A DNA stretch of 48,036 nucleotides from an uncultured Schlesneria sp. (GTDB lineage Bacteria; Planctomycetota; Planctomycetia; Planctomycetales; Planctomycetaceae). The stretch is taken from the NCBI GenBank assembly GCA_903834925.1, contig CAILLA010000223.1, positions 1 to 48,036 on the forward strand, read 5' to 3'. This document shows positions 1-48,036 of this stretch, piece after piece (positions within the stretch are counted from its first letter, which is position 1; the number at the start of each line of letters is the position of its first letter). The notes below the pieces were generated by a model. The model was not told the DNA's origin. It was given only the letters and a program-made list of their open reading frames with translations, and searched no databases. Position numbers and translations under genes: made by a program.

Positions 1-551
1 CGTTCACGGGCGGCGTCTTCAGCATCACCTTTGGGAACATTTCCGGCAAAAATGCGGATGACTGGTGCGCCTAATGCGGCGGAATGGTCAATCCATTCCC
101 GACACATTTTGAGATTTTCCTGGCGAGCTTCACCTTCGGGAAGGCAGAAATCGTTGCCGATTGCCGTTCCCGAGATGTCGAGGCCCAGCCGGAACGTCCG
201 CTCTTTTATGCTCATTAAATAGTCGTTGGTGATCTCTTTCGGAAAATAATAAGCGGTCAATTCGGTCCCATCGAGATCCTGTTCTGCACAGAAGTCGATA
301 AACTTCTCGAGCGTGTACTTTGCAGTTGCGAGTTGTTCCGGCGTTCCGCGCTTCGTCAGAATGCGGCTGAATGAGTACGCCGCCAGACTCAGTTTCATGT
401 GTGATTTGCCGTTTCGCTGGGGTGGCTCAGCTGCAGGCAATTGATTCGACACCAGACCAGCACCGATGCCACTGATCGCACTCAGGCCGAGCAGGCTTTG
501 ATTGAGAAAATCTCGACGAGTTGTCGAATTGGGCAATTGATTCAGAGACAT
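1..551 (-). CDS. Sugar phosphate isomerase/epimerase, Tat-exported (partial, runs off left edge)
   Basis: The reading frame opens at an ATG at 549-551 on the minus strand and stays open to the window edge, so only about 183 N-terminal residues are present. Residues 11-15 read RRDFL, followed by a hydrophobic stretch (LLGLSAISGIGAGL). This is a typical twin-arginine signal, so the enzyme is probably exported. The mature part begins near KLSLAAYSFSR and continues with TYR-rich and acidic strands typical of xylose-isomerase-like TIM barrels (AP endonuclease 2 family), which isomerise or epimerise sugars or sugar phosphates. The substrate cannot be told. It is divergent from the FtsX gene at 780, with about 230 bp between them. 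Planctomycetes carry many such exported epimerases; another, without a signal, lies at 37253-38272. Confidence 0.8.
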   Translation of the reverse strand, partial: MSLNQLPNSTTRRDFLNQSLLGLSAISGIGAGLVSNQLPAAEPPQRNGKSHMKLSLAAYSFSRILTKRGTPEQLATAKYTLEKFIDFCAEQDLDGTELTAYYFPKEITNDYLMSIKERTFRLGLDISGTAIGNDFCLPEGEARQENLKMCREWIDHSAALGAPVIRIFAGNVPKGDAEDAARE

Positions 552-779
552 GGATGTTCCTCTTGGCAATTTAGTACGAATCCGACCCACATTCAGATCT
601 GATTTTGATGAAACACAATTGTACGGCGGGACGAACGTTTTGTATCGTCCGCACGTCGGTTTCCTTAAGTCACTCGCCAGCTTGCCCAACATATGGGAAG
701 ATCACACGAGCCTCGGTCAGCCCGTCGGCTTTTGCCATGAGAGCATGGATCAACCTTCCAAAATAATGGATTTTGCCAA

Positions 780-3700
780 TTGGCCAACCTGAATCGGTCT
801 CAGCTTGTCGTTCAAAGTTTGCTTCACTACTGGCGGACCAATCTCGCCGTCCTGTTAGGAGTGATTGCCGGTACTGCTGTCATTGGTGGCGCACTCGTTG
901 TCGGCGATTCGGTCAAAGCGAGTCTCCGCCAAATGACTTTCGATCGACTCGGCAAAATCGACTTTGCCCTGGCCGGTCCACGGTTTGTTCGCGAGCAATT
1001 GGCAGACGAAATAGGTCGCAATGCGGGAAGTTCCAAGTCCTCGGTTGGCACCGTTGCACCGGGGATTGTGATGCAGGCCGGACTGCAATCAAAGTCGAAC
1101 AACTCGATCCGTCGCGCCGGGCAAGTGAATGTCTACGGGATTGATGACCGAATCTGGTCGTTGATTGAAACAGATAAGATTTCTCGACCCACAGCCACGG
1201 GTGTCGTCCTGAATTCAATGGCGGCCAATGCCGTGAACGCGAAGGTAGGGGACGATGTTACGGTTTGGATCGAAATTCCGAGTGCTGTACCTCGAGATAC
1301 GTTGATGGGAAAAAAAGATAATGATTCCCAGGAAATTACGTTGACGGTCACCGCGATCGCGCCAGAATCGTCCGGTTTGGCACGACTTGGCCTGCAACCC
1401 ACGCAAGCACTGCCACTCAATCTGTTTGTCGATTTGCACGTCTTGCAGGAGCGACTGGGATTGGAAGAAGTGAAACCCAGCAAGAAAGATCCGTCAGGTA
1501 AAGTCGGTCGGGTCAATGCTCTGTTTAATAGTCGGGATTTCGAGGCTGGAGCGAGTGCCGCACAATTGAAGGCCCACATACAAACAATAACGGAGACGAT
1601 TGCTCAGGGAGATTTGCTCAAGGAGGCAATACAGCGCAATTGGACTTTGGCGGACCTGAATCTGCGATTGGTCAATAATCCATCTGCGGGCGGAATTGTT
1701 CTCGAATCAGAGCAGATGATCCTTGAGGACAAACTCGCCGCTGCCGCTGTTGACACGGCGAACGAAATGAATCTGACCACCGCCCCCGTGATGGTCTATC
1801 TCGCGAATAAGTTGTGGAATCCAGCAGTTTATCAACCCGGCAAGCGACCGGGATACTCGATGTACTCAACGGTCGCCGGGCTGGATCTGTTGGCATGGGA
1901 TGGAACCCCGTTTGCTGGATTCGAATTCATTGGGGACAAACCGACTTCTCTGGAAGACGACGAGGTCATTCTGAACGAGTTCCTGGCGACCGACTTACAA
2001 GCCAAAGTCGGGGATAAGATCAACTTCACATATCACACGATCGGGTCGAGAGGTGAATTGCCGGAACTCGAACGATCAGTCACAGTCCGTGGGATCGTGG
2101 CTATGACGGGGACGGCGATCGACCGGACGCTGACTCCAACGGTCAAGGGGATCACGGATGTCGCCTCTCTGGCAGACTGGGACCAACCATTTCCAATGGA
2201 TCTCGATGCGGTTACGCCACGCGACGACGAATACTGGAACAGCTACAGAGCAACACCGAAACTTTTCATGCCGCTAAAAACGGCCACCAAGCTTTGGCCA
2301 AGTCGTTACGGCACGTTGACGTCGCTCCGGATCGCTCAAAAAGAGATCGACCTGAACGAACGTGAAAAGTCGCTTGCGTCGTTAAATGAACAGTTTTCTC
2401 AAAAGCTGTTGAAGAACCTGAACGCTGCTGAAGTCGGATTGCAGTTTCAACCCGTCAAAGCCATTGGTCTGATGGCGGCGAGCGGTACTACGCCGTTCGC
2501 AGGCTTGTTCTTCGGATTCAGTCTTTTTCTGATCATTGCCGCCATGATTCTGATCGGGCTTCTGTTCCGACTTGGGATCGAGCAACGAGTGCGTGATCTG
2601 GGGTTGCTCGGTGCCATCGGCTTCACTGCAAGCCAGGTGCGACGACAGATGCTGATCGAAGGAATTTTCATTGCCGTTGCGGGTGGATTGATTGGTTCTG
2701 TGCTTGCCGTTGGTTATGCCAAAGTGATGATTTACGGGCTGACACATTGGTGGGTCGATGCCGTCGGAACAAAAAACCTGATTTTGGAAGTCTGGCCTCC
2801 CAGTCTCGCCATCGGGTTCCTGATTGCTGTCGTGGCAGCCGTGTTTTCCATCTGGTGGTCGCTTCGGCAATTGAAGCAATTGAGCCTGCGTGAACAACTG
2901 GCTGGGGTCACTGAGCAGGAACTCGACGTGAAGGCTCAGCAGGTTCGTGGCCAAAAAGTCATGCGCCGAGCCATTATTTGCACGGTATTGGCCGGCGTCT
3001 TGATCGCGACGGTCGTGATCGGAATCGTTCCTGCAATCGCAGCCTTCTTTGGGATTGGCATACTTTTACTGATCGCCACACTGTCGTTCCTGTCTGCCTG
3101 GTTACAACTTGACGGGGGCGTTGCTGTTAAAGGCTCGGGTTTGGTTGCTCAAGGACGATTGGGTTTACGGAACGCTTCACGGCAGCGGCAGCGAACCGTG
3201 ATGACCGCCGGGATGATCGCCACGGCAACATTCCTGATTGTCACCGTGGCCGCTTTCCGTCGTGATCCGACTGGCGATCGACCCGTCAAAAACTCCGGAA
3301 ACGGAGGATTTGTTCTGGTCGCTGAATCGAGTAGTCCCGTGCTCTATGACATCAATACGCCGGAAGGTCGTCAGAAACTACAGCTGAACCCTCCCGAGGG
3401 TTCACCGGCAGCAAAGGCGCTGGCCTCCATGAATGTCGTCCCTTTTCGGGTGAAGCCGGGCGAGGATGCGAGTTGCTTGAATCTCTATCAAACAAAGGTG
3501 CCGACGATCCTCGGTGCCCCGCAATCCCTGATCGAGCAGGGACGATTCGCGTTTGCATCGGGTTCCTGGCGAGAACTGGTCCAACAGAAGAAGTCTTTTG
3601 ACACGTCGGCCAAGGTGCCGGCTTCATCGGAAAGTGAACGCGATCTCTCAGATTCGATCCCGGTTCTCGGTGACATGAATACTCTGATGTATTCGCTGCA

Positions 3701-4370
3701 TAAGGGCGTCGGTGCAACGATCGCCGTTCCGAATGACCAACATCCACAACACATTCTGGTTGTTCAGGGGATGTTCCAGGACAGCGTCTTTCAGGGAGTC
3801 CTCGTCATGTCCGAAGATGACTTTCTCAAGGTTTACCCCGAACAAAAAGGGTTTCAATACTTTCTGATCGAAGTCCCCCCGGAACAAGCCGAGGTTGCTG
3901 CATCATTCCTGGAAACGGAACTGGCGGAATATGGTTTTGATACCGAGCCCGTTTCCGAACGACTGGCTCGTTTCCTTTCGGTGCAGAACACCTATTTATC
4001 GACGTTTCAGACACTCGGCGGACTGGGGCTGCTTTTGGGGACGTTTGGGCTGGCGACGGTCATGCTGCGTAATGTGCTGGAACGTCAGGCGGAACTGGCG
4101 TTACTTCGTGCCGTCGGTTTTCGCGAACGCAGCGTCGCTTCACTTGTTCTTTGGGAGAATGCATTCATTCTCTTGTGGGGCCTGATCGCAGGTGCGGGGT
4201 CGGCATTACTGGCAACCTCGCCGAATCTTCTCAGCCAGGGAGCGGACCTTCCGTGGAAATCGCTGGCAGCGTTACTCGCCCTTGTGTTTGTCACGGGAAT
4301 GCTTGCGGCGGCATTTGCCGTTCGGGCTGCGGCTCGGCTTCCCATCGTTGCAACGTTACGCGGTGAATGA
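780..4370 (+). CDS. FtsX-like permease family protein (ABC transporter permease)
   Basis: This 1196-residue membrane protein starts with an N-terminal membrane segment (LAVLLGVIAGTAVIGGALVVGDSV), which leads into a long MacB-like extracytoplasmic region. The first FtsX core lies near residues 565-730, with the usual 'RxxDLGLLGAIGFTASQVRRQML' pattern. Two more central membrane segments and a second periplasmic region follow. The second FtsX core is near residues 1070-1190, with 'LALLRAVGFRERSV'. Such proteins are the permease half of ABC transporters for lipoproteins, lipids or export substrates, or act as mechanotransmitters. No ATPase gene is adjacent, so the partner must be elsewhere. The start is a TTG: an in-frame TGA at 738-740 and the absence of an in-frame ATG upstream leave it as the best choice, and no clear ribosome binding site is seen. 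It ends 2 bp from the convergent HD gene. Confidence 0.85.
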   Translation: MANLNRSQLVVQSLLHYWRTNLAVLLGVIAGTAVIGGALVVGDSVKASLRQMTFDRLGKIDFALAGPRFVREQLADEIGRNAGSSKSSVGTVAPGIVMQAGLQSKSNNSIRRAGQVNVYGIDDRIWSLIETDKISRPTATGVVLNSMAANAVNAKVGDDVTVWIEIPSAVPRDTLMGKKDNDSQEITLTVTAIAPESSGLARLGLQPTQALPLNLFVDLHVLQERLGLEEVKPSKKDPSGKVGRVNALFNSRDFEAGASAAQLKAHIQTITETIAQGDLLKEAIQRNWTLADLNLRLVNNPSAGGIVLESEQMILEDKLAAAAVDTANEMNLTTAPVMVYLANKLWNPAVYQPGKRPGYSMYSTVAGLDLLAWDGTPFAGFEFIGDKPTSLEDDEVILNEFLATDLQAKVGDKINFTYHTIGSRGELPELERSVTVRGIVAMTGTAIDRTLTPTVKGITDVASLADWDQPFPMDLDAVTPRDDEYWNSYRATPKLFMPLKTATKLWPSRYGTLTSLRIAQKEIDLNEREKSLASLNEQFSQKLLKNLNAAEVGLQFQPVKAIGLMAASGTTPFAGLFFGFSLFLIIAAMILIGLLFRLGIEQRVRDLGLLGAIGFTASQVRRQMLIEGIFIAVAGGLIGSVLAVGYAKVMIYGLTHWWVDAVGTKNLILEVWPPSLAIGFLIAVVAAVFSIWWSLRQLKQLSLREQLAGVTEQELDVKAQQVRGQKVMRRAIICTVLAGVLIATVVIGIVPAIAAFFGIGILLLIATLSFLSAWLQLDGGVAVKGSGLVAQGRLGLRNASRQRQRTVMTAGMIATATFLIVTVAAFRRDPTGDRPVKNSGNGGFVLVAESSSPVLYDINTPEGRQKLQLNPPEGSPAAKALASMNVVPFRVKPGEDASCLNLYQTKVPTILGAPQSLIEQGRFAFASGSWRELVQQKKSFDTSAKVPASSESERDLSDSIPVLGDMNTLMYSLHKGVGATIAVPNDQHPQHILVVQGMFQDSVFQGVLVMSEDDFLKVYPEQKGFQYFLIEVPPEQAEVAASFLETELAEYGFDTEPVSERLARFLSVQNTYLSTFQTLGGLGLLLGTFGLATVMLRNVLERQAELALLRAVGFRERSVASLVLWENAFILLWGLIAGAGSALLATSPNLLSQGADLPWKSLAALLALVFVTGMLAAAFAVRAAARLPIVATLRGE

Positions 4371-4372
4371 TT

Positions 4373-5749
4373 TCATTCTTGAGCCGCAGCATCAGACAGC
4401 CAGTCGACGAATTCACTGCGTCCTGAAAGCTGTCTGGCCAAATCAGGTTCGGCGAACAAACGAACCCGTTTTACGTAATCATCGAATTGCGTCCGAGCCA
4501 GCGCATGGACGACAGGTGACACCTGGCTCAGGGGGTGATATCGCCGTTCTTTCGGATGATAGATGTCGACTTTGAACTCGACTTCCTTGTGTAACGGCGG
4601 GGCATCAATCAAAAGGTCTGTCGATTCGACGTGACACGAAAGTTCGCGGGCCACTCGTTCCGAAAGTCGCCTGGCGACGTTCAGTAAATCGGCATAAGGT
4701 CGCCCGGCAATCCGACGATAGAGATCCGGCGTCTGATACAGGCTGAGTTCAAGGACTCGCTTGTGCAAGCGGCGTTTCGGGCCGAACAGGCCATCAAGCA
4801 ATGATGCGACAACGGTTCCCGCACTGGAAAGTCTTAGCTCGCGAATCACATCGAATTCGCTCTGTTGAAACAGCGTCTTGAGATCAAGAGATTGATGCAA
4901 TTCATAAAAGCTTCTGGCAAACATACAGGTTGCCGAACGGACTGCATGGTGCCAATAGACCTCGCTGAACATGACGTACCGGGCAAAGACCATCAGTTCT
5001 GCTGCGGTCTTCCCTTTCGAGCTGATCGCAAGACCGTCTCCAGCTTCGTTGACGATCAGCGATTGAATCAGCCGCGCTCGATCAAAATTCCGACCGTAGG
5101 GAACACCGGCATGCAGGCTGTCTCGTTCGAGATAGTCCATTTTGTCGATATCGATCGGCCCCGACAGAATCGATCGCATCAGCCGAAGAGCGGGCGTATT
5201 TGTCTTGGCGACCAGGACATCCAGCACTTCATCCGCTTCGATCTTCCACTCGGAACGAAGTACCTGCCCAAGTTCACGATTCGGTGCGAGAAATTCGGCG
5301 GCAAACTGCTCATGAGGTGGAAGATTCGCCAGCCCCATGTCTTCGATGGGATGGCAAAACGGCCAGTGTCCCAAATCATGCAGCAGCGAAGCGACCATTA
5401 AGACTTCGGCCTGATGTGGACTGACCGCCGCTGCAAACCGCTCGTCCTTTCCCAGTTGCCAAAGATATTTCAAGGCATTGTGAAAGACGCCTAAAGCATG
5501 TTCAAACCGAGTATGGGTGGCGCCGGGGTAGATTCGTGCTGCGAGACCTAATTGAGTGATCTGTCTCAACCGCTGGAACTCGGCGGTATCCACTAGCGAC
5601 CGAACTCTGGGCGTAAACGGAACATCCAGTTGATGCGGGATTCGGACGAGCGGTCCACCGGCCTGAAGATCAAATAATTCGGGTATCTTGCGGTAGGGAT
5701 GCGACATCGTCTGGTTCATCGCTTTGTATAAAGTCGCGTGGGTATTCAC
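4373..5749 (-). CDS. HD domain phosphohydrolase (SAMHD1/dGTPase-like, COG1078 type)
   Basis: This 458-residue protein has the HD-domain metal ligands in order: RFEH near residue 84, LLHDLGH at 122-128 with the HD pair, a conserved HPIED, and a later D in the segment IDIDKMDYLERDS. This layout, with the 'TRFEHALG' and 'DYLERDS' signatures, is that of the HD superfamily related to dGTP triphosphohydrolases and SAMHD1. Members cleave nucleotides or phosphomonoesters; the substrate is not deducible here. The longest frame starts at a GTG at 5749. ATGs at 5719 and 5707 fit homologue length as well or better, so the first 10-14 residues are uncertain. It is a single gene, convergent with the FtsX permease. 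Confidence 0.82.
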   Translation of the reverse strand: MNTHATLYKAMNQTMSHPYRKIPELFDLQAGGPLVRIPHQLDVPFTPRVRSLVDTAEFQRLRQITQLGLAARIYPGATHTRFEHALGVFHNALKYLWQLGKDERFAAAVSPHQAEVLMVASLLHDLGHWPFCHPIEDMGLANLPPHEQFAAEFLAPNRELGQVLRSEWKIEADEVLDVLVAKTNTPALRLMRSILSGPIDIDKMDYLERDSLHAGVPYGRNFDRARLIQSLIVNEAGDGLAISSKGKTAAELMVFARYVMFSEVYWHHAVRSATCMFARSFYELHQSLDLKTLFQQSEFDVIRELRLSSAGTVVASLLDGLFGPKRRLHKRVLELSLYQTPDLYRRIAGRPYADLLNVARRLSERVARELSCHVESTDLLIDAPPLHKEVEFKVDIYHPKERRYHPLSQVSPVVHALARTQFDDYVKRVRLFAEPDLARQLSGRSEFVDWLSDAAAQE

Positions 5750-5858
5750 CCGCTAATCGTGGTTACTTCAATACTGGTTTTTCAAAGCGAAATTCGGGGT
5801 GTCACTGGTCTACCGTTTTCGGTTAACCAGTTTTCTTCGTTTTGCGCACGGAACAAGA

Positions 5859-6239
5859 TCATCGAACCTGATATCCCACATGACGAAGCGCCTTCTGGAG
5901 GCGATCGATCTGGTCACCTTGAATTTCGATCAAGTCGCCGTCGATAGTCCCCCCTGCTCCACAAGCATTTTTCAGCTGAGTTAATAACGCGGGCAAATCG
6001 TTGTCAGTCGCAGCCAGACCACGGATCACAGTCACGAGTTTACCTTTTTTTCGTTTTTCCGTCGACAACTTAGCGGTCTGCTTTTCGGGCGCGACAGTTG
6101 CCCGCCTGACGGTCTCAGGCGGGCATTTGCAGTCGCTTTCTGGTAGATCGCACCGTTCGCAGTGAGGTGGTCGATCAAAAATGGTGCCAGCAAGAAGTCC
6201 CATTTCACCCGATCTGAAAAAAGGCCACAGGCGAGCCAT
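5859..6239 (-). CDS. Translation initiation factor SUI1/YciH family protein
   Basis: The C-terminal 60 residues form a SUI1/eIF1-like domain (GKLVTVIRGL, then LLTQLKNACGAGGT, IEIQGDQ and LRHVGYQVR), as in bacterial YciH, which checks start-site fidelity in translation. The N-terminal part has four cysteines/histidines in HCERC...DCKC, giving a small zinc-ribbon-like tail that I associate with planctomycete members of this family. Homologues usually begin 'MGLxAGT', which corresponds to the ATG at 6203, twelve codons into the frame, so 6203 may be the true start. It lies 13 bp (or 49 bp with the shorter start) after fumC on the same strand and may be co-transcribed with it. Confidence 0.85.
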   Translation of the reverse strand: MARLWPFFRSGEMGLLAGTIFDRPPHCERCDLPESDCKCPPETVRRATVAPEKQTAKLSTEKRKKGKLVTVIRGLAATDNDLPALLTQLKNACGAGGTIDGDLIEIQGDQIDRLQKALRHVGYQVR

Positions 6240-6252
6240 TGTCTTGGAAAAA

Positions 6253-7677
6253 TCACGCGTGTGGTTCGGTCATGCTCCACGGATCAAGAGCTTTCGTCAG
6301 TTGATCGTCGGGAAGAATGTTTTGATCACGGCAAAGCTGCCGGATCGTCTTACCGCTCTTGAACGCTTCTTTGGCAAGTGCCGCCGCTTTTTCATATCCG
6401 ACGAAAGGATTGAGGCTGGTCACCATCGCAAGACTCTTTTCGACACTGGCTTCGCACGCTTCAGGATTTGCTTCCATATCCAGCGCACACAAATCGATGA
6501 AGGCGGTCGTTCCCTGTGCCATCAAGGCGATCGACTCCAGCGTCGCATGGCCCATAATTGGCATCATGATATTCAGTTGAAACTGTCCACCGGTCGCACC
6601 GCTGAAGGCAACCGTCTGATCGTTTCCGATCACCCGAGCGGCGACCTGCATCAGGCTTTCGCACATGACCGGGTTCACCTTACCCGGCATGATTGAACTT
6701 CCCGGCTGGCGATCTGGCAGCATTACTTCATAAAAACCGCAACGAGGACCAGAACCGAGCCAACGAATGTTGTTTGCAACGTTGAAGAGGGTTGTCGCAA
6801 TGGCCCGCAATTGACCGTGGCATTCGACAAGCCCATCGCGTTGAGCATTTCCTTCAAAATGATTAATCGCTTCAACAAAGGGGACCCCCGTTTCTTTTGC
6901 CAGCGCCGCACAGGTGCGACGTGCGAAGTCAGGGTGCGTGTTAATCCCGGTGCCAACAGCGGTTCCCCCAACGGGAAGTTCCAGTACCGCCTGCAACGCC
7001 TGTTTGGCCCGCCCAACGCTCAGCTCCAACTGCCGAGCGAATCCGCCGAACTCCTGGCCAAGCCGCAGTGGCGTCGCATCGGCAAGATGTGTCCGGCCGA
7101 TCTTGATGATTTTGTCCCATTGCTTCGCCTTGTCGGCAAGAACATCGGAAAACCGCTGTAGGGCAGGAATCAGCAACCGATGAATCGACAGTCCGACTGC
7201 AACGTGAATTGCCGTTGGAAACGTGTCGTTGGTGCTCTGCCCCATGTTCACATGGTCATTCGGGTGAATCGGTTTCTTCATTTCGAAACGATTCCCGTCC
7301 GTGATCTCGATCGCACGGTTCGAAATCACTTCGTTGATATTCATGTTGCTCGATGTTCCCGATCCTGTCTGGAAGACATCAATGGGGAATTCGGCATCGA
7401 ACTTGCCTGAAACCACTTCCTTAGCTGCCGCAAGCATCGCTTCGACTTGAGTATCCGTCAGTGGGTTTTTACCAGATCCAGTTAATTTACCGAGATCACG
7501 ATTCGCAACCCCAGCTGCCCATTTCACCAAACCCATGGCGTGAATCATGTCGGGACGAAGGTTCCAACCTGAAACCGGGAAGTTTTCGACAGCCCGCTGC
7601 GTCTGTGCTCCGTAATAGGCCTTGGCCGGGACCTGAACGTCACCCATCGAATCATGCTCGGTACGAAAGTCAGTCAT
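6253..7677 (-). CDS. fumC: Fumarate hydratase class II
   Basis: This 474-residue protein is full length for class II (iron-independent) fumarase, which interconverts fumarate and malate in the TCA cycle. The three superfamily signatures are present: TGSGTSSNMN at 105-113, GRTHLADATP with H197, and the mobile-loop signature GSSIMPGKVNP at 326-336 with the catalytic serine. The segment NHFEGNAQRDGLVECHG is also typical of fumC, not of aspartase or argininosuccinate lyase. The gene precedes the SUI1 factor by 13 bp. Upstream is a 271-bp region shared with the divergent TolC-like gene. Confidence 0.97.
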   Translation of the reverse strand: MTDFRTEHDSMGDVQVPAKAYYGAQTQRAVENFPVSGWNLRPDMIHAMGLVKWAAGVANRDLGKLTGSGKNPLTDTQVEAMLAAAKEVVSGKFDAEFPIDVFQTGSGTSSNMNINEVISNRAIEITDGNRFEMKKPIHPNDHVNMGQSTNDTFPTAIHVAVGLSIHRLLIPALQRFSDVLADKAKQWDKIIKIGRTHLADATPLRLGQEFGGFARQLELSVGRAKQALQAVLELPVGGTAVGTGINTHPDFARRTCAALAKETGVPFVEAINHFEGNAQRDGLVECHGQLRAIATTLFNVANNIRWLGSGPRCGFYEVMLPDRQPGSSIMPGKVNPVMCESLMQVAARVIGNDQTVAFSGATGGQFQLNIMMPIMGHATLESIALMAQGTTAFIDLCALDMEANPEACEASVEKSLAMVTSLNPFVGYEKAAALAKEAFKSGKTIRQLCRDQNILPDDQLTKALDPWSMTEPHA

Positions 7678-7769
7678 AAGATTTCCGCTCAGCTTTAATA
7701 GTCAGTTTTTAACGTGTTTTTTAACGAAATCTGTCAACGTCATTCAGCGGCCGGAAGTATAACGTCCGA

Positions 7770-7781
7770 CAGTCCGGACTG
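7770..7781. promoter_or_regulatory. 12-bp perfect palindrome between fumC and the TolC-like gene
   Basis: The sequence CAGTCCGGACTG is its own reverse complement and sits in the divergent intergenic region, about 95 bp upstream of fumC and 170 bp upstream of the TolC-like gene. It could be an operator for a dimeric regulator. Length alone makes chance a real possibility, and no known consensus is recognised. Confidence 0.2.
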
Positions 7782-7948
7782 CGATAAATCGGGTGTCGGG
7801 AATTCGTATCAAAAAAGTAGGATAAATGGCCGGGAATTGGTATGGACTGACATCCACCCCTCTGTTATTCCTCCGCCGCACACGGCAGACTGAAAAGCCG
7901 AATCACTTCTCCCTATTGCGTTAATCACCCATCCAATCCACCAGCGGG

Positions 7949-10123
7949 ATGACCGACACCGTGCCGAGCTTCGTCAGAAGTGCGCGTCTGTCTTGGAGCC
8001 ATTTGTGCTCGTCGGCGGTCGTCTGCGCCATCACAATTGCCGGATGTGCCTCGTGGCGGGGCGATGACCCGCTGGTTCAAAACAAGCTTGTCAGCCACTA
8101 CGATAAGCTGGCTCGCGAGGTCGCTGCACCCAGCCCCAGTTTTATTCCCGAAGTTCCCAGCCCAGTCATGGGTCCCGGGCGACGCCTCATGGCTCCAAAT
8201 CCCGAAGAACGCTGGCATTTGTCGATTGGCGAAGCGATTCGGATGGGCTTGGCGAATAGCTCGATTATTCGCCAGAACGCCCAATTCATGTCACCGAACA
8301 ATCCGGTGATGCAAAGCCCCGATGCTGTCCCTTCGGCCTTTGACCCAATAATCCAGAATGCGGGCGTTCTGTTCGGCTCACGCGGTGTCGATGCGTCCTT
8401 GTCCGATTTTGACCCAAGGTTGACAGTCACGTCAAAAGTAAGCCGTGATGAGATTGCCCAGAACACATCAAACCCCGCATCGGCTCCCCAGGGTAATGTT
8501 TTGGCAACCGAAGGGGTTCAAACGCAGGCCCGTTTGGAGCAACAACTGCTGAGCGGTGGTATTTTTGGGATTAATAATAACTGGAACTACCTTCAGTCGA
8601 ACCAGCCGCAACAGCTTTTTAACTCCAGTTGGACGGGAGTCCTGGGCGTTGATTATCGCCAGCCATTGTGGGCCGGATCCGGTGAGACATTTACTTCGAT
8701 CGCAGGTCCGCTCACACAACGAGCACGTGGTTTCAGCTACGTGAACCAGGGCGTTGTGATCGCGCATATCAATAAGCGATTGTCAGAAATCGATCTGCAG
8801 GAAAATCTTCAGAACTTGCTCCGCGAAATCGGCGATCTGTACTGGGAGCTTTACCAGAGCCATCAGGATTACGCCTCCGAGGTTAAGACATCCAAGCATG
8901 CCAAAGATCTTTGGGAACGTGCAGTCGGTCGCAGGGGAATCGATCCCGGAGTGGAAGAAGCTCAAGCCGAAGACGCGTATTACGAGTCAAAAGCTCGTGA
9001 AGAGACGACTCTTTCTAATCTTTATTTAAACGAAGCGAAGTTCCGGCGATTGCTTGGGTTGTCGCTGGATGATCCTCGCCTGATTTATCCGAGCGACAAG
9101 CCACGCGAGGAAGAAGTGTCACTCAATCGAGCGAAGTGTCTTTACGAAGCACTCGTGAACCGGACCGAACTCTGCCGACAGAAGATTAACGTTCAAAGTC
9201 TTGAGTTGCAGTTAATTGCGGCTCGCAAGCTCGTAGCACCCAAGCTCGATTTTGTCTCTGGCTATGGGATGAACGGATTTGGCAACCACTTTTTCGGTTC
9301 GACAGCGCCGGATAACAATCCTAATATTAATCCTAATAACGCGTTTGTGAATACTGGCGCGGTGTCAAATTTGTTCAGCAGCAAAGAAACCAGCTGGAAT
9401 CTGGGATTCGAATACTCGATCCCGCTCTGGCTTCGTCAGGAAAAGGCTCAGGTTCGTCAATTGGAAATGCGAATTGTGAAGGGTCGTGCCGCACTGGCTG
9501 CCCAGGAAGACGAAGTTGCGTATGAATTGAACTCAACTTTGATGACGATTAAGCGTGCTCTTTCGGTGTCAAAGATCACGAAAAAACGGGTGGAAGCTGC
9601 TGGACGGCGTGTCATCGCGGCGGAATCCGAATACAAGGCAGGCAATAAGAGCAATGACCTGGCGCTGCGGGCACTTACCAGCCAGGCCCAGGCCCAGGCC
9701 GCGTATCACAGAAGTATCGCCGAATACAATAAATCGCTGCGTGATTTGCTGTTCCGAACAGGACGGTTGTTGCCAACTGACGGCGTATTACTTGTTGGTA
9801 CTGATGGAATGCCAATATTGCCGCCATCGGGGATCGATGAGCTGCCAGGTCTGACAGAACCAGGTGACGGTGAGGAGCGACCCGAGGAAGAAACCGATCC
9901 GCTGATTCCTCCCGCGCCGAAAACAGCCCCTCGCGTTGCCTCGACCGAATTTGACGAGGCCATGGAAGATAACCCATTCGACGCAGACGCACCGAGTGTC
10001 ATCGATGACGAAAGCGAAGAGCCTCCTGTCGCAACGAAATCGACGTCAGACGATCTTCAAAACAATCCGTTTGAGACTGAGGAACCAGCCGAGGAAATCG
10101 TACCGGTTTCAGGCCAGCGATAA
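7949..10123 (+). CDS. TolC family outer-membrane efflux lipoprotein
   Basis: This 724-residue protein opens with a short basic segment and a hydrophobic stretch ending in the lipobox ITIAGC (Cys33), so it should be a lipid-anchored outer-membrane protein. Two long alternating helical/strand regions follow (about residues 255-400 and 405-625). Their helices are rich in alanine, glutamine and glutamate, as in the paired OEP domains of TolC/CusC-type channels, for example near 'ISEIDLQENLQNLLREIGDLYWEL'. The last about 90 residues are acidic and low in complexity (EDNPFDADAP, NNPFETEEP), an extension not usual in TolC. No pump or adaptor gene is adjacent; the CusB/CusA-type pair in this window is at 19399-24026. 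The start ATG has only a weak purine tract before it. Confidence 0.88.
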   Translation: MTDTVPSFVRSARLSWSHLCSSAVVCAITIAGCASWRGDDPLVQNKLVSHYDKLAREVAAPSPSFIPEVPSPVMGPGRRLMAPNPEERWHLSIGEAIRMGLANSSIIRQNAQFMSPNNPVMQSPDAVPSAFDPIIQNAGVLFGSRGVDASLSDFDPRLTVTSKVSRDEIAQNTSNPASAPQGNVLATEGVQTQARLEQQLLSGGIFGINNNWNYLQSNQPQQLFNSSWTGVLGVDYRQPLWAGSGETFTSIAGPLTQRARGFSYVNQGVVIAHINKRLSEIDLQENLQNLLREIGDLYWELYQSHQDYASEVKTSKHAKDLWERAVGRRGIDPGVEEAQAEDAYYESKAREETTLSNLYLNEAKFRRLLGLSLDDPRLIYPSDKPREEEVSLNRAKCLYEALVNRTELCRQKINVQSLELQLIAARKLVAPKLDFVSGYGMNGFGNHFFGSTAPDNNPNINPNNAFVNTGAVSNLFSSKETSWNLGFEYSIPLWLRQEKAQVRQLEMRIVKGRAALAAQEDEVAYELNSTLMTIKRALSVSKITKKRVEAAGRRVIAAESEYKAGNKSNDLALRALTSQAQAQAAYHRSIAEYNKSLRDLLFRTGRLLPTDGVLLVGTDGMPILPPSGIDELPGLTEPGDGEERPEEETDPLIPPAPKTAPRVASTEFDEAMEDNPFDADAPSVIDDESEEPPVATKSTSDDLQNNPFETEEPAEEIVPVSGQR

Positions 10124-10211
10124 TCGTTCGAATACTCGGATTACAGCGAAAGTCGCAGCCGCCTCTTCACCTGGCGACGATGCATTTCATACCAATACCT
10201 TGCAGATAGTA

Positions 10212-10224
10212 AGTTGGTACAACT
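10212..10224. promoter_or_regulatory. Short palindrome upstream of the caspase gene
   Basis: AGTTGGTACAACT has 5-bp arms around GTA and lies about 170-180 bp before the caspase-like gene, in the 271-bp stretch that opens the putative conflict locus. It might be an operator, but it is short and unsupported by a second copy. Confidence 0.15.
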
Positions 10225-10394
10225 GATGCACAACGCCTTTTGGCCTATGGCATGAACTGCTGCCAATTCGCGAAAAGTGATTTCTCCTCCATTGACGCGT
10301 CCTTCTTCGACTGCGTTTAATCAATTCAATTGCAGTTTCCTCGCCCTTCTCCGGTCGCAAACGATTGCCCTCGGCGTAGAAGGAATCCACTGAA

Positions 10395-11774
10395 ATGAAC
10401 TGCAACAAAACCGATTGGAAGGTGGGATCTGTGAGAATTCGAGCTCTCATTATTGCGGTCGAAGACTATCCGAAGTCTAAGACGACCTCCACCAAATTGG
10501 AGGGAACGATTGCGAATGCGGAAAACTTCGCAAATGCGCTTCAGGCTTGTTTGAATGTACCTCCTGAGAACATTCTGTTTTGCTGCTCAGGTACCACCAA
10601 CATTCAACAACCGCGAGGAGCGAATAAGCAAGATGTCAGTGATGCAATTCAAGAACTGATTCGCGTAGGAGCCAACCAAACAGACTGCCTGTTTGTGTAC
10701 TTAAGCGGGCATGGTGTGATGAAGCCAGCACAGGGGCCTGAACCACACACGGATGTTCTGCTGTGCGCAGACTTTATCTCCAACGTGGGTGGAACGTCAT
10801 CGTTTCAAATTGATGAATTGACAACACGCCTGGCTCGTGGATTAGGAGTCGGTACGCATCTAACATTCGTGGATGCCTGCCGGACAGCTGACCCCGTGTT
10901 CCCGATTACGCCTTTCGATTTTATCGTGCCGCAGGCCAATGGAACCGCTGACCGGCTACGATTGTCATCAGTATCCACTGGTAATTCCGCAGTCAACGAC
11001 GGTCTATTTACAAACACCTTGATTGACAGTCTCAACGGACGCTTGTCCCTGGAAATCGACCCCACGGACCCCACTTCATGTTGGGTCACCTTTCGCAGCA
11101 TCCTCAATGATGTCAATCGCGCGATGGAACCTCTACAGCGAGTTCCAGAACCAAAGACTGAGGGAAAAGCGGATTACCGTATCCACAAGTTTCAAAGAGC
11201 CAACGCAGTACCGTCAGTGCTTAGCCCCGATGGCCGAAAAGCACCGCCTGTTGAACTGTTGCGAGACAATGATGAAATCATTTTTCTTGGCGAAACAAAC
11301 AGTCAACTCGCTGGCAAATTGAGGGACGGTAATTGGACGATCATTCTCAATAAGCCAAATTTTCTCGAACAGGCATTTGAATTGCGAAAAGGGCGAAAGT
11401 GGAAACGTCTCGATGTGTTCAGCATTGAAGATCTTTCCACGGCGGGGCGGCCAGATCGAACGGTCGCTGAACTTGAACTCGAAAGACAAGAAGCGGAAGA
11501 CTTCTTGCGAACCAACGCTTCGAGGCTTGCCATCGAATTGCGACTCTATCGCTACGCTTATGCCGGTGTTTATGCCTCCCTCTGGACTTCAACTGACGAA
11601 AAACGGCGTGCGCATGTCAGTCCCCGTGTGTTGGGGATGGATATCCGCACGGCCCCATCGAGTGATTTTGTCGATTTTCCCGGTAATCGTCACCCAACGA
11701 TCGGCAATTACTTCGAGCTGGTCAAAAAGATCGTCTCACAGCCGTCAACATACTGCATCTATAAACAGGCATAA
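10395..11774 (+). CDS. Caspase-like cysteine protease (peptidase C14 family)
   Basis: The N-terminal about 245 residues form a caspase/metacaspase fold. A first strand (RALIIAVEDYP) is followed by a helix and strand, then the catalytic His motif VYLSGHG (H106) and the catalytic Cys motif FVDACR (C162). A later strand and helix (GLFTNTLIDSL) complete the fold. The caspase fold cleaves proteins after Arg/Lys or Asp and in bacteria is often found in abortive conflict systems. The remaining about 210 residues match nothing I recognise; they contain strand-rich and coiled segments and may sense or regulate. A GTG at 10431 (residue 13) has a purine-rich AAGGTGG just upstream and may be the true start. 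It is followed after only 15 bp by the double-trypsin gene, implying one transcript. It has no signal peptide, so it should act in the cytoplasm. Confidence 0.85.
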   Translation: MNCNKTDWKVGSVRIRALIIAVEDYPKSKTTSTKLEGTIANAENFANALQACLNVPPENILFCCSGTTNIQQPRGANKQDVSDAIQELIRVGANQTDCLFVYLSGHGVMKPAQGPEPHTDVLLCADFISNVGGTSSFQIDELTTRLARGLGVGTHLTFVDACRTADPVFPITPFDFIVPQANGTADRLRLSSVSTGNSAVNDGLFTNTLIDSLNGRLSLEIDPTDPTSCWVTFRSILNDVNRAMEPLQRVPEPKTEGKADYRIHKFQRANAVPSVLSPDGRKAPPVELLRDNDEIIFLGETNSQLAGKLRDGNWTIILNKPNFLEQAFELRKGRKWKRLDVFSIEDLSTAGRPDRTVAELELERQEAEDFLRTNASRLAIELRLYRYAYAGVYASLWTSTDEKRRAHVSPRVLGMDIRTAPSSDFVDFPGNRHPTIGNYFELVKKIVSQPSTYCIYKQA

Positions 11775-11789
11775 TCTGTCGAGGCCATC

Positions 11790-13880
11790 ATGGAAAACGC
11801 ATTTAGACAATTGTCCGCCCGTGTCGAACGTGCTTTTCGATACTCGACCCCGACAAAGGTGGCTGGAGGCCGTCGTGCGATCGTGGGACCGCACAATTTT
11901 AGTAAGCTCGTTCAAGAAGCAGAGGAGGCTCGCCAGATTCTCCTGAAAGGGGGTGAGCCGAATCCGGTTCAATGGGCCGCGATCGAGCAAGCAATTCGTT
12001 TGCAACGTCCAGCGCCGACCTGCAATCGGGATGGAATTACGGTACTTCCACAGGAGGGGAATTGGCTCGCGGAAGTCTGGACGAAATTTCAACCGATGCT
12101 ACAGCAGTTGCAAAGAAGCGTCGCCAGATTGGACCGCATTGATGATCCAGAAGGTGGCGTCAATGGACTGACTGCGTTCGGAACCGGGTTTCTGGTAGCC
12201 GCTGACAAACTAATGACGGCAGCACACGTTGTCGATCAGCTCAGTTTTTCGACAGGACGTCTCGAACGTGGTCAAGCGATTGCCGAATTCGAAAGTTATT
12301 ACCATCAAGCGACCAGCGAGACTCGTGAAATTGTCAGTGTGCTTGCAATTGATCACGAGATCGATTTGGCACTATTGCAAATCAATCCGATCGATGTCGA
12401 CGACGGGTCGCGACCGCTTCTGCTCAACAAACAGAGTCGAGCGGTACCTGAATTTCCGGTTTGCGTGATCGGATATCCCTTAAACGATCCACGAAACCCT
12501 CACCCCTTGGTTGCTTTACTTTTTGGGGACGGATTCAAGATCAAGCGAGCGGCACTTGGTGAAATTATCGACGTTGCTCCCACGCGGTTCTCCCACGATT
12601 GCAGCACGCTTGGCGGCAACAGTGGATCGCCCGTCATCGATCTTTCCACTGGACTTGTCTGCGGCATCCACGTCCAAGGCGAATCGCTGATGCGCAATGA
12701 AGCGGTCAGCGCAGCCGTCGCGACCGAGTTCATGTCCGGAAAGCCGAAACCACCTGACCGGAGAAAAACTTCTCGGCCAGCCGCAACCCTACAACACAAT
12801 CTGGTTTTCGACGACTTTTTCCGCGAGTTCAGGAACGTCGATGCAGAATTAAAAGCCGAGTTGGACGCAGCTTTTGAAGATGCCGAGAAAAAGGAATCGG
12901 TTGCAGGTGCTGGCAACCCATTTTTACGTGAAACGATCGTCCTGACCAAAGGGCGTCCCGTTCTCGACATTAAAAATGGTGACACAATTATTGACTTTAA
13001 TGAGGTCGAGAGTGAGATCTGGAGGAAGCGACTGAGCGATGCTGACCGCCTGCTGGCTCCTAACATTTCCGCTGTGGGCCGGATTGAATTGGTGAACCAT
13101 CCTCGGGGTGTTCCGTGGATCGGGACCGGATGGCTGCTCAAAGATAATGTTGTTGTGACCAACCGGCATGTTGTTGAGGAATTTGGCGAGGCATATGGTT
13201 CCGACTTTGTCTTTCGGCTGGGTATCGATGGATCAATGATGCGAGCCAACATCGATTTCCTGGAAGAGTTCGGTAACGACAATCGCCGTGAGTTTCCACT
13301 TTTCAAGATCATGCACATCGAACGGGGGGGTGGTCCGGATCTTGCATTTCTCCGCATAGAACCGATCGACGGACAATCTTTGCCTCAACCCGTAAGAATC
13401 TCGTCGACCTCCGCCCAGCCAGGCGAACAGGTCGCAGTGATTGGGTATCCCGCTCGCGACCCTTCCTTTCCCGATCCACAAGAAATGGATCGAATCTTCA
13501 ACAATCGTTACGACAAGAAGCGACTCGCACCAGGATTCATCACGGGAAAAGAAGCTGACCGCATCTTTCATGACTGCTCAACTTTGGGAGGAAACTCCGG
13601 TGGAGAAGTTGTCTCATTAAGAACCGGCGATGCGCTCGCCCTTCATTTCGCCGGAACGTTGTTCAAAAAGAATCACGCTGTACCTATCGAGACCGTCGCA
13701 CAACGATTAGATGACGTCTTGAATCATCGGTTCAAACAATCCTGGAACGTGACGGCCACGAGCCAGGAAGTTTCGAATGTGCAGTCGAAGATCGATTCAG
13801 GCGTGATTGAAATCACAATTCCCGTCAAACTTCGTGTCGAGGTTGGCAACCACTCGACAACAGGTAACGAGCCGATCTAA
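11790..13880 (+). CDS. Tandem trypsin-like serine protease (two complete catalytic domains)
   Basis: This 696-residue protein carries two trypsin-fold proteases in one chain. The first (about residues 125-315) has TAAHVV with H146, DHEIDLALL with D192, and GGNSGSPV with S278. The second (about 430-640) has TNRHVV with H460, GPDLAFLRI with D517, and GGNSGGEV with S603. Both triads look intact. A helical N-terminal segment (about 35-115) and a charged helical linker (about 340-425) flank them and could be adaptor or effector-associated regions. There is no signal peptide, unlike DegP/HtrA proteases, and no PDZ domain is visible, so cytoplasmic action is likely. GAGG lies 5 bp before the ATG. 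The gene follows the caspase by 15 bp and precedes cdd by 31 bp. A role as partner or target of the caspase in a proteolytic cascade is inference from this linkage. Confidence 0.85.
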   Translation: MENAFRQLSARVERAFRYSTPTKVAGGRRAIVGPHNFSKLVQEAEEARQILLKGGEPNPVQWAAIEQAIRLQRPAPTCNRDGITVLPQEGNWLAEVWTKFQPMLQQLQRSVARLDRIDDPEGGVNGLTAFGTGFLVAADKLMTAAHVVDQLSFSTGRLERGQAIAEFESYYHQATSETREIVSVLAIDHEIDLALLQINPIDVDDGSRPLLLNKQSRAVPEFPVCVIGYPLNDPRNPHPLVALLFGDGFKIKRAALGEIIDVAPTRFSHDCSTLGGNSGSPVIDLSTGLVCGIHVQGESLMRNEAVSAAVATEFMSGKPKPPDRRKTSRPAATLQHNLVFDDFFREFRNVDAELKAELDAAFEDAEKKESVAGAGNPFLRETIVLTKGRPVLDIKNGDTIIDFNEVESEIWRKRLSDADRLLAPNISAVGRIELVNHPRGVPWIGTGWLLKDNVVVTNRHVVEEFGEAYGSDFVFRLGIDGSMMRANIDFLEEFGNDNRREFPLFKIMHIERGGGPDLAFLRIEPIDGQSLPQPVRISSTSAQPGEQVAVIGYPARDPSFPDPQEMDRIFNNRYDKKRLAPGFITGKEADRIFHDCSTLGGNSGGEVVSLRTGDALALHFAGTLFKKNHAVPIETVAQRLDDVLNHRFKQSWNVTATSQEVSNVQSKIDSGVIEITIPVKLRVEVGNHSTTGNEPI

Positions 13881-13896
13881 TCATCAAGAAAGCAGA

Positions 13897-13902
13897 ACGG
13901 AG
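13897..13902 (+). promoter_or_regulatory. Ribosome binding site deciding the TTG start of cdd
   Basis: ACGGAG lies 9 bp before a TTG at 13912. A longer frame can begin at an ATG at 13807, but that would overlap the protease gene by 74 bp and add 35 residues not found in cytidine deaminases. This site therefore supports the TTG. Confidence 0.5.
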
Positions 13903-13911
13903 TCTTCACAA

Positions 13912-14319
13912 TTGGAAACCGAACCGAACCTCATCCGCTTGATCGAACTGGCAAAAGCGGCAAGCAAGAAGGCGTACTGTCCCTACAGCAAATTTCAAGT
14001 TGGCGCGATCGTTGTCACTGAATCTGGCGAAGAATTTTCCGGATGCAACGTGGAAAACGCATCATACGGATTGACGATCTGCGCCGAGCGAAATGCCATT
14101 TTTCAAATGGTCGCGCAAGCTCGACATCGGATCAAGCTGGTCGTGATTTACACACCAACAAAAGAACCTGCTTCTCCATGCGGCGCATGCCGGCAGGTGA
14201 TCAATGAGTTTGCAACAGGCGTACGAATCGTTTCCGCATGTGATTCAGAAAAACGGATTGACACGACAATAGACCACCTGCTTCCCGGTGCTTTTGGGCC
14301 AAACAATCTCGGTAACTGA
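13912..14319 (+). CDS. cdd: Cytidine deaminase
   Basis: From the TTG the product is 135 residues, the normal length of the small tetrameric cytidine deaminases such as that of Bacillus subtilis. It has the zinc-site signatures CAERNAIF (catalytic Glu in the CAE motif) and PCGACRQV (two zinc cysteines), preceded by YCPYSKFQVGA and GCNVENASYG. It ends with LLPGAF, also conserved. The enzyme hydrolyses cytidine and deoxycytidine to uridine and deoxyuridine in pyrimidine salvage. It sits 31 bp after the double-trypsin gene and before a strong terminator, so it is probably the last gene of the caspase-trypsin transcript. It may be a housekeeping gene caught in the locus or may take part in nucleotide depletion; the sequence looks like an ordinary Cdd and does not decide this. 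Confidence 0.92.
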   Translation: METEPNLIRLIELAKAASKKAYCPYSKFQVGAIVVTESGEEFSGCNVENASYGLTICAERNAIFQMVAQARHRIKLVVIYTPTKEPASPCGACRQVINEFATGVRIVSACDSEKRIDTTIDHLLPGAFGPNNLGN

Positions 14320-14610
14320 ACCGAAGATTCAACCCCGATGACGAACTTCCGCCCCGACAAAAGCCATGACAGACCGACTCTTCGGCAATTCAAGGGAGAC
14401 GACTCGCAGAACTGTCGACTCATGCGTGGGCTAAACTTTTCATAAACGGCGTGTCCCGGGCGTTCGCATGGCTTTCTGGTAAATCCTCGATCTTCGTCGA
14501 GTCGAAAGTTCGGGTTTGGGTGGATATCTTCTCGGCTACCCCTTGCAATATAATCCGAGCGCCAGGCATTTCGTGGGTTGAGTGAGCAACCGAACCACGC
14601 GATGTTGATG
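14320..14610. other. Intergenic stretch with no supported gene
   Basis: This is the 5' portion of the 411-bp gap between cdd and the TIR gene. An open frame on the minus strand (14148-14630) crosses it but is largely the shadow of cdd and shows no family features. Apart from the terminator just downstream, I see nothing coding in it. Confidence 0.5.
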
Positions 14611-14648
14611 CGATTGACCGATGCTGGCATCGGTCAATCGAGTTTTTT
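14611..14648 (+). terminator. Strong intrinsic terminator after cdd
   Basis: Perfect 14-bp arms (14611-14624 and 14627-14640) are separated by TG and followed by AG and six T residues. This is a classic Rho-independent terminator for plus-strand transcription. It should end the caspase-trypsin-cdd transcript and separate it from the TIR gene, which begins 83 bp later. The T-run is only on the plus-strand side. Confidence 0.85.
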
Positions 14649-14718
14649 CGTAGTCAATTCAAAAATATCAACCGTCAAAGTCAGCAATGTAGTTTGATCG
14701 ATTGGAATCGTTTCCGAG

Positions 14719-14724
14719 AAGGAT
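14719..14724 (+). promoter_or_regulatory. Ribosome binding site of the TIR-SLOG gene
   Basis: AAGGAT, 6 bp before the ATG at 14731, is a clear Shine-Dalgarno sequence in a window where many genes have none. A dedicated promoter should lie between the terminator and this site (14649-14718), but I could not place -35 and -10 boxes with confidence. Confidence 0.55.
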
Positions 14725-14730
14725 CTGTAA

Positions 14731-16893
14731 ATGTCATATCTACCTCCGCTACACATCCATCTTCTTTTCCATCCTGCGTCTGTTGACGGTCGAAAACTGG
14801 GGGAATCGCTGGTGCCGAGATTTTTGGCTGCGCCAGCCGTTCGTGGTTTGCGTGTTCCCGTTTTTCTTACCCCCGACCGAGGTGATGGCCTGCCACCTCG
14901 GCTGGCACCCGATCCTCAAATTCCGAACGACGCGGACTGGTTAAACTTGGACGCCGCCCAACATACTGTGGTTGTCATTATCGCTGACTCGCGAATGAAT
15001 CGGCGAGTTGGCGGCGGAACCGGTGAAGAGTGGGGCGAGTTCGCTAAGAAATTGATCTTCAATTACGATCCCGCACGTCATGCGGTCCTGTTGGTATCGC
15101 TCGACGATCAGGGCGTGAAGTTGGAAGAATCGCTTGCAGCACTCAATTTCATCACGTTCAAACAAGATCAGGATCAACTGGCCCGCGAGGAAGAGATCGC
15201 GTTCCAGCTGGCCGTACGAGCGTTCATGTTGTTGCGAAGTTCAAACAAAAACCTGGATTCGACAAACTCGCGACTGCAGGCCCCCGTCTGTTTTTTTCTA
15301 AGTCATGCTAAGGCCGACCTGGATAAAGATCGTAAAGGCCCCGTGCATCGAGTGCTTGAAGAAATCGCCACCATGCGGATTGATAACTGGTATGACGCAC
15401 GAAAGATTGGGGTTACCGAAGAATTTACCGATGTGATCAAACAGGGAATCGAAGACTCGGACCTGATGATCGTCTTTTTGACGGATTCCTGGGCGAAATC
15501 ATCCTGGTGCCGGATGGAGGCGGCTTACGCAAAAGAAGTTGCTACACCGATTCTTATTGTTGATGCACTGAAAGACGGTGAGCCAAGAAGCTTCCCCTAC
15601 GGAGGAAACGTCAAGGTTGTACGATGGCCAATTCCGGACGAAGCGACGTTACGCGTTTGCCTGGGTCAGGACGTCCTTCAAGAACAGATCGAAGCAACCT
15701 TAAGTAAGTTTCGACCAATTGCTGCCAGAAAACTGTTGAGCGCCTGCATTCTAGAAACCCTGAATCGTTCACATTTGTTGAACCAAATGAGTAGTCAGGC
15801 ACGAAAGGGCGATGTTTGTCTGGATGTTTCTCCGGAACCAGTCCACCTTGCAACTCATCCCAAGGAGAATTCGTTCCTTTATCCCGACCCTCCGCTGACG
15901 GGTGAGGAATACAATTTCTTGCGAGGCCTTCGCCCCGAAGGGACCTTTGAGACGCCATTGATGCGCATCGCCAGCGCGCTAAAACTCACGAAACCGCTGT
16001 CGATTGCCGTTTCTGTTGCCGACAGCGAAGTTTTGTCGAAACATGGGCTGACGCCGTGGCACTTAAGAACGATTACTGATGAGATTCATCTCTATTTATT
16101 GGTTGCGGGATTGCGGATTGCTTATGGAGGGAAACTCGAGCCCGAAAAACTTGACGACCCAGATAACTTCACCTTGCGACTTTTTAATCTGGTAACGGCC
16201 TATCGAGGATTGGCAACAACGATCGGAGCCAACCTTGCACCAATTCTCAACGTCGCACCCTGGCCACTTTGGAAGTCGTATGACGACAAGGTTCTGGACA
16301 AGTTTGGTACGATTGCCGATCTTGAAGAAGTCCCTTGCCCAGAGCTCGATCTCTCAGATACCGAGCTGAAGCCGCTGCCAAACGGATTCGTTGTCCCGAA
16401 TACGATCCCTCATCAGTATGCATGGGGCTGTTCCATGACGGCGATGCGTGAGAAGTTAACGGTCGATTCGTTCGCGCGCGTCGTCATGGGAGGCAAAATC
16501 GAAGGCTACAAGGGTCGCTACGCCGGGTTGATTGAGGAACCCTTACTTTCTTTGCGTGCAAAGAAACCACTGTTTCTGATCGGTGCATTGGGCGGCTGCG
16601 CACGACTGGTCATTGATTTGATTGAGCAACGCGATCGACCAGAGATGACAACCGAAGTCGCGCGAGCCAACATACCGGACTATGACGCTTTAGCAAACTT
16701 CTATGCGATTAAAGGCCGAGAGTTCATAACTCGCGAGCAACTCGCCGCTGAGTTCAAGAAAAGCGGGAAGGACGGCCCTAAAGATGCCCTCCATAATGGT
16801 TTGGACGATGATCAAAACCGAGAACTTTTCTATTGCACGGACCCACATCGGATTGCAGAATTAATTCTGACAGGAATTTCAAAATTGATTTGA
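14731..16893 (+). CDS. TIR domain protein with C-terminal SLOG-like nucleotide-sensor domain
   Basis: This 720-residue protein has three parts. Residues 1-170 form a Rossmann-like region (LHIHLLFHPAS, GLRVPVFLTPD, TVVVIIADSRM, EEWGEFA) that resembles a diverged TIR-like domain. Residues 184-300 are a canonical TIR: CFFLSHAKAD, then a helix, DSDLMIVFLTDSWAKSSW, and CRMEAAYA with the presumed catalytic Glu263, so it probably cleaves NAD+ and may make a cyclic ADP-ribose signal. Residues about 422-630 look like a SLOG fold: a SIAVSVADSE strand, LLVAGLRIAYGGKLE, MGGKIEGYKGRYAGLIEEPLL (partial) and FLIGALGGCARLV. SLOG domains bind NAD-derived nucleotides, as in Thoeris ThsA. A short helical tail follows. 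It has its own ribosome binding site and lies after the terminator that ends the caspase-trypsin-cdd unit. No transmembrane segment is seen. The TIR call is firm and the SLOG call is good. Confidence 0.85.
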   Translation: MSYLPPLHIHLLFHPASVDGRKLGESLVPRFLAAPAVRGLRVPVFLTPDRGDGLPPRLAPDPQIPNDADWLNLDAAQHTVVVIIADSRMNRRVGGGTGEEWGEFAKKLIFNYDPARHAVLLVSLDDQGVKLEESLAALNFITFKQDQDQLAREEEIAFQLAVRAFMLLRSSNKNLDSTNSRLQAPVCFFLSHAKADLDKDRKGPVHRVLEEIATMRIDNWYDARKIGVTEEFTDVIKQGIEDSDLMIVFLTDSWAKSSWCRMEAAYAKEVATPILIVDALKDGEPRSFPYGGNVKVVRWPIPDEATLRVCLGQDVLQEQIEATLSKFRPIAARKLLSACILETLNRSHLLNQMSSQARKGDVCLDVSPEPVHLATHPKENSFLYPDPPLTGEEYNFLRGLRPEGTFETPLMRIASALKLTKPLSIAVSVADSEVLSKHGLTPWHLRTITDEIHLYLLVAGLRIAYGGKLEPEKLDDPDNFTLRLFNLVTAYRGLATTIGANLAPILNVAPWPLWKSYDDKVLDKFGTIADLEEVPCPELDLSDTELKPLPNGFVVPNTIPHQYAWGCSMTAMREKLTVDSFARVVMGGKIEGYKGRYAGLIEEPLLSLRAKKPLFLIGALGGCARLVIDLIEQRDRPEMTTEVARANIPDYDALANFYAIKGREFITREQLAAEFKKSGKDGPKDALHNGLDDDQNRELFYCTDPHRIAELILTGISKLI

Positions 16894-16920
16894 AGATCGT
16901 CTTTCAAATCAAGGAAAACG

Positions 16921-16960
16921 AATAGGATGTATAGGTCTTATACGACCTACACATCCTATT
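16921..16960. repeat. 40-bp near-perfect inverted repeat downstream of the TIR gene
   Basis: Arms of 17 bp at 16921-16937 and 16944-16960 pair with a single A/C mismatch around a 6-base centre, TTATAC. It starts 27 bp after the TIR-SLOG stop codon. No T-run follows on either side, so it is not a standard intrinsic terminator, though the hairpin could still stabilise the mRNA 3' end or be a recombination or protein-binding site. Confidence 0.7.
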
Positions 16961-17020
16961 GTGATCTTGCCAATAAATGACATGCATCAGCGATCGAAGC
17001 CGTTGTCATTTTGACGGATT

Positions 17021-17070
17021 GCCCGTAACGGGCATTGGATCTAAATGCCCGTTACGGGCATTGGATCTAA
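17021..17070. repeat. Two tandem 24-bp repeats, each with a palindromic core
   Basis: Copies at 17021-17044 and 17047-17070 differ at one base and have a 26-bp period. Each starts with GCCCGTWACGGGC, a 13-bp palindrome, followed by ATTGGATCTAA. The pattern of two palindromes on adjacent helical faces (26 bp, about 2.5 turns) could be a regulator binding site. It could also be a remnant of a repetitive extragenic element. It lies between the TIR gene and a decayed PEP-CTERM gene. Confidence 0.65.
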
Positions 17071-17153
17071 CCGACACCTTGCTTGAATTGGCTTCAAACA
17101 GCCGAATCAATGAAAAACATTTTCGGCGTCGCGCGCAATGGCAATTCAATGAA

Positions 17154-17860
17154 TCACGAGCACGAAAGTGACTTACGTCGCCGTGCCATTCCGACAACCC
17201 AGAATCCAAGTGCCGACAAAGCAAGACTGAAGGTGCCGGGTTCGGGAACTGGTACGGGCCACCTAGTGATAAGTCCGTATTCGACGTCACCTTGAGCGGG
17301 GAAGAGCCATAACTGCCACCATTATAATAGGCATCATATTCTGTGCTGACGCCCACCCCAGTGGCGTCGCTTGCAAAGCCCCACGCCACAGATGACGTCG
17401 AGCCGCTCAGCTCAACACAGTAGCGAGTGTTTGCGGAGAGAGCGATGGATAACCCCTAGGGATCGTAGACCGTTGGAGTGCTAGACAATGTATCGTCGCC
17501 AAACGTTCCAAGTGTCGCCAGCACCGGATTGGTGATATCTGGGCCGGGGTTCCCGCCGACTTGGGGGCCATCACTGACGAGACTCACGGTAAAACTATTC
17601 TTACTTGATGTGTCACCAGCCAGTAACAGTTTGACGTCACTGAGGGTCAAGCCGCTGGAAGCCGCGCCAGTCGCAAACGACGCATACTGCGGCCCGTCTC
17701 CGCTTAGCGGATCAGGATTTACATATGCTGGAGGGGTGGCTGCCGAGGGAGGCGCGGGAGTTACCGAAAGGTTGTCGAAGACCACACCTGCGTGAACGGT
17801 TTCACCCAGTGACATGATGGCAACAGCGATAGCGGCGAGAACTGAATTGCGAATCAGCAT
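17154..17860 (-). pseudogene. Broken PEP-CTERM surface protein (choice-of-anchor type)
   Basis: A clear ATG at 17860 has GAGGAG 9 bp upstream and encodes a signal peptide (VLAAIAVAIMSLGETVHA), then a strand-rich extracellular region. An in-frame TAG at 17456-17458 follows '...PTVYDP', yet the same frame continues with sensible sequence (GLSIALSANTRY, VELSGS, VAWGFASDATG) down to about 17260. There a frame change is needed to reach VPVPEPGTFSLALSALGF and the closing ARRRK, an intact PEP-CTERM sorting tag (PEP motif, membrane segment, basic end) that stops at 17154-17156. PEP-CTERM proteins are exported and processed by exosortase. Two lesions make a decayed gene the simplest reading; sequencing errors are the alternative. 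No exosortase gene is in the window. Confidence 0.75.
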
Positions 17861-18236
17861 TCTACTTCACTCCTCAGGTTCAGTGGTCGATTCAGGCGAA
17901 AATGCCCGAAGCAAGATCGCAGCATGCGAGGCAAACATTGCCCAACAACACCACGGGGAATACCAACTCCGCTTGTCGCATTTAATCTCTCCGTCGGCGA
18001 CGTCGATGCAATTTGATCGTTGCAACACCAGGGAGCCTGATGACCCAGCAAGCCATCATGGTTACTCAGGGCCTTAACGAATCTCGAATCGACTGGACTG
18101 AAAATAGAAATCGGCAAATGCGCCCTGCGAAAGTTACTGGGCCTCCAATTGACATTCGTCACTGCTCATGAGATTTTTTAAAGCATATGACGTCGATTGA
18201 CAGTTAACTCTCTCATAATTCGAAAGACTGTTTTTC
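17861..18236. other. Divergent intergenic region, no gene seen
   Basis: These 376 bp separate the decayed PEP-CTERM gene (minus) from the secreted acylase (plus). They must hold the promoters of both, but I could not place convincing -35/-10 pairs. Short open frames here have no recognisable features. Confidence 0.4.
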
Positions 18237-19313
18237 ATGGGGAAGATCAACTTTGTCTGCCTGTTGGCTGTCGTTATGGTCGCATCGCCCTGCATGCCGA
18301 TGTGTTGTGTAGAGGCCTGTTCCAGGGTGACGTGGATTGGTCCAAAAGGGTTGATCGTGACAGGACGATCGATGGACTGGCCTTATGGGTTCAATTCGCA
18401 TTTTTATATTTTCCCTCAGGGAACGCCCCTTGACGGTTCAGGTGGGAAGAATTCGCTGACATGGACTGCAAAATATGGGACAGTCGTTGTCGCTGGGACG
18501 ACAGATCCGCAGGGTCCGATCGATGGCGTCTTTGACGGGATGAACGAAAAGGGATTAGTTGCCAATCTGCTTTATCTCGCCGAGGCCGATTTCGGCCCGG
18601 CCCCTGACAACAACAAACCACGTGTGTCGTTTGCCGGCTGGACTCAGTACGTCCTTTCTCAATTTGCCAGTGTGGAAGAAGTCGTGAAAGCGTTTCAGGC
18701 CGATCCCCTCTATATCGTGCCGATCAACTTTGGGCCTGGAAAGAAGGCTCATCCGACCGTTCATCTGTCAATTTCTGACCCGACCGGCAACTCAGCAATC
18801 ATCGAATACCTCAAGGGAAAACCGATCATTCATCACGGCCGTGAATATCAGGTAATGACCAATAGCCCAACCTTTGACCAGCAACTGACACTCAACAATT
18901 ACTGGAAACGACTCGACGGAACAAAAATGCTGCCTGGTTCCCATCAGTCTGAAGACCGGTTCGTGCGTGCTTCATACTATCTGTCCCATCTTCCAGCGAC
19001 GAATGACCCACGGCAGGCGGTCGCAGGAGTCTTCAGCGTGATGCGAAATGTGTCGGTCCCCTGGGGCCAGCCAGACGAACAGCATCCGAATATTGCACCG
19101 ACTTACTGGCGAACCGTGCTGGACCAGACAAATCGTCGGTATTACTTCGAATCGACTCTCAGCCCGAACATTGTCTGGGCCGATCTGGGCCAGATTGTTT
19201 TCTCGCCAGGTTCGGGCATTCGCAGCCTGCGAGTCGAAGAAAATGACGAGATCATCGGCAACGTGAACAATGCGTTTAAGGAAGCGAAAAACATCGTGTT
19301 CCTGACACCGTGA
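18237..19313 (+). CDS. Secreted linear amide C-N hydrolase (choloylglycine hydrolase / penicillin V acylase family)
   Basis: This 358-residue protein has a signal-peptide-like N-terminus (FVCLLAVVMVASP) ending at ...VEA, just before Cys28 in ACSRV. In this Ntn-hydrolase family the cysteine becomes the N-terminal nucleophile after processing. The family residues Arg44 and Asp47 in GRSMDW follow at the expected distance, with later motifs such as DGMNEKGL, and an Asn in VMTNSPTFD. Members cleave amide bonds in bile salts, penicillin V or acyl-homoserine lactones; the substrate here is unknown. Because the signal peptide precedes the nucleophile, the enzyme is probably periplasmic or extracellular. 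It has no Shine-Dalgarno site and stands alone, convergent with the cusA-like gene 86 bp away. Confidence 0.9.
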   Translation: MGKINFVCLLAVVMVASPCMPMCCVEACSRVTWIGPKGLIVTGRSMDWPYGFNSHFYIFPQGTPLDGSGGKNSLTWTAKYGTVVVAGTTDPQGPIDGVFDGMNEKGLVANLLYLAEADFGPAPDNNKPRVSFAGWTQYVLSQFASVEEVVKAFQADPLYIVPINFGPGKKAHPTVHLSISDPTGNSAIIEYLKGKPIIHHGREYQVMTNSPTFDQQLTLNNYWKRLDGTKMLPGSHQSEDRFVRASYYLSHLPATNDPRQAVAGVFSVMRNVSVPWGQPDEQHPNIAPTYWRTVLDQTNRRYYFESTLSPNIVWADLGQIVFSPGSGIRSLRVEENDEIIGNVNNAFKEAKNIVFLTP

Positions 19314-19398
19314 CCGTTCGAACGGACTGTCATGAGGATTCAGTGCATCGCCCTGACGAGCAAATGTCAAAGTGCGGCCAGAGTCGTCAGTCGCTTTT

Positions 19399-22300
19399 TT
19401 AAATGCTGCTGGAGGCTGGACTTTGATCCTGACTAACCTCACTTCGCCTCGACTCAACGATCTGAAACAGGATTGGGAGCACAAACAGAGTAAAGAGCAT
19501 ACTGCTGATGACGCCGCCGATCACGACCGTTGCCAGAGGTCGCTGTACTTCGGCTCCGGCCCCTTCGCTAGTTGCCATCGGGATGAATCCGACGCTGGCC
19601 ACCAGGGTTGCGATCAGAATTGTTCGCAGATGATTCACGGCGATTTCCGACAATGACGATGTCATCATTTCGCGATCTCGTGTCGGATTTGACGGCGACC
19701 TTGCTGCTCGCCACGCCGATGCCAGAATCATGCTACTGAGTACCGAGACGCCCGAAAGCGTGATGAATCCAACTGCAGCGGAAATTGAAAGTGGCATTTC
19801 CCGCCAGGAAAGACAGAGAATTCCTCCGATGCAAGCAAACGGGACGCTCGTGAACACGACCAATGTCTCTGGGATGCTGCGGTATGTCAAAAAAAGCAGC
19901 CCAAAGATCAAACCGAGCGCCAATGGGACGACGATCAATAAACGTTGCTGTGCGCGTTGCATATTCTCGAATTGACCGCCCCATTCAATCCGAAATTGAT
20001 CCTTGGGAACACTGACTTTCTCGGCCAGCTGGCTCTGGGCTTCGGTAACAAAACTCCCGACATCGCGTCCACGGACGTTGCATTGAACAGTAATCCTTCG
20101 CTTGCCCCACTCGCGGGTGATCATTTTCGGTCCACTCACCCGACGGATGTTGGCAACACGGGACAACGGTAACTGTTCACCGCCAGGAGCCGACAACATG
20201 ATCCGCCCGATCTCTTCAAGATTCTCGCGGAACTGATCCGGAAGACGTGCCACCAGCGGAAATCGAAGTTGTCCTTCAATGACCTCACCAATGACTTTGT
20301 TGCTGATCGACTCGACCACGTCCAGCACGGCCCGTGCAGAGATCCCGTAGCGGGCGATTTCGTCCTGCTCGAGGGAGATCCTGAGGATCGGCTGTCCAGA
20401 GACTTGTTCGATTGTCAGATCACTGCACCCCTGAATCGACTGGAGGACCGACTGAAATTCCTGGGCTTTGGGAATCAGTTTGGTAAAGTCGTCTCCAAAA
20501 AGCTTTAAGGCCACATCGGCGCGGACACCAGAGACCATTTCATTGATCCGCAGTTCGATGGGCTGCGTGAACCAGGTGATCTGCCCTTTCAAGCCATCGA
20601 CCTCTTGAACCATTTGCTCGACCAATGCAGACTGCGTTTTTGCTTTTGTCCATTCAGAGCGTTGTTTCAGTGCGACGAACATATCCGTCACTTCGACGTT
20701 GCCCGCATCCGTCGCAACTTCTGGCGATCCGACACGACTCCATACATGTGAGACTTCGTTCGGAAATTTTTCAAGCAGCAGACGTTCCATTGTCGTGTTC
20801 ATCTTGGCAGACTCTTCGAGGCTTGTTCCGGGTGCCCTCAGCACGCCGATTACCAAGTCTCCCTCGGACAGACGCGGTATAAATTCCGATCCCAGTTTCG
20901 CTGCGATCAGGAACGTGTACCCGAGTCCACACAGGGCGAGCGTCAGAACAAGCCAACGAAATCGAAATGCCATTTTGAGAAGTGGTCGGTAGAACCATTG
21001 GGCAAACCTGACTAGCCATACTTCTTTTTCTGTGACGGTTCGAGGTAACACCAGCGACGCCAGAACCGGTGTGACAGTCAATGACAAAATCAGTGAACCG
21101 ATCAGGATGAAGATGACAGTAATCGCCATCGGCCGAAACATTTTCCCTTCGACACCTTCCAGGGTCAAAATCGGCAAGTAGACGATCATGATAATGAGCT
21201 GGCCAAATACCGTGGGAATCCGTACCTCTGACGCTGCGTCCCGGATAATCGCCAACCGTTCCTTCGGCGAACATTCACCGTGATGAGCCAGGCGACGAAT
21301 GATGTTTTCGATCACAACGACCGAGCTATCGACCACGATGCCGAAATCAATGGCTCCAAGGCTAAGTAACGAAGCGGCAATCCCCATGGACCACATTCCG
21401 CAGAATCCAACGAGCATTGAAAGAGGTATCGCGGCCGCAGCAATCAAGCCTGCCCGCAGATTACCGAGAAGCAGAAACAGCAGGACAACGACGAGATAGG
21501 CTCCCTCACACAAGTTGTTTTTGACGGTTTCGATCACGCGATTGACCAGTCGAGTGCGGTCGTAAACGATATCCATGTGGTAACCATCAGGAAGAGTCTG
21601 ACGCACGTCGTCGAATTTGGTACGAAGCCGATTCGTGACGGCGTAACTGTTCTCGCCCATCAGCATGAACCCAAGACCTAGAACGACCTCGCCCTGTCCG
21701 TTCGCCGTCACGACACCGCGACGTAATTCATGCGAGACCACGACTTCCGCGACATCTCGAACCCGAATCGGAACACCATCAATGGCCGTGATGACAATTC
21801 CGCAAATTTGTTCGACGTTAATCGTACGCCCGACTCCATGAACCAGAACCGAATCCCCGGATTGTTGAATGCTTCCACCACCGACGTTCAGGTTGTTATG
21901 TTTAACCGCTTCGAGAATCTGGTCAAATTTCAAGCCATGTTTCACAAGTCGAACGGGGTCAATTCGGATCTGGTACTGTTTCTTCAATCCCCCCCAGGAA
22001 TTGATTTCGGCCGTGCCAGGAACCGTGCGCATCGTCGGCTTGATGTCCCAGTCATGTAGCGTCTTTGCTCCCGTGAGATCACCGTCATCAGATGAGACGA
22101 TGTAATGAAATACCTCGCCCAGTCCCGTTGAGACTGGTCCCATTTCAGGTCGTCCGAGTCCACTGGGAATCTCGACGCTCGACAATCGTTCGTTAATCAA
22201 CTGCCGAGCAAAATAGATGTTTGTTCCGTCTCTGAAAGTTGCGATAACTTGAGACAGCCCGAACTGAGACACGGAGCGTAGCGATTCCAATCCAGGAAGA

Positions 22301-22524
22301 CCTCCCATCGACATTTCTACGGGAAACGTCACCTGTCGTTCAACTTCTTCGGGGACCAGAGCCGGGGCCACGGTATTGATCTGAACTTGAACCGGTGTTG
22401 TATCGGGAAATGCGTCAACATTCAGAGAGATCATGGCGAGATAGCCAGCTGCGCTGGTTACCGCCGCTGCCAGAAGCACGATCAACCGATGATTGAGCGA
22501 CCAGCCGATAATGAATTGAAGCAT
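19399..22524 (-). CDS. Heavy-metal efflux RND transporter, CusA/CzcA family
   Basis: This 1041-residue inner-membrane pump has a typical RND layout: a first membrane segment at 12-32, a large periplasmic porter region, about six central membrane segments, a second porter region, and five closing membrane segments. The HME-RND signature GAIDFGIVVDSSVVVIEN at 390-407 carries the acidic residues used for proton coupling in CusA/CzcA (D393, D399). Such pumps export Cu+/Ag+ or Co2+/Zn2+/Cd2+ through an adaptor and a TolC-like channel. The adaptor gene lies directly upstream (50 bp), but no CusC-like channel gene is adjacent. The exact metal cannot be told. The gene is last in its transcript and converges with the acylase. 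Confidence 0.93.
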   Translation of the reverse strand: MLQFIIGWSLNHRLIVLLAAAVTSAAGYLAMISLNVDAFPDTTPVQVQINTVAPALVPEEVERQVTFPVEMSMGGLPGLESLRSVSQFGLSQVIATFRDGTNIYFARQLINERLSSVEIPSGLGRPEMGPVSTGLGEVFHYIVSSDDGDLTGAKTLHDWDIKPTMRTVPGTAEINSWGGLKKQYQIRIDPVRLVKHGLKFDQILEAVKHNNLNVGGGSIQQSGDSVLVHGVGRTINVEQICGIVITAIDGVPIRVRDVAEVVVSHELRRGVVTANGQGEVVLGLGFMLMGENSYAVTNRLRTKFDDVRQTLPDGYHMDIVYDRTRLVNRVIETVKNNLCEGAYLVVVLLFLLLGNLRAGLIAAAAIPLSMLVGFCGMWSMGIAASLLSLGAIDFGIVVDSSVVVIENIIRRLAHHGECSPKERLAIIRDAASEVRIPTVFGQLIIMIVYLPILTLEGVEGKMFRPMAITVIFILIGSLILSLTVTPVLASLVLPRTVTEKEVWLVRFAQWFYRPLLKMAFRFRWLVLTLALCGLGYTFLIAAKLGSEFIPRLSEGDLVIGVLRAPGTSLEESAKMNTTMERLLLEKFPNEVSHVWSRVGSPEVATDAGNVEVTDMFVALKQRSEWTKAKTQSALVEQMVQEVDGLKGQITWFTQPIELRINEMVSGVRADVALKLFGDDFTKLIPKAQEFQSVLQSIQGCSDLTIEQVSGQPILRISLEQDEIARYGISARAVLDVVESISNKVIGEVIEGQLRFPLVARLPDQFRENLEEIGRIMLSAPGGEQLPLSRVANIRRVSGPKMITREWGKRRITVQCNVRGRDVGSFVTEAQSQLAEKVSVPKDQFRIEWGGQFENMQRAQQRLLIVVPLALGLIFGLLFLTYRSIPETLVVFTSVPFACIGGILCLSWREMPLSISAAVGFITLSGVSVLSSMILASAWRAARSPSNPTRDREMMTSSLSEIAVNHLRTILIATLVASVGFIPMATSEGAGAEVQRPLATVVIGGVISSMLFTLFVLPILFQIVESRRSEVSQDQSPASSSI

Positions 22525-22574
22525 TGTCGATCCATATTTATGTCACGTCAGGAAGTGAAGTTGCATCCAAGAAT

Positions 22575-24026
22575 TTAGAGTGCAGATGATGCAACGTGAG
22601 TCAAAATCCATTCCGATTTGAGGGCATGACTTCCGTGCGTCACAATTGTCATCCCCGATTTGAGATCAGCGGAATCAATCTGGATGCTTCCCCCCTCGCG
22701 GGCTCCCAGCCTGACATTGATTCGAGCAAATTTCCGGTCCGAGACTTTGGCGAATACCATTGGCTGATTGTCATCATGCAACACTGCCGAAATGGGAACC
22801 ACAAATGCAGACGGGGTTTCACGAAGTGTGATCATTCCCGTGCCGTAGGTTTTTGCCCGCAGTAGCCGGACTTCCTGTCCGGTGACAGGATCGGACGATA
22901 CGACCGGATTATCGACTTCAGCTCGAACGCGCAACGTTCGCGTCTTTTCGTTCATTTCCGTACTGATCCAGGTGATGGTGCTTTGAAGCTCTTGCTCGAG
23001 GCCGTCGGGAAGAAACCGAACGGATTGACCAAGTGACATTTTGGACGCATCTTCTTTGGAAACGTCCAAATATAGCCACATCCTTCGCAGATCGGCGATT
23101 TCGAGTAATGGTTTTCCCGCTTCAACCATTTCACCAAGTGCCGCATCGTGATGAATCAGAACTCCATCAAACGACGCCATTACAGGAAGAAGGTTCGAAG
23201 TGGTTTGTACAGGATCTAATTCCTTCGAAATTGATTCGGGAATTCCAAGAAAATGAAGCTTCTCAGCACGATCAGCATCGTTGAGACCTTCAAATAAATT
23301 CTTTTGCAAGCTAAAACCCATGTTGATTAATGTCTGTTCGGTGTTCTGCAAGCGAATCTTTGCTTCGCGTACAGCCACGCGTTCGTCGCGAACCTGACGA
23401 TGAGCGATCGCGCCGGCAACACTTTCGTACGACGCAAGACGTTCAATCCTCGATTCCAGCGAAACCAAATCACTGGAAAATTCTGCCTTAGCTTGACCGA
23501 CATCGACCGCATCAATGATGACCAGCACATCCCCGCGACGAATCATGTCACCTGGTTGCTTCAACACGCGCCAGATGGCTCCGGACACGCGGGCGGACAG
23601 GCTGGCAAACATTCGCTCATCGTACGTAATCACGCCGGTTGTCTTGATTCGCTCTCGCATCGAGCGTTCTTCGATCACGCTCGTTTTAATTCCCGTTCGT
23701 CGAAGCGATTTCTCGGACGGAAATTCGATTTGCCATTCCTGTTCATCAGGCCGATGCTCGTCAATTGGATCAGGGAACTTGGACGTTTGAAGAATTCTTG
23801 ATGGCTCGCTTGATCCATGCTTCACAAATCCGAAGGACCAATGAGTTTGATGTCCGATGAATCCAATTGCCAGTAGTCCACACAGGATGCCTAAATATTT
23901 GGCACCCGAAGCCAAGGCCGAAATCATCGGTACTGGTCGGGCGATTCGAGAATCCATCTCTTTAGCGAAAACAGTCATTGTGCCATCACTTTTTAATTCT
24001 GCATCGATTTTTGCAGTACTTGTCAT
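22575..24026 (-). CDS. Efflux RND transporter periplasmic adaptor, CusB/CzcB type
   Basis: This 483-residue protein has a membrane anchor near residues 38-60 (SALASGAKYLGILCGLLAIG), then a barrel-sandwich hybrid region with GVITYDERMFASLSARVSGAI and LLEIADLRRMWLYLDV, both characteristic of CusB/HlyD adaptors. A long helical hairpin lies between them. A final beta-barrel and MP domain contain FVVPISAVLHD and GSIQIDSADLKSGM. The adaptor links the inner-membrane pump to the outer-membrane channel and, in CusB, hands metal to the pump. It is the first gene of the pair. Its upstream region is AT-rich and holds an inverted repeat (24090-24121) that could be a metal-regulator site. The start lacks a Shine-Dalgarno site. 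Confidence 0.9.
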   Translation of the reverse strand: MTSTAKIDAELKSDGTMTVFAKEMDSRIARPVPMISALASGAKYLGILCGLLAIGFIGHQTHWSFGFVKHGSSEPSRILQTSKFPDPIDEHRPDEQEWQIEFPSEKSLRRTGIKTSVIEERSMRERIKTTGVITYDERMFASLSARVSGAIWRVLKQPGDMIRRGDVLVIIDAVDVGQAKAEFSSDLVSLESRIERLASYESVAGAIAHRQVRDERVAVREAKIRLQNTEQTLINMGFSLQKNLFEGLNDADRAEKLHFLGIPESISKELDPVQTTSNLLPVMASFDGVLIHHDAALGEMVEAGKPLLEIADLRRMWLYLDVSKEDASKMSLGQSVRFLPDGLEQELQSTITWISTEMNEKTRTLRVRAEVDNPVVSSDPVTGQEVRLLRAKTYGTGMITLRETPSAFVVPISAVLHDDNQPMVFAKVSDRKFARINVRLGAREGGSIQIDSADLKSGMTIVTHGSHALKSEWILTHVASSAL

Positions 24027-24089
24027 TCAATTGTTTTTTTGTTTTGAGCTTTAGAAAACAAAGCTCTCGGACCTAGTCCAAAAACAAAA

Positions 24090-24121
24090 CCCTTAAGCCA
24101 TAACTTACGAAACCTTAAGGG
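24090..24121. promoter_or_regulatory. Inverted repeat upstream of the metal-efflux operon
   Basis: CCCTTAAG at 24090-24097 and CTTAAGGG at 24114-24121 are perfect 8-bp inverted arms with a 16-bp spacer, placed 64-95 bp upstream of the adaptor start. This spacing suits a dimeric repressor or activator. No regulator gene is nearby and I do not recognise the consensus, so the role is inferred from position only. Confidence 0.35.
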
Positions 24122-24322
24122 ATGCTGGCACGCAATAATCGCGCCATAAGTAACGGTTGAAATGAATTTTCGGCTGTGATTTCCACAACACCGAATTTCA
24201 AGAATGACTCAAAGGAGACGTCGATTTTTCACAAACATTTACAGGATCGAGGGCTACAGATCATCATGCAGCTGCGGTATTGGTGAGTTATTGATCCGAC
24301 CGTAAATGACTTGAAACCCTGA

Positions 24323-24796
24323 CTACAGTCGCTTGGAAAAAATCACCTTGTGCTCGCCATCGGCGAATGCGTCGGGGATTCGTGCGACTTCGGCATAACC
24401 GTGTTTTGTGTAAAATTGCCTCGCACGGTCCTGGTCTGGAGAGGAACTTGTTTCGATCACAAGAAGTCTGCCGTTCTTGGCTCGGATGGCTCCTTCTGCG
24501 GCGACCAAAAGGCGGCTACCAATCCCTTGCCCCTGCCGCTGGTTATCCACCACGATCATGACCAGTTCCCAGGTACGATCGGTCATCTCCACCGGCACGA
24601 AGTAAGCCACTGCAATCAGCTGGCCAGCATCATCACACGCCAGAGCCTGATAATGCTTGTCTACGTTTCTGTCATGGTAGTCATCGAAGGTCTGTTGCAG
24701 AATTTCCAATTCGGCTGGACCAAACCCCAGCGATCCAGAAAGCCTTAACAATGCAGGAGTGTCGCCAGGGACGATGGGACGGATGGTAGTTGGCAT
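24323..24796 (-). CDS. GNAT family N-acetyltransferase
   Basis: This 157-residue protein is a complete single-domain GNAT. The acetyl-CoA pyrophosphate-binding motif RQGQGIGSRL lies at 87-96 (Q/RxxGxG/A pattern). It is preceded by the strand ELVMIVVDN and followed by the alpha/beta segment LLVIETSSSPDQDRARQFYTKHGY that usually contacts the substrate. The family transfers acetyl groups to amines of small molecules or proteins; the acceptor is unknown. It starts 3 bp after the stop of the VOC gene, so the two are almost certainly one transcript, and it may be the less-expressed second gene. Confidence 0.9.
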   Translation of the reverse strand: MPTTIRPIVPGDTPALLRLSGSLGFGPAELEILQQTFDDYHDRNVDKHYQALACDDAGQLIAVAYFVPVEMTDRTWELVMIVVDNQRQGQGIGSRLLVAAEGAIRAKNGRLLVIETSSSPDQDRARQFYTKHGYAEVARIPDAFADGEHKVIFSKRL

Positions 24797-24799
24797 GTA

Positions 24800-25186
24800 T
24801 TATGGAGCCATCGGAGTACAAATTTCGACCAAAAAACCGTTGATGTCACGGACGTAGCAGACCAACTGACCCCATGGCTTTTGCTTTGGTTCGGCCACCG
24901 GCACGGCCCCCGCTTCAACTGCTTGCTTGTATGCCGCCGGTACGTCGTCTGTTGTAAACGCGATTTCGAACGCGGCTGACGGATCCTCAGGCAACGTTAA
25001 CTGAAAAGTGACTCCGTTCGAACGCGCAAGTTCGACACTCGCGAAGGCGAGTTTCGTTTCACCGGTGATCATCTCGCCATATCCACTTTCATGGACAAAC
25101 AGACGTTTCAACCCGAACGCCAATTCATAGAACGAAACGGTTGCCTCGACATCCGTTACGTACAAAATCGTATAGCCAAATCTCAT
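24800..25186 (-). CDS. VOC family (glyoxalase/bleomycin-resistance-like) protein
   Basis: From the ATG at 25186 the product is 128 residues, normal for a single VOC-superfamily protein with two beta-alpha-beta-beta-beta modules: MRFGYTILYVTDVEATVSFYELAFGL (partial) and later PWGQLVCYVRDINGFLVEICTP, the typical ending with the metal-binding Glu. GGGGA lies 7 bp before this ATG; a longer frame from 25207 adds seven residues without a ribosome binding site. Such proteins act on glutathione conjugates, dioxygenase substrates or bind antibiotics; which one is unknown here. It is followed 3 bp later by the GNAT gene. Confidence 0.88.
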   Translation of the reverse strand: MRFGYTILYVTDVEATVSFYELAFGLKRLFVHESGYGEMITGETKLAFASVELARSNGVTFQLTLPEDPSAAFEIAFTTDDVPAAYKQAVEAGAVPVAEPKQKPWGQLVCYVRDINGFLVEICTPMAP

Positions 25187-25260
25187 TTTACATCCCCAGC
25201 ATCGCATCTGGATTGACTAAAAAGCATTCCTCAACCTGCACTGATTACGATGCTAGTGGT

Positions 25261-25356
25261 TTAGGGTGAACGCAACAACGCCCCCGGGGCGATCACGATT
25301 TTGTCCCCGTCAACGACACCGTTCAGAACTTCGATAAAGCCGGAATCCTGATTGAT
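25261..25356 (-). pseudogene. C-terminal fragment of an efflux adaptor (HlyD/RND type)
   Basis: A minus-strand frame ending at a TAA (25261-25263) reads DSGFIEVLNGVVDGDKIVIA followed by PGALLRSP. This is the usual closing module of RND/MFP adaptors (GFIEV-L-GL-DGDKVV). An in-frame TGA lies 31 codons upstream and no start is found. Further upstream in the same frame (to about 25500) the sequence is open again and includes a GMNCR-like stretch that might be an older part of the same gene, but this is weak. It is best read as a relic of a decayed adaptor gene. Confidence 0.5.
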
Positions 25357-25831
25357 TCAATCTCGCAGCAAATGAGAATCCGTGCATTGCGTTCCGGGCG
25401 GCAAAATCGGCCGAAGTCGAATCTCCAATAGACCGGCTCGGCAATTCATGCCAGCGACGCGGTTGACTTTCGAAATATGCGATTTGAAAAGTCGATACCG
25501 TTCACACAAGCCGTAGCATGGGCTTCAGCCCGTGCGACAAGACTTTGGCGTTAGCCGGAAGCCCAAACGACGAAAACGGACAGCGCCTTTGCGATGCTCT
25601 GCGCAATTCTTACAGACCGTCGATCTCAGAGATCGTTGTTTTGTTTTCATGAATCTCGGCAACCGTTCACGAACCCGAATGGATTTATCGTCCACGCAAC
25701 GCCCCAGCAAGCGACCGCTCGAACATCCAGCGTACAACATCAAATGCAACAGATCCCGATGAAGCTGATCTTCCAGCAAAAGCTGAAACGATTCTGGTCG
25801 CACTAAGGTTACAGTATTCTGGAGCACGCCG
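25357..25831. other. Intergenic region with a short hairpin repeat, no gene supported
   Basis: The stretch contains GCATGGGCTTCAGCCCGTGC at about 25516-25535, a near-palindromic sequence of the kind found in extragenic repeats of large bacterial genomes. Open frames on both strands (for example 25525-25827 minus) show no family features or ribosome binding sites, so I do not call them genes. Confidence 0.35.
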
Positions 25832-26173
25832 ATGTTCTTGCTGATGCTGATGAATACGCTCAGCGGTTTACTTCTTGTTGCACTCAGCTTCCCATTGATT
25901 CTCGGAAAAATAGGGCCGAATCCGTGGTATGGATTCCGGGTTCAAAAAACCCTGAGCGATCCGGCCATCTGGTATCCTGCCAACGCATATGCGGGCAAAC
26001 GCCTTTTGGTTGTCGGACTGATCGGCAGCTTGTTTGCCTTCTTGTTTTACTTCGTCCCGAAAATCGACTTGAACACTTACGCGATCGGGTGTGCGGTCGT
26101 GACCGTTGGCGGATTAATCGTCGCCGTCATTCAGAGTTTTCTCTATTTACGAACATTGCCCTCGAATTCGTAA
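25832..26173 (+). CDS. SdpI family membrane protein
   Basis: This 113-residue protein has three or four hydrophobic segments (LLVALSFPLIL, LLVVGLIGSLFAFLFYF, AIGCAVVTVGGLIVAV). The central motif NPWYGFRVQKTLSDPAIWYPANAYAG is characteristic of SdpI/YhfL-type proteins, whose best-known member gives immunity to the SdpC toxin in Bacillus. In most bacteria the role is unknown. No toxin gene is adjacent. It is convergent with the LOG-family gene, 38 bp away. Confidence 0.85.
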   Translation: MFLLMLMNTLSGLLLVALSFPLILGKIGPNPWYGFRVQKTLSDPAIWYPANAYAGKRLLVVGLIGSLFAFLFYFVPKIDLNTYAIGCAVVTVGGLIVAVIQSFLYLRTLPSNS

Positions 26174-26211
26174 ACAATCGATCGTCAAATCGAAGTCGGA
26201 TTCGTGGGCGT

Positions 26212-26973
26212 TCATTCGCCGAGCCACCAGCGTCGTTTCGGTCGAGGGCCGTAGGTCAGTCCAAATTGCGTCGTGACAATTTTCGTGATCACAGCAACAG
26301 CTTCCTCCGGGGAGTCAAGAACGATAATCCGATCAACGTCCGCAGCATCGATCGTCTTCGCTTCCAAGAGTCGCTCCCTGAAGAAAGTCAATAACGGCTG
26401 CCAATAGTCCTTTCCCATCAGAATCAGCGGAAAGTCCTCGACTTTGTGGGTCTGCACCAGCGTGGCGAGTTCAAAGATTTCGTCTAGCGTCCCGAAACCA
26501 CCGGGGCAGGCAATGAACGCATAAGAGTATTTGACGAGCATCATTTTGCGAACAGAAAAATGACGGAAGGTGATCCACCGGTCGAGATAAGGGTTCGGAC
26601 TTTGCTCATGCTCTAATTCGATATTGCAACCGACGGAATAGCCGCCGGCTTCTTTCGCACCTCGATTGGCCGCTTCCATGATGCCGGGACCGCCACCGGT
26701 CATGACAGTGAACCCTGCCTTGGCGATCTGCGATCCGACTTCTCGCGCCAATTTGTAATAAGGTTGATCTTCAGTAAACCGGGCTGATCCGAAAACCGTG
26801 ACACACGGTCCAACGAAGTGAAGGGTTCGAAATCCGTTCAAGATTTCCCAGAAAATGCGGATGGCACGAAAAAGCTCAAACCGACGGGATTGAGGTCCCT
26901 GAATGAATCGGGCCACTTCGGCATTCGGAGCACCGACACCCCAGTCCGAAGAAGATTTGGCTGGCTGAGGCAA
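26212..26973 (-). CDS. LOG family protein (TIGR00730, nucleotide 5'-monophosphate N-ribosidase-like)
   Basis: This 253-residue protein has a Rossmann fold with both LOG signatures: GGGPGIMEA at 93-101 and PGGFGTLDE at 157-165. These proteins hydrolyse nucleotide monophosphates (cytokinin riboside 5'-phosphates in plants, purine or pyrimidine NMPs in bacteria). The start is a TTG at 26973: an in-frame stop lies shortly upstream and no ATG is available. The N-terminal about 55 residues are longer than in small LOG proteins, as in the subgroup often mis-called lysine decarboxylase. It follows the dehydratase gene by 79 bp on the same strand. It belongs to the same broad fold family as the SLOG domain at 14731, but nothing links the two genes. 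Confidence 0.88.
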   Translation of the reverse strand: MPQPAKSSSDWGVGAPNAEVARFIQGPQSRRFELFRAIRIFWEILNGFRTLHFVGPCVTVFGSARFTEDQPYYKLAREVGSQIAKAGFTVMTGGGPGIMEAANRGAKEAGGYSVGCNIELEHEQSPNPYLDRWITFRHFSVRKMMLVKYSYAFIACPGGFGTLDEIFELATLVQTHKVEDFPLILMGKDYWQPLLTFFRERLLEAKTIDAADVDRIIVLDSPEEAVAVITKIVTTQFGLTYGPRPKRRWWLGE

Positions 26974-27052
26974 CTCGGTGGAGTTTGATCGGGGTTTTGT
27001 ATCTCTGTCGATTTCTCAATCCTCCGTTTGACTTCAACGTCAATTGCCAAAT

Positions 27053-28789
27053 TCAACTGCGTCCGACAACTGGCTGAACGAATTCAAGAGCCGCTTCAGA
27101 ATCAGGTCGCAGAAAATCAAAGTCGCAGCCTTCGTCCGCCTGAAGGACATGGTCAATATAAAGCCTGGGATAACCACGTAAGTGTCGCGAGGCCACCGGT
27201 TGCCAATTTGCCTTCCGACGTGCCAATTCCGAATCCTCGACAAGTAGCTGCAGTCGCCGGGCGTCGACGTCGAGTTCAATCTGATCTCCATCTCGCACAA
27301 GCGACAACAACCCACCCACTGCCGCTTCTGGGACAATGTGAAGTATAACGGTACCGAATGCTGTGCCACTCATGCGCGAGTCGCTGATTCGGACCAGGTC
27401 GGTGATCCCCGCTTGTAACAGTTTTTGGGGAACGGGAATGGAACCCCATTCGGGAAAACCGGGAACGCCCTTCGGCCCGGCATTCTGCAGAACCAGCACA
27501 CTTTCACTGGTTACGGGCAAGTCAGGGGAATCGATTCGATCGAGCATATCTTGATAGTTGTGGAACACAATGGCGCGTCCGACATGTTTCATCAATTGAG
27601 GCGATGCTGCGGATGCTTTAATGATCGCACCGTTAGGAGCGAGGTTTCCCGTCAAAACAGCCAGAGCGCCACCAGCCAGCAACGGCTTTTCGTGCGATGC
27701 AATCACGTCTCGATTAAAGCTGCGCGATCGTGCGATGTTCTCACCCAGAGTGCGGCCGCTGACGGACATCACGCTCAGGTCCAGCAGAGGCCGGATTTCT
27801 GCCATCACTGCAGAGACCCCTCCTGCGGAATCAAACGAGTCCATCAGATGACGGCCGGACGGCATCATATTGACGAGGAACGGAGTCGTCCGGGATAGCT
27901 CATCGAAACGCGACAATGGGAGCCGGATTCCTCGACGGCCTGCCATCGCGATCAAGTGTACGATGGCGTTCGTCGAACCTCCCAAAGCGAGTAAGACTCG
28001 AATGGCATTGTCGAAAGCATGTGAAGTCAGGATTCGAGACGGACGCAGATCTTCACGCACAAGTTGAACAATCCGTCGTCCGGTCGCAGTCGCTGCCTGT
28101 AATCGTCTGGCATCGGTCGCGGGAATTGACGCGGTCCCTGGCAGCATCATTCCCAAGGCTTCGGAAAGCGATGTCATCGTCGACGCGGTTCCCATCGTGT
28201 TGCAGGCACCGACGCCACATCCGTAACTCGCTTCGATTTCATGCCATTCGTCGAGCGACAACCGACCGGTTCGAAGTTCGTCGGAATACTTCCACAGATC
28301 GGTTCCCGACCCGATGGAATTTCCTCTCCACTGACCGATTGCCCGAGGTCCACCGTTAATCTGGATCGCGGGAAGATCGGCACTGGCTGCGGCCATCAAT
28401 TGAGCCGGCGTCGTTTTGTCGCAGTTGCAAAGCAGAACAACGCCATCGATCGGGTTAGCGCGTAATGTTTCCTCGACATCCATCGCCATCAGATTGCGAT
28501 ACAGCATGGCCGAAGGCTTCATGAATTCTTCACCCAGCGAGATCGTGGGGAATTCCAGTGGCAAGCCCCCTTCCAGCAGGACGCCACGTTTGACCGCTTC
28601 CGCAACGTCACGCAGATTGCCATTGCAGTTGTTCAGATCACTCCAGCTATTGGCGATGCCAATCACGGGTTTTCCCACGTAATCGTCAGGGTTAAGCCCC
28701 ATCGCCCGCAGAGCCGATCGATTCTGAAATGCCAACTCTTCTCGCCCGGCAAACCACTGTGAGCTGCGTAATTTCATGGGAATTGGCAT
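27053..28789 (-). CDS. IlvD/EDD family dehydratase, probably sugar-acid (arabinonate/xylonate-like)
   Basis: From the ATG at 28789 the product is 578 residues, the normal length of the family. The three iron-sulfur ligands are in place: NNCNG (C55), CNCDKTTP (C123) and GVGACNTMG (C196), with the [2Fe-2S] spacing. The opening KLRSSQWFAG and motifs such as GSGTDLWKYSDE and LPMSxF-like segments resemble L-arabinonate/D-xylonate dehydratases more than branched-chain IlvD, so the likely reaction is dehydration of an aldonic acid to a 2-keto-3-deoxy acid. The open frame continues upstream to 28933, but those residues look like non-coding translation. No ribosome binding site marks either start. It is followed by the LOG gene on the same strand and is divergent from the creatininase/symporter pair. 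Confidence 0.87.
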   Translation of the reverse strand: MPIPMKLRSSQWFAGREELAFQNRSALRAMGLNPDDYVGKPVIGIANSWSDLNNCNGNLRDVAEAVKRGVLLEGGLPLEFPTISLGEEFMKPSAMLYRNLMAMDVEETLRANPIDGVVLLCNCDKTTPAQLMAAASADLPAIQINGGPRAIGQWRGNSIGSGTDLWKYSDELRTGRLSLDEWHEIEASYGCGVGACNTMGTASTMTSLSEALGMMLPGTASIPATDARRLQAATATGRRIVQLVREDLRPSRILTSHAFDNAIRVLLALGGSTNAIVHLIAMAGRRGIRLPLSRFDELSRTTPFLVNMMPSGRHLMDSFDSAGGVSAVMAEIRPLLDLSVMSVSGRTLGENIARSRSFNRDVIASHEKPLLAGGALAVLTGNLAPNGAIIKASAASPQLMKHVGRAIVFHNYQDMLDRIDSPDLPVTSESVLVLQNAGPKGVPGFPEWGSIPVPQKLLQAGITDLVRISDSRMSGTAFGTVILHIVPEAAVGGLLSLVRDGDQIELDVDARRLQLLVEDSELARRKANWQPVASRHLRGYPRLYIDHVLQADEGCDFDFLRPDSEAALEFVQPVVGRS

Positions 28790-29049
28790 ATGAAATGGAT
28801 TGGAAGTGATCAAGTATGGGTGGACGCATTCGCCAATCGCCTCTGACAGGCTCTTTAGGAAAAGAGCATCCCGTTGAATTATTAGCATGAATAAGAAAGC
28901 AGTGGAACCACGAATCAACGAATTCTCCCGCATGAGCTTCGAAGGCGAACCAAAATGACCGACATTACCGGTCTGATGAAACGACTAGAAACATGGGAGG
29001 TTTGGAATGCTGGAGACGATCTGCACTTAGGACAGAAAGCCACGATCAA

Positions 29050-29133
29050 GGGTGCCACGGTTTTACCGTCTTCGGTAAAGCCGTGCTCTTCGAACACGTT
29101 ACCGAATCATGAAGACACGGGCTTGTCGAAGAC
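29050..29133. repeat. Dispersed 84-bp repeat, copy 1
   Basis: This stretch aligns without gaps to 32237-32320 in the same orientation with about 16 differences (roughly 80% identity by hand count). Its core forms a hairpin, CACGGTTTTACCG-TCTT-CGGTAAAGCCGTG, that is less perfect in the other copy. No gene is evident in it, although a minus-strand reading gives EEHGFTEDGKTV in one frame. It is likely a family of extragenic repeats. Confidence 0.6.
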
Positions 29134-29155
29134 TCCGCGAGGCTTTGCCTCAGAC

Positions 29156-29326
29156 CAAAGTAGCCATCATCGCCCCGCGTGATGAGGATTGTTCGAGAAC
29201 CTACCAAATTCCAATCCGCATGTTCCCAAAAACAATCCAAAATGGCGTATTTTGTCTCGATGCTTAGGCAACGGTTGAATCGTTTCCGACGCATGCTCAT
29301 CACGCGGAGCGATGATGGCTACTTTG
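29156..29326. mobile_element. MITE-like element bounded by 31-bp inverted repeats
   Basis: CAAAGTAGCCATCATCGCCC...GATGAG at 29156-29186 and its reverse complement at 29296-29326 match at 30 of 31 positions. They enclose 109 bp with no gene. A second, nested pair (GGATTGTT 29186-29193, AACAATCC 29231-29238) lies inside. The form, terminal inverted repeats around a short non-coding core, is that of a miniature inverted-repeat element or of a structured RNA. No target-site duplication was found by eye beyond the repeat ends. Confidence 0.5.
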
Positions 29327-29571
29327 ATAGAAATCCTGAAACTTACCTCAAAGAGTTACGTTTCAAACCCTAGGAAGTCCAAAACCGTCGCACACGGAGT
29401 TTGGACGGCGATTACGACAACAAGGCAAAAGTACTACCCGACTACTGCTTGGCTGATTCATCAGACCGGCACCGATCCCTTCCGAAACTGGTCGATACCA
29501 CTCAATTTCTTGCCTCGGTATGATTGCCCGATCGTTTCCAGTCTTTTAAGTATTCCATAAGAGAGCGAACC

Positions 29572-30456
29572 ATGTCCCGCGCAGCCACAGAATATCGATA
29601 CGAGAAATTAACCTGGCCAGAAATCAACGATGCCGTCGATCTTGGCAAGGTTTGTATTCTTCCCTGTGGTGCCGTCGAGCAGCACGGACACCACCTGCCG
29701 CTGGACGTTGATCTGGTCTGTCCTGGCGGGATCGCAAATGGAACCGGACGGGAACTTGCCGACAAGATCCTTGTCCTTCCGCACATTTCGTACGGCTACA
29801 CCGGGCATGTGATGGATTTTCCGGGAACGATCAACACGAACTACACGACGTTCATCGAGCAGATACTCGATGTGACTCGGTCTCTGGCCTATCACGGATT
29901 CAAGAAGATCATCCTCTTGAATGGTCACGGGTCGAACATGCCGAATCTCGATCTGGCTGCGCGGCGAACCAATCTGGAAACGGATGCCGAATGCTGTGTG
30001 ATCGCCTGGTGGAACCTGTTAACCGTCGATAAAGAGTTTCTCCCAAGTTGGCGAGAAAGCAAATTTCCCGGCGGATGTGCTCATGCATGCGAGCTGGAAA
30101 CGTCGCTGTATCTGTACCTTGATGAAGATGGCGTGCGGAAAGACAAGATCAAGAGCGGTACGATCTCTTTCAATAATGACAACAGCCCTTTTAACTGGGT
30201 CGACTTGTTCAGTGCCGGCCCCGCAACGGTCGTCTCGTGGACCAGCAGCTATTCCGATACCGGGGTCCTCGGTGAAGCAGAACTCGCAACGAAAGAAAAA
30301 GGCGAACGAGTGTACCTTGAAGCGGTTAAGCAACTGGGTCGCTTCGTGAATTATTGGCATCCTCGGCCAAAGGATGTTCGCCAGGACCTTCATCGCAAAC
30401 CGCCAACGATGCCCATGCCGTGGTGGCAGCGAAGCAATACACGTCCGGAAAACTAA
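29572..30456 (+). CDS. Creatininase family protein
   Basis: From the ATG at 29572 the product is 294 residues. The creatininase metal-site motifs are present: GAVEQHGHHLPLDVD at 33-47 (E36, H38, D45), NGHGSN near 124-129, and ACELETSLY with a metal-binding Glu. The family hydrolyses cyclic or linear amides; members include creatininase, MftE and FAPy deformylase, so the substrate is open. A longer frame from 29524 adds 16 residues with no ribosome binding site, while GAGAG lies 7 bp before the chosen ATG. The sodium:solute symporter follows 116 bp downstream and probably imports the substrate or a related compound. Confidence 0.9.
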   Translation: MSRAATEYRYEKLTWPEINDAVDLGKVCILPCGAVEQHGHHLPLDVDLVCPGGIANGTGRELADKILVLPHISYGYTGHVMDFPGTINTNYTTFIEQILDVTRSLAYHGFKKIILLNGHGSNMPNLDLAARRTNLETDAECCVIAWWNLLTVDKEFLPSWRESKFPGGCAHACELETSLYLYLDEDGVRKDKIKSGTISFNNDNSPFNWVDLFSAGPATVVSWTSSYSDTGVLGEAELATKEKGERVYLEAVKQLGRFVNYWHPRPKDVRQDLHRKPPTMPMPWWQRSNTRPEN

Positions 30457-30572
30457 TTTGAGAATTCGTAATGACGGACAACTCGATCGAAGTTGTAGTC
30501 CGCGTCATAAACCGACAGAATCCTCGGCACAAATCCCATTCGATTCCACGCCCTCTTTGCGCAAAGTGATTC

Positions 30573-32204
30573 ATGACACTTCTCGCTCAATCTTCCAGTA
30601 TTCCACTGCAATGGTTGGATGTCCTGATCCTTGTGGCCAGCATTGTCGGGGTCACGGGTTTCGGGATGTGGATCGGTCGCAAGGAAGAAGATACGACGGA
30701 TTATTATCTGGCGGGCAAGACGGTGGCCTGGTGGGCCGTGGCGGGCTCGATTTTCGGAACGAATATCAGTTCGCATCATATGGTCGGCATGATGGGTGCG
30801 GGACTGAAAGAAGGCTTCGCGCAAGCGAATTTCGAATTCGGGGCCATCTTCGGCCTGCTCATGCTGTGCTATTTCTTCCTCCCTTTCTATCGTCGAATGG
30901 GACTTTACACGCTGTCCGAATATCTCGGTCGCCGATTCGATGACCGTAGCCGACTTGTTTACTCAATCACGAATATGGCATTTCTGCTGATCCAGATGGT
31001 CGGCACAATGATCCTGGGGGCATTGACGTTGGCAACGCTGACAGCAGATTCTCAATATGCAGTAAGCTATAAAACGGCGGTTTGTCTCCTTGCTGCGGTC
31101 TCTGCGGCATACACGTTCTATGGCGGTTTGAAAGCCGATATCTTTAACGACGTCGTTCAAAGCGTGCTGCTGCTGATCGGCAGTGGTTTGCTGGCGGTGC
31201 TGGCGATTGGGCATCCCAACGTTGGTGGCCTTTCGGGCCTGCTGGAAAAACAGCCGGAAAAGTTTCACGTCTTTTTCGCCGCAGACCATCCTGAACTCCC
31301 GTGGACCGGCGTACTGAGCGGCCTGATGGTACTACACCTCTATTATTGGGGGACAAACCAGTTCATCGTGCAACGAACGCTTGGTGCCCGAAGTGACTGG
31401 GATGCTCGCATGGGAACAATTGCCGCAGGATTCTTCAAATTGCTGATCCCGTTCCTGTGTATCGTTCCCGGCATGGCAGCCGGCTATATTCTGGCAATCG
31501 ACCCGGCCACGGAAAGCGACACCGCGTTTGCCGGACTAACACGAGCACTGATTCCCGGAGGGTACGGACTTGTCGGCCTGGTCATGGCGGGACTTGTCGC
31601 CGGGATACTCTCCACGATCGACTCGATGATGAACTCAACGGCAACGCTGTTTACGTTCGACATCTACAAGAAATACATCCGTCCGAATGCGTCCGAAATG
31701 AGGCTGATCTGGGTCGGGCGAGGGGCGATGATGCTGATGGTCGCGACAGCGATCTGGCTCTCATTGTATTTCGGACAGACAAAAGGAGGCATTTTTAACA
31801 GGATGGCGGATTACAACGCCTACCTCGTTCCTGGAGTGATCGTGGCTTATGTCGCGGGGATCCTCCAGCCGTATGTGACTCGCACGGCGGCACTGGTTTG
31901 CATTCTGGCAGGACCGATCTTTTCGATTGTGTTTGACCGAGTCGCCAAACTCGGCTTCGGGCACGACCTGCAGGCGTTTCACCGAGCCGGCCTGGTAACG
32001 CTGGCCTGCTACGTGGTGGTAATCATGGTCAGCGCGGCAACCCAACGCGAACGAGACTCGGATCGCGAACAATTCACCTGGGGACGTTTTCAAGGACCAC
32101 AACAAACCGACGCCGATGCAAAACGGGCCTGGTGGTTGCATGACCGGTTGTGGGCCTGTGTACTGGTGGCATGCACTTTGGGAATGTGCTGGTTCTTCCG
32201 CTGA
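30573..32204 (+). CDS. Sodium:solute symporter (SSS family)
   Basis: This 543-residue protein has about 13 hydrophobic segments. The first is WLDVLILVASIVGVTGFGMWIG, followed by DTTDYYLAGKTVAWWAVAGS, the typical SSS start with the unwound first helix. The motif GFGLL-like AGILSTIDSMMNSTATLFTFDIY, conserved in sodium/glucose, sodium/proline and related carriers, is at about residues 340-363. The long external loop and final membrane segments resemble the SGLT/SMVT branch. The substrate is not deducible; the upstream creatininase suggests an amide or a sugar. A dispersed repeat copy follows 33 bp after the stop. Confidence 0.92.
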   Translation: MTLLAQSSSIPLQWLDVLILVASIVGVTGFGMWIGRKEEDTTDYYLAGKTVAWWAVAGSIFGTNISSHHMVGMMGAGLKEGFAQANFEFGAIFGLLMLCYFFLPFYRRMGLYTLSEYLGRRFDDRSRLVYSITNMAFLLIQMVGTMILGALTLATLTADSQYAVSYKTAVCLLAAVSAAYTFYGGLKADIFNDVVQSVLLLIGSGLLAVLAIGHPNVGGLSGLLEKQPEKFHVFFAADHPELPWTGVLSGLMVLHLYYWGTNQFIVQRTLGARSDWDARMGTIAAGFFKLLIPFLCIVPGMAAGYILAIDPATESDTAFAGLTRALIPGGYGLVGLVMAGLVAGILSTIDSMMNSTATLFTFDIYKKYIRPNASEMRLIWVGRGAMMLMVATAIWLSLYFGQTKGGIFNRMADYNAYLVPGVIVAYVAGILQPYVTRTAALVCILAGPIFSIVFDRVAKLGFGHDLQAFHRAGLVTLACYVVVIMVSAATQRERDSDREQFTWGRFQGPQQTDADAKRAWWLHDRLWACVLVACTLGMCWFFR

Positions 32205-32236
32205 CGAAATGCATTTGATACAGAAATCGGCGAAAC

Positions 32237-32320
32237 GGGTGGCACGGTTTTAGTGTCTTCGGTTAAGCCGTGCTCTTCGGGCACGCTGCCAAACAATGAA
32301 TTCACGGCCATGTCGAAAAC
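32237..32320. repeat. Dispersed 84-bp repeat, copy 2
   Basis: This is the second copy of the repeat at 29050-29133, in the same orientation and about 80% identical. It starts 33 bp after the symporter stop codon. The two copies bracket the creatininase-symporter pair at a distance of about 3.1 kb, so recombination between them could delete both genes. Confidence 0.6.
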
Positions 32321-32465
32321 CAAATCCATGCTACCCTGATTTTCGGCCGCTTTTCCGTTCGTCAGACATAACAGCATTACCGTACCCCGGTTTGTCCTTT
32401 TCGTCAGGCCAGGGCCTACTGACTGACGAATTTGAATTTGAATCGCAATTGGGTTAAGAATCAGC

Positions 32466-33746
32466 ATGAAATTCATCCACGCCGCTGACATCCATCTCGA
32501 CAGTCCATTGGAAGGACTTGAACGCTACGAAGGCGCCCCAGTTGACCTGATTCGCGGAGCAACCCGTCGAGCACTCGAAAATCTCGTCGAGTTGGCATTC
32601 CGCGAACAAGTCGATTTCGTCGTCATCGCAGGGGACCTTTACGACGGCGACTGGCGAGACTTCAATACCGGCATGTTCTTCATCCGACAGATGCACAAGC
32701 TGTGTGAGACGGGGATTCGTCTGTATCTCATCGCCGGTAATCATGATGCCGCAAACAACATGACCCGCAAGTTGCGTTTGCCGGTGAATCCGAACGGCGA
32801 CGCAGTGATGCTGTCTCATGAACAAGCCGAAACCCGGCGACTCGAAGATCTTGGAGTCGCGATTCACGGACGCAGTTTTGCAAATCAGGCCGAAACGCAA
32901 AACATGGTGCCGGGCTACCCGATGCCCATCTCGAACTGGTTCAATCTAGGGATCTTACACACCAGCCTGATCGGTGCTGATGACGGACACGATACCTACG
33001 CTCCCTGTTCGCCGTCTGACCTCCGTTCAAAGGGTTACGATTATTGGGCGCTCGGCCATATTCACAAGCGGTCTCGATTACCGAACGAAGGTTCAGCGCT
33101 TGTTCTTCCACCAATATTGTATTCGGGGAACATCCAGGGTCGGCATATCCGCGAACCGGGAGCGCGCGGTTGCTTTCTTGTCACGGTTGATCACCGGCAT
33201 CAAATGGAGATTGAATTTCGGCCACTCGATGTCTTCCGCTGGGAAATTTGTCTCGTCTCATGTGTTGGGTGTACCACGACGGACGACGTTCTCGAACGAT
33301 TTCGAGATTCCCTTCGATTACTGTGCGTAAAACATGACCGTCTGCCACTCGGCGTGCGAGTCCGTCTCGAAGGTCCCACGGCTGTTCACCAGCGACTGAC
33401 CAGCCATCGAACCGCCATCACTGCTGAGATTCGTTCGATCGCGACAATTGTTTCCGACGGACAGGCATGGATTGAGCAAGTCCAAATCGCCACCCGTGAA
33501 GCTTCGGAAAAGGTTTCCAAAGAACTCGGTGAGGGGCCGCTCGCAGAACTGAATCGCTACTTCGATGAACTTCCCAATAACGAACAGGCAATCGTTCAAT
33601 TGATTGACGAATTCAAAGACCTGGCAAAGAAGCTTCCCGCTGAACTGATGCTGCCATCCGACGGACTTCAGCTCGAAAATCCCGATTGGATCCGAGAAAT
33701 CGTCCGCGACCTGAAGCCAATGCTGATGGACCGCCTGAATGGATGA
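32466..33746 (+). CDS. DNA repair exonuclease, SbcD/Mre11-type metallophosphoesterase (YhaO-like)
   Basis: This 426-residue protein opens with the calcineurin-like nuclease motifs in order: ADIHLDSP (D8, H10), AGDLYD at 55-60, AGNHD at 90-94, and later LHTSL and LGHIHKR, which supply the remaining metal ligands. About 170 C-terminal residues form the helical capping region. SbcD/Mre11 proteins process double-strand ends together with an SMC-like ATPase (SbcC/Rad50, or YhaN for the YhaO type, which this length resembles). That partner gene is normally next door; here the next gene is an opposite-strand LRR protein, so the partner is missing from this window. Confidence 0.9.
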   Translation: MKFIHAADIHLDSPLEGLERYEGAPVDLIRGATRRALENLVELAFREQVDFVVIAGDLYDGDWRDFNTGMFFIRQMHKLCETGIRLYLIAGNHDAANNMTRKLRLPVNPNGDAVMLSHEQAETRRLEDLGVAIHGRSFANQAETQNMVPGYPMPISNWFNLGILHTSLIGADDGHDTYAPCSPSDLRSKGYDYWALGHIHKRSRLPNEGSALVLPPILYSGNIQGRHIREPGARGCFLVTVDHRHQMEIEFRPLDVFRWEICLVSCVGCTTTDDVLERFRDSLRLLCVKHDRLPLGVRVRLEGPTAVHQRLTSHRTAITAEIRSIATIVSDGQAWIEQVQIATREASEKVSKELGEGPLAELNRYFDELPNNEQAIVQLIDEFKDLAKKLPAELMLPSDGLQLENPDWIREIVRDLKPMLMDRLNG

Positions 33747-33855
33747 AACAGGTTTAAAAGGCACTCAACGGAAATTCGCTTTTGGTTGTCATCATCAGAG
33801 TGAACAATATGGGAAGACGGTGGGACTGCGAAGACTTGTCCCACCCTACACGGCT

Positions 33856-34698
33856 TCATTCGGCGGTTACGCGAACTCCGAGTTTTGCGAGTTCTTGCAA
33901 CTGAGCTTTACCGGTGTCGTTAAGCGGGTTTCCGGCCACGTAAAGCTTCCAATAGGGCGCGAATCGCCGCTCGCCCGCGATGTCCTTTTTCGCCATTTCT
34001 ACCAGTGTCGTCAGATCTGGTAATTGATTCCGTTCAAGGAAGGTGTAACGCATCTCGGTCATGTCGCTCAGTGGGGAAATATCCCTGATCTGGTTGTCTT
34101 TCAGGTCAAGTCGTTCCAGCCAGCGCAACCCTTTCAGCGGTGTAATATCGCTGACTTTGTTCTTATCCAGATAAAGCGCATGAAGCTTTGGCAGTTCTGC
34201 GAGTGGTTGAACGGATTCGACCTGGTTTCGACTGAGATAGAGTGCCCCGAGTGCTTTCAGGCTTTGGACACCTTCGAGACTGGTAATCTGATTATCGTCC
34301 AGCTGGATGTATTGGAGCTTGATCAGTTTTCCCAGCGGGGAAAAATCAACAATCTGATTTTTGGCCAAATCGAGCGATTGAACATTGACGCATTCTTCCA
34401 GCGGCTTGAGATCTTTGATCTTGTTTCCGGTCAATTTAATGAGAGCCAGATTACGACATTTTTCGAGACCTGCAAGGTTTTCGATTCCGCGACTGGGGGC
34501 TTCGAGGAAGAAGATTGTCGAGACGTCTTCGTCGGTGATCTTTTTGGACTTGTCTGATTTATCGATCTGTTTCTTTTTTAGGATCTCACGAATGACGGTA
34601 TCAAGATTCGCGTCTGGAAAATCAATATCCGCTGCTCGCACTGGCGAACTGACAAACAATGCGGCGATCATTCCCAACGCAAATATCCGGCACAACAT
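33856..34698 (-). CDS. Exported leucine-rich-repeat protein
   Basis: From the ATG at 34698 (GGAGA 7 bp upstream) the product is 280 residues. A longer frame from 34719 adds seven residues without support. A signal peptide (IFALGMIAALFVSSPVRA) is followed by a short cap and about seven 22-residue internalin-type LRRs with the pattern L..L.L..N.I.D..PL, for example LQYIQLDDNQITSLEGV. Such solenoids bind proteins. No cell-wall sorting signal is seen, so it is probably periplasmic or secreted. It is a single gene, convergent with the SbcD-like gene. Confidence 0.88.
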   Translation of the reverse strand: MLCRIFALGMIAALFVSSPVRAADIDFPDANLDTVIREILKKKQIDKSDKSKKITDEDVSTIFFLEAPSRGIENLAGLEKCRNLALIKLTGNKIKDLKPLEECVNVQSLDLAKNQIVDFSPLGKLIKLQYIQLDDNQITSLEGVQSLKALGALYLSRNQVESVQPLAELPKLHALYLDKNKVSDITPLKGLRWLERLDLKDNQIRDISPLSDMTEMRYTFLERNQLPDLTTLVEMAKKDIAGERRFAPYWKLYVAGNPLNDTGKAQLQELAKLGVRVTAE

Positions 34699-34880
34699 CG
34701 TAGAATCTCCAGCAAGCAAACTTCAATTTGGCGCCCGTTTTGACGAGCATCGCTTATTAATCAACACGCACTCTACCGAACAGCATCAACCCTTCACAAC
34801 CGAACAGGGCACGAGATTTCATCCGAAGAGCACTGCGTGACCGAAGACGGTCATGCAGTGGCACACGAATTGAAAAAATA

Positions 34881-36356
34881 CTACTTTTCGACCTTTCCGT
34901 TTTGGATCAAAGTCCCGTCCCCTGCGTCTTGCTTGGAATAGAGCCGGATATTTAAGGTGTCAACTGTCGCCTCTCTAATTTCGACCGGGACGCTTCCTAC
35001 CAACTTGGGTGGTCCAAAACCTTCCACAAACTCGTAAGGTAAGGGCAGGTTGCGCACGACATAAGCACGATCAACATCGGTGAGTTGTCTTGGTGGTCGC
35101 GTGAAATGACTTGGCCTGGTGAGCTTGTCGATCTGTTGCGCAGGAAGTTTTTGAAACCTCAGCCACGCCGTCATCTGGTATGAATCGGTGTAAACAGGAA
35201 GCGAGTCACCCCGTTCTCGAATCAACCGAGCCACTTCGCGTGTCGCAGTATTCAAGGCAAACTGACGGTGAAAACGGTCAAGTTTGATGGGAACGATCGA
35301 AATGGGCCAAATCAAATGCACGAAGACAAAAATTACGACGATCACAGGAGGTAAAAATGCCGCAGCCGTTGATCGCCGCCAGAATTTTGACTCCCGTACC
35401 GATTCATACCATTCGGCTGCCAACGGCCAGAAGGAAACGTAGCAAACGATTGCCCAATTTCCTTCGAGTCGGGCCTGAGTCGATTTATAAAGAAAAAATG
35501 CCATCGGTAAGGCGTAAAGACATGCACAGACTCGAAGCCTGGGATTCTGACTCAATCGAGTGAAGCGCGAAATAACCCAGGGGAACAGATAAAACGGCAA
35601 TGTGCCGAAGCCCAATATTTGCACTCCGATAAACTCAACGATTGAAATGAGTGCGTTCGGTGTTTTCTGCGCCGAGTGCCGCCATTGAAACAAGAGTGGA
35701 TCAAAGTTTTGTTGCACGTTGTAAATCAAAATCGGAGATGCCACGGCAAACGCAACGACTCCGTGAAAAACGTACCCATTCAGCCAGTCTTTGATTGGTC
35801 GTCGAGTCAATAACAGGCTGACGAAGGCCGTCGGAACCGCAAGTCCCATCGTGTACTTACTGAGAATGCCGCACCCCAGGATGATTCCCCCAATGAACCA
35901 CCATTGAAGATCAACACGGGGTAAGTTTTCGATTTGGCTTTCGGAATCGGGCGTCAAACGTCGATGCAGTTCGATCAGCCACCACAGATATCCCGCCCAA
36001 AACATCAATAATGGTGAGTCGGGGGTCATCAGGACCCCGAAAAAGGTGAATAGCGGACTGAGAAATACACCCCACATCAGCGGGCTGGATCGAGTCAACC
36101 GGCTGATGACATACAGGACGAATGCCGATGCAATGCAGGCAGGGACCCGAAATCCGAAATTCGAATCACCAAAAATCGCGGTTGATAACCGAATCAAGAC
36201 GGCCGTCATCGGTGGATGATCGTAGTAACTCCATTGGAGGTCTTTTGACCAGCACCAGTAATAGACTTCGTCATCGGCTGCGGGAAGTAGTGCCGCGAGC
36301 ACGAGGTAAATAACGAAAACGATCGCGATTTGCTTCCGCCGTTGTTTTTCATCCAT
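34881..36356 (-). CDS. Glycosyltransferase family 39 protein (PMT/ArnT-like)
   Basis: This 491-residue integral membrane protein starts with a membrane segment and then the motif DDEVYYWCWSKDLQWSYYDH at 28-46. The acidic pair and the tyrosine-rich loop mark GT39/GT83-type transferases that use lipid-linked sugars (for example ArnT and Pmt). About ten further hydrophobic segments follow, and a soluble C-terminal part from about residue 370. The enzyme probably transfers a sugar from a polyprenyl phosphate to an exported lipid or protein. AAGAGAG lies before the ATG. It follows the exported methyltransferase by 42 bp on the same strand, so the two may be co-transcribed. Confidence 0.88.
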   Translation of the reverse strand: MDEKQRRKQIAIVFVIYLVLAALLPAADDEVYYWCWSKDLQWSYYDHPPMTAVLIRLSTAIFGDSNFGFRVPACIASAFVLYVISRLTRSSPLMWGVFLSPLFTFFGVLMTPDSPLLMFWAGYLWWLIELHRRLTPDSESQIENLPRVDLQWWFIGGIILGCGILSKYTMGLAVPTAFVSLLLTRRPIKDWLNGYVFHGVVAFAVASPILIYNVQQNFDPLLFQWRHSAQKTPNALISIVEFIGVQILGFGTLPFYLFPWVISRFTRLSQNPRLRVCACLYALPMAFFLYKSTQARLEGNWAIVCYVSFWPLAAEWYESVRESKFWRRSTAAAFLPPVIVVIFVFVHLIWPISIVPIKLDRFHRQFALNTATREVARLIRERGDSLPVYTDSYQMTAWLRFQKLPAQQIDKLTRPSHFTRPPRQLTDVDRAYVVRNLPLPYEFVEGFGPPKLVGSVPVEIREATVDTLNIRLYSKQDAGDGTLIQNGKVEK

Positions 36357-36398
36357 GAAAGACTCTCTTTGACCGTCGTCCGTGACGTGATTCGTTGC

Positions 36399-37214
36399 CT
36401 ACTTTTCGCGCCGTTCGAAGATGACGACATGCTGTCGAGGTAGTGAAGCGACAGTTTCCTTCCACTTCAACTGGAACTCGGGCTGGCCGATTTCCTTTTT
36501 GACTTGAGCTTCCGTCATTTTGTGGACGAGTTTGATCGGGACCTGAGGATCTTCGCGTCGATATTCAACGAATGCGATTCGACCACCAGGTTTCAATGCC
36601 TTGGAGAGTTCAAGCATCATTTCGTAGGGGAATTCGAATTCGTGGTACACATCGACCATCAGAGCCAGGTCGATTGAGGCAGGTTCCAGCCTTGGCGACT
36701 TATCCGTTCCGAGCACAAGTTCGATATTTTTAATGTTGCGGTCTTTGATTTTGTCACCAAGCAGATCGAGCATTTCTTGCTGAATGTCGACAGCCAGCAC
36801 TTTGCCAGACTCGCCAACCTCATGTGCCATCATCATCGTGATGACTCCGGAACCAGCTCCGACGTCAGCGACGACCTGGCCAGGCTTTAGTTTCAGTTCG
36901 TGTACCAGTTCACTGAGCCGTTCTTCTTCTTCCCGTTCGGGACGTTCCAGCCAGGGGGCACCGTGGAAGGTCATCACCATCGCGATTTCACGACCAAGAT
37001 AGAATTTTCCGGTCCCATTCGGATCGTGATTCTTTTTCGTCTGATAGCGATCTTTGGACTTGTTCGCTGGCTTCGGGACATTCTCATCTGCTGCTTGTTC
37101 CTGAGCAGCAGCCTGAGATAAGAATGATCCGCGAGAAAGCACCAGCAACAGCAGACCGCTGAGCACCGCGCAGAAGAAGCAGCAAAGTCGAACCGAAGAA
37201 CGTCGTGATGTCAT
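36399..37214 (-). CDS. Exported class I SAM-dependent methyltransferase
   Basis: This 271-residue protein has a signal-peptide-like N-terminus (VRLCCFFCAVLSGLLLLVLS, then AAAQEQA). A complete Rossmann methyltransferase follows: ADVGAGSGVITMMMA (motif I), LAVDIQQEMLD (motif II), and LALMVDVYHEFEFPYEMM and LKPGGRIAFVEYR (motifs IV-V). SAM is cytoplasmic, so an exported methyltransferase is odd; planctomycetes often show such predicted exported versions of cytoplasmic families, and function outside is unproven. GGGA lies 8 bp before the ATG. It is the upstream neighbour of the GT39 gene and follows the epimerase by 38 bp. Confidence 0.87.
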   Translation of the reverse strand: MTSRRSSVRLCCFFCAVLSGLLLLVLSRGSFLSQAAAQEQAADENVPKPANKSKDRYQTKKNHDPNGTGKFYLGREIAMVMTFHGAPWLERPEREEEERLSELVHELKLKPGQVVADVGAGSGVITMMMAHEVGESGKVLAVDIQQEMLDLLGDKIKDRNIKNIELVLGTDKSPRLEPASIDLALMVDVYHEFEFPYEMMLELSKALKPGGRIAFVEYRREDPQVPIKLVHKMTEAQVKKEIGQPEFQLKWKETVASLPRQHVVIFERREK

Positions 37215-37252
37215 TTGGAATTCCCTGTCCGGCGGTTCTTGACGGTGAAAGT

Positions 37253-38272
37253 TTAGAAACCACGAGCAGATCGGATATCGTCAAACCCTCGTAGATCATA
37301 TCCAATCCTGAGGTAGTCTAACATGCGACAAAGGGACCGGACGGCAACACCCATTCCATCGGGACCGCTAAACCCGCCAAACTGGCCGCCTCCCTTGAGG
37401 TGAGGCTCAAGTTCGAGGAAGAGGCCAGGCGCGCCAAGCTTCTTCATTCGTTCGTTGATCTGGGGGAGGTGATCGCGCAGGTCACGGAGAATCAGTTCAT
37501 GTCCTGAATCGCCGACATCGCAAGGGACAAAGTTTTTCAAACGTTCTTCGTCAACGACACCGGTCCATTTGAGGTTCGGGTCGACGTGGTAGTCCTTGAT
37601 GTGGATCCACCCAAGGTGATCCCGCATCGCTCGGTATTCCGCCAGACAATCCAATGGAGAAAGGTTTTGCGAGGAAATATTTCCACCGTCGAAGATGCAC
37701 ACCATGTTCGGTCGCCCAACCGCTTTGGACAATGCCGCCAGCATTCGACCGTTCTGTCCAACGAGGTTTGCTTCGACTTCGAGGGCAAAAACGAGTCCTG
37801 ACTTCGCACATAAGTCGACAATTGGCCCAAGGCGATCCGCAGCCTGCTGGACGTATCCTGCCGGGTCTTCACCTTTGGGATGGTAGAACGAAAACCCTCG
37901 AATCAATCTGGCATCAAGAGCCAGAGCAGCCCGAATCGTCATCGCGACATCTTTTTCATGATACTCACGATCAGGCACAAATTTGTTGTGCGAACCATCT
38001 TCGATATCGAGAAGTTTCACCTTTCCCAGCCGCGAACCAATGCTGGCGACGTGCATGCCATATTCTGCATTCAACTTCTTCAACCGGATCAGTTCGTCGT
38101 CGTCGAGCTCCGTCACGTGTTTGACTTTGCCCACGCCAAGGACGTCGACGAATCGCGGGCTGTAGTAACTCAGTCCCAACGCAGCGAGGACTGACAGTTG
38201 CTCGATGGCTGTTTTCGAATTTGCCGCTTCATCAGCGAAAGCGCTAAGGACAATGCCCCGTCCTGTGGTCAT
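37253..38272 (-). CDS. Sugar phosphate isomerase/epimerase (TIM barrel)
   Basis: This 339-residue cytoplasmic protein has the AP endonuclease 2/xylose isomerase-like TIM-barrel pattern. It starts with [12 protein letters not shown], has a barrel strand [13 protein letters not shown] with the metal-binding Glu, a strand [14 protein letters not shown] with Asp, WIHIKDYHV with His and Asp, and [17 protein letters not shown] with the last Glu. These supply the usual metal-site residues. The exact substrate (inosose, hydroxypyruvate, tagatose and others are known) cannot be told. AGGGAG lies 6 bp before the ATG. It precedes the exported methyltransferase by 38 bp. Confidence 0.88.
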
Positions 38273-38379
38273 CGAAGACTCCCTGAAAACTGAATGTCGT
38301 TGATTGCGGAATAAAATCGTGACGTGTTTATTAACGGATTTCTGGCACGCACATCAAATCGTACATGCTGTCGATTCGG

Positions 38380-38973
38380 CTACTTGGCAGACAATGAACC
38401 GACGAGTTCGATGATCGCTTTGCTGTCTTCGGCTGCTTTGACCATCTTGTTGATTGAGGCAATCTTACCTGACTTATCGATGACGAACGTCCATCGAGCC
38501 GTTGTTACCGTTCGGATTAAGGATTCTTCTTTGCCGTCGATCACCGCTTTCACGGTTTTTTCACCGGGTGTCACAGGGACACCGAACGCCTCGGCCACCT
38601 TACCATTCGTGTCAGCAAGCAGGCTGAAGTTCAACTCGTGCGCCTTCTTGAACAATTGGTGATTCTTGACGGAATCACCACTGACGCCAACGACTTCAAC
38701 CCCCTTTTCGCCAAGCGACTTCATATCGTCACGGAATCCGCAGGCTTGCTTTGTGCATCCGCCGGTCATGTCGGCAGGGTAGAAGTAAACAACAATCACC
38801 TTTTTGCCAACATGCTCGCTCGACTTCCAGTCTTTTCCTGAATCGTCCTGGGCTTGGAAATTCGGAGCCGGATCGCCCAACTTCAGTTCGTCAGCCGCTC
38901 GGGCCAAGCCGACACTCACACACAACCCCACCACAGCCGCAGCAACACTGAAAAATCGAGCGATTTGATTCAT
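38380..38973 (-). CDS. Exported peroxiredoxin, BCP type
   Basis: This 197-residue protein has a signal peptide (RFFSVAAAVVGLCVSVGLARA) and then a thioredoxin-fold peroxidase: LGDPAPNFQAQDDSG, VVYFYPADMTGGCTKQACGF. The peroxidatic Cys73 and a second Cys78 five residues on match the C45/C50 pair of E. coli BCP, with a Pro-loop 'PADMTGGC'. It reduces hydroperoxides, here probably in the periplasm. GGGGA lies before the ATG. The upstream sensor kinase is divergent, 83 bp away. Confidence 0.9.
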   Translation of the reverse strand: MNQIARFFSVAAAVVGLCVSVGLARAADELKLGDPAPNFQAQDDSGKDWKSSEHVGKKVIVVYFYPADMTGGCTKQACGFRDDMKSLGEKGVEVVGVSGDSVKNHQLFKKAHELNFSLLADTNGKVAEAFGVPVTPGEKTVKAVIDGKEESLIRTVTTARWTFVIDKSGKIASINKMVKAAEDSKAIIELVGSLSAK

Positions 38974-39056
38974 GCGAAAATTCCCCGAAAATTAATAGAA
39001 AACAATGGCGATATCTGACCTCTGGTGGGTCACCTGATGGCGAGGAAAAGAATACG

Positions 39057-40436
39057 ATGCAGAAGTTAAGCCTCGCAAGAGACTCGTTTTCTCATTCGCA
39101 CTCAATGGCTAGCATACGTTCGCTGGAAATCGAGCGTCAACCAATGGACATGGACATGTTGAAATCCCCTTTATTTCGCCGCATCATTCTGCTGTTCGGC
39201 GGCTTCGGCCTCTTCTGTTTAGTAGTCCTCGCCCTGGTCAGCCTGTCGGTCGTACCTGAAGCCCAGGCAGGCGTTTCGACTTTACGATGGCGAATGATGG
39301 TCGCGGTCACGGTGTTGCTGGTGCTTGGCCTCTCGTTGCTGGCTCAACTGATGCACGGGTTGATCGTTCGCCTTGAGGAATTGACTCGTGCAACAGAGTT
39401 GATGTCCAGCGGCCAGCAGCCAGAGCGAATGGTCGTCGAAAGTAACGATGAAATGGGGCAACTGGTACACGCATTCAACGAGATGATTCTTAACGTCGAA
39501 ACTCGAAGTGTGGAATTGCAAGCCAACCAGCAACGCGTGACGCGGGATAATGAGCAACTCGCGACGGTTCTGGAAGCGATGGTTGAAGGGGTGATTGCGG
39601 TCGATCCTGATGAGCGAATCTTGCTCGCGAATACGGCGGCAATTCAGTTGCTGGATCTCAAGGCTTTTAACGTCGTTGGCCGTCGCACCTGGGAATCGAT
39701 CCGCGTACCTCAGATTCATGAGCTGATTCGCTTGACGCTCAACGAGGATCAAGAGCAACATCGAATGGAATTCGCCGTTCCATGGACGGAATCGACCGTT
39801 GCTGTGGTGGCGTCCCGGCTTCCTGGTATCCCTTGCCCCGGTGCCGTATTAGTCTTTCATGACGTGACCGACTTGCGACGCCTGGAAAATCTGCGACGGG
39901 ACTTTGTTTCGAATGTGTCGCATGAATTGAAGACCCCGTTGGCGGCCATCGCAGCCTACGCGGAAACGCTGTTGAATGGGGCTCTTGAAGATGGCGAGTT
40001 CGGTCGAACGTTTGTCGGACGGATTGCGGAACAGTCTGATCGACTGAATTCATTGATCCTCGATCTACTGGAATTGGCTCGGATTGAATCCGGTGAGCAT
40101 ATTTTGCACGTTGACGCTGTTGATGTGAATTCCATACTGGATGCAAGCGCTGAAGCACATCAGGCGATCGCTCAATCAAAGCAATTGACGCTTGAGACCG
40201 CCTCGGACGAAGAATGTCTCTATGGACAGGCCGATGCGGAAGGTTTACGAACAATCGCAGACAATCTGATCGGGAACGCAATCAACTATTCGCGTCCGGG
40301 CGGTTCGGTCTATGTCCGTTCCCGGAGAGAGGGAGATTGGGTTGTTTTCGAGGTGCAGGACAACGGAGTCGGAATTGCGAAGGAATTCCAGACGCGGATT
40401 TTTGAGCGGTTTTTTCGGGTTGATCGTGCTCGATGA
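39057..40436 (+). CDS. PhoR-like sensor histidine kinase, truncated by an in-frame TGA
   Basis: Domains in order are two membrane segments (residues about 42-66 and 80-100), a HAMP region (about 100-155), a PAS domain (about 167-275), HisKA with the phosphoacceptor H289 in SNVSHELKTPL, and HATPase with the N-box DNLIGNAINYS and the G1 box DNGVGI. Translation then meets TGA at 40434-40436, right after RFFRVDRAR. The frame continues past it with the missing G2 box and tail (40437-40571), so the ATP lid is cut off. As translated, the kinase probably lacks catalysis. PhoR-type kinases normally pair with a response regulator, and none is adjacent. The start may be later (ATGs at 39144 or 39156), as no ribosome binding site is evident. 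Confidence 0.82.
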   Translation: MQKLSLARDSFSHSHSMASIRSLEIERQPMDMDMLKSPLFRRIILLFGGFGLFCLVVLALVSLSVVPEAQAGVSTLRWRMMVAVTVLLVLGLSLLAQLMHGLIVRLEELTRATELMSSGQQPERMVVESNDEMGQLVHAFNEMILNVETRSVELQANQQRVTRDNEQLATVLEAMVEGVIAVDPDERILLANTAAIQLLDLKAFNVVGRRTWESIRVPQIHELIRLTLNEDQEQHRMEFAVPWTESTVAVVASRLPGIPCPGAVLVFHDVTDLRRLENLRRDFVSNVSHELKTPLAAIAAYAETLLNGALEDGEFGRTFVGRIAEQSDRLNSLILDLLELARIESGEHILHVDAVDVNSILDASAEAHQAIAQSKQLTLETASDEECLYGQADAEGLRTIADNLIGNAINYSRPGGSVYVRSRREGDWVVFEVQDNGVGIAKEFQTRIFERFFRVDRAR

Positions 40437-40571
40437 CGCGAGGTTGGTGGAACGGGATTGGGTCTTTCGATCGTCAAGCACTTATGCCAGCTGTTCGGCG
40501 GGAATGTCAAAGTGACCAGCCAGGTCGGGGTCGGAAGTACATTCACTGTCCATCTCAGGGCGGCATGCTGA
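40437..40571 (+). pseudogene. Detached C-terminal end of the histidine kinase (G2 box)
   Basis: In the same frame as the kinase and immediately after its TGA, the codons read [18 protein letters not shown], then GSTFTVHL and a stop at 40569-40571. This is exactly the G2 box and final strand missing from the upstream part. A single-base change of a serine codon (TCA to TGA) would explain the split; homologues commonly have Ser before the Arg here. It could also be stop-codon readthrough or a sequencing error. Confidence 0.75.
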
Positions 40572-40604
40572 TATGGCTGGACAAACGCCGCGTGTGAACC
40601 CGAG

Positions 40605-41630
40605 CTAAACTCGGACGATCAGTAACAGCTGCTTTGCAAGTTCGAATTGAAGACTTTTTCGGCTGTCAGAAATCGGCGTGGACTGTGCGAATTCTCGGCG
40701 AAGTCGATCGTTGCTTACAAACTCGTTCAACAGCAAGCAGCACCATTTCACGCCGAACACGGGGAAAAGCTTTTCCACGCGATCCTCGAGCTCGGTTCTG
40801 GAAGCGGGCGATGAAAGTGCCTCCAGTAGATGATGCATCGATTCGCGCGGGGCGGGCAAATCTTGTTGCCAGAAGAAGTCGCAAATCAATTTCGCAGGAT
40901 CATCCCAGCCGGCATATTCAAAATCAAAAAACCGGATTCGGCCTGACGAAGTCAATAATGCATTGTGAAAGCCGAAATCGGATGGTGAAAGACAGTGTTC
41001 TGTCTGGGAAAGTCGAGCGTCATATTTGTCGGGACTGACGGATGTTCGCAGTTTTTCAACGATCGATTCCCAGACGGGTACGAGTGACGAGCGTAGCCAG
41101 TTTTGAAGTTGTGTACTGATTGCATCTGTTTCTGGCAGTGAATGAAGCCGATCAATCCGACGATCAACGCACGCGACGTGGTCTTTCAGTGAAAAACATG
41201 CCTCGGCGGCAGTTGTTAATTGGTGTGCTGTCGGATGGTTGCGATGTCCATTTATCTCGGCAACGAACAGTGCTGCCTGTCGGACATGATCGTCATCGAC
41301 TTCGTCTCTTTCAAGACGCCGGCCATCGACGAATTCAAATAACGTCGCGTGACATTGTTCGTCACGTGCGAGAGGTTCTGGCCCCCAGGTGACGCCACGT
41401 TGCCAGCAAAACTGCGACCATTCCCATTCCGAGCCACAGCGATCACGTAATCCCTGGCGATCCTGAAAGTACTGTTTAAGAAACCATGAACCGTCTGGGC
41501 CGCTCACACGAAACGCGCGATTATTACGTCCTCCAGAAACGGGATCGACCTGCGTAAGGATGTCGATCCCGTGTTGTTGCAAAAGACGGGAAGCGATCTC
41601 GGAAATCTCGGTCAAGTCGTCAGTTGACAT
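40605..41630 (-). CDS. Phosphotransferase, APH/choline-kinase-like
   Basis: From the ATG at 41630, with AAGGCGGA 6 bp upstream, the product is 341 residues. A longer frame from 41675 is unsupported. It has the kinase-fold pattern of aminoglycoside phosphotransferases: VSGGRNNRAF (nucleotide loop), WFLKQYF with Lys52, SDFGFHNALL (the Brenner loop with catalytic Asp and Asn), and FFDFEYAGWDDPAKL (the DFG-like metal-binding Asp). Such enzymes phosphorylate small hydroxylated molecules such as sugars, choline or antibiotics. Its place at the end of a sugar operon suggests a sugar or alditol kinase rather than a resistance gene. It overlaps the HAD gene by 19 bp. Confidence 0.85.
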   Translation of the reverse strand: MSTDDLTEISEIASRLLQQHGIDILTQVDPVSGGRNNRAFRVSGPDGSWFLKQYFQDRQGLRDRCGSEWEWSQFCWQRGVTWGPEPLARDEQCHATLFEFVDGRRLERDEVDDDHVRQAALFVAEINGHRNHPTAHQLTTAAEACFSLKDHVACVDRRIDRLHSLPETDAISTQLQNWLRSSLVPVWESIVEKLRTSVSPDKYDARLSQTEHCLSPSDFGFHNALLTSSGRIRFFDFEYAGWDDPAKLICDFFWQQDLPAPRESMHHLLEALSSPASRTELEDRVEKLFPVFGVKWCCLLLNEFVSNDRLRREFAQSTPISDSRKSLQFELAKQLLLIVRV

Positions 41631-42250
41631 TGTGGTTCCGCCTTTGATGTCAGAACTGACACGGCGTCTCGCCATGCGTAAAGTCTACGAATTCCGGCTG
41701 GCAACGGCCCATTCCGTCGATGTGGATCAAACAGAATTCGACCGACGTTTTGAGGAAAGGATGGATCGGTCAGAAGTTCCGGAAGATCATCGATAAACCA
41801 GTCGCAGCCGACGTCTGCAATCCGCTGCAGCTTTTCACATTTGGTAAGCTCGAAAAATGCTGCGGAGTGCGTCGAAGAATTGGGCGACCAAGCGATGATT
41901 CCGTGGGTAGAAAGCCAACTTCTGGCTGCGGCATGGAGATCATAATCTTCACCTGCGATGGGTGACCGAGTTTTGTGACTGATCACGCAGACTTCCCAGC
42001 CACGCTGACGAAACTCAGTAAGTGCATTCAGCACGTCAGGAAATGGCGATGCTTCAAGAATTCGCGAACCATAGGCCTTTCCTTGAAGATTTGTCCAAAC
42101 GGATTCAAGACCTTGCTCGCGAAGGTGATCTCGGACGGAATCTTTTTGATGAGCCACGGAATCGTCAACGACGCCGGCGTCACGAGCCAATGTCCAGAAC
42201 AACTGGTCATAGCAAACAAGGGTATTATCGAAGTCGATCCCGATTCGCAT
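41612..42250 (-). CDS. HAD superfamily hydrolase (sugar operon)
   Basis: This 212-residue protein starts with the HAD motif I RIGIDFDNTLVCYD, where D6 and D8 are the nucleophile and acid/base. Motif II is in WEVCVISHKT (Ser/Thr), and the late acidic pair is in CDWFIDDLPELL. The cap is small. Members dephosphorylate sugar phosphates or related molecules. AGGGGA precedes the ATG. It lies 9 bp after the alcohol dehydrogenase and overlaps the downstream kinase gene by 19 bp, so it is firmly in the operon. Confidence 0.85.
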   Translation of the reverse strand: MRIGIDFDNTLVCYDQLFWTLARDAGVVDDSVAHQKDSVRDHLREQGLESVWTNLQGKAYGSRILEASPFPDVLNALTEFRQRGWEVCVISHKTRSPIAGEDYDLHAAARSWLSTHGIIAWSPNSSTHSAAFFELTKCEKLQRIADVGCDWFIDDLPELLTDPSFPQNVGRILFDPHRRNGPLPAGIRRLYAWRDAVSVLTSKAEPQCQLTT

Positions 42251-42259
42251 GACGATCCC

Positions 42260-43300
42260 CTATGGCAGAGACATGTCGATCAGTGGCCGGGGAACCAGCC
42301 CCGCTTCCAGATCGTTCAGGGCATCGTTGATATTGTTCAGCGAATAGCGACGCGACAACAAACATTCCAACGGCAGTTTGTTTGCCAGCAACAACCTTTG
42401 ATAACGGGGAAAGTCACGGTCTGGGACATTATCGCCACCCCAGGTTCCCAGAATCCGTTTGCCCTGATTTAATTGGCGTGGATCGAATTGCCATAACTCC
42501 CCCGCAGGGGCATTTCCTGCAATCACGGTTGTCCCTCCTTGGCTGCGCACCGATTCCAAAGATTGCTGCATGACGGAAGCTCGCCCCGTTGCTTCAATCG
42601 CGATGTCGACTCCGCCAGAACAGATGGCTTTGATGGCCTCAACAGGGTCCTTTTCCTGGACACAGATCGCATGAGAGGCCCCCAGCTCTCTGGCAATGGC
42701 CAGCTTTTCGGGATTGCGATCGACTGCGATCAACGGAGTGGCACCACTGGCAGCCGCTGCGGCTAACGCACAAAGCCCGATTCCTCCGACTCCAAACACG
42801 GCGACGCTTTGACCGGCCCGTACGGCCGCCGTGTTAAAGACCATGCCGACGCCTGTAGGGATCGCGCAACCGAGCAGCGCCGCAAGATCAAATGGCAATT
42901 CGGCATTGAGATGGGTTAGCCGATTCTCGCTGATCACGGAAAACCGGCTGAACGTGGTGATCCCGCCCGCGTTGACTGTTCGTCCATTCCAAAGATATTG
43001 AGTTCCAGGAACATCACCGCCAGTCCCTTTAATCCATGACAGGACGACTCGATCTCCCGGCTGCACACGAGAAACATTGGGACCGATTTCTCGTACGACG
43101 CCACTTCCTTCGTGGCCCAGACAATGCGGCACAAAGCGATCAGGACCACGTTGACCGCGAGCTTCCATGACCTGAGTATGGCAGACACCGCTGTAGGCGA
43201 TCTCAACAAGAACCTGTCCCGGTTTCAGTGGAGGGATTTCCAAATCCACGAGTTCCAGTGGCCGGGCCAATTCGACCAGAATTGCTGCTTGAGTTTTCAT
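42260..43300 (-). CDS. Zinc-dependent alcohol dehydrogenase family protein
   Basis: This 346-residue medium-chain dehydrogenase has the catalytic zinc residues C40 (GVCHTQ) and H63-E64 (LGHEGSG), and the NAD(P)-binding motif VFGVGGIGLCALA. It lacks the four-cysteine structural-zinc lobe found in class I/III alcohol dehydrogenases, so it belongs to the polyol/threonine dehydrogenase-like part of the family. In this operon it may oxidise or reduce a sugar or alditol. It lies 72 bp after the transketolase C-subunit and 9 bp before the HAD gene. Confidence 0.88.
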   Translation of the reverse strand: MKTQAAILVELARPLELVDLEIPPLKPGQVLVEIAYSGVCHTQVMEARGQRGPDRFVPHCLGHEGSGVVREIGPNVSRVQPGDRVVLSWIKGTGGDVPGTQYLWNGRTVNAGGITTFSRFSVISENRLTHLNAELPFDLAALLGCAIPTGVGMVFNTAAVRAGQSVAVFGVGGIGLCALAAAAASGATPLIAVDRNPEKLAIARELGASHAICVQEKDPVEAIKAICSGGVDIAIEATGRASVMQQSLESVRSQGGTTVIAGNAPAGELWQFDPRQLNQGKRILGTWGGDNVPDRDFPRYQRLLLANKLPLECLLSRRYSLNNINDALNDLEAGLVPRPLIDMSLP

Positions 43301-43372
43301 TCAAAAGGGCTCTATTCCGTTGTCTTTGTCGATTGAGGATTCGAGATGTTGAACAATTCTGGGCCATGAGTT

Positions 43373-44296
43373 TTACGGTGTGAATGCCTGACGAATGGCG
43401 CTTGTCAATCTCTCCACCGTCAGTCCGCTCATTTCCAGTGCGTGCTCTTGTTCGCCAGAATGATGCAGGATCTGGTCGGGGGTGCCAAGTCGCAGCAGGC
43501 GGGCATTCGCATCGAAATGATCGGCTCTCCATTCGGCGACCGCCCCGCCGAGACCGCCAATTCGGGAGTGTTCTTCGATCGTCACGACGAGCTTGACATG
43601 ACGAAACAGTTGATCCAGCAACTGTTCGTCTAATGGCTTTATGGTATGCATACTATACACGGCCGTTTTGATTCCGGATGACTCCATCTCGTTTGCGACC
43701 CCAAGCGCTTGTGGAAGCAACGTTCCTGAACAAAGAATCGCAATGTCATTGCCCGTTCGTAATTCAGTGGCTCGACCGATCTGAAGCGCCGGCCGAGATT
43801 CGTGAACAAGTGGTTCACCTTTCTTACCGATGCGCATGTAAGACGGACCGGCGAGTTGCAGCGCTGCACCGAGCAGCGACCGCAGTTCCCAGGCGTCAGC
43901 CGGTGCGAGCACTGTCATGTTCGGTAGCGCTCGTAAAACAGCCACGTCTTCGCACGAATGATGTGTAGGACCATTGGATGCATAACCCAGACCGGCACCA
44001 ACACCGACAATGACGACAGGCAGGTTGGGATAACAAAGATCAACGCGGATTTGTTCGTAAGCACGGTAGATGGCAAATGAAGCAATGGTATAGACCACGG
44101 GCCGCAGTCCTCCCACGGCAAGACCGGCGGCAATACCGATCATGTCGGCCTCGGCAACACCTGTGTTGTAGAACCGATTCGGATATCGGTCCTTAAAGTC
44201 GTTGAAGAGGCGATTACCGATATCGCCACTCAGCAAGACAATTCGGGAATCACGTTCAGCAAGCGCGGTGATTTCGTCGGCGAAAGCGTTTCTCAT
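43373..44296 (-). CDS. Transketolase family protein, C-terminal subunit
   Basis: This 307-residue protein contains the pyrimidine-binding and C-terminal transketolase domains: NTGVAEADMIGIAAGLAVGG with the conserved Glu that activates thiamine diphosphate, then YASNGPTHHSCEDVAVLRALPN and PADAWE. The split form needs the N-terminal subunit, which is the upstream gene; the two overlap by 4 bp, which usually means translational coupling. Split transketolases occur in archaea and in sugar-biosynthesis clusters. Confidence 0.92.
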   Translation of the reverse strand: MRNAFADEITALAERDSRIVLLSGDIGNRLFNDFKDRYPNRFYNTGVAEADMIGIAAGLAVGGLRPVVYTIASFAIYRAYEQIRVDLCYPNLPVVIVGVGAGLGYASNGPTHHSCEDVAVLRALPNMTVLAPADAWELRSLLGAALQLAGPSYMRIGKKGEPLVHESRPALQIGRATELRTGNDIAILCSGTLLPQALGVANEMESSGIKTAVYSMHTIKPLDEQLLDQLFRHVKLVVTIEEHSRIGGLGGAVAEWRADHFDANARLLRLGTPDQILHHSGEQEHALEMSGLTVERLTSAIRQAFTP

Positions 44297-45111
44297 AGCG
44301 GTTGCAACTCCGCCAAGGCACGTGCGAGTTCCGCCGACGAGGGAATCCGATAATGCCAGTTGTTATCGTCTTCCATGAACGAAACTCCCTTTCCTTTTAC
44401 GGTATGGGCCACCAGGACCGTGGGGCGTCCGTCGGGATCGGGAGGCGCATTCAACCATTGAATGAGCGTCGCGACGTCATGGCCATCAACTTCGACCGCT
44501 CGCCAGCCAAACGCCGACCATTTTTCTCGTAAAGGAGCGAGTGCCGTCACTTCGTCACTTCGTCCCGTCGCCTGCCATTTATTGTAATCGATCATGACCG
44601 TCAATTGGTTCAACTTTTGAGCCGGCGCAAATAAGGCACCTTCCCACACTGATCCTTCGTTGCATTCGCCATCGCTCATCAGCACACACACGCGACTGTC
44701 ATGACCTTGAATCCGAGAGGCCAGAGCCAAGCCAATGCCGACAGGCAATCCGTGGCCTAGTGAACCCGTTGCCACGTCAATACCGGGCGTTCCTGGGCTT
44801 GGATGTTCAGCAAGCGGGCTGCCCGGTTTCGCATAATCTTCGAGCCACGACTCAGGGAACACACCTTTCATCGCCAAAGCGGCGTACAAGGTGGTGGCGG
44901 CGTGTCCCTTGCTCAAAATGAACCGGTCTCGACTTAAGTCAGCGGCAAACTCAGGATCAAGTTTCAGCCCACCCCAATAGGCCGCAACAACCATCTCGAC
45001 ACATGATAATGACGAACCGAGATGCGGCGTTCCCGCCTGATGTGACAGTTCGAGCACCTTTTTTCGGATGCGCCGGGCGATCAGATGCAATTTGTCAACG
45101 CTTGCGGTCAC
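44293..45111 (-). CDS. Transketolase family protein, N-terminal subunit
   Basis: This 272-residue protein has the thiamine diphosphate/metal-binding domain: a GHAATTLYAALA region near residues 67-82, then SLGHGLPVGIGLAL, then VLMSDGECNEGSVWEGALFA (the GDG motif, here SDG) and MIDYNKWQATG. It ends with AHTVKGKGVSFME. It pairs with the C-terminal subunit in the next gene (4-bp overlap) and itself overlaps the epimerase gene by 4 bp, so the three are tightly coupled. Together they move two-carbon ketol units between sugars. Confidence 0.92.
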   Translation of the reverse strand: MTASVDKLHLIARRIRKKVLELSHQAGTPHLGSSLSCVEMVVAAYWGGLKLDPEFAADLSRDRFILSKGHAATTLYAALAMKGVFPESWLEDYAKPGSPLAEHPSPGTPGIDVATGSLGHGLPVGIGLALASRIQGHDSRVCVLMSDGECNEGSVWEGALFAPAQKLNQLTVMIDYNKWQATGRSDEVTALAPLREKWSAFGWRAVEVDGHDVATLIQWLNAPPDPDGRPTVLVAHTVKGKGVSFMEDDNNWHYRIPSSAELARALAELQPL

Positions 45112-46118
45112 GTCAGGTTAACCTCTTGCATTCGTTTGATATTGAAATAGGTCGATTTCGTCATCGAATCGGGAAGTTTTCCGTTACGAAACGCTGAAAC
45201 CAGTCCACGGACGGCGTCTTCAATCGAACGTCGTGGCCGATACCCGAGGACGCGTTGGATTTTTGCAGACGAGATATGATACGACCTCAAATCGTCCGAA
45301 GGGGTCGTGACAATTTCAATGTTACCGCCGTCGAGTTCCTTCTCGACAACCTGTTTGACGATTGAAGCCAGCGCGGAAACGCTATGATTCTCGTACCCGG
45401 CATTGAAGATTTGGCCACCAATTCGTTCCGCCGGTTCTTTCAGAACTTGAAGATAGAGGTCGGCCATATCTTCGACATGAAAATTGGGTCGCAACTGTGA
45501 ACCACCAAAAACCGTAATTCGTCGATTATTGATCGCATGGTTTGTCAGAATGTTCACGGTCAAGTCCAGACGCTGTCGGGGGGAATATCCGCACAAAGTC
45601 GCCGGCCTCAAGACCAAAGTCGTAAACTCGGGAGATTGATGCTCCAGCAGGATCGGTTCGCAGTCGGCTTTGAATCGACTGTAATCCGTCAACGGTCTCA
45701 GCGGGTGGTCCTCTGTGACATCGGGCGAATCGCTGATCCCGTAAACGCTGGATGACGATGCAAAAATGAATCGGCGGACACCTGCTTCACGACTCAGTTT
45801 CACCAACGGCGAAAAGGCATCGAGATTGATCGAGCGTCCCAGAACGGGATTGAGCTCAAAACTGGGGTCGTTACTGATACAGGCCAGGTGAATCACCGCA
45901 TCGCAACCAGAAACGGCACGAGCGACAACAGCCGAGTCACGCAGGTCCCCTTCAAACTCTTCCAGCATAGGCGAACGGCAATCGTCGAAGACCTGTTTTC
46001 CGTAGAGGTACAGATCCAAGACTCGAACGCGATAACCCCCCGCTAACAACTTTGGAACCAGCACTGCACCCGCATAGCCAGCACCACCAGTCACGAGCAC
46101 GGTTTGAATTGAGTCCAT
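45108..46118 (-). CDS. NAD-dependent epimerase/dehydratase (extended SDR)
   Basis: This 336-residue protein has the extended SDR hallmarks: VTGGAGYAG near residues 10-18 for NAD binding, SSSVYGIS, and the catalytic YSRFK (Tyr and Lys four apart) near 146-150, followed by RPATLCGYSP, as in nucleotide-sugar epimerases. It probably acts on an NDP-sugar or a related activated sugar. AAGGA lies before the ATG. It overlaps the transketolase N-subunit by 4 bp and starts 138 bp after the nucleotidyltransferase-kinase gene. Confidence 0.92.
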   Translation of the reverse strand: MDSIQTVLVTGGAGYAGAVLVPKLLAGGYRVRVLDLYLYGKQVFDDCRSPMLEEFEGDLRDSAVVARAVSGCDAVIHLACISNDPSFELNPVLGRSINLDAFSPLVKLSREAGVRRFIFASSSSVYGISDSPDVTEDHPLRPLTDYSRFKADCEPILLEHQSPEFTTLVLRPATLCGYSPRQRLDLTVNILTNHAINNRRITVFGGSQLRPNFHVEDMADLYLQVLKEPAERIGGQIFNAGYENHSVSALASIVKQVVEKELDGGNIEIVTTPSDDLRSYHISSAKIQRVLGYRPRRSIEDAVRGLVSAFRNGKLPDSMTKSTYFNIKRMQEVNLT

Positions 46119-46256
46119 TCCGCTTTTCCTTCACTGACTCGAATTTTCTTGGAAATTCAATCTTCGGTCTAAGTATTCGCGCTAAAAACGGATCGACAAG
46201 TTGGGGCTTGACGGATTCGTCACACACATCAGGGTTTGGGATTTACCGAGATTTGT

Positions 46257-47801
46257 TCATTTCAACAAGTGCTCGATATGGCGTGAGAGTGGAATCCGCT
46301 CAATGGATGCCTTGTTTCCGACAGTTGCCACAGCTTGAGCACCCACGACATTTCCGATGAAACCGAGCACCTCAAGAGGAGCGTCTTGTGCCGCACATAA
46401 CGCTGTGATCGAGAGAAACGCGTCTCCAGCCCCGATTCGATCGATGACATTCGATGCGAATGCCGGAATGTCCACGTGCCCCTGACCTGATCGAAAAGTA
46501 CTGCAACCCTTCTTACCTCGCGTTACGACGACGCGTGGACAGTTTAAGCGATGCGCGACATCTTCCATCATAGGACGCAAGTCACCACGCCGGTCCCGCG
46601 ATTCCAATCGCATTTCGTTTTCGGCAATGCAGACAAAATCGGCACGAGGATAGTTCGAGATCACGTGATAGCCGAGATTTCCAGCATTGGACTGTGTATT
46701 CACCGCGAGAAACCGGCTTTCGCGGCAAAGCAGATCAATCATCTCTTGCGTTAGAAAGCCATGTCCAGAATCGATGACGATGACCACATCGAACTCTGAA
46801 AGACGACCCGCTAACGACTTCGTCCACTCAGAACTTTCCTCTGCGGTCGGAAGTTCGTCGTTGAGCTCGTAGACTTCAAACAACTTGCTGTAAAAATATT
46901 GTTCGATGAATCGCCGCTTAACGATTGTTGGAGACCGCTTACGAAACAGAAAACTGGGGGAGATGTTGTTCTTCAATCGCGAACGAATGAAGTCTTCCTC
47001 CGAATTCACTTCCCCCAAAATGGAATGCAAGGCGACGCGATCACAAAATCCGGCAACGTGATTCGAGGCAGCGGCAGCCCCACCAACGAACCGGTCATTA
47101 CTGAGCGATTTCACGACAAGGGTCGGTTCTTTGGAGGATTTTCCAATCGCTTCCACGTATTGGTAATCGTCGATTACGGTTTCACCAACGACCAGGACTT
47201 TTAATGCACGAGACTGATCCAGGTATTTGAGGATCTCGCCCGTTTGATAGCGAGCCGAGAAATCTGCCAGATAGTCGCTGACTTCCTGCGGAAACACCGA
47301 CAGGTGCCGATTCACCAGATGGGACGCGCTGAAGGTCATATCGTCGGTGAACTCAAGACGGCCACCGACGGACACGACGGCGCTCTCTTCAAGCCCGATT
47401 GCTCCGGTAAGATCTTTTCCCCCTCGGAATTCTGACCCTTTGACGAAGACATCTGGCCGAAGAGTCTGAATTGTCTCGATTGCGGTCGGCCACTGATTGA
47501 CAGCCACGAAGTCTACGGTTTCCAGTGCCGCAATCGCTTCCGCACGAAGATCCTCTGGAAACACCGGACGGTGCGGACCCTTATTCACAAACCGGTCGGG
47601 AGTCACCGTAACGATCAAGACGTCGCCAAAAATTCGCGCCGCAGCAAAATGGCGAATATGGCCAATATGCATCGGATCAAAAACCCCATGGCAATGAACG
47701 ACCTTTTTCCCTTGCGACTGGCACGAAGCAATTTCGCCAGCCAGAGCCGCAATCGAAAGAATTTTGCGACGTGCAGAGTCGTCATTAGCGGAATAAGTCA
47801 T
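46257..47801 (-). CDS. Nucleotidyltransferase-PfkB kinase fusion (HldE-like, reversed order)
   Basis: This 514-residue protein has two enzymes. Residues about 33-165 are a cytidylyltransferase/adenylyltransferase-fold domain (GVFDPMHIGHIRHF with the HIGH motif at 45-48, then VNKGPHRPVF). Residues about 200-510 are a PfkB/ribokinase-type kinase, ending with the family signature IDRIGAGDAF at 453-462, where D460 is the catalytic base. HldE/RfaE has the same two domains, but with the kinase first; here the order is reversed. In HldE they phosphorylate heptose 7-phosphate and then transfer a nucleotide. Here the product is probably an NDP-activated sugar or alditol, used by the epimerase and others downstream. 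It is the first gene of the operon. Confidence 0.88.
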   Translation of the reverse strand: MTYSANDDSARRKILSIAALAGEIASCQSQGKKVVHCHGVFDPMHIGHIRHFAAARIFGDVLIVTVTPDRFVNKGPHRPVFPEDLRAEAIAALETVDFVAVNQWPTAIETIQTLRPDVFVKGSEFRGGKDLTGAIGLEESAVVSVGGRLEFTDDMTFSASHLVNRHLSVFPQEVSDYLADFSARYQTGEILKYLDQSRALKVLVVGETVIDDYQYVEAIGKSSKEPTLVVKSLSNDRFVGGAAAASNHVAGFCDRVALHSILGEVNSEEDFIRSRLKNNISPSFLFRKRSPTIVKRRFIEQYFYSKLFEVYELNDELPTAEESSEWTKSLAGRLSEFDVVIVIDSGHGFLTQEMIDLLCRESRFLAVNTQSNAGNLGYHVISNYPRADFVCIAENEMRLESRDRRGDLRPMMEDVAHRLNCPRVVVTRGKKGCSTFRSGQGHVDIPAFASNVIDRIGAGDAFLSITALCAAQDAPLEVLGFIGNVVGAQAVATVGNKASIERIPLSRHIEHLLK

Positions 47802-48036
47802 GAACGTTCTCGTTTCGCCCTCGCTCGCATCGCAAATGTTTGATGGGTTGTGTTCTCACTCGAAATCTTTAAGGTCCCATTCTTTCGGACCTGACCGCGA
47901 GTCTGAAATACACGATCGCGACCAACAACGAGAAAATCGCATTTGTCGGCTTCTTGTGCAGGGTTACGCCGGACGCTTGCTTAACGTTGGCGGTCCCATG
48001 AGGCTTATCCAATCACGCGAGTCGACGCTGACCGGC
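47802..48036. other. Upstream of the sugar operon; no gene supported
   Basis: The last 235 bp precede the nucleotidyltransferase-kinase gene and should hold its promoter. A short minus-strand frame entering from the right edge and ending near 47960 could be the tail of another gene, but too little is present to say. Confidence 0.3.

Follow-up and report, generated by a model that had tools for sequence, protein, structure and literature searches.

The forward strand of a planctomycete contig carries, in one block, genes for a caspase-fold protease, a twin trypsin, a cytidine deaminase and, behind a terminator, a protein that combines a TIR with a SLOG domain (TIR-SLOG), which raises the question of whether these genes form one system and which of them belong to it. 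Bacterial immunity is known to use TIR, caspase and trypsin parts, and signalling from a TIR to a caspase is established for one system. Gene coordinates and Pfam domain matches within the window (the whole stretch analysed, 48,036 nucleotides) bear out the gene set, order and single strand given in the initial annotation. The caspase gene (positions 10395-11774, 459 aa) is followed after 15 bp by the twin trypsin gene (11790-13880, 696 aa) and after another 31 bp by the cytidine deaminase gene (Cdd, 13912-14319, TTG start); the TIR-SLOG gene (14731-16893, 720 aa) lies beyond an intrinsic terminator (14611-14640, plus strand), so that trypsin, Cdd and terminator fill the 2.96 kb between the caspase and TIR-SLOG genes. 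The terminator had been called strong and deserves the term, with a 13-bp stem, a T run and a folding energy z of -4.67, equalled by 0 of 200 shuffles. Terminator-like sites across the region are at chance level (13 found, 12.2 expected), and a 20-nt inverted repeat immediately downstream of the TIR-SLOG gene (16921..16960, no strand assigned, the scan match being on the minus strand) is a possible terminator.

In the 9.02 Mb genome, caspase and SLOG cluster 2 (SLOG2) have two matches each, Trypsin_2 has 25 (two of them within the twin trypsin gene) and TIR_2 has 19; a random site has a chance of about 0.0022 of lying no more than 5 kb from a SLOG2 gene. A defence island, for which the initial annotation had proposed to look, is not seen around the block, the 13-14 other window proteins searched with Pfam being of ordinary types (FtsX, HD, outer-membrane efflux, HlyD, CBAH, dihydroxy-acid dehydratase, symporter, histidine kinase and others) or without match. 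One of these flanking proteins is a LOG-type SLOG; fumarase and RND efflux genes are assigned by eye among the flanking genes.

The caspase-like domain of metacaspase fold (10395..11114, plus strand, residues 1-240) matches Peptidase_C14 at 5e-15, with PF00656 above its cut-off, and both catalytic residues named beforehand are present, His106 within SGHG and Cys162 within DAC. A PADLOC defence model matches the protein at 2e-12. The C-terminal domain (CTD; 11070..11771, plus strand, residues 226-459) is without match in Pfam, PADLOC and NCBIfam and carries a motif HxSxxxxG found in all six aligned CTDs. The phospholipase D (PLD)/HKD superfamily is marked by HxK(x)4D, a motif absent from the CTD. 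Since the structure search with the caspase model yields mainly caspases, the fold of the CTD is read from a single VIA row and a single, weak Foldseek row, which weakly suggest a PLD-like fold in which the HKD motif is degenerate. Against PDB sequences the CTD gave a single match, b-iTHR-110 (E 0.0034), which was judged to be due to chance. We take b-iTHR-110 to be a designed repeat protein.

Matches of the caspase domain in relatives are weak (2 of 149 and 6 of 392 genomes, own genome included in both), and the domain was rejected as a conserved partner on these grounds. The recurring element is therefore the CTD, which is joined to other enzymes in relatives. When plasmids were searched, neither the caspase nor one of these CTD proteins (from locus L106) had a match.

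The twin trypsin (11790..13880, plus strand) comprises two trypsin modules with both triads and a C-terminal beta-type tail, ITIPVKLRVEVG. Trypsin_2 matches two stretches at 5e-37, and the modules are 31% identical to each other (internal repeat 4e-24). The two triads had been annotated as intact and are so, Ser278 and Ser603 each lying in GGNSG and AAHV/DLALL and NRHV/DLAFL completing the triads; the two trypsins, however, are one internally duplicated protein. The PADLOC 'nacht' defence model matches it at 4e-24. Matches occur in 22 of 149 genomes, own genome included, and the 26 non-self matches fall on the second module in 17 cases and on the first in nine. A strict regular expression for the C-terminal peptide after the trypsins matched five of 1833 ORFs, namely three same-family trypsins (two loci, one present twice) and two unrelated ORFs, and did not match the tail of the window protein itself. 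The motif preceding the module (ETIVLTKGRPVLDI in the window) matched 13 ORFs, all of them same-family trypsins, several loci being present twice.

The deaminase (13912..14319, plus strand) had been counted as a component, a role that finds no support here. It is a full-score, housekeeping-type Cdd (TIGR01354, 141.6 bits against a cut-off of 113.65; dCMP_cyt_deam_1, 1e-21), on which the model for anti-phage dCTP deaminases reaches a score of 13.8, its cut-off being 400. Cdd is found in seven of 15 same-genus genomes, own included, the copies being 38-54% identical, and the two of these loci that were inspected (L193 and L194) show no caspase, trypsin or TIR-SLOG match. Conversely, no Cdd match at 1e-10 is found among the called ORFs of 77 TIR-SLOG loci. 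The enzyme is probably a bystander in the transcription unit of the protease genes.

TIR-SLOG (14731..16893, plus strand) consists of an N-terminal alpha/beta domain (residues 1-170), a TIR domain (186-300) and a SLOG cluster 2 domain (about 420-720). TIR_2 (PF13676, 6e-12) and SLOG cluster 2 (PF18163, 2.5e-79) match the one protein, and the annotated Glu263 of the TIR domain is invariant across 22 aligned proteins. In structure comparison the SLOG fold resembles the cADPR-binding SLOG of ThsA, while the N-terminal 170 residues have no row of their own in the structure search.

Do the proteases and TIR-SLOG belong together beyond chance? CTD proteins occur in at least three of 392 planctomycete genomes, a lower bound because only part of the first-look candidates were scored (seven for most genomes), and all three are among the eight genomes matched by SLOG cluster 2, seven of these above the family cut-off. 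The hypergeometric probability of this co-occurrence is 5.6e-6 with the window's genome and 2.8e-4 without it. Three of the six CTD proteins came from looking next to TIR-SLOG genes, which leaves the genome survey as the sole unbiased count. In another planctomycete, one of the three with a CTD protein in the survey (G390, genome 80% complete), genes for TIR-SLOG, a same-family trypsin, an S8 subtilase, a CTD protein with the zinc-peptidase motif HEVGH and an LRR-Roc-COR-TIR protein follow each other on one strand with short gaps, in an apparent operon. Extending the CTD search to 23 genomes of its class yielded only G390 again. For G198 the match to the CTD is partial, and SLOG2 is on a different contig.

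The 77 TIR-SLOG loci (21-75% identity over the best segment, several phyla) were gathered without using the CTD. Their ORFs are simple longest-ORF calls, by which at least one real gene was lost (the SLOG2 gene in L188) and some artefacts were made in GC-rich DNA. CTD genes are found at three of the 77 loci (L076, L106 and L123), in two phyla other than planctomycetes; in L076 a subtilase overlaps the end of the TIR-SLOG gene, in L088 a trypsin directly follows TIR-SLOG, and in L127 a trypsin lies beside a match to the SLOG part on the opposite strand. A nucleotide cyclase is joined to the CTD in L148. Most TIR-SLOG loci have other neighbours, proteases being rare there: a Pfam search of 62 of the 80 operonic neighbours found one subtilase (L076) and one trypsin (L088), and with three proteins added (the L064 subtilase, the L127 trypsin and L148) the tally of 65 is TIR_2 12, Peptidase_S8 two, Trypsin_2 two and the remainder scattered. 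On the tree, the four CTD-linked proteins are scattered just as shuffled labels are (500 of 500 as low); all that follows from this is that the pairing does not go back to a single inherited event.

These counts also bear on a possible, rather unlikely alternative, in which a caspase-twin trypsin pair (with Cdd) and a stand-alone TIR-SLOG gene, neither needing the other, were joined by insertion. Besides the terminator between them, the nearest TIR-SLOG relatives speak for it. In the 15.4 kb locus of Rhodopirellula maiorica (L064, 75% identical) none of the called ORFs matches caspase or trypsin, and there is only a subtilase on the opposite strand; the genome of G013 (68%) has no match to either protein, although the contig starts 185 bp before the gene. 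Moreover, in L049 and L052 a caspase adjoins a same-family trypsin with no TIR-SLOG match within 19.5 kb around, and 15 of 75 TIR-SLOG loci, the window counted, are single-gene by a same-strand, under-200-bp rule. Against it stand the G390 operon, the CTD genes at three TIR-SLOG loci elsewhere and the co-occurrence at genome level. Of the interpretation in the initial annotation, the sequence evidence supports the view that the protease genes and TIR-SLOG belong together more often than expected by chance, but not the inclusion of Cdd; an invader-sensing TIR-SLOG and executioner proteases, as also suggested there, are inferences.

It is improbable that the block derives from the trypsin-NucA cascade of Kaur et al. 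(System 3), the nuclease having been lost or relocated, with the caspase as partner protease and TIR-SLOG as a coupled sensor only. The second trypsin module is indeed closest to planctomycete proteins including those of L047, L049, L050 and L056, in which a C-terminal DRGH (NucA-type) region is seen by eye and confirmed by Pfam for L047; together with the partner proteases, S8 in L050 and L051 and a caspase in L049 and L052, this agrees with System 3 as described in the part of PMC7159879 compared. However, a NucA domain is not found among the 18 Pfam-searched proteins (the four of the block and others of the window), and the second trypsin module occupies the place expected for the nuclease. 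Most improbable is the reverse order, in which an infection-activated caspase or trypsin as sensor or switch would cleave TIR-SLOG and release a killer NADase: the catalytic Glu is retained in TIR-SLOG, whose layout is that of a signal-gated NADase, and the parts compared of PMC12799240 describe protease-activated pro-enzymes (Hachiman/AVAST pro-nuclease and Canu), but TIR-SLOG is mostly found without proteases and its model has pLDDT values under 50 solely at residues 173-182 and 217-227.

The preferred reading, to which we give an even chance, is that caspase, twin trypsin and TIR-SLOG form one intracellular conflict cassette, probably anti-phage and abortive, with the deaminase as passenger. 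Gene linkage supports TIR-SLOG working with proteases and with CTD proteins; the direction of signalling, its chemistry and its target we infer as follows. Upon infection the TIR domain would cleave NAD+, and the SLOG domain would bind an ADP-ribose-type ligand, as ThsA does, and gate or amplify the TIR. The CTD would receive the state of TIR-SLOG, either through the nucleotide bound in a PLD-like pocket that has neither the catalytic Lys nor the catalytic Asp or through direct contact with TIR-SLOG, whereupon the caspase would be freed and, followed by the twin trypsin in series, act on cell or phage proteins. A precedent is type IV Thoeris, in which, according to the portion of PMC12847820 consulted, N7-cADPR made by the TIR activates a caspase-like protease. 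In relatives, the TIR-SLOG plus CTD socket would bear a zinc-peptidase-type protein, a subtilase, a nucleotide cyclase or a phosphoesterase as outputs. Tentatively, and with considerable doubt, the CTD may be a novel domain that serves as receptor for an NAD-derived signal made by the TIR, a dead-site PLD-like fold which plugs caspase, zinc peptidase, nucleotide cyclase or phosphoesterase outputs into the TIR-SLOG sensor; the block would then correspond, in bacteria, to a caspase pathway gated by a nucleotide, with a caspase-to-twin-trypsin cascade.

Taken together, the planctomycete block and the related TIR-SLOG/CTD loci point to a new variant of a bacterial immune or self-destruct system. 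A TIR-SLOG hub pairing more than once with an unnamed tail domain that bears interchangeable enzymes would show how a single NAD-based alarm can be connected to many executioners. The genes for caspase-CTD, twin trypsin and TIR-SLOG make a small testable set, and the CTD is a handle for finding further such systems.

In order to place the block among known systems, it was compared with Thoeris, with the systems of Kaur et al. and with Canu. Type I Thoeris has separate TIR (ThsB) and SIR2-SLOG (ThsA) genes, whereas here TIR and SLOG are fused, the SLOG is of cluster 2 and proteases are adjacent; neither SIR2 nor EACC1 family matches are found in the four block proteins (Pfam, PADLOC, NCBIfam). 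System 3 of Kaur et al. 2020 is described in the part of PMC7159879 compared as trypsin plus NucA, sometimes with S8; the block shares its trypsin-like peptidase core, same-family trypsins in relatives having S8 and caspase partners, but its four proteins lack an Endonuclease_NS (NucA) match in Pfam. The parts of that paper compared do not describe SLOG cluster 2 together with these proteases and the CTD. According to its System 4 passage a cyclase can replace the caspase, which resembles the swapping on the CTD seen with the L148 cyclase; the EACC1-caspase model of System 4 (NF047832) scores 26.8 bits on the caspase against a cut-off of 140. As in Canu (caspase-nuclease, CanABC; the parts of PMC12799240 compared), a caspase-fold protease would be the switch of a conflict locus, but the block shows no nuclease partner, with TIR-SLOG and trypsin in place. 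No type IV Thoeris model is found among the PADLOC 2023 and NCBIfam matches of the block. Like type IV Thoeris, the block has TIR and caspase-fold protease at one locus, and a signal-to-caspase pathway would follow the same logic as that in the portion of PMC12847820 consulted; unlike it, the block has a SLOG-fused TIR, a trypsin and the CTD.

The four genes of the block (10395–16893, plus strand) lie at the positions given in the initial annotation, as confirmed by their gene coordinates, and all catalytic residues named there are found in the encoded proteins. Both trypsin modules are encoded by a single gene with an internal duplication; the two halves share 31% identity over 229 columns (4e-24). 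Pfam assigns the caspase to Peptidase_C14 (5e-15), the twin trypsin to Trypsin_2 with two matches (5e-37), Cdd to the cytidine deaminase family (1e-21) and the TIR-SLOG protein to TIR_2 (6e-12) and SLOG cluster2 (2.5e-79). The caspase also matches a PADLOC defence-protein model (2e-12) and the trypsin the PADLOC defence model 'nacht' (4e-24). At 14611–14640 lies a 13-bp stem plus T run that, together with the flanking sequence, folds at −24.5 kcal/mol (z −4.67), so the protease and Cdd genes probably form one transcription unit and TIR-SLOG another.

The left flank, from an FtsX protein to an outer-membrane efflux protein, is 83–95% conserved in three genomes of the same genus (G005, G001 and G002). 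Directly beyond the efflux protein this synteny ends and different genes follow, with zero matches to caspase, trypsin, Cdd or TIR-SLOG in the stretches read at that site; the block therefore occupies a variable site. Its composition is not unusual (GC 0.50–0.52, window 0.52). Just 3' of it, at 17004–17076, two 25-nt direct repeats form 33-nt inverted arms. The window's own genome (9.02 Mb) holds 2 caspase, 2 SLOG2, 25 Trypsin_2 and 19 TIR_2 matches; a second, distant TIR-SLOG (L045:2566–4878) shares its 7.3 kb contig with a DUF1501 gene, and a LOG-type protein (SLOG cluster 4, lysine-decarboxylase-like) at 26212–26973 of the window is probably housekeeping. SLOG clusters were reportedly defined by Burroughs et al. 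in 2015.

The most interesting part of the system is the CTD, the tail domain without a name at caspase residues 226–459, which is common to other proteins, unlike the caspase domain, for which planctomycete genomes gave weak matches only. A CTD gene is present in 3 of 77 TIR-SLOG loci gathered without the CTD as query, so that by search design three of the six CTD proteins in this dataset were found beside TIR-SLOG. In L076 (Myxococcota) the CTD protein, with an N-terminal phosphoesterase-like region below the Pfam cut-off, is encoded directly upstream of TIR-SLOG, whose end is overlapped by a subtilase gene. L106 (Verrucomicrobium, 1153–12424) carries five genes on one strand, namely lipase, metzincin-like (scoring below cut-off), HEVGH-CTD, nucleoside phosphorylase-NTPase-like-HD and TIR-SLOG; the third locus is L123 (Verrucomicrobia). 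Among 392 planctomycete genomes, for most of which only seven first-look candidates were scored, the CTD occurs in at least three: the window's own, G390 and, as a partial match, G198. All three are among the eight genomes (seven over cut-off) that a SLOG2 survey of 392 genomes found. The probability of this co-occurrence by chance is 5.6e-6, and 2.8e-4 when the window's genome is left out, assuming that both surveys covered the same genomes, as shared handles suggest. G390 (80% complete) encodes on one strand, in order, TIR-pentapeptide, TIR-SLOG, trypsin, subtilase, HEVGH-CTD and LRR-Roc-COR-TIR proteins; its trypsin contains EAIVLPQERPVLDV, the counterpart of ETIVLTKGRPVLDI in the window trypsin. 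In G198 the CTD is joined to a guanylate-cyclase-type domain and SLOG2 lies on a different contig. As the CTD is joined to other enzyme types elsewhere, the window is the case where its bearer is a caspase.

Trypsin matches occur in 22 of 149 genomes (own included), the 26 non-self matches falling to the second module in 17 cases and to the first in 9. A caspase gene adjoins a window-family trypsin in two other planctomycete genomes (L049, 6841–10423; L052, 6345–10352), whose trypsins align over most of the length of that from L052, and a subtilase does so in L050 and L051. Where sequence was inspected, C-terminal DRGH (NucA) regions were seen by eye in L047 (also by Pfam), L049, L050 and L056, a lipase-like region in L054 and a PLD-like one in L046.

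Against an association, neighbours differ at most TIR-SLOG loci, and 62 operonic neighbours scanned included one subtilase and one trypsin; the small size of the CTD family and the way half of it was found weigh on the same side. Neither of the two closest TIR-SLOG relatives shows these partners in the sequence available: the locus in Rhodopirellula maiorica (L064) has no caspase or trypsin match and a subtilase on the opposite strand, and G013 has no match to either protein genome-wide, its contig starting 185 bp upstream of TIR-SLOG. Among further loci, L103:5607–12090 (Flavobacterium) has TIR and SLOG2 split into separate genes; MazG_C, HMUDK_hel, Nmad2 and small TIR proteins are encoded with them, possibly as a base-modification and TIR system. 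At L190:16317–19899, close to the TIR-SLOG gene of a planctomycete, GC-rich ORFs recur that look like a CRISPR array in translation. In a tree of 43 TIR-SLOG proteins the four CTD-linked members require four changes; since shuffled labels are neither better nor worse, all that can be read from the tree is that the pairing did not arise as one inherited event. From tree and linkage together we infer recurrent coupling of the CTD with TIR-SLOG.

Linkage supports that the protease, CTD and TIR-SLOG genes belong together, and an association of TIR-SLOG with proteases is supported at more than one independent locus. TIR-SLOG would act as NAD+-using sensor or amplifier, the CTD as receiver of its state, and the caspase and twin trypsin as output, the roles of sensing and execution being those initially proposed. 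A literature search mostly without subscription journals returned no paper on this gene set. The system is best filed among TIR/SLOG and peptidase conflict systems. The proposed roles have precedents in excerpts of the respective sources: N7-cADPR from TIR activates a caspase-like protease in type IV Thoeris (PMC12847820), and proteases activate nucleases, Canu among them (PMC12799240). System 3 of Kaur et al. (PMC7159879) has the same setting as the trypsin relatives described here.
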